Assembly (NCBI RefSeq): GCF_011397635.1
Contig: NC_064770.1
Location: 22,996,200-23,060,199 of the forward strand
From: Epinephelus fuscoguttatus
Taxonomy: Eukaryota; Chordata; Actinopteri; Perciformes; Serranidae
Reading direction: 5' to 3'
Length of the DNA stretch: 64,000 nt
In this document: positions 1 to 64,000 of the stretch, piece after piece
Layout: every line of letters starts with the position of its first letter
Numbering within the stretch: the stretch's first letter is position 1
Translations under genes and position numbers: made by a program
Notes under the pieces: generated by a model
Seen by the model: the letters and a program-made list of their open reading frames with translations, nothing else
What the model was told of the DNA's origin: nothing
The model's database searches: none

Positions 1-189
1 CATAGTGGAGGTCAAACTTCCATGTAGTATTAAGTGAATTCTCATTTGCTAAAATAATACATGTACTTTGAACATCTCAGTATCAGTTAATGAGTTCAGG
101 AGTTAACTTTAGGTGTAAACTGATCATTTGTAGAATTAATGGCGGCTCCATTTCATTTAACCTCATCATATACTCTTCCTTTGTCTCAG

Positions 190-289
190 GGAGCTGAAGC
201 ACCGGTCTATGAAGGATCCCAGCGAGAAGTTTAAGCTCCAGGAGTATGTAAACAAGGAGATGAAGAGCACAAGCTGCTGCAGGTCTTAA
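190..289 (+). CDS. Terminal coding exon of an unrecognised gene
   Basis: A pyrimidine-rich acceptor ending in CAG at 187-189 opens an exon that reads 33 codons to TAA at 287-289. The peptide is basic and charged (ELKHRSMKDPSEKFKLQEYV is its first part) and ends KSTSCCRS. The dicysteine four residues from the end would suit lipid modification (a CCXX prenylation-type tail or palmitoylation). That is inference, because I do not recognise the family. The rest of the gene lies left of the window. The exon starts with one base that completes a split codon. Reading-frame length, splice acceptor and stop support a real exon, but function is open. Confidence 0.55.
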
Positions 290-339
290 AGCCTGCCCTA
301 CTCGTTACCTGGATCTGAGAGTTTGTGTATTTGTGTGTA

Positions 340-372
<33 letters not shown>

Positions 373-2604
373 CGCATTCATACCCAATGTGTTCATATTT
401 AACCTGATCAGAGATGAGGAGTCAGCTCCAGCGAGGTATAAAACCTTTTTGTCCTTCTGTTTCTTCACGCTCACACCTCTCTGTCTCAGTCCACCTGACC
501 TCCATCTGTTGTCCTGCACTCTCACTGCCCTACTCTACTTTGTATGTCCTGCTTTTCGCCATCCACCCCCTCCTGCAGCTGTTAATGTAGTCCCAGGATA
601 TGGTTTGCAGAATACAAAGTTAGATGCTACACACACCTCAGTTATCAAAGTGTAAGTTCGGTATTTTTCAAACTCGCTCCTCTTTTCTGATGTTTTTGTA
701 TTTAAGTGACAGCAATTTATGACACTGGTCTAGTATTAAGCGAGACTGCTGCAGCCAGCAATGGCTAAATAGGCTGATATTTAAACACTTGGGGCATGTT
801 TGAGTCAATTTACGTTCACTAAAAATGCTTGTTTTTGCCACTGACTGGTTCGGACCATTAAGTGTCTGACACCTTATAAAGGATCCCTACAGAGACAGAC
901 CTTTGTGTTAAGGAGAAACATTCTATTTGTTTAATAAGGAACAGCCCCAAAATGGCGATCACCAAACCCACCAGACTCCATTTAAAAAAACAGTAATTTT
1001 ATCATTGTCAAACACACTCCTTTCAGAGCTGAAACAAAATAAAACTCACAAAAACTGCTTTGGTTTGTCTTTCCACTTGTTAAACTATCACCAGCTGGCG
1101 ATTTCGTGGCTGTTTCCAATTAAACAACAAGGATCTTACTCTTTTAAAAAAAAAAGGTCTACCTCTGTAGGGATTATGTCCATAAATTGTCAGACAATTA
1201 AAATAAAAATCTGAGCCTGTCCGTGGCAGAAGCAGCACTTTGAGTGGGTGTAAATCGACAGTACGGACATGCCCCATGTGTTTACACTGCAGCTTGTTTC
1301 AACACTGCCAGCTGCAGCCCTCTCACTCAACACTAGACCAATTTCAGAAATGGTTCCCGTAGTCACTTAGACACAAAAACGTAAGACAATACGGTCTAGG
1401 GTGAAAAATACTAAACTTACCTTGTAACTTATTAATGGACATTTCTTCCATAACCCCAGCATTGAATCAGACACCTACCTTTGCATTACCTCAAGTTATT
1501 TTATTGTGAAAGGATTTTATCACAGCAGAATTAATGGTCTTCTTGTAAAGCCATATACAGTATTCCTCACATCCATTTAAAATGTCACCATTTTATTTGA
1601 ATGTTCTCTTCTTAACAACCGTGTGGATGAATGTTCCTATAATAGATGTACAGTGGCGTGTGTTTCGTCCATGGGTTCGGTGTTCATGTCACTTAATCAG
1701 CGGGCTCTCTGGAGCCACTTTAGCTCACCAGCATAAACTCAATCCAAGCATTTCCATGATTCAGCTGTGGATATATGGGAATATGTCTTACTTCTAGTTA
1801 TTGATGTTGCCATTTTGTATACAAGGATATGAAGTAAATAATTGCATCGTTAGCCACAATAAGTTGTTTTAGTAGAATTCATGCTAGATCCAAACATGAA
1901 ATATACAGTAGTTTAAACAGACTTTTAGAAACATGGCAGTGCATGAGTCACACCACTTCAACATTTTGGGGAGTTTTCCAATATTAGAGAATCAATGTTG
2001 AGTCTTGGAGAGCTCTAATGCAACCTCTTATTATATATATGATTTTGAAATTGTTATTTAAAGCATAATGTATATACTTGAGTTTTTTCTGCATGTAAAA
2101 AAGTTTTGAGGAGATTAGCACTTTAGATGGCGAATACGCATATGGGTGGGATTTAAGGGGGATACTGGGGGAGTAAAGACCTACAGTATGTCGACAATGT
2201 TACTTAAAGTATTGTATATGACACATAGATGTGTATATTTCTTTTTGTTTTGAATGTTTTATTTGTAGTCAGACGTGCAAACATTATTATGCTTTTATTT
2301 TCCATTCATAAATATATAAATGGGGTATATAGTGCCATGTTTTCTTAAAAAACATTTGACTAGTACATTTCTTATAATCAGTTGACAGTATTTAACCTGT
2401 TCTTTATAGAAGAAGCATAGGCCTCTTTTTATATGATATGTTGCTTTGGTAGATTTCATCTTAGCCACAGAAACTGGTTATCTCTGTACAGTGTTGACTG
2501 CACTTTCGTTTTCCAATCTTGATGTTCAGAGTAATGTATCGGTTTTTGTTTTTACTACTTTTCAATGTGCAACTTCTTTCTTGTAACTTAAAGTAAACAA
2601 TAAA
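290..2604 (+). other. Probable long 3' UTR and flanking DNA
   Basis: No coding exon was recognised here. It follows the stop codon of the left-edge gene and contains a GT microsatellite. An AATAAA signal at 2599-2604 is a candidate polyadenylation site for that gene, giving a 3' UTR of about 2.3 kb. Earlier AT-rich signals cannot be excluded. Confidence 0.35.
342..370. repeat. (GT)n microsatellite
   Basis: An uninterrupted GT dinucleotide tract. It creates spurious cysteine/valine and threonine/histidine reading frames on the two strands. Confidence 0.95.
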
Positions 2605-2841
2605 AGCAGGAGGTAATGTGGCTTTTACCCTTTTAATAGTGATGATATTGCAGGTTCTCTTACACGACTCCACAGTGAGTTCAGAGCACGAGTTACAAAA
2701 CAGTATGCGGCGGAGATTCAGTGACACTTAAGCATAGCTTGCTCAACCGCAGCTCTTTTTTCACACCTTTTCCTTCAGCACTTACACAAATTATTCAATG
2801 TGCACACCTGTCACTGGTTTGATGAGGTTAATGAGTCCCTG

Positions 2842-2874
<33 letters not shown>

Positions 2875-4219
2875 AGGAGGAGGGGTCATAGTGAGTTTAA
2901 AACCTTTCCTCTGTCTCCCTCTGCTGGATAAATCATTATACCACAGAAGTAAATGCTAATATGGATCTAAATTTCCATAGTTCACAAAAACAAGAGAGAA
3001 AAGGAATGAAAGCCAATCCTTACATGTGACAATAAACATATTGCAAAGCAGTTTATATTCAGCTGCTTGAATGTGTACAAAAAAAACTAAATAACTTACA
3101 CCTGCAGTGCTCGGCACTTAAACGTTACAAGCTGCTTGTAGCAAATTAAACAGTTAAAAAAATAAATACATTGAGAATTAAATATTATTGTACTCATACA
3201 TGGACATAAATGCATCTGCAGACGATGTATGTATCCATCCTTCTTACTGACTTTTACAGTCCTGTGTCACATAATGTTTAGTCTGCGTATAACTGGCCAG
3301 GGGCTCAGTTTTTACACTTGGTTGAAATGCAAGTTTAATTCAGTTGTATCTAGTTAATTTAAGTATTTCTACTTACACTACTGATAACAGATTAAAAAAA
3401 ACAATTTCTGACATTAAGCAGCAACAACTCTGATTCATACAAACACCTTCTGCACATTCGGGTCAGGATGACTGACCTCTTCAAGTATGTAAGTCACATC
3501 ACGTAACAGATGAGTGAGTTAGGCTAACATTCATGAGCTTAGAAGTGATTCGGACTCCTTAAGGAATGGGTCTGGCATGTAATGTAGGTGAGGTTGAGCA
3601 GAATGGCAGGTAAAGGAGTCACTGTGCGAATGCTAACGTCTCACCCTTTAGGTCTTTTGTCTGTCACCCTTGAGGCTGGAGATATACTTGCTTTTTAACT
3701 ACATGTTCGCGTAGACAACTGGCTGAGTCGTGGATGGATTTGTTGACGTACCTGTCTATATACTACGCGTGTTACTGGAGGATTCCACTAGGGGGCACAT
3801 CAGAGACAGACTGTACTGTATAGGACAAATGGATTTGCATGATGTAAACAATTAACATGGCAGAAAAAGTGACGGCAGCGAACTCGTAGATGGCATGTGA
3901 GGCCCTAAAATCAAGCACGTCAGGACAATGGTGGGTGTGTTTCTCACATTGCCCCTACCATTCATGTGCATATTGTATGTTGCAGATGTGTAGCGTTAAT
4001 TTCTGAGGATGTGCACAACCAACACTCCAAACGGATGCAGGATACCTGAGGCAGCCATCATACGCACATGAATGCATAGTTAAAAGCAAGTGTACCTCCG
4101 GCCTAAGTCTTTATAAAGACTTCCATTATAAGATAACATACATATCTCTGGTCCTTCTCTTCTCCGGCTCCACCCCTGCTCCTCATCCTGCACCAACAGG
4201 CCTTCAAACACTAAGACAG
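2605..4219. other. Intergenic and ADAP1 3' UTR region
   Basis: No gene was seen. The right part is probably the ADAP1 3' UTR on the minus strand. A reverse-strand ATTAAA near 3335 and an AATAAA near 2296 are possible polyadenylation signals, and I cannot choose between them. A GT microsatellite lies at 2844-2873. Confidence 0.4.
2844..2873. repeat. (TG)n microsatellite
   Basis: A near-perfect TG tract of about 30 bases. Confidence 0.95.
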
Positions 4220-7200
4220 TCATGGTTTGTGCTTAAAATAGGCCTCCACTGCAGAGAGAATGGAAACAAATATAAATCAGACTCAGAAATTGAAAGAGCT
4301 AAATCATGACTTGACTTATATGGTGTTAAATTTACCTGCGTACTCCTGAGGCAGCATTGGTCTGTTGATTACTGTTTGAAATGCAGCGATCCAGTCTTTC
4401 TGATCCTCCTCAGTCTCGCACGCAAATAGAAACTTCCTGTCTGGGGTCACTATCGTAATGCCAAACTGCCAGTGGTAGCCCTGAATGTTCGGGGGGAGGC
4501 CGGGAAGCACAGTGTAGCTGTTTTCCCTGCTGCCGATGAACACCTCACCTCGTGCATAGGCATCCTGGGGGCAAAGGGAGAAACACATATTTTAATAATC
4601 ACACCTCTAAATTAAGTGATTGTGACTAATCATGTAATTCAAAACAATTTTTGCTGTCTTAGCATGTAAAGCACAATAAACCAAATTGTCAGTGTGAGCT
4701 AAGCCCAATTTCCCAACAACATGCACACAAACTATCTACATTTTCGATTTTTGAGACCCAGAGACAAATACAGAACAGAGAAAAAGGCAGAGCAACATCT
4801 GCAGCAGCTTCCCCGCAACGTGCAGTTTTAATACCAGTGGATCTTTGAAGTACATGAGCCTCCTGTCATCCATCGTAAACCATCTCTTCTTGAAGCCCTC
4901 TGTGTGCTGTGGGACAGAAACAGGAGAGAAACTGTGGCAGCAGCTCATTTCATGGAGCTACAAATGTCAAATAAATAACGTTTGTGCTCTGCAGGTTGCA
5001 GTTACAGCTTTTCCACAACCTGATTGATATGTTAGGGAAATATGTAGAAGTATTCTATGAGCAAAAATGTTGCAGAAAACAGGGTTCTCACTCCCAGCTT
5101 GTCAAATGCCAATGTTTGGTCAGTGGCCTTCGGGGTCTGAAACTGAAGCACTGAGGCTCCCTTTAGCATCTGTATGAGACGCATTGGGTCGCGTCATTAT
5201 TAGATCAGAGCAACTGCTGTAGTATAAAGAGCAAAAAAGTCCACGCAGGGTGGGAGAGAAGGGTGGTGGATTGATCACATAGCAGGTCATGTGACATATG
5301 TGGTGTATATCAGGTGACATCCATTACGTTATGTACTTATTTTAACCCAAACCATGATCTTTATTCTCAAACTTATCAAGTACTTTTGTTGCCTAAACCT
5401 GAAAATGAAGTAAGCCTACATTGGAAGTTTATTTTTGAAAGACTGTACACATGTAATGAGCAGAAACTGACATGCCCTCCCTGAGCGTCCAAAAAAGACG
5501 CTAGTGGGGTACCTAGTTTGATGCATAGGGTCTATCATGGTAATTATGAATCTAATGGAAAAGGTAATCAACAATATTAATAGAAATTATGTAAAATCTA
5601 TGCAACATTTAACACTAAATGGAAACTTTTCAGCCTCTGTACTGTGTGCCACAAAGCAGAAAGAATGTGAAGTAATCTTGCATTTTGTCTTATCAGGATA
5701 TCATGAGCACAAGTGCCTTACATAACATTTACTCTTTGTCAGTGTGTAACACGCTGTGAGTGCTTTACATGATGTCCAAGGACATAACTAGATAAGATGA
5801 CCCAAACTGCTTTGTCACCCCTCTGACAATGTTAGCTAAAGATCCCCGACCTCAGTAAGTATCTGACATCTCCTGTGTTCAGGGCTCACTCTTTGCACTC
5901 AGCTCATTCTTGACTGTCGCGAGTCCATCTGCAGATGCTGAATTAAACTTACAGAAAGACAAGTTTCTGACTCGCTGTGTTTTGTCTAGTAGACAGTGCC
6001 ACCACAACTTGGCATTGTCGACAGGATCACTCTTGTGAGAGGTCACCTAGACTGTGCACAGCTACAGTCTGGGACTCTAACCTCAACCTCTCCATCAAAG
6101 AGGGGAGACAAGTGAAGTCCTGACGCCTGAGGACTGAGGCTCACTCACCGCTGAGACACAGTGAACCAGGTGGCTTGAGATGCACTGTCTTTCTGACCAA
6201 GCGTCGGTACTTTACGAGTTAGGAGTGAGAATGTGTTGCAGAAAAACAAAACAAACAAAAAAGAAAATTACATTACCTTTGGACCAGTCTTCTCCATGTA
6301 ACCCTCCTTTATGTAGTTCCTCGATAGCTTTGGCATCAACTAAACAAACAAAAGACAAATACTTGTCACTGATTGTGTGTGTTTCTGTTTCAAGGCCTCC
6401 ATATTGCTAGTAATACACTAGGCCTGTGTGATAACTACTACTTTTTTTGTTTTACTAATTGTAGGAAGCAGTGTCCCCACAGAAATTATGCAAAACTGTG
6501 TATGTATAAACTGTGTGTGCATGCGTGTGTGTACTCACATCAGAGTTGGAAGCTCCAGGAAAAGCCACCTGCAGGTAATGAAACCTAGCTGCTCTGATGG
6601 CGTTGAACCAGTCCACCATTTCCTTCAGGACAAGACATCAGGATGTTCAGTAACAGCCTCTTACTACAAGATTATCCTCTCACACTCACACATCATCAGC
6701 CCTGATTGTCCATAATTGCGCCAGCACTCCACACAGCACGCATTACCAGACTAAATGGCTTTTCTAAATGGCATTTTGAAAAGATCTAAACCCACAGGAG
6801 ATGTGCTCCATTTAGAAGAAGTAGCATATTCTCACAATATTATTCCTCATGCTGTATAAGTCTTGTGAAGCCTTTAGCTATTATTAAAGACTATACAAGT
6901 AAACTTCAGTGGCACACTAGCTTGTAATGGCGAACCATTTCCACCAGAGGGACACACGTGCCTTTGCCTGCATCCTCAGACACACTCCTGCGCTCGTCCC
7001 CCCACCCACAACACCAAGTAGAGGCAGTGCACATCACCTTTCCATCCTCATGGTAAACAAAGATATTCCTAGTGCTGTTGTCCTTCAAATAGGTGACCTG
7101 CAGGCCGTGGGCGATGCCTATTTTTGTCGGCTGGAAAGTGGCATTAACAGTATTGATCTTCATTATCGCTTTGGGCTCTCTGGCCTGCAGAAGGGGAAGA

Positions 7201-8732
7201 CATTTTTAGAGGAGAGAGGTATAGTCTCAGCTCTCCTGGAAAAGAAAGAGCTGATAGATAGATGATAAATAATAGAAAAACATGCAGATGTTTACCTTTT
7301 TTTTTGTAAACAAAGGCAGTTTTAACAGCGAGATCGCATCATTTACGGATTAAGAAAAAGAGAGAAAGTGGGGGGAAACACTCACATCATGTTTGTTGAA
7401 GTACTTCAAAACACCTTCCCGTTCGGACAGAATAAATTTTCGGCTGAGGTACTGTCCGTTGTCTCGGCCTCGTTTCCATAGAAACCCCTCTCTGTAGCCT
7501 GCCAGGAGGGGAGCCACATGGGTCAAGTATCATTGACACGGAGCAGGAATACAGAGAGAGAGCAGAGGGAAGACAACAGGCTTTTAATATACAATAGCTC
7601 AAAACTCTAAGATGAACATGCACGCAGAAGAGAATTATAAGGAGCACTTAATCACCTTGTGTTGAGATGGCAAACCTGTCAGCAAGTTGCGGATACACAT
7701 CCATAAGTTTCTGGCCACTCAAAGATTGTACGTCCAATTATTACTTGTGCTTTAGCTCAGTTTTGATCTCAAACTCCTGAGAAAAATATCTTGCTCATAA
7801 GTTGCTAAACATTTCACTACGTTCACCCAAGACAATTTCACTCCCATCAACAAATACAGAAGCTTTGTCAGCGGTCCTACACATCAAAATAGGATGCACT
7901 AGGTACCTCTCCTGCACCAGTTTTGACCACTCCAGGACTGCTTGTCAGTTTACCCTCATATGCATCCTGTCTTTAACAGGAAATGTGCAAAATCTGCTCG
8001 TTAAATCCTGACAGTCTCTTTTAAACTTAGAACATGGGTTATAAAGAAAATAAAAACTTACTTCCTTAGATTAGGGCAACAAAATACATAGTTGGGTTTA
8101 GAAAAATCATCATGGTTTGGCTTAAAATAGATATGTTACTAACCTGACATAACGTCACATATGTCACTAGTATAGCATGCTACACATGCTAACACACTCC
8201 ATTAACTTTTGGTGTCACACAGGACACAAAAAGCGGTCTCCACGGTCAAAGTCTTGAGTTTGTTTGACCCATCCACTTCCCCTCACCTTCATCCTTTGCA
8301 GACTTTTTAGCTATACCACAGTAGTTGACCATTGAATCTCATACTACTGCTACAGGGTGCCTCAGTGACTGATGCCGAAGGGCACTGGCCAAGCATCTGT
8401 ATTTGACGAGTTGGGAGGCAGCTCAGGTTGGTTCAACAGGTAGTTGCTAACTTCGTCTGTCTGCCGTTTGACGAGCTTGCTCACCAACAAACTGAAAGGT
8501 TCGAAGGTTCTTAAGAGCTGAGGGGAACTGCAAATACACAAATAGTCATTTACATATTGGTCTTTATAAAACTTCCCTCGTGCTGACTCATCGAGTACAT
8601 TTTGAGTTATGTTCATTACCTATGCAACAGTGGTCACCAAGAGCTTGAGAGATCTTTTAGCATGTAATGTTACACAAGACACTGACCCAGAAACAATGCT
8701 GGTGGAAACCACTGAAGAGCTGTACTACTGGC

Positions 8733-8773
<41 letters not shown>

Positions 8774-11700
8774 TGTGTCTGTGTGTCTGTGTGTGTGCGT
8801 GCACTTTTAGCTTATGTGGTCACCGTTCTAAGCAGCGTTCGCAGTGGTGAGAGGAAGCACCTCTGCTTTTACTACACATAAATAATTCAGCTTCAACTGA
8901 TGGCTTTCTCTACAAGCCTGAACATCACTGAAATAAACTCTGTCTCTCTAACACACACACACACACTTTTTGATTAACAACTGCTAAAACACCTTTGTGC
9001 TTCAGAACTTGTAGTTTATTAGAACTTGGAGTTTTCTATCTAATCAGTGGCAGCAGTGTGGGAATGAGTCAATATATATGTGCTCCATCATTTTTAATCT
9101 CCTCTATATAAAGCCATATCAAACACGCCCTTCACACACGCGCACACACACCCACATCTTGCTGGCTCTGTTCCTGGGTCTGTTCCTGACACTGGCCTCT
9201 CTACCCATACTCAGCATGAGCCAACAGAACTGGCACTGCAGGAAGAAATGCATCGTCATTGCCTTATGCACAACCGGCCAAAACACACAAACAAACACAC
9301 ACACACACACTTGCACAAATCAGCAATAAGCAACAGAAAATTATTTCTCTACAAATATCCCAGAACTGGATTTCTAATACAGTAATAAAGTGGATCTTGA
9401 TTTAGAGTCGTCAGAATTGAGTGCACTTGTTTTCACAGCCGCAGATCCTACTTTTAGACATTCTTCACAGTCTGACAGCACTGTGACACTGCAGTAATCA
9501 ATGTTCTGCATATTTATTTTTATTTGCCACTGTTTCAGCTTTTCTTTATAGTAGTCTTGTTGTAGTTAGCTTTCCAGGGCGATCAGCATCATTATATATC
9601 TTTAAAAAAAGTTTGAAAAGTGCTTTATATACACAAAAACCCCAAAGCAGCAACAATAAATAGAAATTAAAAGGTAATATCAGGTGAACTGATGCAATTT
9701 AAAAGACACCGACAAACAGGGATACAATTAAGAACAGATCAGAACTAATGAGGGCGGCATTTATAAAAGAACAAGTATGAGAAATGTACTAATAATAATC
9801 CCCTGTGGTGCCAACTCACAGGCTCACATAAATGGCACTTAACTGTTTTCTTCTGATTACATGGAAATCTCCAAATAGCAGACTACATTAGAAACAACTG
9901 ATAGACCACTTCCCCTGTACAAGAATATGGACTGAAAGTAAAGTGCGTCATTCAAATGCTAGTACTGCATGAGCTAAAGTGCCATGCGAGAGACATTTTG
10001 AGAGGAAAACGCGGCAGTAAAATTGTCCATTTCCTCGGGGAAATGGAGCTGAAACAATTAATATTTGTCTGCCGGTCCGCCTGCACCATCCCTTCGTCCC
10101 TTCCCTTTGCTTCTTTGTACAGTAATAAAGTTGTCTTGGTGTGGGCTGCACATAGCAGTAAACTTCTGGTAAAGTAATGGCTTCATCAATTATTCATGAG
10201 CAAGAAAGTTTTGCTCCACTGCTGCGAGGAGGAGGAGCGTCAGACTGTCCACAACATAACACCAGCACAGCAGAACAAGAGAATTCATTCACTGTTACAA
10301 CGGGGTGTCAAAGATTTGCAAACACTCGGGAGAGCAAAGCAAGTTTTCGACCGCAGCATCTGTCTATCTTCAAGTCCTCCACAGATCTCTGCTCGTTTCT
10401 CCTGGCCTGAAATCTAGCAGCAATGTTATATAGAATACTTGTGTACAAAAGACGCCATTCTTCCTCCGTGGCAGAGACACAGCCACATGCTTCTAAACCT
10501 CTGCACAGCACAACACAAGAGGCCATTGACAGAGAGGGAGAGACAGAGAGACACAGAGAGGAAGAGTTTGACAGTCATGAGACTTGGGTACTAGTACTAG
10601 TACTAGTACTATCTCGTCTACCTTAAAGTGACATTTTCCTTTTCCTTTTTAAAACGCTATATTTTAGCTTTTCAGTTCACAGTGAAGGTGCTTCTTAAAA
10701 CTACTTAATGAAAATGCAAGAGGCTGCTCAGCTGTAACCCAGTGAGAACGTAGCATGTGGCTCTGGTTAAAAGGAACTGTGCTGTGTTCTTTAAATCTGT
10801 GTGTTAACTTGACACTGTGGCTCTATAAACCTGAAGGGAAAGTCCCACCCATAACTTCTGCAGGGGTGTGTGTGGAGTAACAGCAACATGTTTCAAACGC
10901 TCTTCCAAAAAATGGCCACAAACCATGCCTTCTATCAGGTTAACTGACTTTATGTTGCACAACTTCCCGTTTCCGGCTCAGAGGTCACAAAGGGAAACAG
11001 GCAATGTAACCTGATAGAAGGCGTAGCTGGTGACCAGCTTTATCAGGAGAACATATGGAGCAACATATGTCTGACTTTACTGACAGCATCCTGTTTTCCA
11101 CTTAGACCGTGCAAAAGCCAGTGAGAAAAACTCTGTCTGTGAAGTTGTACTCTGTATGATTAGAAATGATATTACATTTATTACATTACATAAAATAACA
11201 TTTTAATAAAATGAAAAACAGTGGATCTGTCCTTTAGTGATGGCCCTGTTACATTTGGACATCTTAGTGAGCCATGTTGGTGAGCAAGCATGCACAATAC
11301 AGGACACCTACTCAAACTAACACCTGAGGTAGCACCGACTAGTCTTTACAAAGCCTGGACTGCAAAGCCAGTCTTAAGAATGGACTTAACATCAGGTGCA
11401 CCAACCAGACTTAAAGGAACACTCCACCTGCAAAATGACCATTTGTACAACATTTACTCACCCCAGGTTATCTTGAATTCGTTGAGAAAATTTAATTTTC
11501 CTCACCTGCCTCCACAGTGAATGGAGAATCCAAATACAGCCAACATTTTTCTTGAAATTAACTAAGAAGACCGCCTTTAATAACAGCAAAGCTATATCAA
11601 AACATCCTTTTACAAGCTCTTACACAACTCCTGCAGATGATTAGAGTCTCATTTATCCAGTCGTATGCTCAGTACTTCCCAAACATGCATATTCGCTGTA

Positions 11701-14086
11701 ACACAACAGTTTAAAATACATCAGTACAGCCTCATGCGTGGCCAAGCAGCATACCTGGGCACGTGCATGCATTTGAACTCTGCTCAAGTGCAGGTCATAA
11801 GCATGTGAATGTCCAGGCATGCTACTCGTAGGTGAAAGTGTTTTTAAGTAGTAATGTTTTAGCAATAATGCATGTGTTCAGGAAGTACTGAGCATACGAC
11901 TGGATAAATGAGACTTGCATTATACTGCACGAGTTGTGTGAGAGTTTGTAAATTAATGTTTCAGTATACTTTTGCTGTTCTTAAATGTGGTCCCCTATGA
12001 CTTCAATTCATGAGGAATTCTCTCTGTTTTTGGATTCTCCGTTCACAGAGGAGTCATGTGAGAAAACCAAAATTTCCTTCACAAATTTAAGGTAACACAT
12101 GGTGTGAAATGGATTAACAACTGGTCAAGTATTGGAGGAGTATTCTTTTAAGCCCAGTCTTAACTATGCCCTCGCTTAGCCATGCCCAATAACGTGAATG
12201 CCCAGTAACTATGCTCCCCTGCTAACATCCACATTGACCACCTGCCTGGAGGAGATAGAGGCGTGGATGAAGCTCAACTTTCTACAGCTAAACAGTCCCA
12301 AAACGGAAGCCATCCTAGTCAGCGCACCACATCAGTTCCGTTCTTCCACCATCACCAGTATCACTTTCTCTGGCCAAAACATCCCCCTTACAACATCTGT
12401 CACCAACCTGGGTGTTAAAATGGACTCTCAACTCACCTTTGACACCCACATCAAACACCTCTGCAAGACCTCATTCCACCACCTCAGGAACATCGCCAAA
12501 CTCCGTCCAACACTCACCCTGGCAGATGCAGAGAAGCTCGTCCACGCCTTTGTCTCCTCCAGGCTCGACTACTGTAATGCACTCCTCATCGGGATCTCTG
12601 GCAAGAGCATACAGAGACTGCAGTACATCCAGAACAGCGCTGCTAGGATCCTGATGAGGGTGCGCAAACACGATCACATCACCCCCATCCTGAAATCGCT
12701 TCACTGGCTCCCTGAAGGACAAGTCATCCCAGTGATGGCTCATTTGGCCCGATTCTGGGGCGTCATTCATACCAAGTGTTAGGCAACCGGATTATTACAT
12801 CCAGCATGCCAAGTTTGGGCCGATGCTGGGCCAGGTCATTCTTGATAACGGCCTAGGGGTGGCAGTGTCGGCAGGTGGACTCGGGCCATCTGATTTGGCC
12901 TGATTCTGGGGCGTCATTCATGCCAAGTCTCAGCCTGGTCAGGCAACGAGATGCTGTCTGGCTAATTTCATCCAGCATGCCGAGTTTGGGCTGATTCTGG
13001 GCCAGGTCATTTTGGCTACCTTGTTCATGTTTGTAAATTAGCTAAATAAAAAGGAGACTTTAGCAGGAAAGCTAATGTGGGCTGTTGTTTAGTTTGTCGC
13101 TCTTATGTTGTGTGTCAGGCTGCTGATATATAGCAACAGCTGAGATTTTGACTTTACGCCTGCCCCTAACAAGGCTTAAAATTCAGCCTGGTCTTAGCAA
13201 GAACAAGGCTTGAGCCTAGATGCTGCAACCAGAAAATCCATCAAGTCGGACTTAGAACGCTAAGTTATGACCGGCTTAGCTTAAAGATCTAGCACTGAAT
13301 CTCCTATCGCATGCAAAGCATGTGGGAGCCCTACAATGGCCAACACGAAAACACAATAGGCCCTATGTAGAGTCAAGAGTTTGCTTTGTCTGTTCTGGGC
13401 TACTGCTTCCTATGTAGATATACAGCTCAGCCTAAGGTATAAACACAATTCCTAATTTCGGGTGATTATACACTCATTAAAACATAGAATATTTCTGCCA
13501 GTATATCCCCTTTAATCCTTCACACTGACCCTTTAAGGCTAGGCTGGGCCCTGTTGGTGCAACTGGCCCCTCAATGAGATTAATGTTGCATCTGTGTTTA
13601 ACCATTTAACTTTGCTGTGAGAAAGATCTAAAGCTGCGTGTTTGGCATTTGTATGCAGTATTAAAACATTCAGTAAATGGTTTACAAATCTCCTAGGTTA
13701 TTCTTGACAGATAAAAAAACGTAGAATAGCAATTGTTTCTTACAGCTGAGTAATATTTCAACTACATTAACTTGCTTTACATGGACTGCAGACAAAGGTC
13801 AATCCCTTGTCTTCACCATGGACACAGTGCCAAGACCATAATGGCCCAATCTCAGCCTCTACACTGTTGCAAATACATAGAAATAGAACGTAATTTATTT
13901 CTATGACATATTACTACAGATAAGATTCTAATGTTATGAGAGCATAATGGCCCAGTCTTTGCCACTCAGTTTGAGGGGACATCCATTATTGATTAGCAGA
14001 GTCTGATTAGCAGTCAGGTTGGTGCCACCTCGTCTCTTTTAATGAGGTTGCGCCAGGCGATTAGCCAAGAGACATTTGTCATCTGT

Positions 14087-14120
<34 letters not shown>

Positions 14121-17100
14121 CACCCAGGCACATGATTCAGCACAAAAGACAGAGATAAGGGTTACGCAATACGCATTAGTGAGGAATTAAGCTCAGGCCA
14201 ATGACAAAATGATCAGATGCAGACGACCACAAGAAAAGGGTGAGACAAATAGTGGCTTGGCAGAAACAGAGGAGGGTGTGGATAAGGAAAGAAAAACAAG
14301 GGAGAGGCCGACGTTGGACAGCAAAGGGCGGCGTTCCTCCCTTGATGACCAGCCCTCGTTGTCTCTGCAACATAAGGCATGCTGACACGCCATCTATCTG
14401 TCTACCTACCGATGAGCACTAAGTCTGACTGGCAGGCTAATCGGGCTGGGCCATGTAAATGAGTGGTGTGCCACGGTGCCTACTGGGCCATGATGACTTA
14501 TTCATTATTACACCCTTTGACTGTGTAATGCCATTAGCAGGCTAAATAGCACCTTCACACACACTGACCCCTAACAGATATCGATACACTTTTCTCACAA
14601 GATCATCACCACAGTTTGTACTGCTTTAAATGTAACACCCCTTGTCCCTAGAATGTTGTCTCTCTATCTGCAGATAAATATTCGTACACTAGTGCATCAC
14701 ATGGTCATAAAATAATTTTCGCTAGCGGGCTTAGATGAGAAGACTGATATTAGTCTCCTTTTTGTGTGCTAGTAAGTAGGAAGCTGGAGTTGGGACATGG
14801 TTAGCCAACCATGACATAAAGAGTGGAAGTAAAGGGAAACAGCTTGCCTATGCTTATTTTCAAAATCCATACATATTATTTCTTTGGTCTAAGACAGTCC
14901 AAAAATATAATTAAACATGAACAACTCTCCAAAAATCCAAAAACTAGACAGCTAAACCTCAGATATGTGACGTCATAGGGTATAAAGTCTGGGGCTGCTC
15001 CAAAGACGATGAATTGGGAAAGATGTCATAGGTGAAACCGAGAGCACCCAGGGTCATGTTCTCCAGATATAGACTTAAACCGATGCGTGCAGAGGTACAG
15101 TACAAGCCTGTCGTTTGCGGCTCTTCATCAACATCTCACTCTGACTGTTTCTGCTTTCACTTTCCTCCCTGTGTTATTATTAGACTTGCCTTAATCATTG
15201 CCATTATTATTGAAGAGAAACTGCTGACAAAGTTCCACTAATTCAGTAATAGCACATTTCATTTCCTGCAGATTCTTCACAATAAAAGTCATTTTGTTGT
15301 GTAAAAACTTTTATTGTGAAGCACCAAAATAAGGAAATGTTGAGTTTTCGCGCAGCAACTTGGTAATTGAACTTTCTTGGGCCATGGAGATACCATATTG
15401 GAACTCTTACCTGAGGTGGTGTTTCCCTCTAAAGCTTAGTTATTAACCCTGTATGACTCATTTGTTTAAACATAAACAGAAAAAAAACTACTTCAGGTTC
15501 AGCTGTAGATGCATGCTGTAACCATTTTTCTCATTCCCTAAAAATACTGAAATGTTCCTTTAAGCTGCAGCAGCAAAGTGGGGTATGAGGTGCCGCCTCC
15601 CTTCCTTTCCGCTTTCACTTTTCACCCAAGAATGCTTGTAATGATAAATGGATGATGCAGTTTCCCTGCTGAGTATTCATTTAGTGCTGAATAGGTGGTG
15701 CTGTGCGAGACACAATTACTTGCTTTCCTGGGTAAGCAAGGAGCATAATGTGTTTGCATGCATAACTGTACAGAGGCACATTTCATTCTTACCTGCTGAG
15801 TAGGGCTCCTGCCTCTCCACACACTGGAACTCCTTCCTCTCGTACTTGGCTCGGATCCATTGTTCCCGCAGGAGCCTGCACAACAGTTGGTGTTAGACAC
15901 TCAGCTCAGCCTCCGGTTGATGTTTACTTCATGCTTGAGGTGATTTGTTGGAATCATCTCATTAACTTACATGGGTGTCGAGACTCCGAGCCACATTTCA
16001 TGCAAACTCTGAACAAAAGCAGTTGAATATTACACAGCTCATCTTCTCGTAAATATCACTTGTGTCTCCCTCGTCCTCGATCTTTCACGATGCTAATTAT
16101 ACGGCCCATGCTCTTCTATTATCTCATATCTATCTTGATTAAATTCGTTTCGCTGGAGTTTTTCTGCCCTCTTAATAAATAACCTTAACGTTCACAAAGC
16201 ATCATGCGTAAACAAATGGGCTGTATGCTCACCAAGACACCGCATCATTTCAGCACACTCACCACGCTTAATCAGCTATGTCATCTTCAACAAATCAGCA
16301 TCACAAAATGAAATGTAAAAGCCTTGCGCAGCTCTTTGATTTGTCTTTCTCCTTCTCTTCTTTATCCAGTCATCTATTCCTTTGTGCAATAACCCCTCAT
16401 AAACACAATGCAGGTCTATACGAAAATTAACTTCACAGTTCTATTGTCATTTATATCACTGGATAGTTAAGAAGAAACTCTTGAAATGAACTTTTGCTTC
16501 CTGTTCGAACTACAGGAACTTGGCACTCTTATCACTCAGGAGTTGACCTGACTACCAAAACCACTTGCTGCTCCTATTAGAGAAGTATTTCACCGCAGGA
16601 AGGATGGGCTTTTCATAAAACTGGGCCATCTATGCAGTAGGAAGACAAAAATTACTTCTGAAACTGGTGCTAAATGACCAGAAAAACCAAACAGAGGAAA
16701 GGAGCTGTGGCATTTGCTTTTGCTTAAAGGGAAATTTCGGTTTATTTCAACCTGTCTCCTATCGTCCTAAATTTGTTTCAAGTGTCTAATGACATAGAAA
16801 TAATAGTTAGCCGTTAGCCTAGATACAGCCATAGCGTCAGACCTGTTAAAACATAAGTGAACGGGCATACCTTCAAGTGCAAAGTTAGTCCACTAAACAA
16901 GCTTTTTTCCCACAAAGACTGCCTCATATCGTTAGGATAAATGTCAGAGAACATATAGAAAACAACATGTAAACTGGTGTGGTGCCATTTAGCTCTGCTT
17001 TCCAAAGCGTGGCTGAAATATCGCGAGAACAAGCAGCGATCTCATACCGTGCCCGAATTCTTGCGAGAACAAGCAGCAACAGCTGGAAGGCAGAACCGGA

Positions 17101-20100
17101 CAGTAGCCTGAAAAGTTCATTCATTTATTTTATGAGTAATGACTGACTTTTTGCCAGACTTCGACTTTGTGGAGCAGGAATTTGATTTTGCAGAGTTTGA
17201 TGGCCGCCCTTATTTATTTGAGCCAGAATACACTGACGAAGAGCTTTGTGAAATTGAAGAACGGAGCAGGAGAGAGAGAGGCGCAACAGGTAGAGGACAA
17301 GAGAGGAGGAATGGCTGCTGCAAGGCTTTAGCTCTGGAGAGTGGTGGTGTACCTGTGAATGCTGTGCCCCAGTGCCCACAGAAAGGAATGCCTCTGTTGC
17401 AAGGAATGGGACCGGTTGCAGCCTTATTTTCAAGGTCTGGATGTGACCGAGGACAAGACACCTCCACCTGGAGTAATGTTAGTATCCAGCTGGGCTTTAT
17501 CTAGAGCTGGTGAGATGTATTTCTGCCGCGCTTTGGAAAGCAGAGCTAGATGGTAAACAAACATGGCAGCACACCAGTAAAGTAAGACAACACGTTTACG
17601 TGTCGTTTTCTATATGTTCTCTGACATTTATCCTAACGATATGAGGCAGTCTTTGTGGGAAAAAAGCTTGTTTAGTGGACTAACTTTGCACATGAAGGTT
17701 GCCCGTTCACTTACATTTTAACAGGTCTGACGCTACTATGCGCCCCGGCTATATCTAGGCTAACGGCTAACATGCTAACTATTATTTTTATGTCACTAGT
17801 CACTTGAATTAAATTTAGGACGATAGGAGACAGGTTGAAATAAACCGAAATGTCCCTTTAAGAGGTAGAAAACCCACAACTACCAAAATGCACTGAGCCA
17901 CACCATACCAATATACGCTCCCGCTGGTGGTTGATGTAATGCGAGCCTGGTCATTTTTTTCCACAGGACACAATATAGTGACCAATGGTAACAAATGACC
18001 TCAAACTGCAACTGGCAACCTAAAATAAATGGTAAATGGACTGAACTTGTATAGAGCTTTTTCTACTCTTCTGAGCACTCAAAGCACTTTAACACTACAT
18101 GTCATATTCACCCGTTCACACACACATTCACACACTGGTGACTCACACTACAGTACAAGGTGCCACCTGCTACTCAGTAACCATTCACTTGCACGTACAC
18201 ACCGATGGAGCAATTTGGTGTTCAGTATCTTGCCAGAGGATACCTTGGCATGCCGACTGGAGGAGCTGGGGATCGACCTAATTTTCTTTTCGGCCGGCTT
18301 TTGTTTTTACAATACAGGAAACACTATTGGGCCCACTTCCTTTTCACAAACTCTCGTATTACAGCATATGGAACAATAACTGCGATCTTAAAAGGTGCCA
18401 TCTGGAGCAGACACTACAGAGGGCAGAGAAAAACACATCACTTACATGCAGTCTTTGTGTGTAGGACAGTAGAAGAAGGCAGGAACTATCTTTTCATATT
18501 TGGCCTTGGCAGCGTTGTTACCCACAGAGTCCATGAACTGCAGAGGGGAGGAAGAGAAGCATTTGATACTTGTAAGTGATATCTGTGTGTATAAGTGTGT
18601 GCTCTGTGGCATAATGGCCGTGAGCGCATGTATGTGTATTTGGCTGACACACACTCAAATATAATGAGGTGCAGGCAGCTCAGTGTTTGTGTGGCTGACT
18701 CCATGCCCGGAGGGAGACTGTGCTGCTGCTTCTTGTGTGTCTCTGTATTTAACAGAGAGGACACTGCTCAGCATGCATTAGCACACACAGCTAGGAAACT
18801 ACAGATCACACATCCATTCACACACAAATCAAAAGAGAAAGTCAGACAAAGGGGGACATGAAGAGAAAGAGCTAATGACAAAACACACCACAAACCTTTT
18901 GACGCACACATTTACACAGAGTGGAAAGCAGATACGGATAATCTGACTGGACTACATGTATGAAAATACATTTTTCTTTTCGCCTCATTCTTGATTAATC
19001 GTCCTGTTTTTACAGTGAGTTAGAGTGTCCCAGGATTCAGCACACACCCACACAAAGATAGTGGTTGTATCTGCCAGCTGCTGGCTCATGGCTTTCAGGC
19101 CACGCTGAGTCGAGTCTAATGACTTGTCTTATTCTTCCAAGCAGGGATGCAGTGGCAGAGCGGCAGGCGGAGAGTCATGCTCACAGTGGAGCAGGATGTG
19201 CTGGGTGAGGGCGAGGCCACAGGCTGCAGATGTTACCTCAAGCCATGTTTCATGCTATAATCAATGGTTGCTCTTCTCTTACAAAACACAGGGCTTTCTA
19301 ATTTGTTCAGGATTTGTGTGAATTAAAAAAAAATCACTTCAAGTAGAGTTCTTACTGTACCTCCACCTCAGCAGAGCTCCAGGGATCCAACAGGATGGAT
19401 TTCACCTTGCTGATCTGAGCAATGTTTCTATGAAGGCCCGAGCAGCTGAGACACACAAACACTCCCAGGGTATAGGACGCCCACTCCGGATCTGCAACAC
19501 AGCACAGATGTGCACAAAAACCACTTTAACCTCAAAATAACCGATCACACACTGAAACATTTCCAAACTTCCTCCTAACAGACACTGATGACTCAGCTAC
19601 ATTTAAAGCAGATTAAGCATAGTGAGCAACATACAACCAAAACAGTGGTTGCTACATTACAAGCAACTAACTATTTACATGTGTATCTATTTAAATATAT
19701 ATTTGTCTTTTTTACAAGGATTAATATTCCTGATAATTGCATGTAGTTTTGGTGCCTGGCCAAAGAAGAAAACAGAATTATGGATAGAGATCTGACACAA
19801 GGGTTAGGACCAGTGGTTGAGGAAGTACTCAGAGTCTTTACTTGAGAGAAATTATTAATACCACACTGTAAAAATGTTGTTACAAGCAAGGCCCTGCAGA
19901 GAAGTACAGTATTCACAAAGTACAGTATTCACCTCTGGGATGTAGTGACGTGGAAGTTTAAAGTTGCATGAAAAGAAAATGCTTAAGCAAAATACAAGTA
20001 CCTCAAATCTGTACTTAAGTACAGTACTAGAGTAAATGTACTTATTACATTTGACCACAGGGTATGACAGGGTGATGACTTACAGGAACATCCCTCAGCA

Positions 20101-23100
20101 CTGAGCCATTTGTCTTTGCATCTAAAATAATACATTTTCCAAGTGTGTTCACTTCATCCCAAACACAAAGCAGGTTACCCAAAGTGCAGTGAGCTTGTAT
20201 AAATGATCTAGATTTAACAACTCAATCAACATCCTCAGAGTGATTATAAGCCTTCCCCCAGTTGCTCAAATGTTCAATGTTTGGGTGAAATGTATGTCAA
20301 TCAAGATGTGGATTGTATTTAGGTCCGTGTGAAGGCAGACTGGGTGTTTCCTTTGTCTTAGTCAGTGTGTGAGAGAGTAGATGGCTCACCTTGAATCACC
20401 CAGCAGGGTAGTGTTTCATAGATGCTATTTCTGTCCACAGACACAAACACAACCAAATGTCTCCCTTAATGCCGTATTTACACATAAACAGCCCACTTTT
20501 ACTGCAACTCAGAGACACTGGATTAGATATGGTAATGAACTATCTTCAAAATTCTTTCCTGTTATCACAGGCTGGTACATGAATATACTTAGGAATACAT
20601 ACTGCATGCATAGCCAAAACGAACAACACGCTGAACCTTGAAGCAGACGGGCTACAGCAGCAGAAGACCACACCAGGTGCCACTCCTGTCAGCTAAGAAC
20701 AGGAAACTGAGGCTACAGTTCATACAGGCTCACCAAACTTGAACAATAGAAGATTAGACAAACGTTGCCTGGTCTGATGAGTCTGGATTTCTGTTGCCAC
20801 ATTCAGATGGCAGGGTCAGAATCTGGTGTAAACAACATGAAAGCATGGATCCATCCTGCCTTGTATCAACGGTTCAGGCTGCTGGTGGTGTAATGGTGTG
20901 GGGGATATTTTCTTGGCACACTTTGGGCCCCTTAGTACCAACTGAGCATGGTTTAAACACCACAGCCTACCTGAGTATTGTTGCTGACCGTGTCCATCCC
21001 TTTATGACCACAGTGTACCCATCTTCTGATGGCTACTTCCAGCAGGATAACGCACCATGTCACAAAGCTCAAATCATCTCAACATGACAATGAGTTCACT
21101 GTACTCCAGTGGCCTCCACAGTCACCAGATCTCAGTCCAATGGAGCACCTTTGGGATGTGGTGGAACGGGAGATTCTCATCATGGATGTGCAGCCGACAA
21201 ATCTGCAGCAACTGTGTGATGCTATCATGTCAATGTGGACCAAAATCTCTGAGGAATGTTTCCATCACCTTGTTGAATCTATGCCACAAAGAATTAAGGC
21301 AGTTCTGAAGGCAAAAGGGGTCCAACCTGGTGCTAGCAAGGTGTACCTGATAAGGTGGCGGGTGGGTGTATGTGTCTGTGCATGCATTTAAACTACAGCT
21401 CCAACTACTGAACATTAATATAAATAGTGGAAATTCACAGGCCTGTCTACAGTGTATCATATATAATTACCAGTGGGCAACATGCCATTCACACTCACAC
21501 CACATTCACACTACCATTCACACTTTTTAGCCTACATGAGTCACTGCCACTTCCCACACCTCTGTGCCCCAAAAAAACAAAATATGGAAGACCTCTGACA
21601 TAAAGCAAACAAACTGAAAAGATGACATACTTGTGTTTCAGCACTCATGACATATTGCCATGTTCTCAAGAAGTTCAAAGGAAGGTCAGAACTTCACGCA
21701 GTCCTTTGAAGGGTGACGAGAGCGGAAAGAGTGTGCAGCATGACAATTATCAATTTCACAATAAAAACACAGGATGTTTGTGTTTTGTTTTTGTTTTTTT
21801 TTTCATTTTTAAACCGAAAGAGTAAGTAAGACAGATTATTTTGCTTTCGCAAGACACAGCACACTAATCAAGTTAAAATCAGGTCTGTGGACAGACACAC
21901 AACAGGCAACAGTTGCAGCAAATGTGTGAATGGCTACACACACAGCTCCTCCTACTCTACAAAATCTAATTTTGAGAATCATTAGTCATATCAATGAAAG
22001 GTGAGATGGCATCTGCCGTGGTGGTGGTGGTTGTGTTGTAACTGAGAACTGGGGCAGTGTCAAGCGCTCTCTATCTGCAGCCCTTCAACCATTGCTAATC
22101 AAGAGAAAGTGAATACACGCTGCACAAACAAGCATGAGAACAAAAAAATAAAGTATTACTTCCTTGTGCATAATCACAAAGCTGCACACATCTGTGCACA
22201 AGAGACAAGAGGCTCATGTGTAGCTAGCCACTCCCCATCGTCTCTGCATTATGTGGGCCTGTTGTAGTTGAGACAATCAACCGAGTCACTCTGCAGGACA
22301 ACAGGATGCATATTCAGTCGAGCAGCCACGGGGTACAAACACATTTGGCATGGAAGAAAAATGTAAGAGTCCAGAATGAATCAATGCATGAAGCACCTTT
22401 AGATCAATATAGCTGATTAATCAATTGAAAGATAAAATATCCTGCAACTATTTTGATAATAATAAAGTCATTTTAGTCTTTTTTTAGGGAAAATTTCAGG
22501 TGGGGGGAAGCCAAATATTCTCCAGTTGCAGCTACAAGAGAATTTGCTGCTTTTCATTGTCAAAACTAACAATGTCTTTGTTTGAATCCAGGATATTTTA
22601 TGTGCAGGGTTTTTCTCTCATTTTCTAAGATTTCATAGACAGGCAGTTGTGAAACTAATCCTAAACATGAGAGAGAGGAGCTTCAATGTTTCAACACCTT
22701 GAATATATTACATTTTGACCCAGACGCAATGCCAAGTGAGGGATAATTCACTCAGCAAACTGGACCTTTCTTGCTCTCAGGCTAAAGTAGAGCCTTACAA
22801 ACCACACCCGTATGCTTGTATTTCTCTCTCCCTTCTTGCATGCCTATGTACTGAACTGCAGATGTGATAAGTGCAAGGTGTGACCATCAGCGTGTGTGAC
22901 TACATGTGCTCAGGCAAAAGGAAATCAACCACCAGATGAACACACATTTGACCTTTTTTAACCTGCAAAAACACATCTGAGAAAGATAGCCCACATAGAA
23001 ATAGCAGTAGAAGTTAATAAATATGTTGCAGAGCACTTTTCAAGCAACACTGTGGCCTTAGACACTTAGGTTAACAATATATATATATATATCATTAAAC

Positions 23101-23507
23101 ATTATTTAGTTATGTTCACTTTGTTTTAGCTGTGTGTCTACATTATAGTGGGTGAATTCCTTGCATGCGCACACATACATGATCATTAAAGCGGATTTAG
23201 TCTTTTTCAGAGATCTTAAATGCACTGCGTTCCTGTGAAAGAATCATTTTATCAGCTTTAAAATATTTCCAGGCTACATTGTGACTGTCCAAGACAAACT
23301 AAACGACCTTGTCCCACGGGAATCAGTAGTCACAGAATGTATACAAACACATTTAAGTAAGAAAGGGTCACTAAAATGCCTCCGTCCATCTGTCAGTGAC
23401 TCCTCTCCAAGCCTACCTGGAGCTCCGCAGTCGGCACAGTTTCCATTCCCAGGTTTCCCCAGCAGCTGCTTCAAACGCTGCCTGTTCTTCTCTTGATCCG
23501 AAGCCAT
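4220..23507 (-). CDS. adap1: ADAP1 (centaurin-alpha-1), ArfGAP with dual PH domains
   Basis: Eleven exons join in phase to 377 aa (human protein 374): 23417-23507, 19361-19491, 18446-18537, 15793-15875, 7386-7498, 7038-7184, 6539-6622, 6277-6339, 4835-4906, 4336-4564, 4220-4248. All have GT-AG borders. The ArfGAP zinc finger uses C24, C27, C44 and C47, with the arginine finger in SGLHRN (R52). PH1 spans about 133-233 and includes NATFQPTKIG; PH2 spans about 258-361 and includes TEGFKKRWFTMDDRRLMYF. The family binds PI(3,4,5)P3 and inositol phosphates and promotes Arf6 GTP hydrolysis at the plasma membrane. The sequence is closer to ADAP1 than ADAP2 throughout (for example RPMLPQEYA then VEAYFKHKP). 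The start is the second of two adjacent ATGs, matching family N-termini; an in-frame ATG at 23573 would add 22 residues. The last exon is only 29 nt. Intron 4 is about 8.3 kb and repeat-laden. Confidence 0.95.
8735..8800. repeat. (GT)n microsatellite with CT interruptions
   Basis: A GT tract interrupted by CTGTGT blocks at its right end, inside the long fourth intron of ADAP1. Confidence 0.95.
10588..10610. repeat. ACTAGT hexamer tandem repeat
   Basis: About four copies of a GTACTA/ACTAGT unit in ADAP1 intron 4. Confidence 0.9.
10927..11022. repeat. Perfect 16-bp inverted repeat with 64-nt loop
   Basis: GCCTTCTATCAGGTTA at 10927-10942 is matched exactly by its reverse complement at 11007-11022. 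It could be the arms of a small fold-back element or a transcript hairpin within the ADAP1 intron. No direct duplication flanking it was identified. Confidence 0.7.
11415..12147. mobile_element. TTAA-flanked non-autonomous DNA transposon with long inverted repeats
   Basis: TTAA at 11411-11414 and 12148-12151 flanks a 733-bp element. Its ends are imperfect inverted repeats (AGGAACACTCC left; AAGAATACTCC as reverse complement of the right). Homology between the arms extends inward over more than 200 bp, for example TCATTTATCCAGTCGTATGC at about 11650 and its complement at about 11900. TTAA targets are used by the piggyBac and Kolobok superfamilies. No transposase is present, so it is non-autonomous. 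Confidence 0.8.
12160..12735 (+). mobile_element. LINE reverse-transcriptase fragment (CR1/L2 group)
   Basis: An open stretch encodes the C-terminal half of a non-LTR reverse transcriptase: LEEIEAWMKLNFLQLNSPKT, NLGVKMDSQLTFD, then SSRLDYCNALL and ITPILKSLHWLP. These are the palm-end and thumb motifs of CR1/L2-group LINEs. The endonuclease and the catalytic FADD block are missing on the left, and the reading frame runs into unrelated sequence after HWLP, so this is a truncated insertion in ADAP1 intron 4. The open frame of roughly 180 codons suggests a fairly recent insertion. The exact clade (L2, Rex1 or CR1) cannot be fixed by eye. Confidence 0.8.
12742..13012. repeat. Diverged tandem duplication beside the LINE fragment
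   Basis: Two units share TTTGGCC(C/T)GATTCTGGGG, the phrase CATCCAGCATGCC and the ending GGGCCAGGTCATT. The first starts near 12742, the second near 12895. The unit is about 150 bp. Confidence 0.7.
13275..13540. repeat. Copy of a dispersed fish repeat (CACACTG-ACC-CTTT end)
   Basis: Shares phrases with 27265-27722, including TTTGTCTGTTCTGGGCTACT, GTAGATATA, GGTGATTATACACT and the ending CACACTGACCCTTTAA. This is a diverged copy of one non-autonomous repeat family, probably a DNA transposon. A third, interrupted copy lies at 53640-59760. Confidence 0.7.
14088..14118. repeat. (CA)n microsatellite
   Basis: An uninterrupted CA tract in ADAP1 intron 4. Confidence 0.95.
15275..15321. repeat. Perfect 15-bp inverted repeat, short loop
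   Basis: CTTCACAATAAAAGT at 15275-15289 is mirrored by ACTTTTATTGTGAAG at 15307-15321. CATTTCCT outside the left arm and AGGAAATG outside the right arm extend the pairing imperfectly. It is likely the centre of a small palindromic element. Confidence 0.75.
16728..17857 (+). mobile_element. TTAA-flanked transposon carrying a P2X7-type cysteine-motif ORF
   Basis: TTAA at 16724-16727 and 17858-17861 flanks 1130 bp. The ends are inverted repeats (AGGGAAATTTCGG; right end in reverse complement AGGGACATTTCGG). Homology of the arms continues for about 300 bp, through GCTCTGCTTTCCAAAGCG. The unique centre holds an ORF on the plus strand (separate entry). It lies in ADAP1 intron 3. The TTAA target and AGG termini suggest Kolobok more than piggyBac, whose ends usually begin CC; this is inference. 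No transposase is encoded. Confidence 0.8.
17139..17504 (+). pseudogene. Transposon ORF with acidic FEPEYTD motif and P2X7-like cysteine cluster
   Basis: A 121-codon ORF opens MTDFLPDFDFVEQEF, continues to YLFEPEYTDEELCEIEERS and then a basic stretch. The conserved cysteine part lies at about 17330-17465 in the other two frames, reading WWCTCECCAPVPTE and then ECLCCKEWDRLQPYFQGL, so the gene carries small frame breaks. The pattern W-C-x-C-x2-C followed by L-C-C resembles the zinc-binding cytoplasmic domain of P2X7 receptors (WCQCGSC ... ELCC in the human protein). No membrane segments or P2X ectodomain are present. A related ORF sits in the element at 27727-28837. Its role in the transposon is unknown. 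Confidence 0.6.
18020..18275. repeat. Dispersed fish repeat, copy 1
   Basis: Shares GGACTG(A/C)ACTTGTATAGAG, CCACCTGCTACTCAGTAACC, CAGTATCTTGCC and the ending GGAGGAGC(T/C)GGGGAT with 43605-43880. The two copies lie in introns of ADAP1 and the CYP2K pseudogene. I cannot assign a family name. Confidence 0.75.
19492..23416. other. ADAP1 intron 1
   Basis: A 3.9-kb intron with no host exon seen. It holds a Tc1 remnant at 20640-21370, a short TA tract near 23077-23092, and otherwise AT-rich sequence without recognisable structure. Confidence 0.6.
20640..21370 (+). mobile_element. Tc1/mariner transposase remnant
   Basis: The DDE half of a Tc1-type transposase is readable: WSDES near 20778, GGVMVWGIFSWHTLGPL, GYFQQDNAPCHKAQIIST and WPPQSPDLSPMEHLWDVVER. 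The N-terminal paired-type DNA-binding domain is missing. One frame break near 21086 separates the QQDN block from the SPMEH block. No intact inverted terminal repeats were identified. It is 5' truncated and not functional. It belongs to a different subfamily from the Tc1 at 53733-55358. Confidence 0.85.
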
Positions 23508-23510
23508 CAT

Positions 23511-25690
23511 GTAAATGTTGGAGCCCAGATGCCTGCTCTGCTCAGCGGCTGCACGCCTCAAACTCTCACGCATCGAAAGTAAAGATTGACGCCGGGACGC
23601 GCAGGGTTGATTTGGAACAAAAGTAGCGCGCCCTAAGCGACTAATGAGAAGGCTGTCATTTTTAGGTGGAGGGTGGATGAAGAGTGGAGCATGGTCAGTC
23701 TAGTGTAGGTGATGTAAAAGCCATTTAGATACACCAATAAATGCATTTCAGTCTTGTGTCTGTTTCTCTGGAGGGAGACCTCCAGCGGTCATTGTGATGG
23801 TTGGAGACGCGCTCAGGACACTCCCAGACACAGTCATGCTTTCTTGTACCTCAAGTTTTGTTTTGTTTTGTTTTTTTGTCACTGATATTTTAACGATGAA
23901 CGTTGTCAGAATTTTAGAAATACTAAAGGCATTTATCCAAAAGCCAAAATCTGTCATGTCACCAGCCAAATTCAGAAAAATGTTCTGAGAAATGAAATAA
24001 AACTAAATTCTGTATTTTGTGGTCTTGTGCCAGGTAGATAGTTGTTATTAAATTCCTCTCTTTTTGCCTCAAACACACGAATGATCTAAGAAAACATGAC
24101 ACACGGGTGTTTTCACTCACACCTGATTGGACCTGGGCTCAGATTGAACGTGGGCGGAGCTAATATTTGGGTTGGTTGGCACACAGGGGGTGCATTCAGA
24201 ATTGCAAACTTTTTCTTTGTACTTTTAAGAGGTACTGTAGCTGCCCCTAGTTGATGAAATGCAAGAAACATTTTTTTTAATTCTGTGTATAGGCTACACA
24301 TTTTCACAATTAAGAAAGTAAGAATCACTCAAGGCTTGTGACAATAAAAATGAAAATTAAAATGTTAAAGAAAAATAGCCATTATTCATTTCTGTAAAAA
24401 AAAAAAAAAAAAAAAAAATTGCCAGAGACACAGGGAGCCAATGGAGAAGGGCAAAAGAGCTGCATGTTGCTCCGGAGCCACAGGTTGCCCATCCCTGAGA
24501 TAGAGATATTGGAGAAGTGTTACTTCTAATTAGTAGTAATTAGGGATCTATATTTTTAATATAAGATTTGAAAGTGTGATGAGTGATGGTAGCTGGCTAA
24601 CATAATTTCATCACAAGGTTGGGTCGACTGTGAGCAGGGTTAGTTCACACACTTATGTTAGAGTGTGTAAAATTACCAACTGTAACTGTAAGTGTACTGT
24701 AAGAGATTAAAACTATTTTGAAAGATTACTGATAGACTGCTTAAAAATTGGTGCCACAAACCCCCTGATAGGGCTGGTTGGCACAAATGCAAAACATGAC
24801 TTTTTTTGTTTTGTTTTGTGTGTGTGTCTTCATTAAAGCCTATTGATTCATAGCTGACACATTAGCCTTTCATTTGCTGCTGGTTAGAGTATTCTCAAAT
24901 AAATTATACCAAAAAGTATGGGGGAAAATGAGAAGTGTGCCCACCAACCCTGGTCTTCCATACGTGTTAAACTGTCCCACTCTAACAGGTGCAACGAAAC
25001 TCACAGGAGACTGAGGGAAATGTCAGTCATACACACTTTGCACATGCTCATACAGTCCTTTAAAAATAGTCTTATTAGCCAAAAGAAAGCTGGAAGCTAC
25101 AGAAATTTAAGGACGTATGAAATTATGTGCATCTATTTCACATTCCTGTTTCTATGCACACCGCCAGCTTTATGCCTCCCCTTCTATAATTGATTGAGAA
25201 TACATTAAAGGGGTGTTGTTGTTTATGTGCTGACTGCTCCCGTAGTGCCACCTGCCAATAATAATTTAAAAAAAAAAGTTATTTTTCCTTTAGAAAAAAC
25301 GCTTCCCTTAGATCTCATTTCTTTATCCAGTAAATGATGCTTAGGAAGAGGAATGTGCTGTCACAGCTGCAGTGGGGCAACAGTGTGCAGCCTCCTACTG
25401 TACTTTAGGTTCAGTAGGTACCATCACTCAACACAGACTTTCAAATCTTATATCAAACTATAGCTGATTCCTTTGCCTATTAACCAGAACACTTCAATAT
25501 CTCTATCCCACAGTTTTATATTAAATTTAGTCCACAGAGCAGGTATTAGAAACCTAATGACCAAGTATGATTACAGTGTTGCTGCTGAGCTGTGAGCACA
25601 TTGCTGCATATCTCTTTGTTCATATTCATTTGAAAGTATGGCAGCCAAATTAAACATTAACTGACTGTTACACAGGGAACGCCTGTTTCA
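23511..25690. other. Intergenic DNA between ADAP1 and RNPS1
   Basis: The ADAP1 promoter should lie just right of 23511 on the minus strand. A 23-base A run is at 24396-24418. The phrase GCCACAGGTTGCCCATCCCTG at about 24479-24499 looks like the end of an hAT-type repeat, but no partner end was found. No gene was recognised. Confidence 0.5.
24396..24418. repeat. A homopolymer run
   Basis: About 23 consecutive A residues, possibly a retroposon tail. No matching source element was identified to its left. Confidence 0.85.
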
Positions 25691-25696
25691 GCATTT

Positions 25697-25702
25697 TTAT
25701 TT
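25697..25702 (-). terminator. Candidate RNPS1 polyadenylation signal
   Basis: TTTATT on the plus strand reads AATAAA on the RNPS1 strand, about 320 bases after its stop codon. The position fits a short 3' UTR. The actual cleavage site is not shown. Confidence 0.45.
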
Positions 25703-26024
25703 TTCAAAATGTCTAAAAATTCCAAACATGGTAAAAAGAAGTCATACTTAAAAAGAAATATTTGTAGATCTCTGTGAAGCAGAAACTCTGCTCAAAACAC
25801 GATCAACCCTAACACAAAATATGAAAAGAGACTCACATTTGCACAAATAGAAAAAAAGAGAAAAGAAAAACATTTCCGCTTTCTACATGCAGGCAGATGT
25901 TGACGTTGGCTACAGTGCAGATGATTACACTTCTGGTGAGTCCATGAGGTCTGGAAAGCTAGATCTCCAGCTGATCTGGTGTCAGAGAAGAGATCACTTC
26001 TTATCGGGAGGCAGGAAATCTCGT

Positions 26025-29000
26025 CTATCTGGAGGAGTTGGAGCTGGAACGAGAGCGGTGACGCCTGCGACCAGGAGATCTGGAGCGGGAGCGGCGGCGT
26101 ACTGGGGATCGCCTTCTTGGAGAGCGGGACCTACAGGGGAGGGAATGAGCAGACTTAATGCTCTGTACCAAAGAACATATATATATGCGTTCACGTGATC
26201 GTGTGAAAGTCAAATGTAGATGGACTGATTGAAATCATCCAACGTACCTTCTCCTCATGCGTGGTGGACTGCGACGCCACATATGTTGTGGTGGAGGCAT
26301 TCTGCGAGGGGGAGAAGGTCTGCGAGGTGGAGGACGCACTCGCTGAGTTAGCACGGCAGATGCGGTGATTTCTTGTCCATCAATCTGACCTGTCAATAAC
26401 AGTCATCACAGAGATTTATTCAACCAGTGTGCCTAGAGTAATGGTGTGACACAGAGGCAGTGAAGGACACACGCTGGCCTACCTCCGTCCATGTGTTTCA
26501 GGGCCTTCTGGGCCTCCTCAGGACTCTCAAACTCCACGTAAGCGTAGCCCCTGGACAGGTGTGGGTGGACTCTGTCCATCGGCATTTCGACCATTTTGAT
26601 TTTTCCATAAGTGGAAAAGATCTCCTGGATGTGGTCCTGTGCAAAGAGGAAATACAGTATGCTTATTAGAACACTTCCCACCATTCCGTTTTGGTCCTAG
26701 AGATTATGAATGCGGTGTCCTTGTCTATCTTATGTGATGTTTCTGAGGTAGAGCTATGACCTTAAATCATGTTTTCTCCTATAAAAAGCTCAACAATTTC
26801 TCAGCTGACCTTGGTGACATTCCTGGTCAGTCGCCCTAAGTGAACTTTAGTTGGTTTTGGGCTGGGGCTTCTTTTCCTTCGCTCCTTATCATCTCCTCTC
26901 TTCTGTGTTTTGGACCTGCAGAATCACAAACAAAGCAGCAATTCATTTCATCATGACTTAAACAAGTGAAAAAAATACAAGACATCACTGTGAATAAAAA
27001 TTTTGTAGCTGGTGACTTACGCTGAGCGGGAACGGCGGCGGTTGTCGTGGCGTCTACGGCTGGGGCTGGGGGAGCCTGAGGAGCTGGAAGAGGAGGAGGA
27101 ACGAGAGCTTGAAGAACCAGAGCGGCTGGAGCCAGATGAGCTGGAGCCACTTGAGGAACCTGAGCTGGAGCCGGAGCTGCTGCTTGAAGTAGAGCTCGAT
27201 CTGGACCTGGTCATGGTCAAAAAAACAAAACAAAATAAAACATGTTAGGTAACAAAATATACATATTTACTGGTACAATGTGTAACTTCTAGGGGGATGT
27301 AGTGGCATCTAGTGATGAGGATTGCAGATTGCAACAAGATGTTCATTGTTAGGAGGTTTTTCCTGGGAGCCAAAAAAATCCACAGAGGTCTTCTCCTCTC
27401 CAAAATAATTTATTTTAAACTGATAAAAACACTTAATAAAGTCTTTTCACATTAAGAAAACAGTGTTTTTCAACGCCCTTATAGTGGAGGGGCTGCTGAC
27501 TATGGTGGCTGACACAAAAACATGAATGTCCCAACTAGAGCCAGTGTTTGGTTTGTCTGTTCTGGGCTACTGTAGAAACATGGTTGTGAAATATGGCTGT
27601 CTCCTCTGTAGATAAAAATGGCTCGCACTAAGGAAATGAAAACACAACAGTTCTTAATATTGGGTAATTATACACAAAAGAAACATTATTATATAATCCT
27701 AATAATCCTACACACTGGACCTTTAAAGGGGTAGTGCACCCAAAAATGAAAATTCAGCCATTATCTACTCACCCATATGCCGACAGAGGCCCTGGTGAAG
27801 TTTTGGAGTGCTCACATCCTTTGCGGAGATCGGCGGATGGAGTGGCTAGCACACCTAAAGGTAGACGGCGCCCCAGACTAACGTCCAAGAACACAGAATT
27901 GAATCCACAAAGTATCTCCAAACTGCTCATCCGTAGTGATCCAAGTGTGCTGCAGCCGCGACATAAAAAGTTGTTTCAAAAAACGTCATATGAACTCTGT
28001 TTTTAGCCTCACTGTAGCCTGTAGCTCTGACTGCTTCTCTGTGCGCGCGCACTCAGGGTGATTGGCGATCTCCGAAGAGCAGCAGTCTCCTCAGTACTGA
28101 TGTCCAGATTCTCAAGTGCAGACATCGCCAATTCCCAGTCTGAGCAGCAAAGACTTTCCTCATCCGTTGACATTGCTTTGCATTTGAAACAACTACACCA
28201 CCAGGTTTCCAGTGCTCGACTCCGGTATTCTGCGGCTGGCTGAGGGTTAGGCTCATGAGCTGTGGCAGCTGCTTCATACAGGAGCCTGAGTTCCATCCGT
28301 ATACTCGGGCTCAAAAAAGAAATGCTGTTCCTCCTCAATTTCAAAGTCTTCAGACATGTTGGGCTGTCCTTTGCTAAAAGACCGTAGTGCAAATTATCTT
28401 TTAGCTACTGTGGTTACCGTTGTCTCCCCGTGTGGTGCACGTGTCACGTGATGTAAACACGGGTGAGCAAAGCTCATGCTTTCGCTGGTCTCGCGCAGGC
28501 ACGCACATGTGAATGCGGAGCTCAGAGAAGCAGTCAGAGCTACAGGCTACAGTGAGGCTAAAAACAGAGTTCATATGATGTTTTTCCAAACAACTTTTTA
28601 TGTCGCGGCTGCAGCACACTTGGATCACTATGGATGAGCAGTATGGAGGTACTTTGTGGATTCAATTTTGTGTTCTTGGACGTTAGTCTGGGGCGCCGTC
28701 TGCCATTAGGTGTGCTAGCTGCTCCCCCCTTGGATCTCCGCGAGGGATGTGAGGACTCTAAAACTTCACCAGGGCCTCCGTTGGCATATGGGTGAGGAGA
28801 TAATGGCTGAATTTTCATTTTTGGGTGCACTATCCCTTTAAGAATGGTGTTGTCACTAATATAAACACTAATAATAATCACATAAAGAGGGAACTAAGAA
28901 AACAAACCTGCTGCTGCTACTGCCAGTAGAGGCACTGCGACGTTTCCTTGCTTTGTCCCGTCCTCTGTCCTTGTCTCCTTCCTTGGTGCCAGTCTTTTCT

Positions 29001-30527
29001 TTGCCTCTGTCTTTTGTTTTCTCCTCCTCCTTTCGCTTCGTGGGTGATGGTGCCCTAAAGTCAGAGGCAAGCTTCTGTTACTTTGCAAACAGAAAAGTTG
29101 TGAATAGTGTGAGGCTGTAACTAACAATTTACGTTAATGTACACTACAAAAAAAATGGAAACTGCATGACGGAACTCCCAAGAGCCCAATTTAAGTCCCA
29201 ATTTTAGTCTTGAAATTGCTATTTTTTAATTAATTTTAATTCAAATTAATGAATATTTTCTAAGACAGGACATGAATCCTCCACACCAGATTCACCAATC
29301 ACAACAAACAAACCATACAACAAAATAATACCACGACATACATGTTCAAAATAACAATAATTACACAAACGGCTATAAAACCAGCTTTAAAATGATACAA
29401 AATATCCTTTGTTGACCAGAACGTATTCTATCTATTGTTAAGTTAACTGAAGGAGCCTGCACTACATCCTCTTGAAGCTTGGTCCATGCTTTTACTGTAC
29501 TAGTGTGACAGAGTTTGTGTCTTTTCAGAGAAACACCTGAGTGGAAATAATTTTCCCTCCCTAAAGTTCCCTCTTAAATTACATATATTATTCCAAGGCT
29601 GGGTAACAGGCTTAGACGAAATATATATTCTGTGAAAAAGCTCATTGATCTCCATAATGTCCCCTCTGTGTCTCCTGTGGACTAGAGTTGATGTAATTAT
29701 CTTAATATCTCCTCATATAACATCTCTGTCAAACCTGGAATTAGTTTAGTAGCTGTCCTCTGAACTTTATCAAATTTTTATCAGTTCATTTTATTTAAAT
29801 TTGTCTCATCAACAGACCAAAAACCGTCAAGTATTTAAACTACGATGACAGAAAACAAGTTTTTACAAACTTCTGAGAAGCTGGAACCAACAATGATTGA
29901 GATTTCTGGCTGATAAATGACTGTGATGATTAATCACTTATCAAAATTGTTGGCCACATTATTTTTGTCAAAGTTTATTGTCTCAGAATTTAAATAAGTG
30001 TAACTCCTTCTTCAACACATGAACATGATAAAGCAATGTGCCTGTGAGAACAAATATTACAGAGTATTTACTACCAAAAGGGAGTATGTAACTAAAGAAA
30101 CTGAGGTACTAAGAGTGTAAATGTCTCACTCAGAGTAAGCACAGATCCTAACCAGGGTTAAACCGCCTCAATGTTGCAAGAACTGCCGGTATTTGCATTT
30201 TAAAATTCTCGGTTTTAATGTTACTGTATTATGAATGCGAGAAAGATCTTACATTGTTACTATTATCACAGAACCATCTCAAACCATTAAACTTTACAGC
30301 CAACAACGGCACTCGCGGACAGAAACTCGCCGCCATTGATTTTCATTCAACTGACTCCTCAAAACAAGGCGCTCGTAGCCACGGGGGCTGCTGTTTAATC
30401 GACTACCGCTCTATTTTTAAGCGCACATAAGGTTAAAAAAACAAGTCACGGTTTTTGGTATGTGATAAAATATGTAGTTAAATTAAAACCAGTTTGACTG
30501 CAATCAAATAAAAGGCTAAACTTACAT
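26025..30527 (-). CDS. rnps1: RNPS1, RNA-binding protein with serine-rich domain
   Basis: Exons 30526-30527 (coding part), 28908-29054, 27021-27206, 26810-26915, 26483-26636, 26248-26389 and 26025-26130 join in phase to 280 aa. The order is a basic N-terminus (MAPSPTKRKEEEKTKDRGKE), a serine-rich tract, RRRHDNRRRSRS, one RRM (about 134-210; VHLGRL and RGYAYVEF at 176-183), a proline/arginine segment and an RS tail ending SRSSSNSSR. The family is a nuclear splicing regulator, an ASAP/PSAP component and part of the exon junction complex, acting with SAP18 and ACIN1 or PNN. The start codon is split: AT ends the first exon and G begins the next. Human RNPS1 (305 aa) has about 24 extra N-terminal residues. 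Intron 2 contains a transposon, intron 1 a LINE fragment. Confidence 0.95.
27265..27722. repeat. Dispersed fish repeat, fullest copy
   Basis: A 450-bp repeat in RNPS1 intron 2, with phrases shared with 13275-13540 (TTTGTCTGTTCTGGGCTACT; ATTATACAC; CACACTGGACCTTTAA). Its right end abuts the TTAA-flanked transposon at 27727, which therefore inserted next to or within this repeat's end. Confidence 0.7.
27727..28837 (-). mobile_element. TTAA-flanked transposon with about 320-bp inverted repeats and P2X7-type ORF
   Basis: TTAA at 27723-27726 and 28838-28841 bounds 1111 bp. The ends read AGGGGTAGTGCACCC and, in reverse complement, AGGGATAGTGCACCC. The arms (27727 to about 28050 and about 28515 to 28837) are long, similar inverted repeats sharing phrases such as GTGCTGCAGCCGCGACATAA. 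The unique centre encodes a cysteine-motif ORF on the minus strand. It sits between two coding exons of RNPS1 and must be spliced out. Size and architecture match the element at 16728, but the terminal sequences differ. Confidence 0.85.
28009..28392 (-). pseudogene. Second transposon ORF with P2X7-like cysteine cluster
   Basis: A 127-codon minus-strand ORF contains ALETWWCSCFKCKAMSTDEE followed by SLCCSDWELAM. The spacing W-C-x-C-x2-C-x10-C-C is close to the ORF at 17139 and to the P2X7 cytoplasmic domain. An adjacent frame upstream reads EDFEIEEEQHFFFEPEYTDG, matching the FEPEYTD motif of the other element, so at least one frame break divides the gene. The ORF's C-terminal end runs into the inverted repeat. 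No transposase catalytic motif is visible. Confidence 0.6.
29250..29800 (-). mobile_element. LINE 3' fragment (C-terminal reverse-transcriptase region)
   Basis: On the minus strand, DKVQRTATKLIPGLTEMLYEE (first 20 residues clearest, from about 29775) and then a stretch around NNICNLRGNF match the C-terminal end of CR1-like LINE ORF2 proteins (family pattern KVQRRATKLIPGL). The frame is broken by stops. It lies in RNPS1 intron 1 and is an old truncated insertion. Confidence 0.6.
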
Positions 30528-30790
30528 GTTTTTCAAACGAGGTGATTTCGTTTCAACCACTTGCGCCCTGAAGAACCGTCGCTTAGTGATGACGCTGAAG
30601 CGGAAGTGACGTACTCACCTGAGCCAACTCATTTGTTTATTTATGTTGTCGATAAAAAAAAATGTGAGTTTACGTGTGTGTGGTCGTAATACTACATCAT
30701 AGCTATGCTAGGTTGAAACATTTAATAATGTTACGTGAAATGATTTAAACACCAGTCAATCTTCCCTCTTGTCGACAAGGTGAGTGTTTC
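30528..30790. promoter_or_regulatory. Probable bidirectional promoter, RNPS1 / plus-strand HTH gene
   Basis: The interval lies just upstream of RNPS1 exon 1 and is the most CpG-containing stretch nearby. CGGAAGTGACGTAC at 30601-30614 combines an ETS-type CGGAAGTG with a CRE-like TGACGTAC, common in housekeeping promoters. On the plus strand, GACAAG followed by GTGAGT near 30779 could be the donor of a noncoding first exon for the gene at 33096. Both transcript starts are inference. Confidence 0.5.
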
Positions 30791-31319
30791 ACTTTATGAG
30801 TTACCGTTACTATGCTAGCTGTTACCGTTAGCTAACATTAGCCCAGCTAGCACCGCTGAGCGAAATATTTTTAACCAGTCCTGTAAAACTTTTTTAATCT
30901 GGAGAAAAGCGTAACGTTAATCACGGTCTTGTGTGTCATTCATGTAGTCACAACCAGTTACGTTAGCCATCTCGCATTGTTAGCAATTAATCAAGCAAAT
31001 AAATTCGACGACAGAATAATTAAGCAGCTGTTGTGATCTTAGGTAACGATAGTTTTTGATACGTGGATCAGTGACGCTAAATATCTCAAAAGCTCGTTGT
31101 TTAACTGAAATACGTCGGTACTGTGTTATAGCAAGAGTGCTACATGATATAACAATAATTCTTGAGAGTTGTTTTTATTTTTATTTTTCAATTAGGCTGG
31201 GCAATACATGTTAAAAGACCAGAGTCTTGACTAATAAACCTTGTAATGGGTCAACCTCCCAGTTTCCTAGATGGAAATAGGGGTCCACGCGCACCCCCCG
31301 GATTTTTTTGTGGCACTTG
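30791..31319. other. Noncoding DNA right of the RNPS1 promoter
   Basis: AT-rich with repeated GCTAGC/TTAGC words. No exon or known repeat was recognised. If the candidate donor near 30779 is used, this is the first intron of the plus-strand gene. Confidence 0.4.
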
Positions 31320-32080
31320 ATTTTTCTTAATCCTTCAAGTGTCTATTTTCGGATTTTGCCAGGTACCAAGCTGAAATAATTTCCCAAAGCCTAATTTTTA
31401 ACACTTTATTGCACCTGGTGCAATAAAGGGTGTAACTTTTGAAGTTAACAACATACAGAGACGAAAAAACACACGTTTCCATACAACTCTGACCCAAGGA
31501 ATTCAATGGAATGATTATTTTCCTTTTTTCATGCACCTAGGGTGAAAAAAAATCCACCACCTGTTTTTTTTTTTAATCATTTAAGTGTCTATTTTAAGAT
31601 TATACTAGCTAGCAGACTGAAATAATGTCCCATGGGGTTTATTTTTAACAGTTTATTACACCTATACCGAATCCAAAGAAATTGAAAATAGCTTAGCTTT
31701 TGAAGTAAACAACACAGAGAGACAAATGACACATTTTCCCATACAATTCTGACACAAGGAATGGTTATTTTTGACATTTGACAACTTTACTTCTGGACAA
31801 AAACAGCAAAAAATGTACATTTACCAACTATAGTTTCCTTTTTTCATGCGCATAGAGTGATTTTTTTTCACTACCTGTTTTTCCTTAACTATTTAAGTGT
31901 CTATTTTAAAATTATACATAGCAGACTAAAATATAGGCTAAGGTCCCCTGGGGTTATTTTTAACAGTTTATACTATCCTGAACCTGAAGAAATTGAAAAT
32001 AGCTTTGCTTTTGAAGTAAACATGTTTCTATACAATTCAGACTCAAGGAATTCAATAAAATGGGTAGGCCTAGCCTACTA
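31320..32080. repeat. Three diverged tandem repeat units of about 250-300 bp
   Basis: Units begin near 31320, 31560 and 31870. Each contains AAGTGTCTATTTT, then AATTATAC or a variant, GGGTTATTTTTAACA(G) TTTAT or a variant, TTTTGAAGT(T/A)AACA, CATACAA(T/C)TC(T/A)GAC and CAAGGAAT. The first two end with TTCCTTTTTTCATGC(A/G)C. Two minus-strand ORFs of 69 and 62 codons fall in the first two units and are mutually similar, but their decay in the third argues against a coding role. Confidence 0.85.
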
Positions 32081-32439
32081 ATAACATTTCAAACCATACT
32101 GACTATTTCTGGGAGGGAGGGCAGAGACAAACAAAAAGAAAAATACAGAAAAGGGCCAAATTCTGTAGGTGACTGAACATCAACTGCCAACTTTAGCGTT
32201 GGTTGGGACAGTGGGCCTGCACCTTACGACTGTAAGATGGTTGTCTCCCACTGCTCTCTCTTTTGGAAAAAAGTAAGCATTTGACCCTTTTATTAGGATA
32301 TTTAGTCATGGACAAGCCTCCATATAATTTTCCTATACAGTTTATCATACAGAAATGGAGTCTGCATGGATTTTCTTGACTAGCTAGTGATGGTAGCTAG
32401 TTAGTTAGCTAGTGCTAATGTTTTCTCTTTTTTCAGGCT

Positions 32440-33065
32440 GATTGAATAGGTCTATACTTACTAACAATGGGAAAAAGCACAAACTGTAACACAGCTGAAG
32501 TGCCTAAAAGGAAGATTCAATCCCTATCATGTATTTTACATGTCCCAACTCTTGCTGAGTATGGTCATTTCACTATACTTATGCAAGGGAGGGCACAGCG
32601 AGAGGCTATCATATCTACCACAGTATTCGTGATGTGAGACTCTGTGAACCAGCCACATCGCCATGCCGTATGAAGGATATTTGTGACCAGATACCATTGA
32701 CATTAGAGGGCTTGTCTTTGCATGAAACTGGCTATCATCAAAATTGCTACAAAAGCTTTACAGGGAAATTGGGTGGTTTAAAAGTGTCAAAGGCCTCTAT
32801 ATCTGGTGAATCATCATCATCATCATCATCATCATCAATAAAGGACTCCCTACGCTGGCTCAAATCTCTGTCAAATCAATCTGAAGGGACTTGGTGTTCC
32901 TTCTTGTTTCCAAATCAGTGCATTTTCTGTGACAAAATAAAAACCAAGGTCAAGGGTAAAACTGAAAAGCTTACAAAGTTTCAGAGTTGTAAACACAAAG
33001 AACCAGCTGTTAGTGTTAGTGTTAACTGTTTGTATTATATGATTCTTCTAGAGACTAACAGCCAA
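32440..33065 (+). pseudogene. Broken copy of a multi-copy Cys/His-rich fish gene, probably mobile-element derived
   Basis: The readable part includes EYGHFTIL, then CRMKDICDQIPLTLEGLSLH, GYHQNCYKSFTGKL and, after a serine run coded by TCA repeats, CIFCDK. Paired Cys and His residues suggest zinc-binding segments. Similar proteins recur in fish genomes, but I cannot name the family with confidence. The copy is broken. An acceptor-like TTTTTTCAG precedes it at about 32439. Confidence 0.4.
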
Positions 33066-33095
33066 ACTCACTCAGTCCCTGTGGAGTGAGAGACC

Positions 33096-35503
33096 ATGGG
33101 CCGGCTGGATGAAGCCGCCAAACACAAGGTGGTGGAGCTGCGGAAGGCTGGTCTCAGTTTCCGTAAGATCAAAGCTGTGCTGGAGCTGGAGAACATCAAG
33201 GTGTCTGCCCAGGCCATCTACCTGTTCCTGAGGGAGTTTCAAGGGAGGCCGCCAGGGAGGGTTAGACCCATAGAGGCTGGAAGCAGCACATCACCTGCAC
33301 AGGTGCAGCCTCGAGCCGGGCCAATACAAGAGAGCTGGAGTAACGTCCGTCTTCAAAATCTTCTGCGGGAGGCATCTCACCATGCCGGCTTTACAGCAGC
33401 TGCAAATTTTGCCAAACAGACGTCCACAAATCCAGATACTGGGGCAACGCCATCCGGGTCCGGGGAGAGCAGTGGAGGCAGCAGGCCGGAACAGCAGCAG
33501 GAGGGAGATAAGGAAGAAAATGACATCCAGATTGTTAGTGTCACCTCCCTTGCACAGAGCAGCCAACAAAGAGGTCCCCAGTCCACTGTAACAAGAGCAG
33601 AGGCGAGTGCTGTGTCTTCCACACAAACAGCTTCTGCGGCATCCATGAGGAGGAGAGTTACGCCTTCTCCGGCCATCAATTCAATGCTGGCGGCTCGAAA
33701 GAGGCTCTTGGATAAAGCGCTGTCACACAGGATGAAGGTAAAATCATTTGTCCCATGTGTTACAGTCCCATTTTTGGGTTTGTAATTATCGTCTACAATA
33801 GCAAACAATGTGTTATATGTTGAATACCATAAGAATCAAATCATCTGTCAGTCTTAACTTACATACATTGTTTTTCAACAGTCGTTCCACCAGGTGGCAT
33901 CATTGTTGAGGAGAGATCACTCTAGTGTTCAAGGTGCTGATGTGAGAAGTGCGATGCCACAACCACCTGAAACTTACGATCTGACAACTGAAAAGGTGAG
34001 AGAAGAGCAACCCTGATCCTGACCTTTATTCACATTGAGTAAATTGTGTCTCAGCCCTTTTTTGATAACAGACATCAGTTAATTCTGGTGATCAGGCCAC
34101 CGCGCAGATTGAGTCCAAGGTTATGTTTGTATAATGAATCCCTTACACCAGTTGATGGTACCAGATAGTATTCCAGCACCTAGCTACTGTGACAAAACTC
34201 ATTGGTTTATGGACTCCTGTTTTGAGGCCTCAAGTTTGGCATTTCGGCCATTGCCATCTTGGTTTTTTGGAGCCAGAATGAGCGTATTTGAACAAGAGGG
34301 TTGTTCCTCCTCATATGGAATGCTGTGCACCAGGAGTTGAACTTTATCTCAGGACGCAGTCCAAATGCCCTGAAAAACAAGCATTTGGGAACGCTTGCGT
34401 GCCATGATGGCATTGCTCGTGCCTTCTGCGCATCTATATTGAAATCAGTTAATTTGAGGGTGGAAAAAATGTGGCATGTGTACGAGCCCTAAGATTGTAA
34501 TCTAACTTTTTTATTGTTTCCTTCATATTTTTGTTTTGTTGCACAGACTGTTATGGAAGGCCAGTCTGGTGGAGGCAGTGCCCCCAGGCGTTTCCTCACA
34601 CAGAGACCAGGTCTGTCTGTCCGTTCCCTTCACCCTCCCCCTCGGGTCGGCATTCGTCTTCCTAACCGGTCACCGGCACCTTTAACATCCTCAGCTCCCG
34701 GGGTTGCCGTCATCCGTCTGCAGACCCCTGGAGGCCAGGGCGCCACTCGTAGTGACGGGAACCCGAGCCCCCAGCAGGCAGTCCAGGACACGGGAGGGAG
34801 AGGCGGCCTACAGGAACAGATTCAGACCCTGGGCTCTGAAGTGCGCAGCTTGGGTCAGGCAGTGAAGATGCTGGTGGAGCAGCAGTGCTGCCTTGAGAGG
34901 GAGCAGGCGCAGCAGACACACATTCAGAAGCAGATCCTCAGCACTCTACAGAGCCTCGCTGCCAAATTGGGACGTTGTAGCGTTGTCCAGCAGCAGCACA
35001 ACAAAACTCCATCACCCTCTGGTTTGCCAACGGCGTCTGCATCTACCTCTTTCAGCCAAGACACCTTCAACTTCAGTCAAGGCACATACACTCAGTGCAG
35101 CCAAACCCAGCCAAGCTACAACTCGTTAGAGAGTTTAGAAAACGTAGAGGCCTTTAAACTGCCAGGACTGAGCCCTTCAAGCATGAACGGGTTTCCACCA
35201 TGTAGCAACGCTGATAACCTCACACTTACTCACACTCCCCCTCAAACACAACAATATGCAGCGGTGTACCCACAGCAAAACAGTCAAACACTCATGCCAC
35301 CCTACACACAGTCCTATGTCCCCACATACAGCCAGTCACATTCTCAGACTTTCAGAGCATCAGAAAGTAAAACTTCAGATTACCCAAGCAGCTGCTCAGC
35401 AAGGACTCTCCAGGACTGCAGCGTGTCCACACAGCCGGTGATGAACTCTAACCATTCTTCACAGGATCAGCAGATCAATATTATCAAAGTGGAAGGACCT
35501 TAA
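33096..35503 (+). CDS. Unrecognised 570-aa nuclear-type protein: HTH, SIM-like motif, coiled coil, SUMO motif
   Basis: Exons 33096-33737, 33882-33995 and 34547-35503 have GT-AG borders, all phase 0, and give 570 aa. The start has a good context (GAGACCATGG). Residues 7-48 form a homeodomain-like helix-turn-helix of Tc1/pogo type: KVVELRKAGLSFRKIKAVLE then SAQAIYLFLREF. Low-complexity Ser/Gln/Pro sequence follows. EENDIQIVSV at 140-149 looks like a SUMO-interacting motif with acidic flank. Residues about 339-393 (LQEQIQTLGSEVRSLGQAVK and on) form a coiled coil. The tail is Gln/Tyr/Ser-rich and ends IIKVEGP, where IKVE is a SUMO-acceptor consensus (K566). Length, splicing and open frame argue for a functional host gene, possibly a domesticated transposase DNA-binding domain. 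I do not recognise an orthologue, and a nuclear regulatory role is inference. Confidence 0.8.
34185..34330. repeat. Dispersed fish repeat (GCCATCTTGG family), copy 1
   Basis: Lies in intron 2 of the plus-strand gene. Phrases TTTGGCATTTCGGCC, GCCATCTTGG and TTGGAGCCAGAA are typical of a very common teleost repeat. A related copy begins at 59755. Confidence 0.6.
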
Positions 35504-35889
35504 AGGCCTTCACATGCCACACAGTGTTTTGGGACCATAAGGGCTCGGATGTGCTTTTTTTTAGGGTCATTTTAGAGTAGTTATTTAAGAGACTCATGTT
35601 TTTACAATGAACATATACTGTACATTTCTTAAATTAATTAATTTAATTACATTTTAACAGAGTACAAACAGCAATAGGATGCAGTGCTTTAGTAATAATG
35701 TGTTTATGATTTGTCTTTAGTACAGGCGGCCATTACAAAATTAGAGAAAATGATCATGTGCAGGCACTTTGTCATTTTTTTGTCACACCTGTTTGTTATT
35801 TTGTATCTATTATTTTTGTATCATTAGGAGTGGCATTACAGACTGTTAGTTTTCATAACTCTATGCTAACTGATTAAAAAAAAACAACC

Positions 35890-35895
35890 AATAAA
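35890..35895 (+). terminator. Polyadenylation signal of the 33096 gene
   Basis: AATAAA, 387 bases after the stop codon, preceded by an AT-rich 3' UTR. The CYP2K gene converges from the other side and ends at 36039, so the two transcripts nearly meet tail to tail. Confidence 0.6.
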
Positions 35896-36038
35896 CAGAT
35901 GTTATTGATCCAAAGCAAGTTCCCATTTCAGTGTGTAAGGCAGTGTGTTAGAGGCTAACGTATTATTTGTACGAATGCGTACAGCTAAAGCTTACTAAAG
36001 GTGCAGTTCATCTCATGAAGAGCTGCAGTTTAACAGGA

Positions 36039-39000
36039 TTATTTGACCCTGCTGACGGCACACAGCTCATAAGGTAACGGGTTGAGAGTGAAGCCCACAG
36101 CTGGTGTCAGATCCAGTTCATCCTCTGTGACTCCAGATGGAGGAGTGAAACGAAAGCGCTGGAGGAGGGAGGTGAAGAAGAGGAAGAGCTCCATCCGAGC
36201 CAGGCTTTCTCCCAGACACGCCCTGCGACCTGTGAGATAACAAGTTGAGTGATCTGAAAACTGCAATTGGCATCAACTAGAGGTGTTAGATAGGCTTGTT
36301 TAGCTGAGCTTGCTAACCTGCAGAGAAAGGCATGAAGGCATCTCTCTTGACAAGCCTCCCATTCTTGTCCAAGAAATGGGCGGGATTAAAGGTGCGAGGG
36401 GTCTCCCACTCATTTTCATCCCACAGAACAGACGTTAAAAGAGGAAACACAATGGTCCCCTTGAGAAAAAAAGGTCTTTCGTAATTATAATGTTTCAGCA
36501 TGCATGAACTTTAAGACTTCTTTCAATCAGTCCGCTTTTTACCTTTTTAATAAAATAGCCTTGGAAGGTCACATCTGTGCTGGTTAGGTGAGGGACAGCG
36601 ATAGGAAGGACATTGGCCAGTCTCTGTATCTCGTGGATGACAGCGTCAGTGTAGGGCAGGTTCATCCTGTCCTCTGCCCGAACCTGACGGCCTCCGATCA
36701 CCCTGCTCAGCTCCTCCTGGACTTTGGCTGGAAAATGCAGGAGGACACAATGGCTAAAAAACAAAGCAGCAGGAAAGTACTATAGAAATCCAGCATGATT
36801 GCATCTCACCTAAGTCAAACAAATAGGTGATAAGATAAGATAAGATAAGATAAGATAAGATAAACTTCACATGTCACAGCAGCTCATAAAACTTCTAGAT
36901 GACTTCAATAAAAAAATAAATATAAGCCAAGGAGCAAACAAGCTGCATTGTGACCACCCAGCTATTCTGTAAGCCTGTCTGCACAACTGCACAACAAATT
37001 TCAGACCATATATTAAATCCTAGTCTTTTCAAAACCATTTCTGTCTGCTTTTAGGGTCTACCACTCCACCGCAAAAACTATTTCAGTTTCAACTATGATG
37101 TAAAGCACCCCTGTTGGGGACTGCACCTGAGTGCAACAGGTCTGATACAAGCATATTACTTACCTTGTATTTGAGGATACTTGGTCATGAATAACAGAGC
37201 CCATCTCAGTGTAGTTGCTGTAGTATCAGTACCAGCCGAAAAAAGGTTGGCAGTACTTGACACAAGGTTGCCTGTGTTGTAGAATGAGTCCATAATCCCT
37301 GAATCCTTATGAAAAGGTAAAAAGTTAAATGTGTTTATTTTAATTGTAAAGGAGCTCAGACCATTTTTCATCTTTCAGATATTAGCATCAATTAAGTCAT
37401 AAAAATGTGAATAGAAGTTATTAGATTTCAACCTAGTATTAATATATTACACTAGATTTAAATACCTCTAGCTTCTGTTTATGGGCCAGGTAGGAGTCCA
37501 CAAATCCTCTGCACATCTGAACATTTAAAGTTTCTTGTAGTTGTTTGATCAGCCGCCTTATTTGTTCTCTATTATCAGCAGCACTCTTCTTGAGACGCGC
37601 CCTGTTGCTCACCCATTTGGTCATCCAGGGGAACATGTTGGTCAACTGTTGTTTGAAAAAAAAAAAGAAAGGCAGGATTAAACACACTTTCAACCTGTTT
37701 GTTTTGTTTTCTGGAAGTATTTGAATGAACAAAGAATACCATCATGGTTGGTAATATATGGCAACAGGGACTGGACCAATGGTCAAACAGTTGTAGACAG
37801 CAGGGTGAAATTGGCATTGGCTTGCAGGCAGAGAGTCCAAATGGCGGGTAGGTAACAGGCAGACGAAACAAAGCGTTGCAACATTTTGGCATTGTCCAGA
37901 CGTACATGGGCAGTTGTAAAAAGTCCCCACAAGGAGTATTATGAAAAAGTCTTAATCTAAATGAAAACCCCAAAACACAATTGAAGTGCTGCCAAGAGCA
38001 CGCCAAACTAACAGGCAGCAAGATAATCCTCACTCTAAAGGCATGCAAAGAAGAAGACTAAAATGTTGGCCACTCAGAAGCCTTAAAAAAAGCAATTACC
38101 TAAGGCTACCTGTAGCAGTGGTGAAAATGCCACCTCATTAGTGACGCGTAACAAGGAAAGTAACGGAGCGCACTCTTGACGCTACAAAGTACCAAGTACC
38201 AAGTTTCTAAAATCTTTACTCTGGACAAAGTTTTACAGAAGGTCCATTATCAGTTACCTAAAATGCAATTTGTGTGTGGACAAAAGGGCAAAATGCTGAG
38301 AAAATATAGGCCTATGATGATCTGACAATGGAACAAAGGAAATGGACTGGTATATGGAGGGTGGCTGACGAGGGAATGAGATGAGGAAGTGGGTTGGTTG
38401 AAGGGGTTGTGAGGTGACCAGGGACTAAGTGACTAAGGGCAACTAGTGGATGGTCTGGGAAGTTAAAACTCATTTATACTCAACATTAGATACAGTGACG
38501 GACGGAGGTTTCTGTCCGTAAGCTTCTGGATATGGACGAAACAGAGCAGTACCACTGGAGATCATGGAGGCAGTGTGCTGTAGTTCAAGCAAGGTATGAC
38601 CATAGGAGACAACAAAGAAATTTAAATAATGGTGGAACAGAATAAAACGGTAATACATAGGCCTACTGAAAAGAATTCTCCTTCCTCATGTATTGGCCTC
38701 ACAGACCACCACCGTCTACAATGCTGCCTCCACTAAAAGGCGCATTATTACAACCCCCTCAACCGTCACCTCATTTGTTGATGTGTTAAGCTGTTGACTC
38801 TGAATCAGTTGTATCTACGCCAATATAAATGACAAATGGAAGTATGAGGGCAATGAAGTTTGCAACATTTTAAACAGACGGATCTATTTTCATACGTAAA
38901 GGGAGTATAAATGAGCCTTAAGAGGATGGTATATGGCCTGAGCAGAGGCTGGAGACAAGGGCAGAGAGCCAGGCCAAGCAAAATAAAGGCAATCAGCTAG

Positions 39001-40167
39001 AAAGTCCCCATGACAAATTCAATACACGAACAACTCAGTATATAATATGAAAGAAGAATAAAAGGTCCACATCCATGCTAATAGACCCATGAGTTTGTAA
39101 TTTGCGTTACATCCTACAAAACGTACATCTTATGGTTAGTTTAGACAAAGTGGTACCTGCACTGACGGAGAGCCTGTAAGTCGAAGGTTCATATTGGCCC
39201 GGTCTATCATACGTGTAAACTCTGTATCACTGTATTCAAATCTGTTGCCATAGACAATTGCACAGATGATATTGGAAACTGCACAATTTATTGGCTCTGT
39301 GGGACTGAAGGGTTTACCTGCAACAAAAACAGAAACATTGAACGAGTTGAGTAAAACAACAAACAATATGTATTTACTGAAGACATAATACAATGGAGAG
39401 GAAGAGTTACCTTCATGCTTTTCAAACACGTTGAACAGATACTGAGTCTCCTCAATGATTTTCTCCTCTATCGTTTTTTTGCCCATCCCATAGTCTCTCA
39501 GGTTGCTCAGAGCAAAACGCCTCATTTCTTTCCATGACTCCCCATTGGCAAATAAGATTCCTTTATCTGAAGTGAAATCAAGTACATACGTACATTGTGT
39601 CAAAATATAATTTGTGCCGCATGAAATATTACAACAACAAATGTTTCATAGAGTCACCTGCTCTTTTCTGTATGACCAGTCACTCAGCCTGCACTCATCC
39701 TACCTCCCAGCCAATCACCTGTCTATACTTTTCCCGCTCCTGCCTTTCCACCACGCCCACCTCATGAAGTCAACTCAGTTCACCTGTTCCTCATTACTCC
39801 CAGCTAGAACATATACCCCAGCCTCTCAGCAGAGGTGGGTAGTGTAGCCAAAAATTGTACTCAAGTAAGAGTACTGATACTTTAGAACAATATTACTCAA
39901 GTAAAAGTAAAAAGTAGTCATCCAAATAATTACTTAAGAGTAAAAGAGTATTTGGTGAAAAAACTATTCAAATACTGAGTAACTGTTGAGTAATGTCTGA
40001 TTTATTTGTTAAATAAGAACATGAATGTAATCAATCAATCAAAAGTAATAATCTGCAAATTCATGTATTTTAAACAATACCCCTTTAACTAAAACAGAAA
40101 TTAACTAAGTCTTTACAAACATAACATAAATCAAGGCACAGGAAACACAAATATATTCTTATAGGCC

Positions 40168-40235
<68 letters not shown>

Positions 40236-41738
40236 GTCCTCAGAGGTGGGTAGAGTAGTCAAATATTATACTCAAGTAAGAGTATTGTTACTTTAAAACA
40301 ATATAACTCAAGTAAATGTAACTGAGTAAATGTAACTAGTTACTACCCACCTCTGCCTCTCAGTCACTTGTTGCCAGATCGTTCTTCACCACTCATGCAA
40401 GGCTCTCAAGCACATTATTCCGGACTGATTTCCTGTTGCCGACCCTGCCTGTGTCTGACCTGCCTGCTTCATCTGATTCCCAGTAAACACCTCAGCCTTC
40501 TGTCCCGGACCACAGGACCTGCTTTCACGCCCTTGGTTCCTGTTTGCCTGTAGCTGCTTTGCATTTTCATACGACGATGACAACGAACATCAGCTTGTTA
40601 GCATGCTAATGTTAGTATTTAGCTCAAAGCACAGCTGTGCCTATGTACAGCCTGACACGGCAGTTAATGTGGCTGCAGATTGTAAACCTTATTTAACATC
40701 ACTTAATCAAATGCATATGTGTCATCTTGATAAATGAATACTATGAGTGATTGTGACTAAAATCTGCATCTGTATACTTACGTTCTGTGATAGTTAAGTC
40801 ATTGAATGAGTGAGCAACATATCTGTCTCCAAACTCCACAGCATGGTTGACCAGTGCCTCCTTCAGTGTCTTGTATCCCGCCAGGATTACAACTTTCTGG
40901 GGTCCGAAATACAACGTGAACACCGATCCATATTTCTTGGAAAGCTATAAAACACGAAATAATGTTTTGATCAATGCAACTTTGAAAAAAAAAACAGAAT
41001 ATTATGACATTATTTAAACCAGGTCCCTTAAGTTATCTACACGTGCTTATGCACACACCATCAGTGTTTTCATCAGGACGAGGGCCAATTATTTCAGCAT
41101 GTAGTACACAAGCGCACGTTTCAACACCTTGGCAGTGCCTTTGCAAAAGAAACAATATGATTTCTCTTCCTCAATACACCACACCATAGTTTTTTGAAAC
41201 TTTATAACACAAGAAAGACCAGCTGCACATTCCACAGATTGAAAGCAATGGAAGTGTTTTCACCAGATGGTAGGTAAATGGCCCCTTCTATCTGATCAGT
41301 TTTTAAAAGGAACAGGTTCCTGTTTCAGTGTCAAATGCACATTAATGCGTTTAACAAGCTGGAATTAACAGGTGTGTTGCTTAAGCAAAGCTATTAACAG
41401 AAGGAAAGAGAAGGTTAGTCTAGCGATAGCTTTTTGGGATTGGAGCAGGGAATGTCAACTTAACATGCTATGAATTCCAAGCAGCTTTTGAACACTAGGG
41501 TATATTGCCAATTTAGTTTCCTGTATAATTTACATACCTTGAACAGTGTACTGTGGGGTGACTTCAGATCCAGCTGCAGCAAATTGCCCAACACAGGCAG
41601 TGGCCTGGGTCCTGGAGGCTCCTTTCTTTCATGGTCAAAGTTGGGGAAAAATACATACAAGACAAGTAGAATCAAAACAGTGCCCAGTACAGAGGTAGCA
41701 CTGGCGTACTCCAGAAAAAAGCTTCCCATACCAGCCAT
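36039..41738 (-). CDS. cyp2k: Cytochrome P450 family 2, CYP2K-like, intact copy A
   Basis: Nine exons in the standard CYP2 arrangement (41538-41738, 40782-40944, 39411-39566, 39157-39317, 37466-37645, 37164-37305, 36543-36727, 36318-36459, 36039-36229) join in phase to 506 aa. Residues 13-31 are a membrane anchor, followed by the EPPGP hinge (40-44). The I-helix reads SAGTDTT (310-316), the ExxR motif is EIQR (367-370) and the heme loop is FSAGRRACLG (441-450, Cys448). GNLLQLDLK after the hinge is typical of fish CYP2K. The family is an ER monooxygenase of lipids and xenobiotics, fed by NADPH-P450 reductase. The substrate cannot be read from sequence. The intron between exons 2 and 3 holds an hAT element. 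It is distinctly diverged from copies B and C. Confidence 0.93.
36829..36863. repeat. (GATAA)n pentanucleotide repeat
   Basis: About seven GATAA units in the intron between exons 6 and 7 of CYP2K copy A. Confidence 0.95.
39830..40355. mobile_element. Non-autonomous hAT element with perfect 8-bp target duplication
   Basis: The ends are a perfect 13-bp inverted repeat (CAGAGGTGGGTAG and CTACCCACCTCTG). The host octamer CCTCTCAG is duplicated at 39822-39829 and 40356-40363. A second left end, CAGAGGTGGGTAGAGTAG, starts at 40244, so a short near-complete copy of 112 bp sits at the right side, after an AT dinucleotide tract of roughly 60 bases. It is located in the second intron of CYP2K copy A. 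No transposase is encoded. Confidence 0.9.
40170..40233. repeat. (AT)n microsatellite
   Basis: A long AT tract inside the hAT element, probably expanded after insertion. Confidence 0.9.
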
Positions 41739-42953
41739 ACTTTTGACAAAGTCAGAGACAATATTTTTGTGTTATATGTTGTGTGAGTATTGGATTAAAG
41801 CCCCATCAGGTCTATTTAATCCTCTTGAATCCCAGATCAAGGTGTGAAGCAAATGCACTAAAGGCAGGAGAAGAAGAGCGTGACTTTGGTCAGACTCTGT
41901 GAAAAATATGTTGTGATACTGGTCCTTTGGTTAATAAACAACTATTAAATCCACTGTGACACCTAGTCCAAAGGTTTGCAAGTAAGTATAAAACTTAATA
42001 TAAAATAAGAACTTGTGAAACAAAATTAATGTTAAACAAATCGAGCTGACTGACTGGTACAGGTACTGCTCTGTCTGCTGACATTGTATGACATGTACAT
42101 AAATAATATATAATGTACACCTGAAAGATGCCAGATTGTCTCTGGCATTGAACCAAGTATTTCAGCATTCTTGTCATTTACCTTCCTGATGCTCCCTGCC
42201 CCTGACCTGGCTCTTTGTGTGGTTATTTTGACCTCTGCCTGTATTTGTTTTTGTTTTAGATTTTTGGACTTTTTATTCACCTAACTGTCATCTGTCTTAT
42301 AGGTTTCTGTGTATTCTGCTTCAGTCAGCGTTTCACTTATTTACTTAAATGGAGTTCCTATGCCACAAACACCTGTTTGTTTTGTAAACTGAATGAAAAA
42401 AGTGATTGACACAATTAAGAGTAGTTAATACATCAGTTAAATGTGTCAACAATGAAAACATACATTGGACGGTGTTTCAGTACTTTACAGTTTTTCTCAT
42501 TAGCTTCAGCACAAATAAACACATACATTATTTATTTTTGCAAAGACCAACTGTGATGTTGTTTTTGCTAGTAGAGGGGTTCGTCATGCTATACACACAT
42601 TACAGCCTATTTATAATGGATAAAATCATGGATGGATAACTGAAGTGGGGCCCAAAGGTGACAAAATCTCACTCAAAATAACACGTATTGACCAGGAAGA
42701 GACTCATAATGACCACAAAAAGATGCAAACAAACTGCAGACGTAAAACAACCACAGAGACACACAAAATTACCAAAAAAAAAAAGAAACAAAATTGCCAC
42801 AAAGATACATGCTATTAATTGGTGAAATATCTATTCAGCATTCTCACACAACATCCCCTCCCACATCATGGTTGACTGGATGCATGGAGACAGTTCCTGC
42901 TCCTGTTGTGGAGTAAATACACAAAAACAATAATCAAGTTCCAGCTCTCGTCC
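41739..42953. other. Intergenic DNA between CYP2K copies A and B
   Basis: Contains the copy A promoter (ATTAAATA near 41813 on the plus strand is a weak TATA-like box on either strand) and the 3' flank of copy B. No other gene was seen. The first 60 bases beyond the copy A start codon resemble the sequence beyond the copy B exon 1, marking a duplicated 5' region. Confidence 0.5.
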
Positions 42954-43604
42954 TCACTGGCGACTGAAAGCACACAGCTCATGAGGTGAAGGTCTGAGGG
43001 TGAAGCCCACAACTGGTGTCAGATCCAGTTCATCCTCTGTGACTCCAGGTGGAGGAGTGAAACGAAAGCGCTGAAGGAGGGAGGTGAAGAAGAGGAACAG
43101 CTCCATTCTGGCCAGACTTTCCCCAAGACATGCCCTGCGACCTGTGAGAGCAAAGAGTTGCAGCGAGTTAAACTGGATCACGACTCTAGAAATGTGATGT
43201 ATCTATGCAAAGTTGTTGTACCTGCAGAAAAGGGCATGAAGGCGTCTCTCCTGATAAATTTACCCTCCTTATCTAGGTAGTGGCAAGGGTTGAACGTGTG
43301 TGGGGTCTCACATTCGCTCTCATCATACAGGACAGAAGTAAGAAGAGGAAACACAGTAGTCCCCTAAAGTGTATTGCTAGATTAGATTAGAAAGCTTTAT
43401 TAATTCCCAGTGTATTCCCAGTACAAAAAGCCATCTGAGGTGTAATCAACAGCTGAGACCACATCTTAAAGTGTTTATTAAAAAATCTGACCACTGGAAC
43501 AAAAGACCTTCAGCAAGCATCCGAGTCTGTTAAAAAGACATTGTAATGGATGACCTTCATAATACAGAACAGTTTTTAGTTTGGCTCTTGTTGGCTTTGC
43601 TACA

Positions 43605-43885
43605 GTGACCTAAATGGACTGCACTTGTATAGAGCTTTTCTAGGCCTCTGATCATTTAAAGCGCTTTAACACAGTCACCCATTCACACACACATTAACAC
43701 ACTGGTGACTGAGGTTACCATGCATGATGCCACCTGCTACTCAGTAACCATTTATATGCACTCACACACTGATGGAACAGCCATCAGGAGCACATTGGGG
43801 TCCAGTATCTTGCCCAAGAATGCTTCGACATGGGGACTGGAGGAGCCGGGGATTGAATCGCCACTCTACCTCAGAGCCACAGCCA
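43605..43885. repeat. Dispersed fish repeat, copy 2
   Basis: The same family as 18020-18275: GGACTGCACTTGTATAGAGC, CCACCTGCTACTCAGTAACC, CAGTATCTTGCCC and GGAGGAGCCGGGGATTGAAT. It lies in the exon 7-8 intron of the CYP2K pseudogene. Confidence 0.75.
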
Positions 43886-44018
43886 CCCACTGATATCTAC
43901 CATTAACACAGGTCTGGGTAACTTCTCATTTATTGCAATTGACTATTCTAAATAGTTGTAGTAGCTGGAGAACATCTCACATATACAAACTAAGCACTGC
44001 ATTTGCCTCTGTGGAAAA

Positions 44019-44091
44019 GGCACTGCTGGGATTTGAACCCAGGATCTCCTGTTTACTAGACAGGCGCTTTAACCAACTAAGCCACAGCGCC
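44019..44091 (-). tRNA. tRNA-Thr (anticodon AGU)
   Basis: A 73-nt cloverleaf on the minus strand. The acceptor GGCGCTG pairs with CAGTGCC (one G-U). The A box reads TGGCTTAGTTGG. The anticodon arm CCTGTCTAGTAAACAGG places AGT in the loop. The T arm is CTGGG-TTCAAAT-CCCAG. TTTT immediately follows the 3' end and would stop RNA polymerase III. The sequence closely follows vertebrate tRNA-Thr-AGT; the T loop has TTCAAAT in place of the usual TTCGAAT. No CCA is encoded, as expected. It lies inside an intron of the CYP2K pseudogene in the same orientation. Confidence 0.93.
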
Positions 44092-44629
44092 AGATGAAAA
44101 TTAATAACACAAGTGACAATATCAGGTTGTTTTTTTTAATCATGGAATAAAAGCATTGTTTTCAGTGAGGAAAATATCCAATTGAAACTTAGTGTTCAAT
44201 CAGGAGGACTTTCTGCTATATCCATCCACAATCCTCTCTCTATCCCACTTCCACTACTTCCACCGATCAGCTGACTATGGGTGTTGCCTCTCCTAGTTAG
44301 CCAATCAAACTTTGCCACAATCTCCTTCAGCCATTCATGTTGCTGCCGCCTAATTTTAACTCTGTTCTCCTCTCTGCTCCTGTCAGCTGTCATCCAGCTC
44401 CTCTCCTCATCTTGTCTCGTCTTGTCTCGTCTCCTCATCACCATTACCACCACCCACGTTTAGACTCCATAGGGGGGTTGTTAAATTACTACATCTTTAC
44501 CACCCTCCTATACATGACATCACAATGGGGTTTTATCGCCAAAGACTTGTATGTGCACATATAAATAGTTATTTCTGTCTCCCAGAACGAGTCCCTCCTG
44601 ACTGAACTACAACACTAGAATTACCACTT

Positions 44630-44935
44630 TGCATCTGTATGCCTCCACAAACAAGTCAAGTTGCACCTCCAGTCCTTGAGTCCAAGTGAATATTTGTACC
44701 AAATTTCAAAACTCCCTCAAGACCTTCTTGAGATATCGCATTCATGAGAACGAGACAGATGCAAGGTCACAGTGACCTTTGTCCACCAAATTCTAATTAT
44801 TTCATCATTGAGTCACAGTGAACATTTGTACCAAATTTGAAACAAATTCCTCAAGGTGTTCTTGAGATGTCATGTTCAAAAGAATGGGATAGACGGATGG
44901 AGTACTCAAAAACAAAATGCCTCCAGAAAGCATCT
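44630..44935. repeat. Dispersed fish repeat with internal duplication
   Basis: Two related units: GAGTCCAAGTGAATATTTGT followed by ACCAAATTT and CTTCTTGAGATATCGC near 44690, and GAGTCACAGTGAACATTTGT followed by ACCAAATTT and GTTCTTGAGATGTCATG near 44810. It is one of the widespread teleost repeats; I cannot name the family. Confidence 0.65.
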
Positions 44936-45975
44936 ATTGCCGTTGTTGGGGCATAAATACAAATGTGTGTGGGCGACTGACCTCTTTGATAAAGTAGCCC
45001 TGGAAGGTGACGTCTTGGCTGGTTTTGTGAGGAAGGGCCAAGGGGACAAGGTTAGCAAATCTTTGTGACTCATGAATGACAGCATCAGTGTACGGCAGGT
45101 TCTTCCTGTCCTCTACTCCAACCTGACGACTTCCAACCACCCTGTCCAGCTCCTCCTGGACCCGGTCTGGACTCACATAAAAATGACATGAATTTGAAAA
45201 GTTAACCCAATTTTATGCAAACACTGTAAATAGAATTTCACCAGAGATGAGCATGTGCGTATGTTTTTGCACCTTGAAAATGCGGGTACTTAGCAATGAA
45301 AAGCAAACACCATTTAAGAGTATATGCCATAGTGTCAGTCCCAGCTGCAAACAGATTCATCACACTGTAGGGAAGGTTGTCATCATGATAGTGCGAATCC
45401 TTGATTTCAGACTCCCGTAACACAGAAAAGAGGGATTATACACAATGAGTAACTGATCAGTAATATCAGCCAAGCAGTAGATTCACTGGAGTCGGACACC
45501 TCACCTCCAGATTCATCTTACAGGTCAGGGATGCATCAACAAAGCATCTGCACATCTCAGGGCTCAGAGTCTCCTTCAGCTTTGCTATTAAGCGTCTCAC
45601 GTCATTCCTGTAGTCCTCCTTATTCTTCATCAAAACCCTCCAGCTTTTAAGACAAGGACCAAGCCAAGGAAACACATTGTATATCTGTAATGGAGCACAG
45701 TAATGAGGTCAAACAAGTCTGTAACATGCACAGCACTGTCAAATGTCCTTGTAAGCAGTGAGAGCCATTCCCCTACTTGGATGGATGCTGATCCACTCAG
45801 ACGGATAGACTCGTTGTCTCTCTCCAACATAACGTGGAAGACAGGATCTCTTTAGTCAAACCTCTTTCCAAACATGATGGCGGATATAACATTTGAAGCA
45901 GCATAGTTAATTGTCTGGGTGTTGTCGAAGGCTTTACCTGGGAGAAGAAGAGTTGGATAGCAGAGGTGTACTTAG

Positions 45976-46085
45976 GCTTTATTTTCCATATCTGCACCAA
46001 CAAAGTGATTTGGATTTTATTGCTCTATAAAGCACTTTGAATTACCTGTGTGTATGAAATGTGCATACAAATAAAGCTGCCTTGC
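45976..46085 (+). mobile_element. 3' end of a LINE-like repeat with CTTGC tail
   Basis: AAAGCACTTTGAATTACCTG, then ACAAATAAAG and short CTTGC repeats form the typical 3' terminus of a teleost LINE family. It begins exactly where similarity to copy C intron 3 stops, that is where exon 3 should follow, so it marks the edge of the rearrangement that removed exons 2-3 of the pseudogene. Confidence 0.6.
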
Positions 46086-46931
46086 CTTGCCTATTTCAAT
46101 TCCTCCAATATATTCCCCTCAGTCTTACACATTTAAGTGGAGGAAACACATGCAGCTAAAAACTACAGGGTTTAAGCTTCATTTTGATGTACAGGTTGCA
46201 GGGGTTTAAAAAAAAACACAGGTGCCACATGAGGCTTTTGTCTCCCTACTTAAGTCATATGATGCCTCCTCCTCCCCAATCCAAGAGTAATAGCCAGGAA
46301 CGGTTTGTGCTTTCAGAATCGGGTACATTCATTTCAGAGAGTAAGCATAACCTGTGCGATAATGTTGTGGTTCAGTAATTGTTAAAAATTGAAAATGAAG
46401 GTTATTTAGGAGAAAAAAACAGTTACAACAGTATTCTTCCCTGTAATGCAACACTATGGGGGACATAGACAAAATGAAAGTTTAAATAACTTAATTCTTC
46501 TTCTTTTGGAACCAGAGGCAGCTCTCAAGTTATGATAGGCACCAGGTATGTCACAAACCCAAATCATCAAATACCTGCTTTGTCAGTGGACGTTGGTGTC
46601 AGACACGGCGCAGGGAGGTACCTTCACAGCGTTTGGATATGCACCAGCCCGCAGCAGTATGTATGTAAAGTCTGTATGGGGCAGATGAGGACAGAGGTGG
46701 ATGGGTCCAACAAACTCTGGACTTTGACCCGGTAGCCTGCTGTTTGTTTCTGTATGAATTTTATTTATTTTTTTATTATTGTGCAATAAGACATTTACAT
46801 AAAGAGTGAAGACAAGTACATAATCAGCAGGGCAAACACCAGACCCAGCCATCAAAGCAGAGGCCAGAAGCACATTATAGCAGTGGCATGACAAAGGGCA
46901 GCCAGAGCTATCCCAACCCAGTGTGTGGGCC

Positions 46932-46959
46932 CTTTATTTATTTATTTATTTATTTATTT
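46932..46959. repeat. (TTTA)n microsatellite
   Basis: About seven TTTA units in the disrupted region of the CYP2K pseudogene. Confidence 0.95.
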
Positions 46960-47084
46960 TTCCATTATTATACTTTTGTTCTGTGTGAATATTAAGCCAA
47001 ACCATGATGTCGAGTGGTTGTGACTGTATGTATCATGTATGACAGTCTATCATCAGGCCAAAGTGGCACCCCTCTGGGAAGCGT

Positions 47085-47405
47085 CCTGGTTGCTCCAAAC
47101 TTCCTAATTTCAGACTTAGGGAGGCCACTGTGCTCTTGAGAACCCTCAGTGCAGCAGAACTTTTTTTGTAGCCTTTGCAATATCTGTGCCCCAACACAAC
47201 CCATTTCTCTGAGCCCTGTAGGCAGTTACTACGACTTAATAGCTTTGTTTTTGCTCTGCTATGCATTGTCACCTGTGAAACCTTTCACAGACAGGTTTGT
47301 GCCTTTCCAAATTATGTCCAGTCAATTGAATTTACAAGACATGGAATCCAATCAAGGTGTAGAAACATCTCAAAGATAAGCAAGAGAAATGGAGGAAACC
47401 CGGGC
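47085..47405. repeat. Dispersed fish repeat
   Basis: Phrases such as AGGCCACTGTGCTCTTGAGA, TTGCAATATCTGTGCCCCAA and GTAGAAACATCTCAAAGATA recall a repeat found in many teleosts. It occupies the place where exon 2 of the pseudogene would be expected. The superfamily is not certain. Confidence 0.5.
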
Positions 47406-47719
47406 TAAATTTCAAATATAATTTTATGTACCTCTTACAGGGTACTGTGGGGTGACTTTAGAGGCGGCAAACTGCCAAACACAAGCATCGGCCTGCGTCC
47501 AGGAGGCTCCTTTCTTCGAGACAAGTTAGAGCACAGTGGTTGCTAGATATCACTGTATATTCAGGGTACATAATCCTCCAAATATGGTCTGGCTTTGGAG
47601 CCTCCCTTCTTTGATGGTCAAGGTTTGGGAAGAAAATGCATACAAGATGAGTAGGGTCATGACAGTGCCCAGTAGAGTAGCTGTACTGGGGGACTGCAAC
47701 ATGACAGCCACCCTTTCAA

Positions 47720-48520
47720 CAAAGTCAGGGACAAAAATGTTGCGTTTTATGTTGTGTGAATATTGGAAGAAGCCTGAGGCGATTTGTTGGTCAGGACACA
47801 AAACCAAGAGACAAAAGTTATTGATTTCCTCATCGGTGTTTACTCAGGGATGTGCAGTGTACAGAATCCTCCAAATATGGGCAGGAAAAATCTACAAACT
47901 TTACATATATAAATGACATTAATAACTTCAAACAATAAACATAAGCCAAGGAGCAAACAGACTGCATAATGAGTACCTGGTTATACTAGAAGTCTATAAC
48001 ACAGCCTGCACAACAACTGCTGTAGATATTCTGGTAATAGAAGAGAGCTAACACTGCCCTCTAATGGGCCAGTCTTTTACTGCAACATAACTGGACTTCA
48101 TCAGAGCAAACGGAGCATGACTGAATTTCTGCAACTCAACACATTTAGATCTGTACCCTAATATTCGGCTTTATTGCTAACCAACATACACAGTAGTCTC
48201 TCTGTAACAGACACCACAACAACTGTTTTGTCTTATTATTTATTTCTCTTTTCCTTTGGTCTCATGTTTTTCTCATCTTACCTTTTATGACCCCTTTGTC
48301 ACATTTAAATGACATGCATTTCAAAACACTTCCAAACTGCTCCTGTTTGAAACGATATAGCAACATGTTGTTAACTGGTGAAATATCGACACAACATTCT
48401 TACACAACATCCCATCCCACATCATGGGTGCTGGAGTGACCACAAGTTGCATGGAGAAAGTTTCTGCTCCTTTTGTGGAATAAATACACAGAAACGATAA
48501 TCAAGTTCCAGCTCTCGTCC
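47720..48520. other. Intergenic DNA between CYP2K copies B and C
   Basis: No gene was seen. The right part (about 48350-48520) is the 3' UTR of copy C and closely resembles the 3' flank of copy B near 42840-42953, showing that the duplicated unit includes the 3' flank. Confidence 0.5.
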
Positions 48521-51500
48521 TCACTGGCGACTGACGGCACACAGCTCATGAGGTGAAGGGCCGAGGGTGAAGCCCACAACTGGTGTGAGATCCAGTTCAT
48601 CCTCTGTGACTCCAGGTGGAGGAGTGAAGCGAAAGCGCTGAAGGAGAGAGGTGAAGAAGAGAAACAGCTCCATTCTGGCCAGACTCTCTCCCAGACACAC
48701 CCTGCGACCTGAGAGAGCAAAGAGTTGCAGCGAGTTAAACTGGATCATGTCTTTAGGATTGTGATATATCTATGCACAGTTGTTGTACCTGCAGAAAAGG
48801 GCATGAAGGCGTCTCTCCTGATAAATTTACCCTCCTTATCCAGGAAGTGGGAAGGGTTGAAAGTGTGTGGGGTCTCCCATTCGCTCTCATCATACAGGAC
48901 AGAAGTAAGAAGAGGAAACACAGTAGTTCCCTGCAGCCAAAAGCAGAGACCAAGGTGTATTGTTTAAAATCTTGGAACCACAGAATTGTTTTCAGAGAAG
49001 AAAATATCTAACAAAGGCAAATGTGTGTAGGCAACTGACCTCTTTGATAAAGTAGCCCTGGAAGGTGATGTCTTGGCTGGTTTTGTGAGGAATAGCCAAC
49101 GGGACGATGTTAGCCAGTCTTTGTGACTCATGAATGACAGCATCAGTGTACGGCAGGTTCTTCCTGTCCTCTACTCCAACCTGACGGCTTCCAACCACCC
49201 TGTCCAGCTCCTCCTGGACCCGGTCTGGACTCACATAAAATTGAGATTACTCATTAAAAGGGTGTTCCCTGTCACTTCAGCATTGATTTCCTGTTATTGA
49301 GACGACCAGCTCTGAGAACAACTGCTTCTCCTCGCATAACCAAATTTGACCTGAATCGATGTCAGATAATTTAGCTGAAGTCACATCAGGATAATAAGTT
49401 TATGTCAGGGTCACATACACTATAACACAAGCATGTAGGTATGTTTTTGCACCTTGAAAATGCGGGTACTTTGCCATAAACAGGAGGCACCACTGAAGTG
49501 TATATCCCATCGTATCAGTCCCAGCTGCAAACAGATTCATCACACTGTAGAGAAGGTTGTCATCATGATAGTGCGAATCTTTGATTTCAGACTCCTGTAA
49601 CACAGAAAAGAGGGATTATACACAATGAGTTACTGATCAGTAATATCAGCCACGTAGTGGATTCACTGGAGTCGGACACCTCACCTCCAGATTCATCTTA
49701 CGGATGAGAAATGCATCTACAAAGCATCTGCACATCTCAGAGTTCAGAGTCTCCTTCAGCTCAGCTACTTTGCTTTTTATTTCCTCCTTGTTGTCTTCCA
49801 CATTCTTCATCAACACCCTCCAGTTTTGAAGACAAGGGCCAAGCCAAGGAAACACATTGTATATCTGTAATGGAGCACAGTAATCAAATGTTTATGTGTC
49901 AAGATAAAATACATCTTTATTATGACATATGGCAGCCGCAGATCTTAAGTTCCAGGTGGTTTCAATCAATCTGTGTTTTAATTTGGTTTTGCATTCAGTT
50001 GTTAATCAGTTAAATTTACGTATAAAAAAAAAATTTCATAAATTCAAAATACTGATGTAATACAAATAATTTTCCACATTTCTCAGAAACAATCATGCAA
50101 ATATTAACTGTAAGTATAGGTATAATTAATGTAATAAAATGGAGGTAGTTGGTAACCCTCTAAATTAATAATTCAAACTGATTTATATGTTAAAAAAAAG
50201 ACACATTTTCTACAGGCATATATCCTTCTGAGACTCGAACTTTTGTTAGGTATGCATTTTTAATTTCTCCTATCTATTTGGGATCAGTAGGACCTCATAA
50301 ATATGAAAACTGAACACTGTCAACAATAATAAAGTCCCAATGTCCTCAAATGAGTACTTCCTAATTTACAGCATCTTAGCTTGTTACTGTTGCTCAAACT
50401 GGTAAAAATTTGTTGTCATATCAAACTACAAACATTATTTATCATAAATAAACAAGTTTCAACCATTAAATTTGATCAGGTTTTGAACCTTGTCCACTTT
50501 TGTCTCGGGATCAGCTGCAGACTAACCTGGCAGAGATGGCTGCCATCTTGTTTTTACACAGATCAGTGTATTGTGCTCTTACTACCACTAGATGGCACAA
50601 AAACATGTCCACGAACGAGAACAACAGGAGGATATGTATTCACAACAGCAATCTCATTCATCTCTTTAGCCTGAGGTCAAACAAGCCTGTGATATGCACA
50701 GCACTGTCAAATGTCAGCGAGAGCCACTCTGTAGTCGCCTACCTGGATGGATGCTGATCCAGTCAGACGGATAGTCTCGTGGTCTCTCTTCAACATAACT
50801 TGGAAGACAGGATCTTTGTACTCAAACCTCTTTCCAAACATGATGGCTGATATAATATTTGAAGCAGCATAGTTTATTGTGTGGGAGTTGTCGAAGGCTT
50901 TACCTGGGAGAAGAAGAGTTGAGTAGCAGAGGTGTACTTAAAAACTTGTGCAGTGCTTTAGAGGCGATAATGTTACCTTCATGTTGTTCAAATTCTTCAA
51001 TCAGGTAGCGACATTCCTCAATGATTTTCCCTTCACTAATCCTTTTGCCCATCCCAAAATCTCTCATTGTGGTTAGAGCAAAACGCCTCATTTCTTTCCA
51101 CGAGTCACCATTGGAAAATATTATGCCTGGAGAATAAAAGCAGGTAGGCTTGTTAGGCCAAGGGCAATAGCAAGTTATTAGCAAAACACTCTCAAAATAC
51201 ATTCTCACCATGTTCTTTGTTGAAATCATAGAATATAGGAGTGACCGCTCGGTCTCCAAACTCCTCAGCGTGGTTGATCAGAGCCTGTTTGACTGTCCTG
51301 TATCCTGCCAGGACCACCACCTTCTTCCGTCCAAAGTAGACTGTGAACACTGGTCCATATTTTTTGGACAGCTAAAAAGAGCCAGTAAAAGTGAGTCTCA
51401 CAGTCCTTTAGCTTAAATGAAATGTAATCAACTGGAATTCATTGAACATTACTGAAAATATTTGTAAAATTAAGACAAACTAGTCCATACCCAGTGAATG

Positions 51501-53252
51501 CACAGTTGCCCACATACAGTTTCACATGGTGTGTGTTTGGGATACAGGTCATAGGAAATTGCAGATTAAATAGTCAACTGAACCCATCAAGAAGAGCAAT
51601 GTATTCAGACAGAGTTTTTGTGAGGTGGATAGTACGATTGCTTTATTGAAAGTACAGTAGTACCATTGCCAATAGTGGGATAGCTAGTGGGCTAAAACTG
51701 TACATTAGTAGTTGAGGTAGCACATTGAAAGGCAGATAGTTAAAGTCATGTTGTATTGACTTAAAAGTGGGGCGCACTGGTAGAATGACTGACTGACTGA
51801 CAGAATGACACATTGACAGTTTCCGTGATTATGTACAGCATACCAAATCATGACTTAGTCATAACCTCGCGTCACCAGGCTCTTCACATAAGGCAAAGAG
51901 CCTGGTATCTATTCACTCTGAATTTTGTCTGGATTCTAGAGAGCAGATCCGGAATTAAATTCTGGCGCACCATCAATTTACAATAAAAGAAAAGGGTTAA
52001 CTTAACAGCTTGGGGCTTTTCTTGTAAATTGTATTCTTTAAATTAAAAAGTTTCACTGCATTTTTATTAGCTTGGTGCTTTTATTTTGACAGAAAGGCGT
52101 ATCCATCGAATTCCGGATCCTGTCTCTCTCGCCCTGGTTCCGGTTCCTTACCAAAACGGCCACTAAATGGCCCCAGACTAACTTAGTCATACCAAAAATT
52201 AGGAAAAAAAAAAAACCAAAACATTGGTCCACAGGGGGAGCCACAGCGATCGGTCACATTTTAGCCATTTTTAGGCATTTTTCTGTTGTTATAGCGCCAC
52301 CCAGTTGCCAATTAGAGTTAAATTTCTCCAGTCACCTTGAGGCATCCTGTTCTACATATCTACCAGGTTTAGTAAAAATCGATATGGCGGTTAGGCCTAG
52401 ATAAGAAATTAGCTCTCTAGCGCCCCCATTTTGTTTGATGGGGTCAATAATGGAGGGGTCCCCTCAGATTATGTGTGGTCATATGCCTACAAAGTTGCGT
52501 GGTGATGGGTGAAACCCTTGAGATGTTATACACCTTTATGTGATGAGCCACGCCCTCCGCAATATTCATTGCCTTATAGAAGCTCAGTTTTAGTAAGTTT
52601 TATATTTTTTTATATGTTAGATATTGGTCCCTAGATTATGCTCACTGAGTTTCATGCAGATCGCTCAAACTTCCTAGGAAGAAATCAATTTTAAGTGTTT
52701 TTCAAAAAAATTCAAAATGATGGAAAATCTATATAACCGGAAGTTATGGGTTCTTGAGGCAAATGTGTTCCTCATGAGGAGAGGCATCTGTGTGAAAAGT
52801 TTCATGTCTCTACGACATACGGGGCATGAAATATGCCCATTCAAAGTTTGCAATTTCAATCGGTTGCTATAGCGCCCCCCTTTGGCCAATTGATGTAATA
52901 TTGCTTCATTCGCATCCTCCCATGACCCTCTACCACTGTGCCAAATTTCACATGGATTGACCAAGTCAGTGAGGAGAAAAACGTGGAACAGACACACAGA
53001 CACACCCACAGACAGAGTTTTCGTCATTATATAGTAAGACAAGCCATTTCTCACATTAAGAAGAGAGCTGTCGAGTTGCTTGAGATCCACATGAAGCAAG
53101 TTGCCGAGCAGGGGAAGAGGTTTAGGTCCTGGAGGCTCCCTCTTATTGTCCTGGGAGCTGAAGCTGGAGTAGAAAAGATGGAGGACCAGCAGGCCCACGA
53201 TGGCCACCAAAAGGGAGACTGAAGTGGAGGACTGGAAGAGATCTTCAAACAT
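48521..53252 (-). CDS. cyp2k: Cytochrome P450 family 2, CYP2K-like, intact copy C
   Basis: Nine exons (53055-53252, 51209-51371, 50977-51126, 50743-50903, 49685-49864, 49453-49591, 49040-49224, 48789-48930, 48521-48708) join in phase to 501 aa with GT-AG borders. The anchor is about 12-31 and the hinge EPPGP is 39-43, followed by GNLLHVDLK. The I-helix reads AAGTDTM (306-312), keeping the catalytic Asp-Thr pair but with Met where copy A has Thr. The ExxR motif is ESQR and the heme loop is FSAGRRVCLG (Cys444). Exons 4-9 are near-identical to pseudogene B. A microsomal monooxygenase is expected; the substrate is unknown. Exon 1 could read through into the intron, giving a 192-codon open frame, but the splice donor after SSLLN is clear. 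Confidence 0.93.
52240..53045. repeat. Dispersed fish repeat in CYP2K copy C intron 1
   Basis: Contains TATAGCGCCACCCAGTTG and TATAGCGCCCCCCTTTGGCC, a GGTTTAGTAAAAATCG phrase, and ends ACAGAGTTTTCGTCATTATA then TAGTAAGA. This is a common non-autonomous teleost repeat. No terminal inverted repeats were seen. Superfamily undecided. Its right end stops about 10 bases before the exon 1 donor. Confidence 0.6.
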
Positions 53253-53429
53253 AATCCCTCTGTCACCTGGACCTGACTCCTTTAAGAAAACCTTTTCACT
53301 GAGCAGCTCCCTTTAAATGAAGAGAAACATGCCTGGTTGGGGACTTCTAGTCTCAACCTGTTTGAAACTTTTATGTTGCCATGGGCACTTCACCGGGAGG
53401 GGCTGTAGGCTAAGAGTACCCCACCTCCT

Positions 53430-53435
53430 CTTATA
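53430..53435 (-). promoter_or_regulatory. TATA-like box of CYP2K copy C
   Basis: CTTATA on the plus strand reads TATAAG on the gene strand, about 180 bases upstream of the start codon at 53252. It would give a 5' UTR of about 150 nt. Confidence 0.4.
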
Positions 53436-53732
53436 CAGGCTGCACCAATCACACTGATCTCACCTCTTCAGTAGGTGTGAATGATCAGGTCAGCCAGCCA
53501 CTCACAGCTCTAATCAAACTGTCAGTCAGGATTAAGCAACTGAAATGCAAGGTGTGGAATATACAGGCAGGAGCAGAGTGAGAAACAAAAACTTTTTGTC
53601 ACAGAGGGACACAGTATATGTAACAGCTCACAAACTGAAACCTTGTTTTAAGGCTCAGTGTGTAGGATTTTGGGGGGTATACTGGCAGACGTAATATAAT
53701 GGGCCTTAAGAGATTTTCTTTTTTTATATATA

Positions 53733-55358
53733 CAGTACAGGCCAAAAGTTTGGACACACCTTCTCATTCAATGCGTTTTCTTTATTTTCATGACTATTTA
53801 CATTGTAGATTCTCACTGAAGGCATCAAAACTATGAATGAACACATGTGGAGTTATGTACATAACAAAAAAAGGTGAAATAACTGAAAACATGTTTTATA
53901 TTCTAGTTTCTTCAAAATAGCCACCCTTTGCTCTGATTACTGCTTTGCACACTCTTGGCATTCTCTCCATGAGCTTCAAGAGGTAGTCACCTGAAATGTT
54001 TCCACTTCACAGGTGTGCCTTATCAGGGTTAATTAGTGGAATTTCTTGCTTTATCAATGGGGTTGGGACCATCAGTTGTGTTGTGCAGAAGTCAGGTTAA
54101 TACACAGCCGACAGCCCTATTGGACAACTGTTAAAATTTATATTATGGCAAGAACCAATCAGCTAACTAAAGAAAAACGAGTGGCCATCATTACTTTAAG
54201 AAATGAAGGTCAGTCAGTCCGGAAAATTGCAAAAACTTTAAATGTGTCCCCAAGTGGAGTCGCAAAAACCATCAAGTGCTACAACGAAACTGGCACACAT
54301 GAGGACCGACCCAGGAAAGGAAGACCAAGAGTCACCTCTGCTTCTGAGGATAAGTTCATCCGAGTCACCAGCCTCAGAAATCGCAAGTTAACAGCAGCTC
54401 AGATCAGAGACCAGATGAATGCCACACAGAGTTCTAGCAGCAGACCCATCTCTAGAACAACTGTTAAGAGGAGACTGCGCGAATCAGGCCTTCATGGTCA
54501 AATAGCTGCTAGGAAACCACTGCTAAGGAGGCAACAAGCAGAAGAGATTTGTTTGGGCCAAGAAACACAAGGAATGGACATTAGACCAGTGGAAATCTGT
54601 GCTTTGGTCTGATGAGTCCAAATTTGAGATCTTTGGTTCCAACTGCCGTGTCTTTGTGAGACGCAGAAAAGGTGAACGGATGGATTCCACATGCCTGGTT
54701 CCCACTGTGAAGCATGGAGGAGGAGGTGTGATGGTGTGGGGGTGTTTTGCTGGTGACACTGTTGGGGATTTATTCAAAATTGAAGGCCCACTGAACCAGC
54801 ATGGCTACCACAGCATCCTGCAGCGACATGCCATCCCATCCGGTTTGCGTTTAGTTGGACGATCATTTATTTTTCAACAGGACAATGACCCCAAACACAC
54901 CTCCAGGCTGTGTAAGGGCTATTTGACCAAGAAGGAGAGTGATGGAGTGCTGCGGCAGATGACCTGGCCTCCACAGTCACCGGACCTGAACCCAATCGAG
55001 ATGGTTTGGGGTGAGCTGCACCGCAGAGTGAAGGCAAAGGGGCCAACAAGTGCTAAACACCTCTGGGAACTCCTTCAAGACTGTTGGAAAACCATTTCAG
55101 GTGACTACCTCTTGAAGCTCATGGAGAGAATGCCAAGAGTGTGCAAAGCAGTAATCAGAGCAAAGGGTGGCTATTTTGAAGAAACTAGAATATAAAACAT
55201 GTTTTCAGTTATTTCACCTTTTTTTGTTAAGGACATAACTCCACATTTGTTCATTCATAGTTTTGATGCCTTCAGTGAGAATCTACAATGTAAATAATCA
55301 TGAAAATAAAGAAAACGCATTGAATGAGAAGGTGTGTCCAAACTTTTGGCCTGTACTG
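53733..55358 (+). mobile_element. Full-length Tc1-type transposon
   Basis: 1626 bp with long terminal inverted repeats (CAGTACAGGCCAAAAGTTTG at the left; its complement at the right), flanked by the expected TA duplication at 53731-53732 and 55359-55360. The repeats are over 120 bp and nearly identical, so the insertion is young. It is inserted in the TATATA tail of the LINE. Confidence 0.95.
54145..55195 (+). pseudogene. Tc1 transposase, single frame break
   Basis: The N-terminal half starts MARTNQLTKEKRVAIITLRN with a paired-type bipartite HTH (SVRKIAKTLNVSPSGVAKTI) and the basic linker RPRKGRPRVTSASED. The catalytic half holds WSDESKFEIFG, GGVMVWGCFAGDTVG, FQQDNDPKHTS and SPDLNPIEMVW, that is D, D and E of the DD34E triad. 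Around 54540 the frame shifts by one between LLRRQQAE and the expected KRFVWAKKH, so the copy is not able to make full-length protein unless the break is a sequencing error. Otherwise it looks whole, about 340 codons. Confidence 0.9.
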
Positions 55359-58300
55359 TATATATAATTATTTTATTTTCACTTTTCAAACAACAAAAAT
55401 TTCACGGTTGATACACGATACACGATTATAATAAAAACATCCAAAACGAGAAAACAAACAAACAAATGAAAGAACAAACAAAAACCCAGACACAAACAAA
55501 ACCAAACAAAACAATTACACAAAAAATAAATAAAAACACAACACAAATTTATAACAGACCCACAGCGAAAACAAACAAGCTCAACCTCCTAATTTCATGT
55601 CCTTTATCATTACATTAATCTCTATCATCCAGCGAATTAAATTTACTCATGTTAAACAGTTTAATAGATGTCCCTTGTTTTAAGCCATGCTATTTATTTG
55701 TCCTACTGAATAAATTAAATATAACATCAGCACAGATAATTCATACCCAAACCGTGGGAGGAACCAGAATACTATATTAGTTAAACACATTTGTTAAACA
55801 TACAACTTTATGAACTCAACACTTGTAATACTTTTCCCCATATGTTTTCAAATTGAGTCACTTTGTTTTTTTCAGTGGCTATAAGCTTTTCCATGTTCAA
55901 ATAAAAAGACAGTTCATTTTTCCAGTGACTAAGAGAGGGAGGATATGTAAATTTCCAGTGTTGTAGAATAAGTTTCTTTAATATCAAAGATGAGAAAAGA
56001 ATGATCCATTTTTGTGGAAAATGCATATTATTATTTGAAACATCTTGCAAAATACAAAGCGATGGATGGAAATGAAGCTTCGTACCAAGAGCCTCAGCCA
56101 ATTCTCTATTTCCATCCAAATCTTCTGAACTTTATAACATTCCCAGAACGCATGAACCAGAGAGTCTGGGGTTCCACACTTTAAGCAGTTATTTGAGACC
56201 TTTCCATCATACTTATGCATTTTATCCCTGGTACAATATATTCTATACATTATTTTATACTGAATCAAACGTAAATTTTCATTGACTGTAATATCTGTTG
56301 TTATATTCCAACATTGTTCCCACTTGGAATTTATATCCTCCCTTCCTAAATCCTGGTTCCATAAACAAGTTCTAGATTTCAACAAATTATCAACCAAATA
56401 TGACTTCTGCAAAATTTTATAGACTTTGCCTGTCAATCTGTGACATGTTTCAGAATTGAATATAAGTTTTTCTAGTTCACTATGTTGTCCTGAAAATTCT
56501 AAATCAAAACTTTGGAATAAGCTCCTCAGCTGCATGTACCTGAAAAATTCCCCATTAGATTGATCATATCTGCTTTTAAAGTCAGTCCAGGAAATAAATT
56601 TGTTACCATTCATTAAATCTTCAACTGGTTCTATACCTCTTTCCCGCCATGTAGACCAATTTAACACTTTATTCTGGAGAGTTATCCAAGGGTTATTCCA
56701 CAATAAAGTTTGCTTCGGCAGTGTTATAGATTCCCTTAAAAGACTCTTCATCTTTCTCCATGATGCTGCTAAATTTCTAACCATAAATTTGGCAGAGGTA
56801 TTTTTTTCAGTTTTGGAAAACAAATAGGAAAACAGCTTTTGAGGACAGACCTGAGCATTTTCAACCTGGATCCATTGTTCATCATCTGTATGTTTAACAA
56901 TATGGTGTCGGTATAATGCTTGATTTGCAAGGTAATACAGTTCTAAATCTGGAAGATTAAATCCTCCCATACTTTTTGATATATGTAAAACTTTTCTTTT
57001 TATTCTTGGAGTTTTCTTTTCCCAGATGAATTCTGAAATAATGGAATATACTTTTTTAAAGAAAATTTTTGGTGGGGCTACAGGAACTGTAGAAAAAAGA
57101 AAAAGAAATTTTGGAAGCCACATCATTTTAAATAAATTTATTCTTCCAGTGATGTTTAACGGAAGATTTGACCATTTATCCATTTTGGATTGCATGCTGT
57201 TAAGTAATGGAATATAGTTATCTGTTTCTTACTAATATTAATATTACATCCCAAATACTTAATTTTAGAAGTCCATTTAAATGCCTATCGCAGCGTATTT
57301 ACTGTATTTTTGGATTTTCCTACTGCCATTACTTCTGTTTTTCCTAAATTAATCTTATAGCCTGAAACCATTGAATATTCATTAAATATTGTAAGCAAAG
57401 GTTGAATAGATTCATCGAAATTATTTAAGTACATCAAAAGATCATCAGCAAATAAATTCAGTTTGTATTGTTCTTCTCCTATAGTGATACCAGTGATTTG
57501 CTGATCTTGTCTAATTCTCTCTGCCAGAGGTTCCATTGCTAAAGCAAAGAAGTGGGGACAGAGGACAACCTTGTCTTGTACCCCTCTCCAAAGTAAATTC
57601 CTCTGAAAGAACACTGTTGGTAAAAATTCTAGCTTTAGGGAATTTATACACAAGTCTCACAAAATTGAGGAATTCCCCTGGGAAATTAAATTTTCCCAAG
57701 ACTTTAAAAAGAAAAGGCCACTCGAGGCGGTCAAACGCTTTTTCAGCGTCAACTGCCATAACAGTCAAATTTAAATTGTGTTTTTTAACATGCTGAATGA
57801 TACCAAAACAAGTTCTTGTATTTGTCTGCAGACGCCTGTTTTTAATAAAACCTGTTTGGTTTTTATGTATCAAGTCTGGTAGGATCTTTGAAAGTCTATT
57901 GCTCATGAGTTTAGTTAATATCTTATTATCACAGTTGATTAAACTAATAGGTCTGTAATCAGCGGGTGATTCCCCAGATTTTCCTGGTTTCAGTATAACT
58001 GAGATAATTGCCTGATACATAGATTTGGGCAGTACCTGGTTTTCTGACATATGTCTGGTCATTTGAATGAATATTGGAGCCAGTTTACTCCAGAATGTAG
58101 AATAAAATTCAATTGGAAAACCATCCATGCCTGGTGCTTTTTTTAGTGAAAATGTTTTAATTGTTTGTAATATTTCAGCTCCGGTAATCTCTGAACTTAA
58201 AATTTCTCTTTTATCCTCTGAGAGTTGTTTTAAATGGATTCTATCTAAAAAGGAACTTGGATCGCTTAAATTGCCTTGTTCAGATTTGTACAGCATTTCA

Positions 58301-59754
58301 TAGAACGATTTAAAGGTACTATTGATAAGTTTATTGTTTCTAATGAGTGCATCTGACTCATTGTCTCTGAGAATTATTGTTGGTCTAGAGTGTATTCTCT
58401 TTACAAGTGATGCTAAATGTTTACCAGATTTATTTGCCATTAAATAAAATGCTTTATTTGAATTAAATCTATAGTTATTGGCTCTTTTTGAAAGTAAAAG
58501 TTCATACTCTTGTTTTGCTTTGGCCAATTTGTCCCCCAGTTCTAAAGCCTTTTTATGACATGATTCCAATGTCTTAATTTCTCTTTCTTTATCTTTAATT
58601 TGGGAATCTAAATCATTTTTCTTCTTTGACGAAAATGAAATTATCATTCCTCTCATGTAGGCTTTAAATGTATCCCAAATTATATCAGGGGATGGTGTAT
58701 CCTGTTGTCCATTATTTACATTTGTGTTGATAAAGCTATCAATTTTTTCATTAACATATTTCACAAACTCTGCATCAAGTAAATGTGCTCTGTTCATTCT
58801 CCATATGCGATTACTCTTTTTATTTTCCGTCAGCACAATTAGACAGGATACAGGGGAATGGTCTGAGATAACAATTTTATAAATCTTTGAACTCACTACA
58901 TTTTCTAAAACCGCTTTTGAGATAAAAATATAATCAATCCTTGAATAGCTGTTTTTACACTTGGAATAGTATGTGTAATTCTTTGTTGTTGGAAATAATA
59001 TTCTCCATGTATCTTCCAATCTATTTGTCAATAAAAAGTCTTTCAATTTTTTTGGAGGGTCTCTGAAGCCCCCCTTTTTATGACTTTGTCGGTCAAGCTT
59101 ATCAAAAGTATTATTGAAGTTGCCTCCCACAATTATACTCCCTGTCTCATAGGTATCTAGGATATTTTGAATTTTATCCAGAAAAATTAAATTTGCTCCT
59201 GGGGGTATATATAATGAAATTAATGTGAACCTCTCACCATTTAAATTACAAACCAACACCAGAAATCTACCTTCTTGGTCTTTATGGGCTGCTGTTAGGG
59301 AAAAAGGTATCCTTTTGTGAATCAGAATGCCCAGCCCCCTGCTGTTGCTGCAGTAGGTGGCATCATAAGCCTCCCCTACCCAGTCTCTCTTTAGATACTC
59401 AATTTCCCCCTTTTTAAAATGAAGTTCTTGAAGAAACGCTACATCTGTGGAAAGACCCTTTAAATGAGCCAAAACCTTGTGTTTTTTTACCCCATTATGT
59501 AAACCATGCACATTCCAAGTAATACATTAGATTTTATTCATTGATTCAGGCGATGGCCCGGATATAACTTCTCTTAGATTCGCTGTCATACTAAATAATT
59601 AACTCTCCAACTCAGGAACGTCATGATAAAGTTCATAAACAGAAATACGTTTTACCCTTCCTATGAATATAGTTGAGCTTCCTTAAGAGATTTTCTGTCG
59701 CATATAATCACCTGTAAATTAAAATCGCTGTGCTTTCGTTACCTTACAATGAGT

Positions 59755-59970
59755 CGTCTATACCATAGACTGTATGGACGTAGTCACCGTGACGTCATCC
59801 GTCCGTTTCTGAAGAGTGGATTTGAAGCTCAAAATACTCCGCTCTGGACGTCGCCATCTTGGCAGTGCCTGACTCCGCCCAACTCCCGGACAATCAAAAA
59901 TGGGCAAAGAGGTGGGCCAAAGGAAGCCTGGCTGCCTAAACACGCCCACCTCGCTCGGCGCTGCTAAGTT
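59755..59970. repeat. Dispersed fish repeat (GCCATCTTGG family), copy 2
   Basis: Begins CCATAGACTGTATGGACGTA, continues ACCGTGACGTCATCC and CGCCATCTTGGCAGTGCC. It truncates the older repeat at 59760. Related to 34185-34330. Confidence 0.6.
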
Positions 59971-60214
59971 AGCTAAGGCTAAGAAGCTACGAGGCTAAGA
60001 AGCTACGCTACTTTGGCTAGCCCTGTGGTGTTGGCTGCTCCCTTGGTGCCAGCTCCCTCACGAAACTTGAGGTAAGTTGAGTTTAGCTGAAACTAACGTT
60101 ATACAACAAACTTTGAAACAATGATTCAGCTGTTATCTTAAAAAAAAACGCTTCAACTTTTTTTTTAAATATATAACGCTAATAATTTATTACACTCATT
60201 TTACTTTCATATAC

Positions 60215-60740
60215 ACAGTGTGGATCATTGGTGACAGCTATGTCCGGCGTGGTGTCCAGAGAGCTGCAGAGACCTTGGGAAGCACCCTCAGCATGCCGGG
60301 CGTCCGTGTCTGCTGGTTTGGCTGACTGCAGTGGGGAGGCCTTCTCTCCTTCTTTTCGCACTCCCTGCGGGGAAGAGCAGCACCAGATGTCCTCATCATC
60401 CGCTGTGGCGGCAATGACATGGGGAAGGTCAGCAGTGTCAAGCTGGTCAGCATGATGAAGGAGGACCTGCACCAGCTTCACCTCCAGCATCCTGGCATTA
60501 AGATATTTTCTTCATTGGCCCAAAGGTGCAGGTGGGAGGCTGGTGGCAATCCAGCAAAGATTGATAAGGCCAGGAAATGTGTGTTATGGCTACATTTGTT
60601 CATAGTTTAAATGGTGCCATAATTGAGCACCCTCACATCAGACACATTCATCTCACACCTAGGGGAAATTATATGTTTTTAAGTAAATTAGTTAATTGTC
60701 TTAAAGACCACCTCCAAACGCAGTGAACTGCTTACAGTTG
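60215..60740 (+). pseudogene. Fossil SGNH/GDSL-hydrolase-like fragment, likely from a retroelement
   Basis: The fragment shows VWIIGDSYVRRG (block I of SGNH hydrolases) and, further on, GGNDMGK (block III). SGNH domains of this kind travel with some YR (Ngaro/DIRS-type) retroelements and certain LINEs in fish. The copy is broken, with several breaks, and no neighbouring reverse transcriptase or recombinase was recognised. It is treated as a relic of moderate age. A donor-like GAG/GTAAGT at about 60070 and acceptor-like CACAG just before 60219 may be chance. Confidence 0.45.
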
Positions 60741-60744
60741 GCAG

Positions 60745-61570
60745 TGTTACTGCTTTTGAATTTGGCCTTTAGGACACATTTTGTTAGGCCTGATCATAGC
60801 CCAGGCTGTCATGGCTAATGTTGAGTTTTTGATATTCATCTATAACTTGTTTAAAATTTCAATAAATTCTATTTACATTTGCACTCCTTTTACTGACTGA
60901 ATGTTGTATTTCACAATCAAATCTGACTGTCAATTGAAAGGACAAACAAATCATATACTACAGACAAAACATTAAGCATTAATGTTTAACATTGACACTG
61001 ACAAAAAATTAAGCTGTCCATTTCTGTGTGGGCCTGATTATTTTAACTTTGTACTTGAAGATAACTAAGCACCTTACACCCAGCAGCAGAGCCTGAGAAG
61101 ATTTTGGAGAGTAACCTTTGTTTGCTGCTCTGTTAGAAGTCTAGTTTTAACACAGAAGAATGTGACTGGATAAAAGGGCTCAAAGTGAAAAACAAAGAAT
61201 TAGCTGGACACAATAGTTTTGAAGCCCCCAAGGAGGTATCACTTGTTCACTATGTTGCCAACTCTGAGAGGGTCTTCCTCAGGCAAAGGTACTGTGACGT
61301 TTTTATAGTGAGGCAAGCAGAAAGATAATCAGCCAATTATGTGTTGCTGGTTTTTTTAGCCTCACTATATAAGTCTCAATACCGAGCAATACCCACAGAA
61401 CCTTCTCATATGTCACAACGTCACAAATAAATAATACCTCCTACGGGACTTAACTATTCAGTGTGCACATATTTCCTTGTTTTTCACAAAAGGAGGAGAC
61501 TTTCTCAGTGAATTTTCTTCATTTGTCTTAAAGAAATGTCCAAACAAAACCAGCACATAACATCAGCTTT
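60745..61570. other. Intergenic DNA
   Basis: No gene or named repeat was recognised. It is AT-rich and leads to the probable 3' end of the THAP-like gene; AATAAA on the minus strand occurs near 61580. Confidence 0.4.
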
Positions 61571-61977
61571 TCATTTTTTTTTTTATTTACATTCTGCTAA
61601 AATAAATGCAAACTTGGGTAAATGTTAAGACATAAATGAAAACATTAAGATGCCATTAATAACTATTGTATTTTGTTAAAGGTTTAAATCACCACTATAT
61701 TTCCAATCATCACAGAAAACTGATGAAAGACAGCTTTCAAAAAAATTGCTTTTACTCTAAAGTAAATTTTGTCTGATCCACTTTATATCACAAAAATTCG
61801 AACCATTTCACAAACAGTTTAACAAAATTAAGTCAAAGCTTGCATTCATGAAAACATCCATTTTAAAATGTTACAAAAAGTACACATGAAATAAATGAAA
61901 AGATTTATAACAGTAATTATAAAACCTATGGATTTTGCAAAATTTGCAAAATCTTAATTTCTTGTTAAACAACCTCT

Positions 61978-63799
61978 TTACTGTGGAGTAAATATCACAT
62001 TGGTCGAGGCGTTGTAACTTTCCACAAGTGTCCTACATGAGAGAAAGATAATAGGTTAAAAACACAGGTAGAAAACATTGACTACAGCCCACTCACCACC
62101 AAAATGATCTTATTGCTGAGTAAGTGGCTGTCATTCATAAAATAGTTTTATGTTTTCTGTAGATATTCAACTTTATATTTGAATGTGATTTTAAATTTAA
62201 CTGTACTATCAAGACAACTGGAGTATGAATGTACAGTATGCAATTCATCCACATTAAAATAATTGTTGCTATCAAAAGGAAACTGAACTGTTCTCAAAGC
62301 TCACTGCCACTGTGGAATCATGCTATGTTCGGCTGTCTCATTATGAGAATATTTTTTCCATTGGTTCTTCACAGACTGTGTGTGGGGAAAAAGGTAGTAA
62401 TTCTCACTTTGATAAAGGGTCTTTGCATAAAAGGCACTAAAATGTTAGAGTTGGTAAATACATGTCATGTTCCTTGATTAATAAAATCTTCATTTGGCCT
62501 TTTGCATCAGGGGAACACTAAACTGCACTGGTGTGTCAGTATTTTCACCTTATCAGGAATAGTACGGAGCAAGCTGTGCCCTAATCGAGTACTTAGTAAT
62601 GTATGACAATTAGTAATTTATGTAATGCATTTAAATGTATTATGGACAATAATTCATCATTTCAAACTAATAAGTTTCTTGACTCTTTGTGAGGTACTGT
62701 ATGAAAAAAGGTATCTTTATCCTGGAGTCAGTGCTGAAGTGATGACTCTCAAAGTGTTCACTGCACAGATGGGAAGTCTTGTTTGGAGTCCAGTTCTGTC
62801 TCCTCGTGTTGAGTGTCCACTGGTCCAGTCTGTCTGGGTCACCTAGAGGAAAACTTTACACAGACAAATAGATATTAAAAGTAATATTTGTGTTAGGTTA
62901 CCTACTTAACAGACTCCATTACATGCAAACAATACAACTTAACTTACTTCAATGTTTAACAGATCATAATCAATTTATTTTAGCAAAACAAAAAGGTGGC
63001 GGCCATCACAGTCCTCATATTCTGTCTGTGCATTATCTATTGTTGTGTAAACACAGGCCTATATCATACACTAATCTTCTTAATATTTTATATGTGACAG
63101 TCAAATGTCACATTAGGTTTTTCAATTACGTTACACACCTTATTGTAATTTCACACAGTTCGCCACTTTTTAATTCACATACACAAGTATAGCCTTAATG
63201 TTATGTTAATGTTACACTGCTCATATGACAACGTTAACATTGCATCACGTTAGCTAACTAACGTGGTGGACCTTTATTTTCAAACCTCACACAGCCTCAG
63301 CCTTTTGTTCAAAATATTCTCTCCCTAAATGCCTAAATCCTAACACTTCTCTGTCAGGCTCTGACTTCGATGCATCCCCGGACTGGCGTCTTGCTCGAAG
63401 GCTAACCGTTAGCTGGCTGGTTAGCTAGTTAACGAGCTAAGCTTGTGTTGTATCGTATTGTCTGTGGCTCTGTAACTTGATGTGGATGTTGCTGCTGTGA
63501 TACAGGTCGCATTTGAAAATGAGACCTCCGGTATCAACGTGATTTTACATGTATTAAATAAAGACTTAATAATATAATAATCAGCTGACAAGCTAGGTGG
63601 TGACCGCAAACACCGATACACGCTGCTGACAAGCTAGGTGGTGACCGTAGTGACCGCAGACACCGATACCCGCTAATTAGTGCTAACATATAAACATAAA
63701 TAAAATAATACTAGAATTTAAGAATTTCACTTACCGAAAAACCTGGAGCACAGACTTCTTGGACGGTCTGTTGGTATAATTAGTCGAACAGCAAGCCAT
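61978..63799 (-). CDS. Predicted small THAP-domain protein (91 aa)
   Basis: Three exons (63735-63799, 62698-62853, 61978-62032) join in phase to 91 aa. The product reads MACCSTNYTNRPSKKSVLQV, FRFPLGDPDRLDQW, NWTPNKTSHLCSEHFE, and ends TLVESYNASTNVIFTPQ. FRFP, W34, the NWTP segment (P45) and C52-S-E-H55 match the C2CH zinc-coordinating THAP DNA-binding domain. At the first ligand pair a C-x(2-4)-C is expected, but the sequence has Cys4 and Tyr8. Exon 2 could instead read on to a TAG after SQETY. THAP proteins bind DNA and often act in transcription or derive from P elements. The exon 2 acceptor (GTAAAG before TTTTCC) is weak in pyrimidines, so the model needs transcript support. It may be an alternative short form or a decaying gene. 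Confidence 0.55.
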
Positions 63800-64000
63800 A
63801 TTACTCCAATATCTGCCTGAAAAATTATCCGAAAGGCGCAAGCACGGCTAAGAGTACAGGTTCAATGCCTTGAACATGGGCACGAATTGGCTGAGATGAC
63901 GCCGAGCAGACGGCCGAGTCGAGGCTCAGCTCTGCAGCAGAGCCAGCGGCTAGTTAGCATGCTAGTTAGCCACCCGTGATGGTGCGACCTGTCAGTCAAA
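63800..64000. promoter_or_regulatory. CpG-containing promoter region at the right edge
   Basis: CpG density rises compared with the flanks (ACGGCCGAGTCGAGG near 63910). It lies directly upstream of the minus-strand THAP-like first exon. A divergent plus-strand gene may start beyond the window. No TATA box was seen. Confidence 0.45.

Follow-up and report, generated by a model that had tools for sequence, protein, structure and literature searches.

Introduction

KolX is an accessory protein of Kol0 Kolobok transposons which, in the accessible text of a 2022 report (PMC9587614), resembles residues 476–595 of P2X7; the link between KolX and P2X7 is thus already published and is not new here. The parts of PMC6004289 and PMC9587614 available to us give a TTAA target together with AGGR/YCCT ends as the terminus rule for T2/Kolobok transposons. 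Here we describe two TTAA-flanked elements, E1 and E2, in a 64,000-nucleotide window (the whole stretch of DNA analysed), together with their copies in the same 1.05-Gb genome. What this analysis adds is two repeat families that retain the same half of KolX without a transposase. No description of small elements carrying half of KolX was found among the papers listed in the literature searches, with Repbase and most subscription journals outside their scope, and the E1 and E2 families may well have been catalogued already.

Results

Structure of the two elements

E1 (16728–17857, 1130 bp) and E2 (27727–28837, 1111 bp) were re-found at the positions and sizes given in the initial annotation, which had also described TTAA on either side, arms of about 300 bp and differing terminal sequences; the TTAA sites are present, the ends are AGGG...CCCT, the arms measured about 290–340 bp, and the ends of the two elements are unrelated past AGGG. 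In E1, between TTAA target duplications at 16724–16727 and 17858–17861, the left arm (terminal inverted repeat, 16728–17020, + strand), which starts AGGGAAATTTCGG, and the right arm (17518–17857, − strand) are 293 and 340 nt long, with identity at 275 of 292 aligned bases and 49 gap columns. The E2 arms (left, 27727–28054, + strand, starting AGGGGTAGTGCACCC; right, 28510–28837, − strand) are 328 nt each with identity of 300/327, and lie within TTAA duplications at 27723–27726 and 28838–28841. The internal regions (497 bp in E1 and 475 bp in E2) consist mostly of a KolX fragment.

We scanned the window's 473 TTAA sites for pairs up to 5 kb apart with 14-base inverted ends and at most 2 mismatches. 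Five matches were obtained (E1, a pair within E1, E2, 5346–8121 and 38467–38917), against none in five shuffles of the window, and no further E1- or E2-family copies were seen within it. Elsewhere in the genome, TTAA flanked all copies with both ends in view, namely 14/14 of the E2 family (E2 included) and 5/5 fetched from the E1 family. The termini of E1 and E2, AGGGA/AGGGG...CCCT, have the Kolobok form 5'-RR...YY-3' (AGGRR in T2). Pfam searches of the ORF pieces revealed no DDD/E transposase inside either element, and both are therefore filed as non-autonomous Kolobok derivatives. These results indicate that E1 and E2 are non-autonomous Kolobok (T2-type) transposons. Membership of piggyBac was considered and rejected: the ends are AG...CT (RR/YY), as in Kolobok and unlike piggyBac in the available text of PMC9587614, and the elements contain no transposase.

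The internal segment

The initial annotation read in both elements a short protein with FEPEYTD, W-W-C-x-C-x2-C and L-C-C-x-x-W; all three motifs are present, but in neither window copy do they share a single frame. In E1 they are spread over three frames of the + strand: a first open piece, aligned with other E1 copies (17139–17339, MTDFLPDFDF...RPYLFEPEYTDEEL...), the first zinc-cysteine cluster WWCTCECC in a different frame (17342–17365), and ECLCCKEWDRLQPYFQGLDVTEDKT in a third (17386–17460), where the E2-homologous stretch ends. In E2 two frames of the − strand are involved, both within 28084–28357; one reads MSEDF...FEPEYTD (FEPEY at 28301–28315), the other ELRLL...WWCSCFKC (28180–28203)...LCCSDW (CCSDW at 28135–28149).

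Through frameshift-tolerant comparison, the two interiors were determined to be homologous, with a score of 95, whereas the controls reached at most 45 in 120 comparisons with the two strands of 60 window pieces, and at most 49 across 60 shuffles. The best single-frame score was 59, with 51 reached in 300 shuffles; 2 of 280 other window pieces reached 65, so that no lone motif match is significant. The ordered motif series of E1 and E2 is significant. The KolX segments are about one-third identical, and the similarity ends at DVTEDKT/DISTEET.

Comparison with P2RX7_C, P2X7 and KolX

Unmodified E2 matched the Pfam P2X7 domain P2RX7_C (PF20478, curated cut-off 23.5 bits) with E = 5.7e-4 and 20.3 bits, and the top score, 20.9 bits from joined frames, was still below the cut-off; the E1 window copy gave no significant match, so that, of the two window copies, the profile search proposed in the initial annotation returned a sub-threshold match for E2 alone. 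Four of five other E2 copies matched (15.0–18.7 bits), the two open E1-family copies described below scored 18.5 and 18.1 bits, and the 52-residue E2 fragment alone scored 13.8 bits (E 0.056). Because the cut-off was never reached in any copy tested, E1 and E2 are not Pfam P2RX7_C members. None of 10 whole shuffles matched P2RX7_C; one of them scored E = 0.0096 against a different family, and E-values of about 0.01 therefore carry little meaning. A rearranged peptide retaining the motif, a poor control, scored 17.7 bits, so the P2RX7_C match rests on the motif. Profile comparison with P2X7 gave E 3.4e-4 over 21 columns at a probability of only 38%; solved structures gave no match for E2 or for a two-row profile, and viral contigs and prokaryote genomes gave no confirmed match.

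Against a 30-locus database of cysteine-domain loci from the same genome, the composite E2 peptide reached a best E of 2.7e-6, and 0.005 against the exon taken as P2X7 (C6:43142617, 216 bits). The E1 peptide reached 1.9e-4 at best, and was not significant against the P2X7-type exon (E 0.66 and 0.32). The alignment of the composite E2 peptide with one KolX locus, L062, extends to PEDTTCL; the next zinc cysteine of L062 is absent from E2. At twenty other loci, some of them containing stops, a single stretch covers most of the cysteine domain. Near one-stretch loci, LExFHxH...LA(A/G)xDYNHH was observed at 4 of the 30 loci L024–L053.

The E1/E2 segment is similar to KolX linked to what we take, on its motifs and DxxH, to be a Kolobok transposase. 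It holds only the first five of the roughly seven conserved cysteines of a complete ballast fold; a pattern scan of both elements found no later cysteine cluster, and neither of them has the CITTS cysteine or the PSC...IR..FP cluster. We accordingly class the segment as a truncated KolX, in which the N-terminal part (FEPEYTD, WCxCx2C, LCC) is present and the remainder of the P2X7 ballast domain is missing. These results support the earlier suggestion that one accessory gene family travels with several TTAA transposons and may be related to the source of the P2X7 tail, the family being KolX, which has been proposed as that source.

Genome-wide copies

The E2 frame query gave 150 scored matches from 2,562 candidates, and the E1 DNA query 40 scored places from 1,931 (39 besides E1), most of those listed being near full length and 87–93% identical to E1. 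We aligned 22 E2 copies (E2 included), comprising 8 cut out automatically and 14 hand-picked from the 150 listed, mostly for long open frames; L020 was left out as the same place as L007. The identical frame break occurs in 22/22, and a single open frame from FEPEY to LCCS in 0/22. Six E1-family copies were hand-picked from the first 12 of the 40 listed places; two keep an open half-KolX of 138–139 residues with both cysteine groups, while in the other four, as in the window copy E1, the frame is interrupted, in several cases at a GA-rich repeat. The cysteine segment, whose absence from other copies would have spoken against the initial annotation, was thus found in other E2 copies and in the two open E1-family copies. 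Among the E2 copies, which had been sampled on protein score, substitutions comprised 23 silent, 40 replacement and 1 stop (0.36/0.63/0.02, expected 0.27/0.68/0.04), and look close to neutral.

KolX genes beside Kolobok-like transposases

The genome also contains multi-exon KolX genes, with PYMFEPE and PYNFEP exons. A convergent downstream transposase, which we take to be Kolobok-like on its motifs, lies at the C5 locus and at 5/5 further copies (6/6 with the downstream side read), and also at a divergent seventh KolX locus, C14; its DxxH signature is DVWH, and Pfam assigned the one transposase piece tested to no family. At L062 about 0.2 kb was read past the last KolX exon; no transposase lies in it, and this locus was not scored as a miss. 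At least 3 of 4 KolX exons are among the matches listed for C9. One KolX-transposase element (C4) is 5,609 bp long from one TTAA site to the other and has AGG ends; these ends are short and different from those of E1 and E2, and its DNA has no significant similarity to theirs (best E 0.22). The expectation that longer relatives carry a transposase beside KolX therefore holds for the gene pair, but no element with E1 or E2 ends was found among the loci read, of which C4 is the one with its ends read. Furthermore, the multi-exon KolX of C5 and C14 has an intron between the W and the C of the cysteine cluster; E1 and E2 have no such intron, and this KolX family is therefore not their direct parent.

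Discussion

Taken together, E1 and E2 very probably represent two non-autonomous Kolobok (T2-type) families derived from longer elements with KolX and a transposase, the KolX segment being a passenger. Each family would have arisen from a longer parent, presumably with these exact termini, that lost its transposase gene along with distal KolX. Since the TTAA-targeted AGGR termini have been kept, both families could be moved in trans by a Kolobok transposase supplied from another locus of the genome. The leftover segment (FEPEYTD, WCxCx2C, LCC) would then be passenger DNA, which is the most likely status of the KolX half in both elements. The E2 founder was probably already broken in frame, and the E1 founder probably open, its copies decaying singly.

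A single small KolX-bearing ancestor of both families, with ends later replaced or diverged and distal KolX lost once, is possible but the less probable history. The E1–E2 similarity stops at one place, through which the composite E2 peptide aligns with L062 up to PEDTTCL and the missing zinc cysteine, and the elements are alike in size and layout. However, the shared break would also be accounted for if an exon ended here, as one does in C14, and arms dissimilar past AGGG together with KolX segments only about one-third identical indicate that any split is old.

It is unlikely that the E1-family half-KolX is a working protein kept by selection, for instance one that competes with or regulates full KolX or the transposase. 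The two open copies of 138–139 codons, in a family whose listed copies are 87–93% identical to E1, would fit such a role, but four of six fetched copies and E1 are broken, several at the GA-rich repeat. In E2 the break shared by 22/22 copies, with 0/22 open, suggests the protein is unneeded in cis, and the near-neutral substitutions, in a sample picked by protein score, point the same way. We consider it improbable, as a more general idea, that the N-terminal half of KolX has been retained time and again in small Kolobok elements because it is useful to them as DNA or protein (for example in end binding, or in blocking full KolX); if so, E1 and E2 would be parallel cases with unrelated ends, and the protein behind the P2X7 tail would have a modular half that still moves in fish genomes.

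Capture of an exon from a host gene (P2X7 or nanor-like), in place of inheritance from KolX, is very improbable, even though the genome offers the P2X7-type exon and 20 one-stretch domain loci as sources: the N-terminal PY-x-FEP motif is common to transposon-borne KolX (L061, L070) and L062, no FEPE[YHF] occurs in loci L024–L053 within about 1.5 kb either side of each match, and homologous pieces would need to have been captured by two families whose ends differ. Chance resemblance of the cysteine motifs can hardly be credited, since the insignificance of lone motif matches against other window pieces and of the E1 window copy against P2RX7_C is outweighed by the frameshift-tolerant homology, which refutes it at the controls used, and by matches to P2RX7_C in other copies and to KolX genes.

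This one genome, in which a P2X7-type exon, cysteine-domain genes, KolX-transposase elements and half-KolX repeats occur together, fits the published origin of the P2X7 tail from a Kolobok accessory gene. Because full, half-length open and broken versions coexist, KolX function is testable in it. Many small repeats, possibly thousands, can also bear fragments that annotation pipelines may call P2X7-like genes.

Coding remnants are usually absent from MITEs. The Xenopus T2-type MITEs and non-autonomous Koloboks, as described in the available part of PMC6004289, share with E1 and E2 the TTAA target, AGGRR termini, high copy number and lack of a transposase, whereas E1 and E2 retain a recognisable accessory-gene fragment, open in 2/6 fetched E1-family copies. 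The accessible text of PMC9587614 presents KolX of Kol0 as transposon-borne, similar to P2X7 476–595 and bearing cysteine groups; compared with full KolX, E1 and E2 hold the N-terminal motif and five zinc-type cysteines and have no transposase, and their terminal repeats are much longer than those of the one full element read here (5,609 bp). The same text describes piggyBac elements with a KolX-like protein, which share the TTAA target with E1 and E2; it states that they lack most of the seven cysteines. Kolobok ends are 5'-RR/YY-3', as in E1 and E2. Finally, the P2X7 ballast domain/ZCD and nanor (PMC7016195) share their first zinc-cysteine groups, WCxCx2C and LCC, with E1 and E2, which differ from P2X7 in carrying no P2X channel part.

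Two TTAA-flanked elements with homologous interiors and unlike ends

Elements E1 (window 16728–17857) and E2 (27727–28837) are both flanked on each side by TTAA and have AGGG...CCCT ends. The arms of E1 measure 293 and 340 nt (275 identical bases of 292 aligned, with 49 gap columns) and those of E2 328 nt (300/327 identical), confirming the TTAA flanks and inverted arms of about 300 bp described in the initial annotation; its statement that the terminal sequences differ also held, AGGG being the sole sequence common to the E1 and E2 arms. When the window's TTAA pairs no more than 5 kb apart were filtered for 14-base inverted ends, five passed, E1 and E2 included; the same filter returned no pairs from five shuffles. 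TTAA duplications, RR/YY ends and AGGRR are given as marks of Kolobok and of T2 MITEs in PMC9587614 and PMC6004289.

The motifs FEPEYTD, WWCxCx2C and LCCxxW, previously assigned to one short protein per element, are all present and in the same order in both, but E1 spreads them over three reading frames and E2 over two. A frameshift-tolerant codon alignment of the two interiors scored 95 (maximum 45 in 120 comparisons with other window pieces; maximum 49 in 60 shuffles), whereas the best plain single-frame score was 59, which two of the 280 other window pieces exceeded (65); homology is thus shown by the ordered series. BLASTP of the joined frames gave 30/89 identities. The interiors of E1 and E2 are homologous; their ends are not.

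Elsewhere in the window, a TTAA-flanked pair at 5346–8121, with imperfect inverted ends starting CCC (147 columns aligned, many mismatches), is not clearly a transposon. We also observed cytochrome P450 exon matches (Pfam p450; 39142–39645 and 50906–51277, minus strand), a non-LTR retrotransposon with endonuclease and reverse transcriptase (57517–59526, minus), a DDE_3 transposase that looks Tc1-like (54527–55192, plus) and a tRNA-Thr (agt) called by ARAGORN (44018–44091, minus).

Repeat families in the genome

The window's own genome is an assembly of 1,046,998,120 bases in 26 contigs. The E2 frame gave at least 150 scored matches (from 2,562 candidates) and E1 DNA at least 40 scored places, E1 included (from 1,931 candidates); these counts are lower bounds, and unscored candidates are not confirmed copies. 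E1-family places other than E1 were 87–93% identical, most near full length. The cysteine segment recurs in other copies of both elements; its absence there was an outcome that the initial annotation had named as refuting. Among 22 aligned E2 copies, E2 itself included, the layout was mostly uniform, some having one end missing or an insertion. All 22 share a frame break at the identical place between FEPEYTD and ELRLL, and none has a single open frame from FEPEY to LCCS. E2 and one other copy (L002) lack 15 bases, giving FFFEPEYTD; the other 20 have a fuller PYLFEPEY-type stretch. Substitutions among these copies appear close to neutral, the sample being skewed toward good protein scores.

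Six E1-family copies were fetched, and two (L054 and L058) have a continuous frame of 138–139 codons: it starts at MAD, takes in PYLFEPEYT, WWCTC and ECLCCKEW, and extends into the right arm. Frames are broken in the other four, several at a GA-rich short repeat (window 17264–17281 in E1) inside the frame of KolX, the accessory protein of Kol0 Koloboks, where copy-to-copy length variation shifts the frame.

Profile matches and full-length relatives

Against P2RX7_C (PF20478), the Pfam family for the P2X7 intracellular (ballast) domain, the unmodified E2 frame matched at E = 5.7e-4 and 20.3 bits, below the 23.5-bit cut-off, and the joined peptide at 20.9 bits. The P2X7-type domain initially proposed for both elements was recovered, under the cut-off, in E2 and most other E2 copies (four of five at 15.0–18.7 bits, one none), while the window copy of E1 had no significant match (E 0.67–8.4, or none). 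The two open E1-family copies scored 18.5 and 18.1 bits; none of ten shuffles matched. Matches from both families fall within profile positions 34–101 of 192.

Genome-wide, PF20478 gave at least 82 matches (150 of 228 candidates scored) and none in 14 control genomes. The best, an exon at C6:43142617 (216 bits; C-numbers denote contigs, L-numbers fetched loci), is taken as P2X7, judged by its score and sequence. The putative gene spans C6:43140182–43143069, its last exon (in L024) holding the full ballast domain, with a weaker exon match before. Twenty more loci carry most of the domain in one stretch, starting no later than profile position 80 and reaching at least position 186, some with stops. 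Searched against 30 loci, a composite E2 peptide had a best E of 2.7e-6 among the one-stretch loci and matched the C6 exon at 0.005; the E1 peptide reached 1.9e-4 at best, and 0.66 for the C6 exon.

Split KolX genes were predicted from frames and splice-like signals. One at C5:26441700–26444100 comprises RPYMFEPE...SQW, CPCGNC...CC, CMVDHPGLEPVCL and YRYLAYRSFVSWCWG...PACVVLRIR..FP; those on C14 (L060+L051) and C21 (L062) resemble it, pieces two and three forming one frame in L062. Pieces one and two have counterparts in E1 and E2, PY-x-FEP motif included (E 0.001–0.02, one locus as database). The composite E2 peptide tracks L062 as far as PEDTTCL; the next zinc cysteine lies there but is missing from E2.

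A putative transposase beside KolX

On C5, open pieces with TDRH, DVWH, LEAFHS and LAALHYNEN occur downstream of KolX in convergent orientation, and we take them to be a Kolobok-type transposase; Pfam assigned no family to the one piece searched. The DxxH signature given in PMC9587614 fits the DVWH piece. At all five further copies (C4, C25, C9, C8, C1) KolX is likewise followed downstream by these pieces, and C14 has a divergent transposase-like copy by KolX. Longer KolX-bearing elements with an adjacent Kolobok-like transposase, a possibility raised by the initial annotation, exist in this genome. A 5.6-kb Kolobok at C4:673751–679367 (L070+L065+L071) is flanked by TTAA at each end, has short AGG termini and contains a predicted multi-exon KolX and a convergent putative transposase. 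Its left end, TTAA-AGGTGACATATTATG, comes from C4–C5 comparison and its right end, the inverted copy AGGGACATATTATG followed by TTAA, from C4 alone; 5,609 bp lie between its TTAA sites. Its DNA showed no significant similarity to E1 or E2, making it a cousin of their parents rather than the parent.

Separately, four cysteine-domain loci (L033, L034, L048, L049) lie near a LExFHxH...LA(A/G)xDYNHH stretch that resembles another transposase C-terminus, so they too may belong to transposons instead of being host nanor genes.

Probable origin and comparison with P2X7

E1 and E2 are members of repeat families in which Kolobok ends enclose half of KolX and no transposase. Both families probably arose by internal deletion from KolX-bearing parents and probably move by transposase supplied in trans, with half-KolX most likely a passenger. 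Judging by the frame break common to its aligned copies, the E2 family appears to have spread without its protein. Given its open frames, the E1 family could encode a working half-protein, although we consider this unlikely. The shared truncation may reflect one event or two.

PMC7016195 defines the zinc-cysteine domain of P2X7 by WCxCx2C, LCCRx3GxCITTS/T and a PSC...IR..FP cluster. Both E1 and E2 have the first cluster and LCC, and scanning the two elements by pattern turned up no later cluster. The C5 and C14 KolX genes have a predicted intron between W and C of the cluster, whereas E1 and E2 are without it. According to PMC9587614, the KolX protein of Kol0 Koloboks resembles P2X7 476–595, and P2X7 is proposed to derive from a P2X4-like gene fused with KolX; that source calls the transposon link previously unremarked, the ballast domain and nanor having been described earlier by PMC7016195. 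Since both similarity and fusion are in print there, the original suggestion of an accessory gene related to the source of the P2X7 tail is right, correctly observed and well aimed, and its central idea is already published. To this we add two repeated half-KolX families and full-length KolX–transposase elements within one genome.
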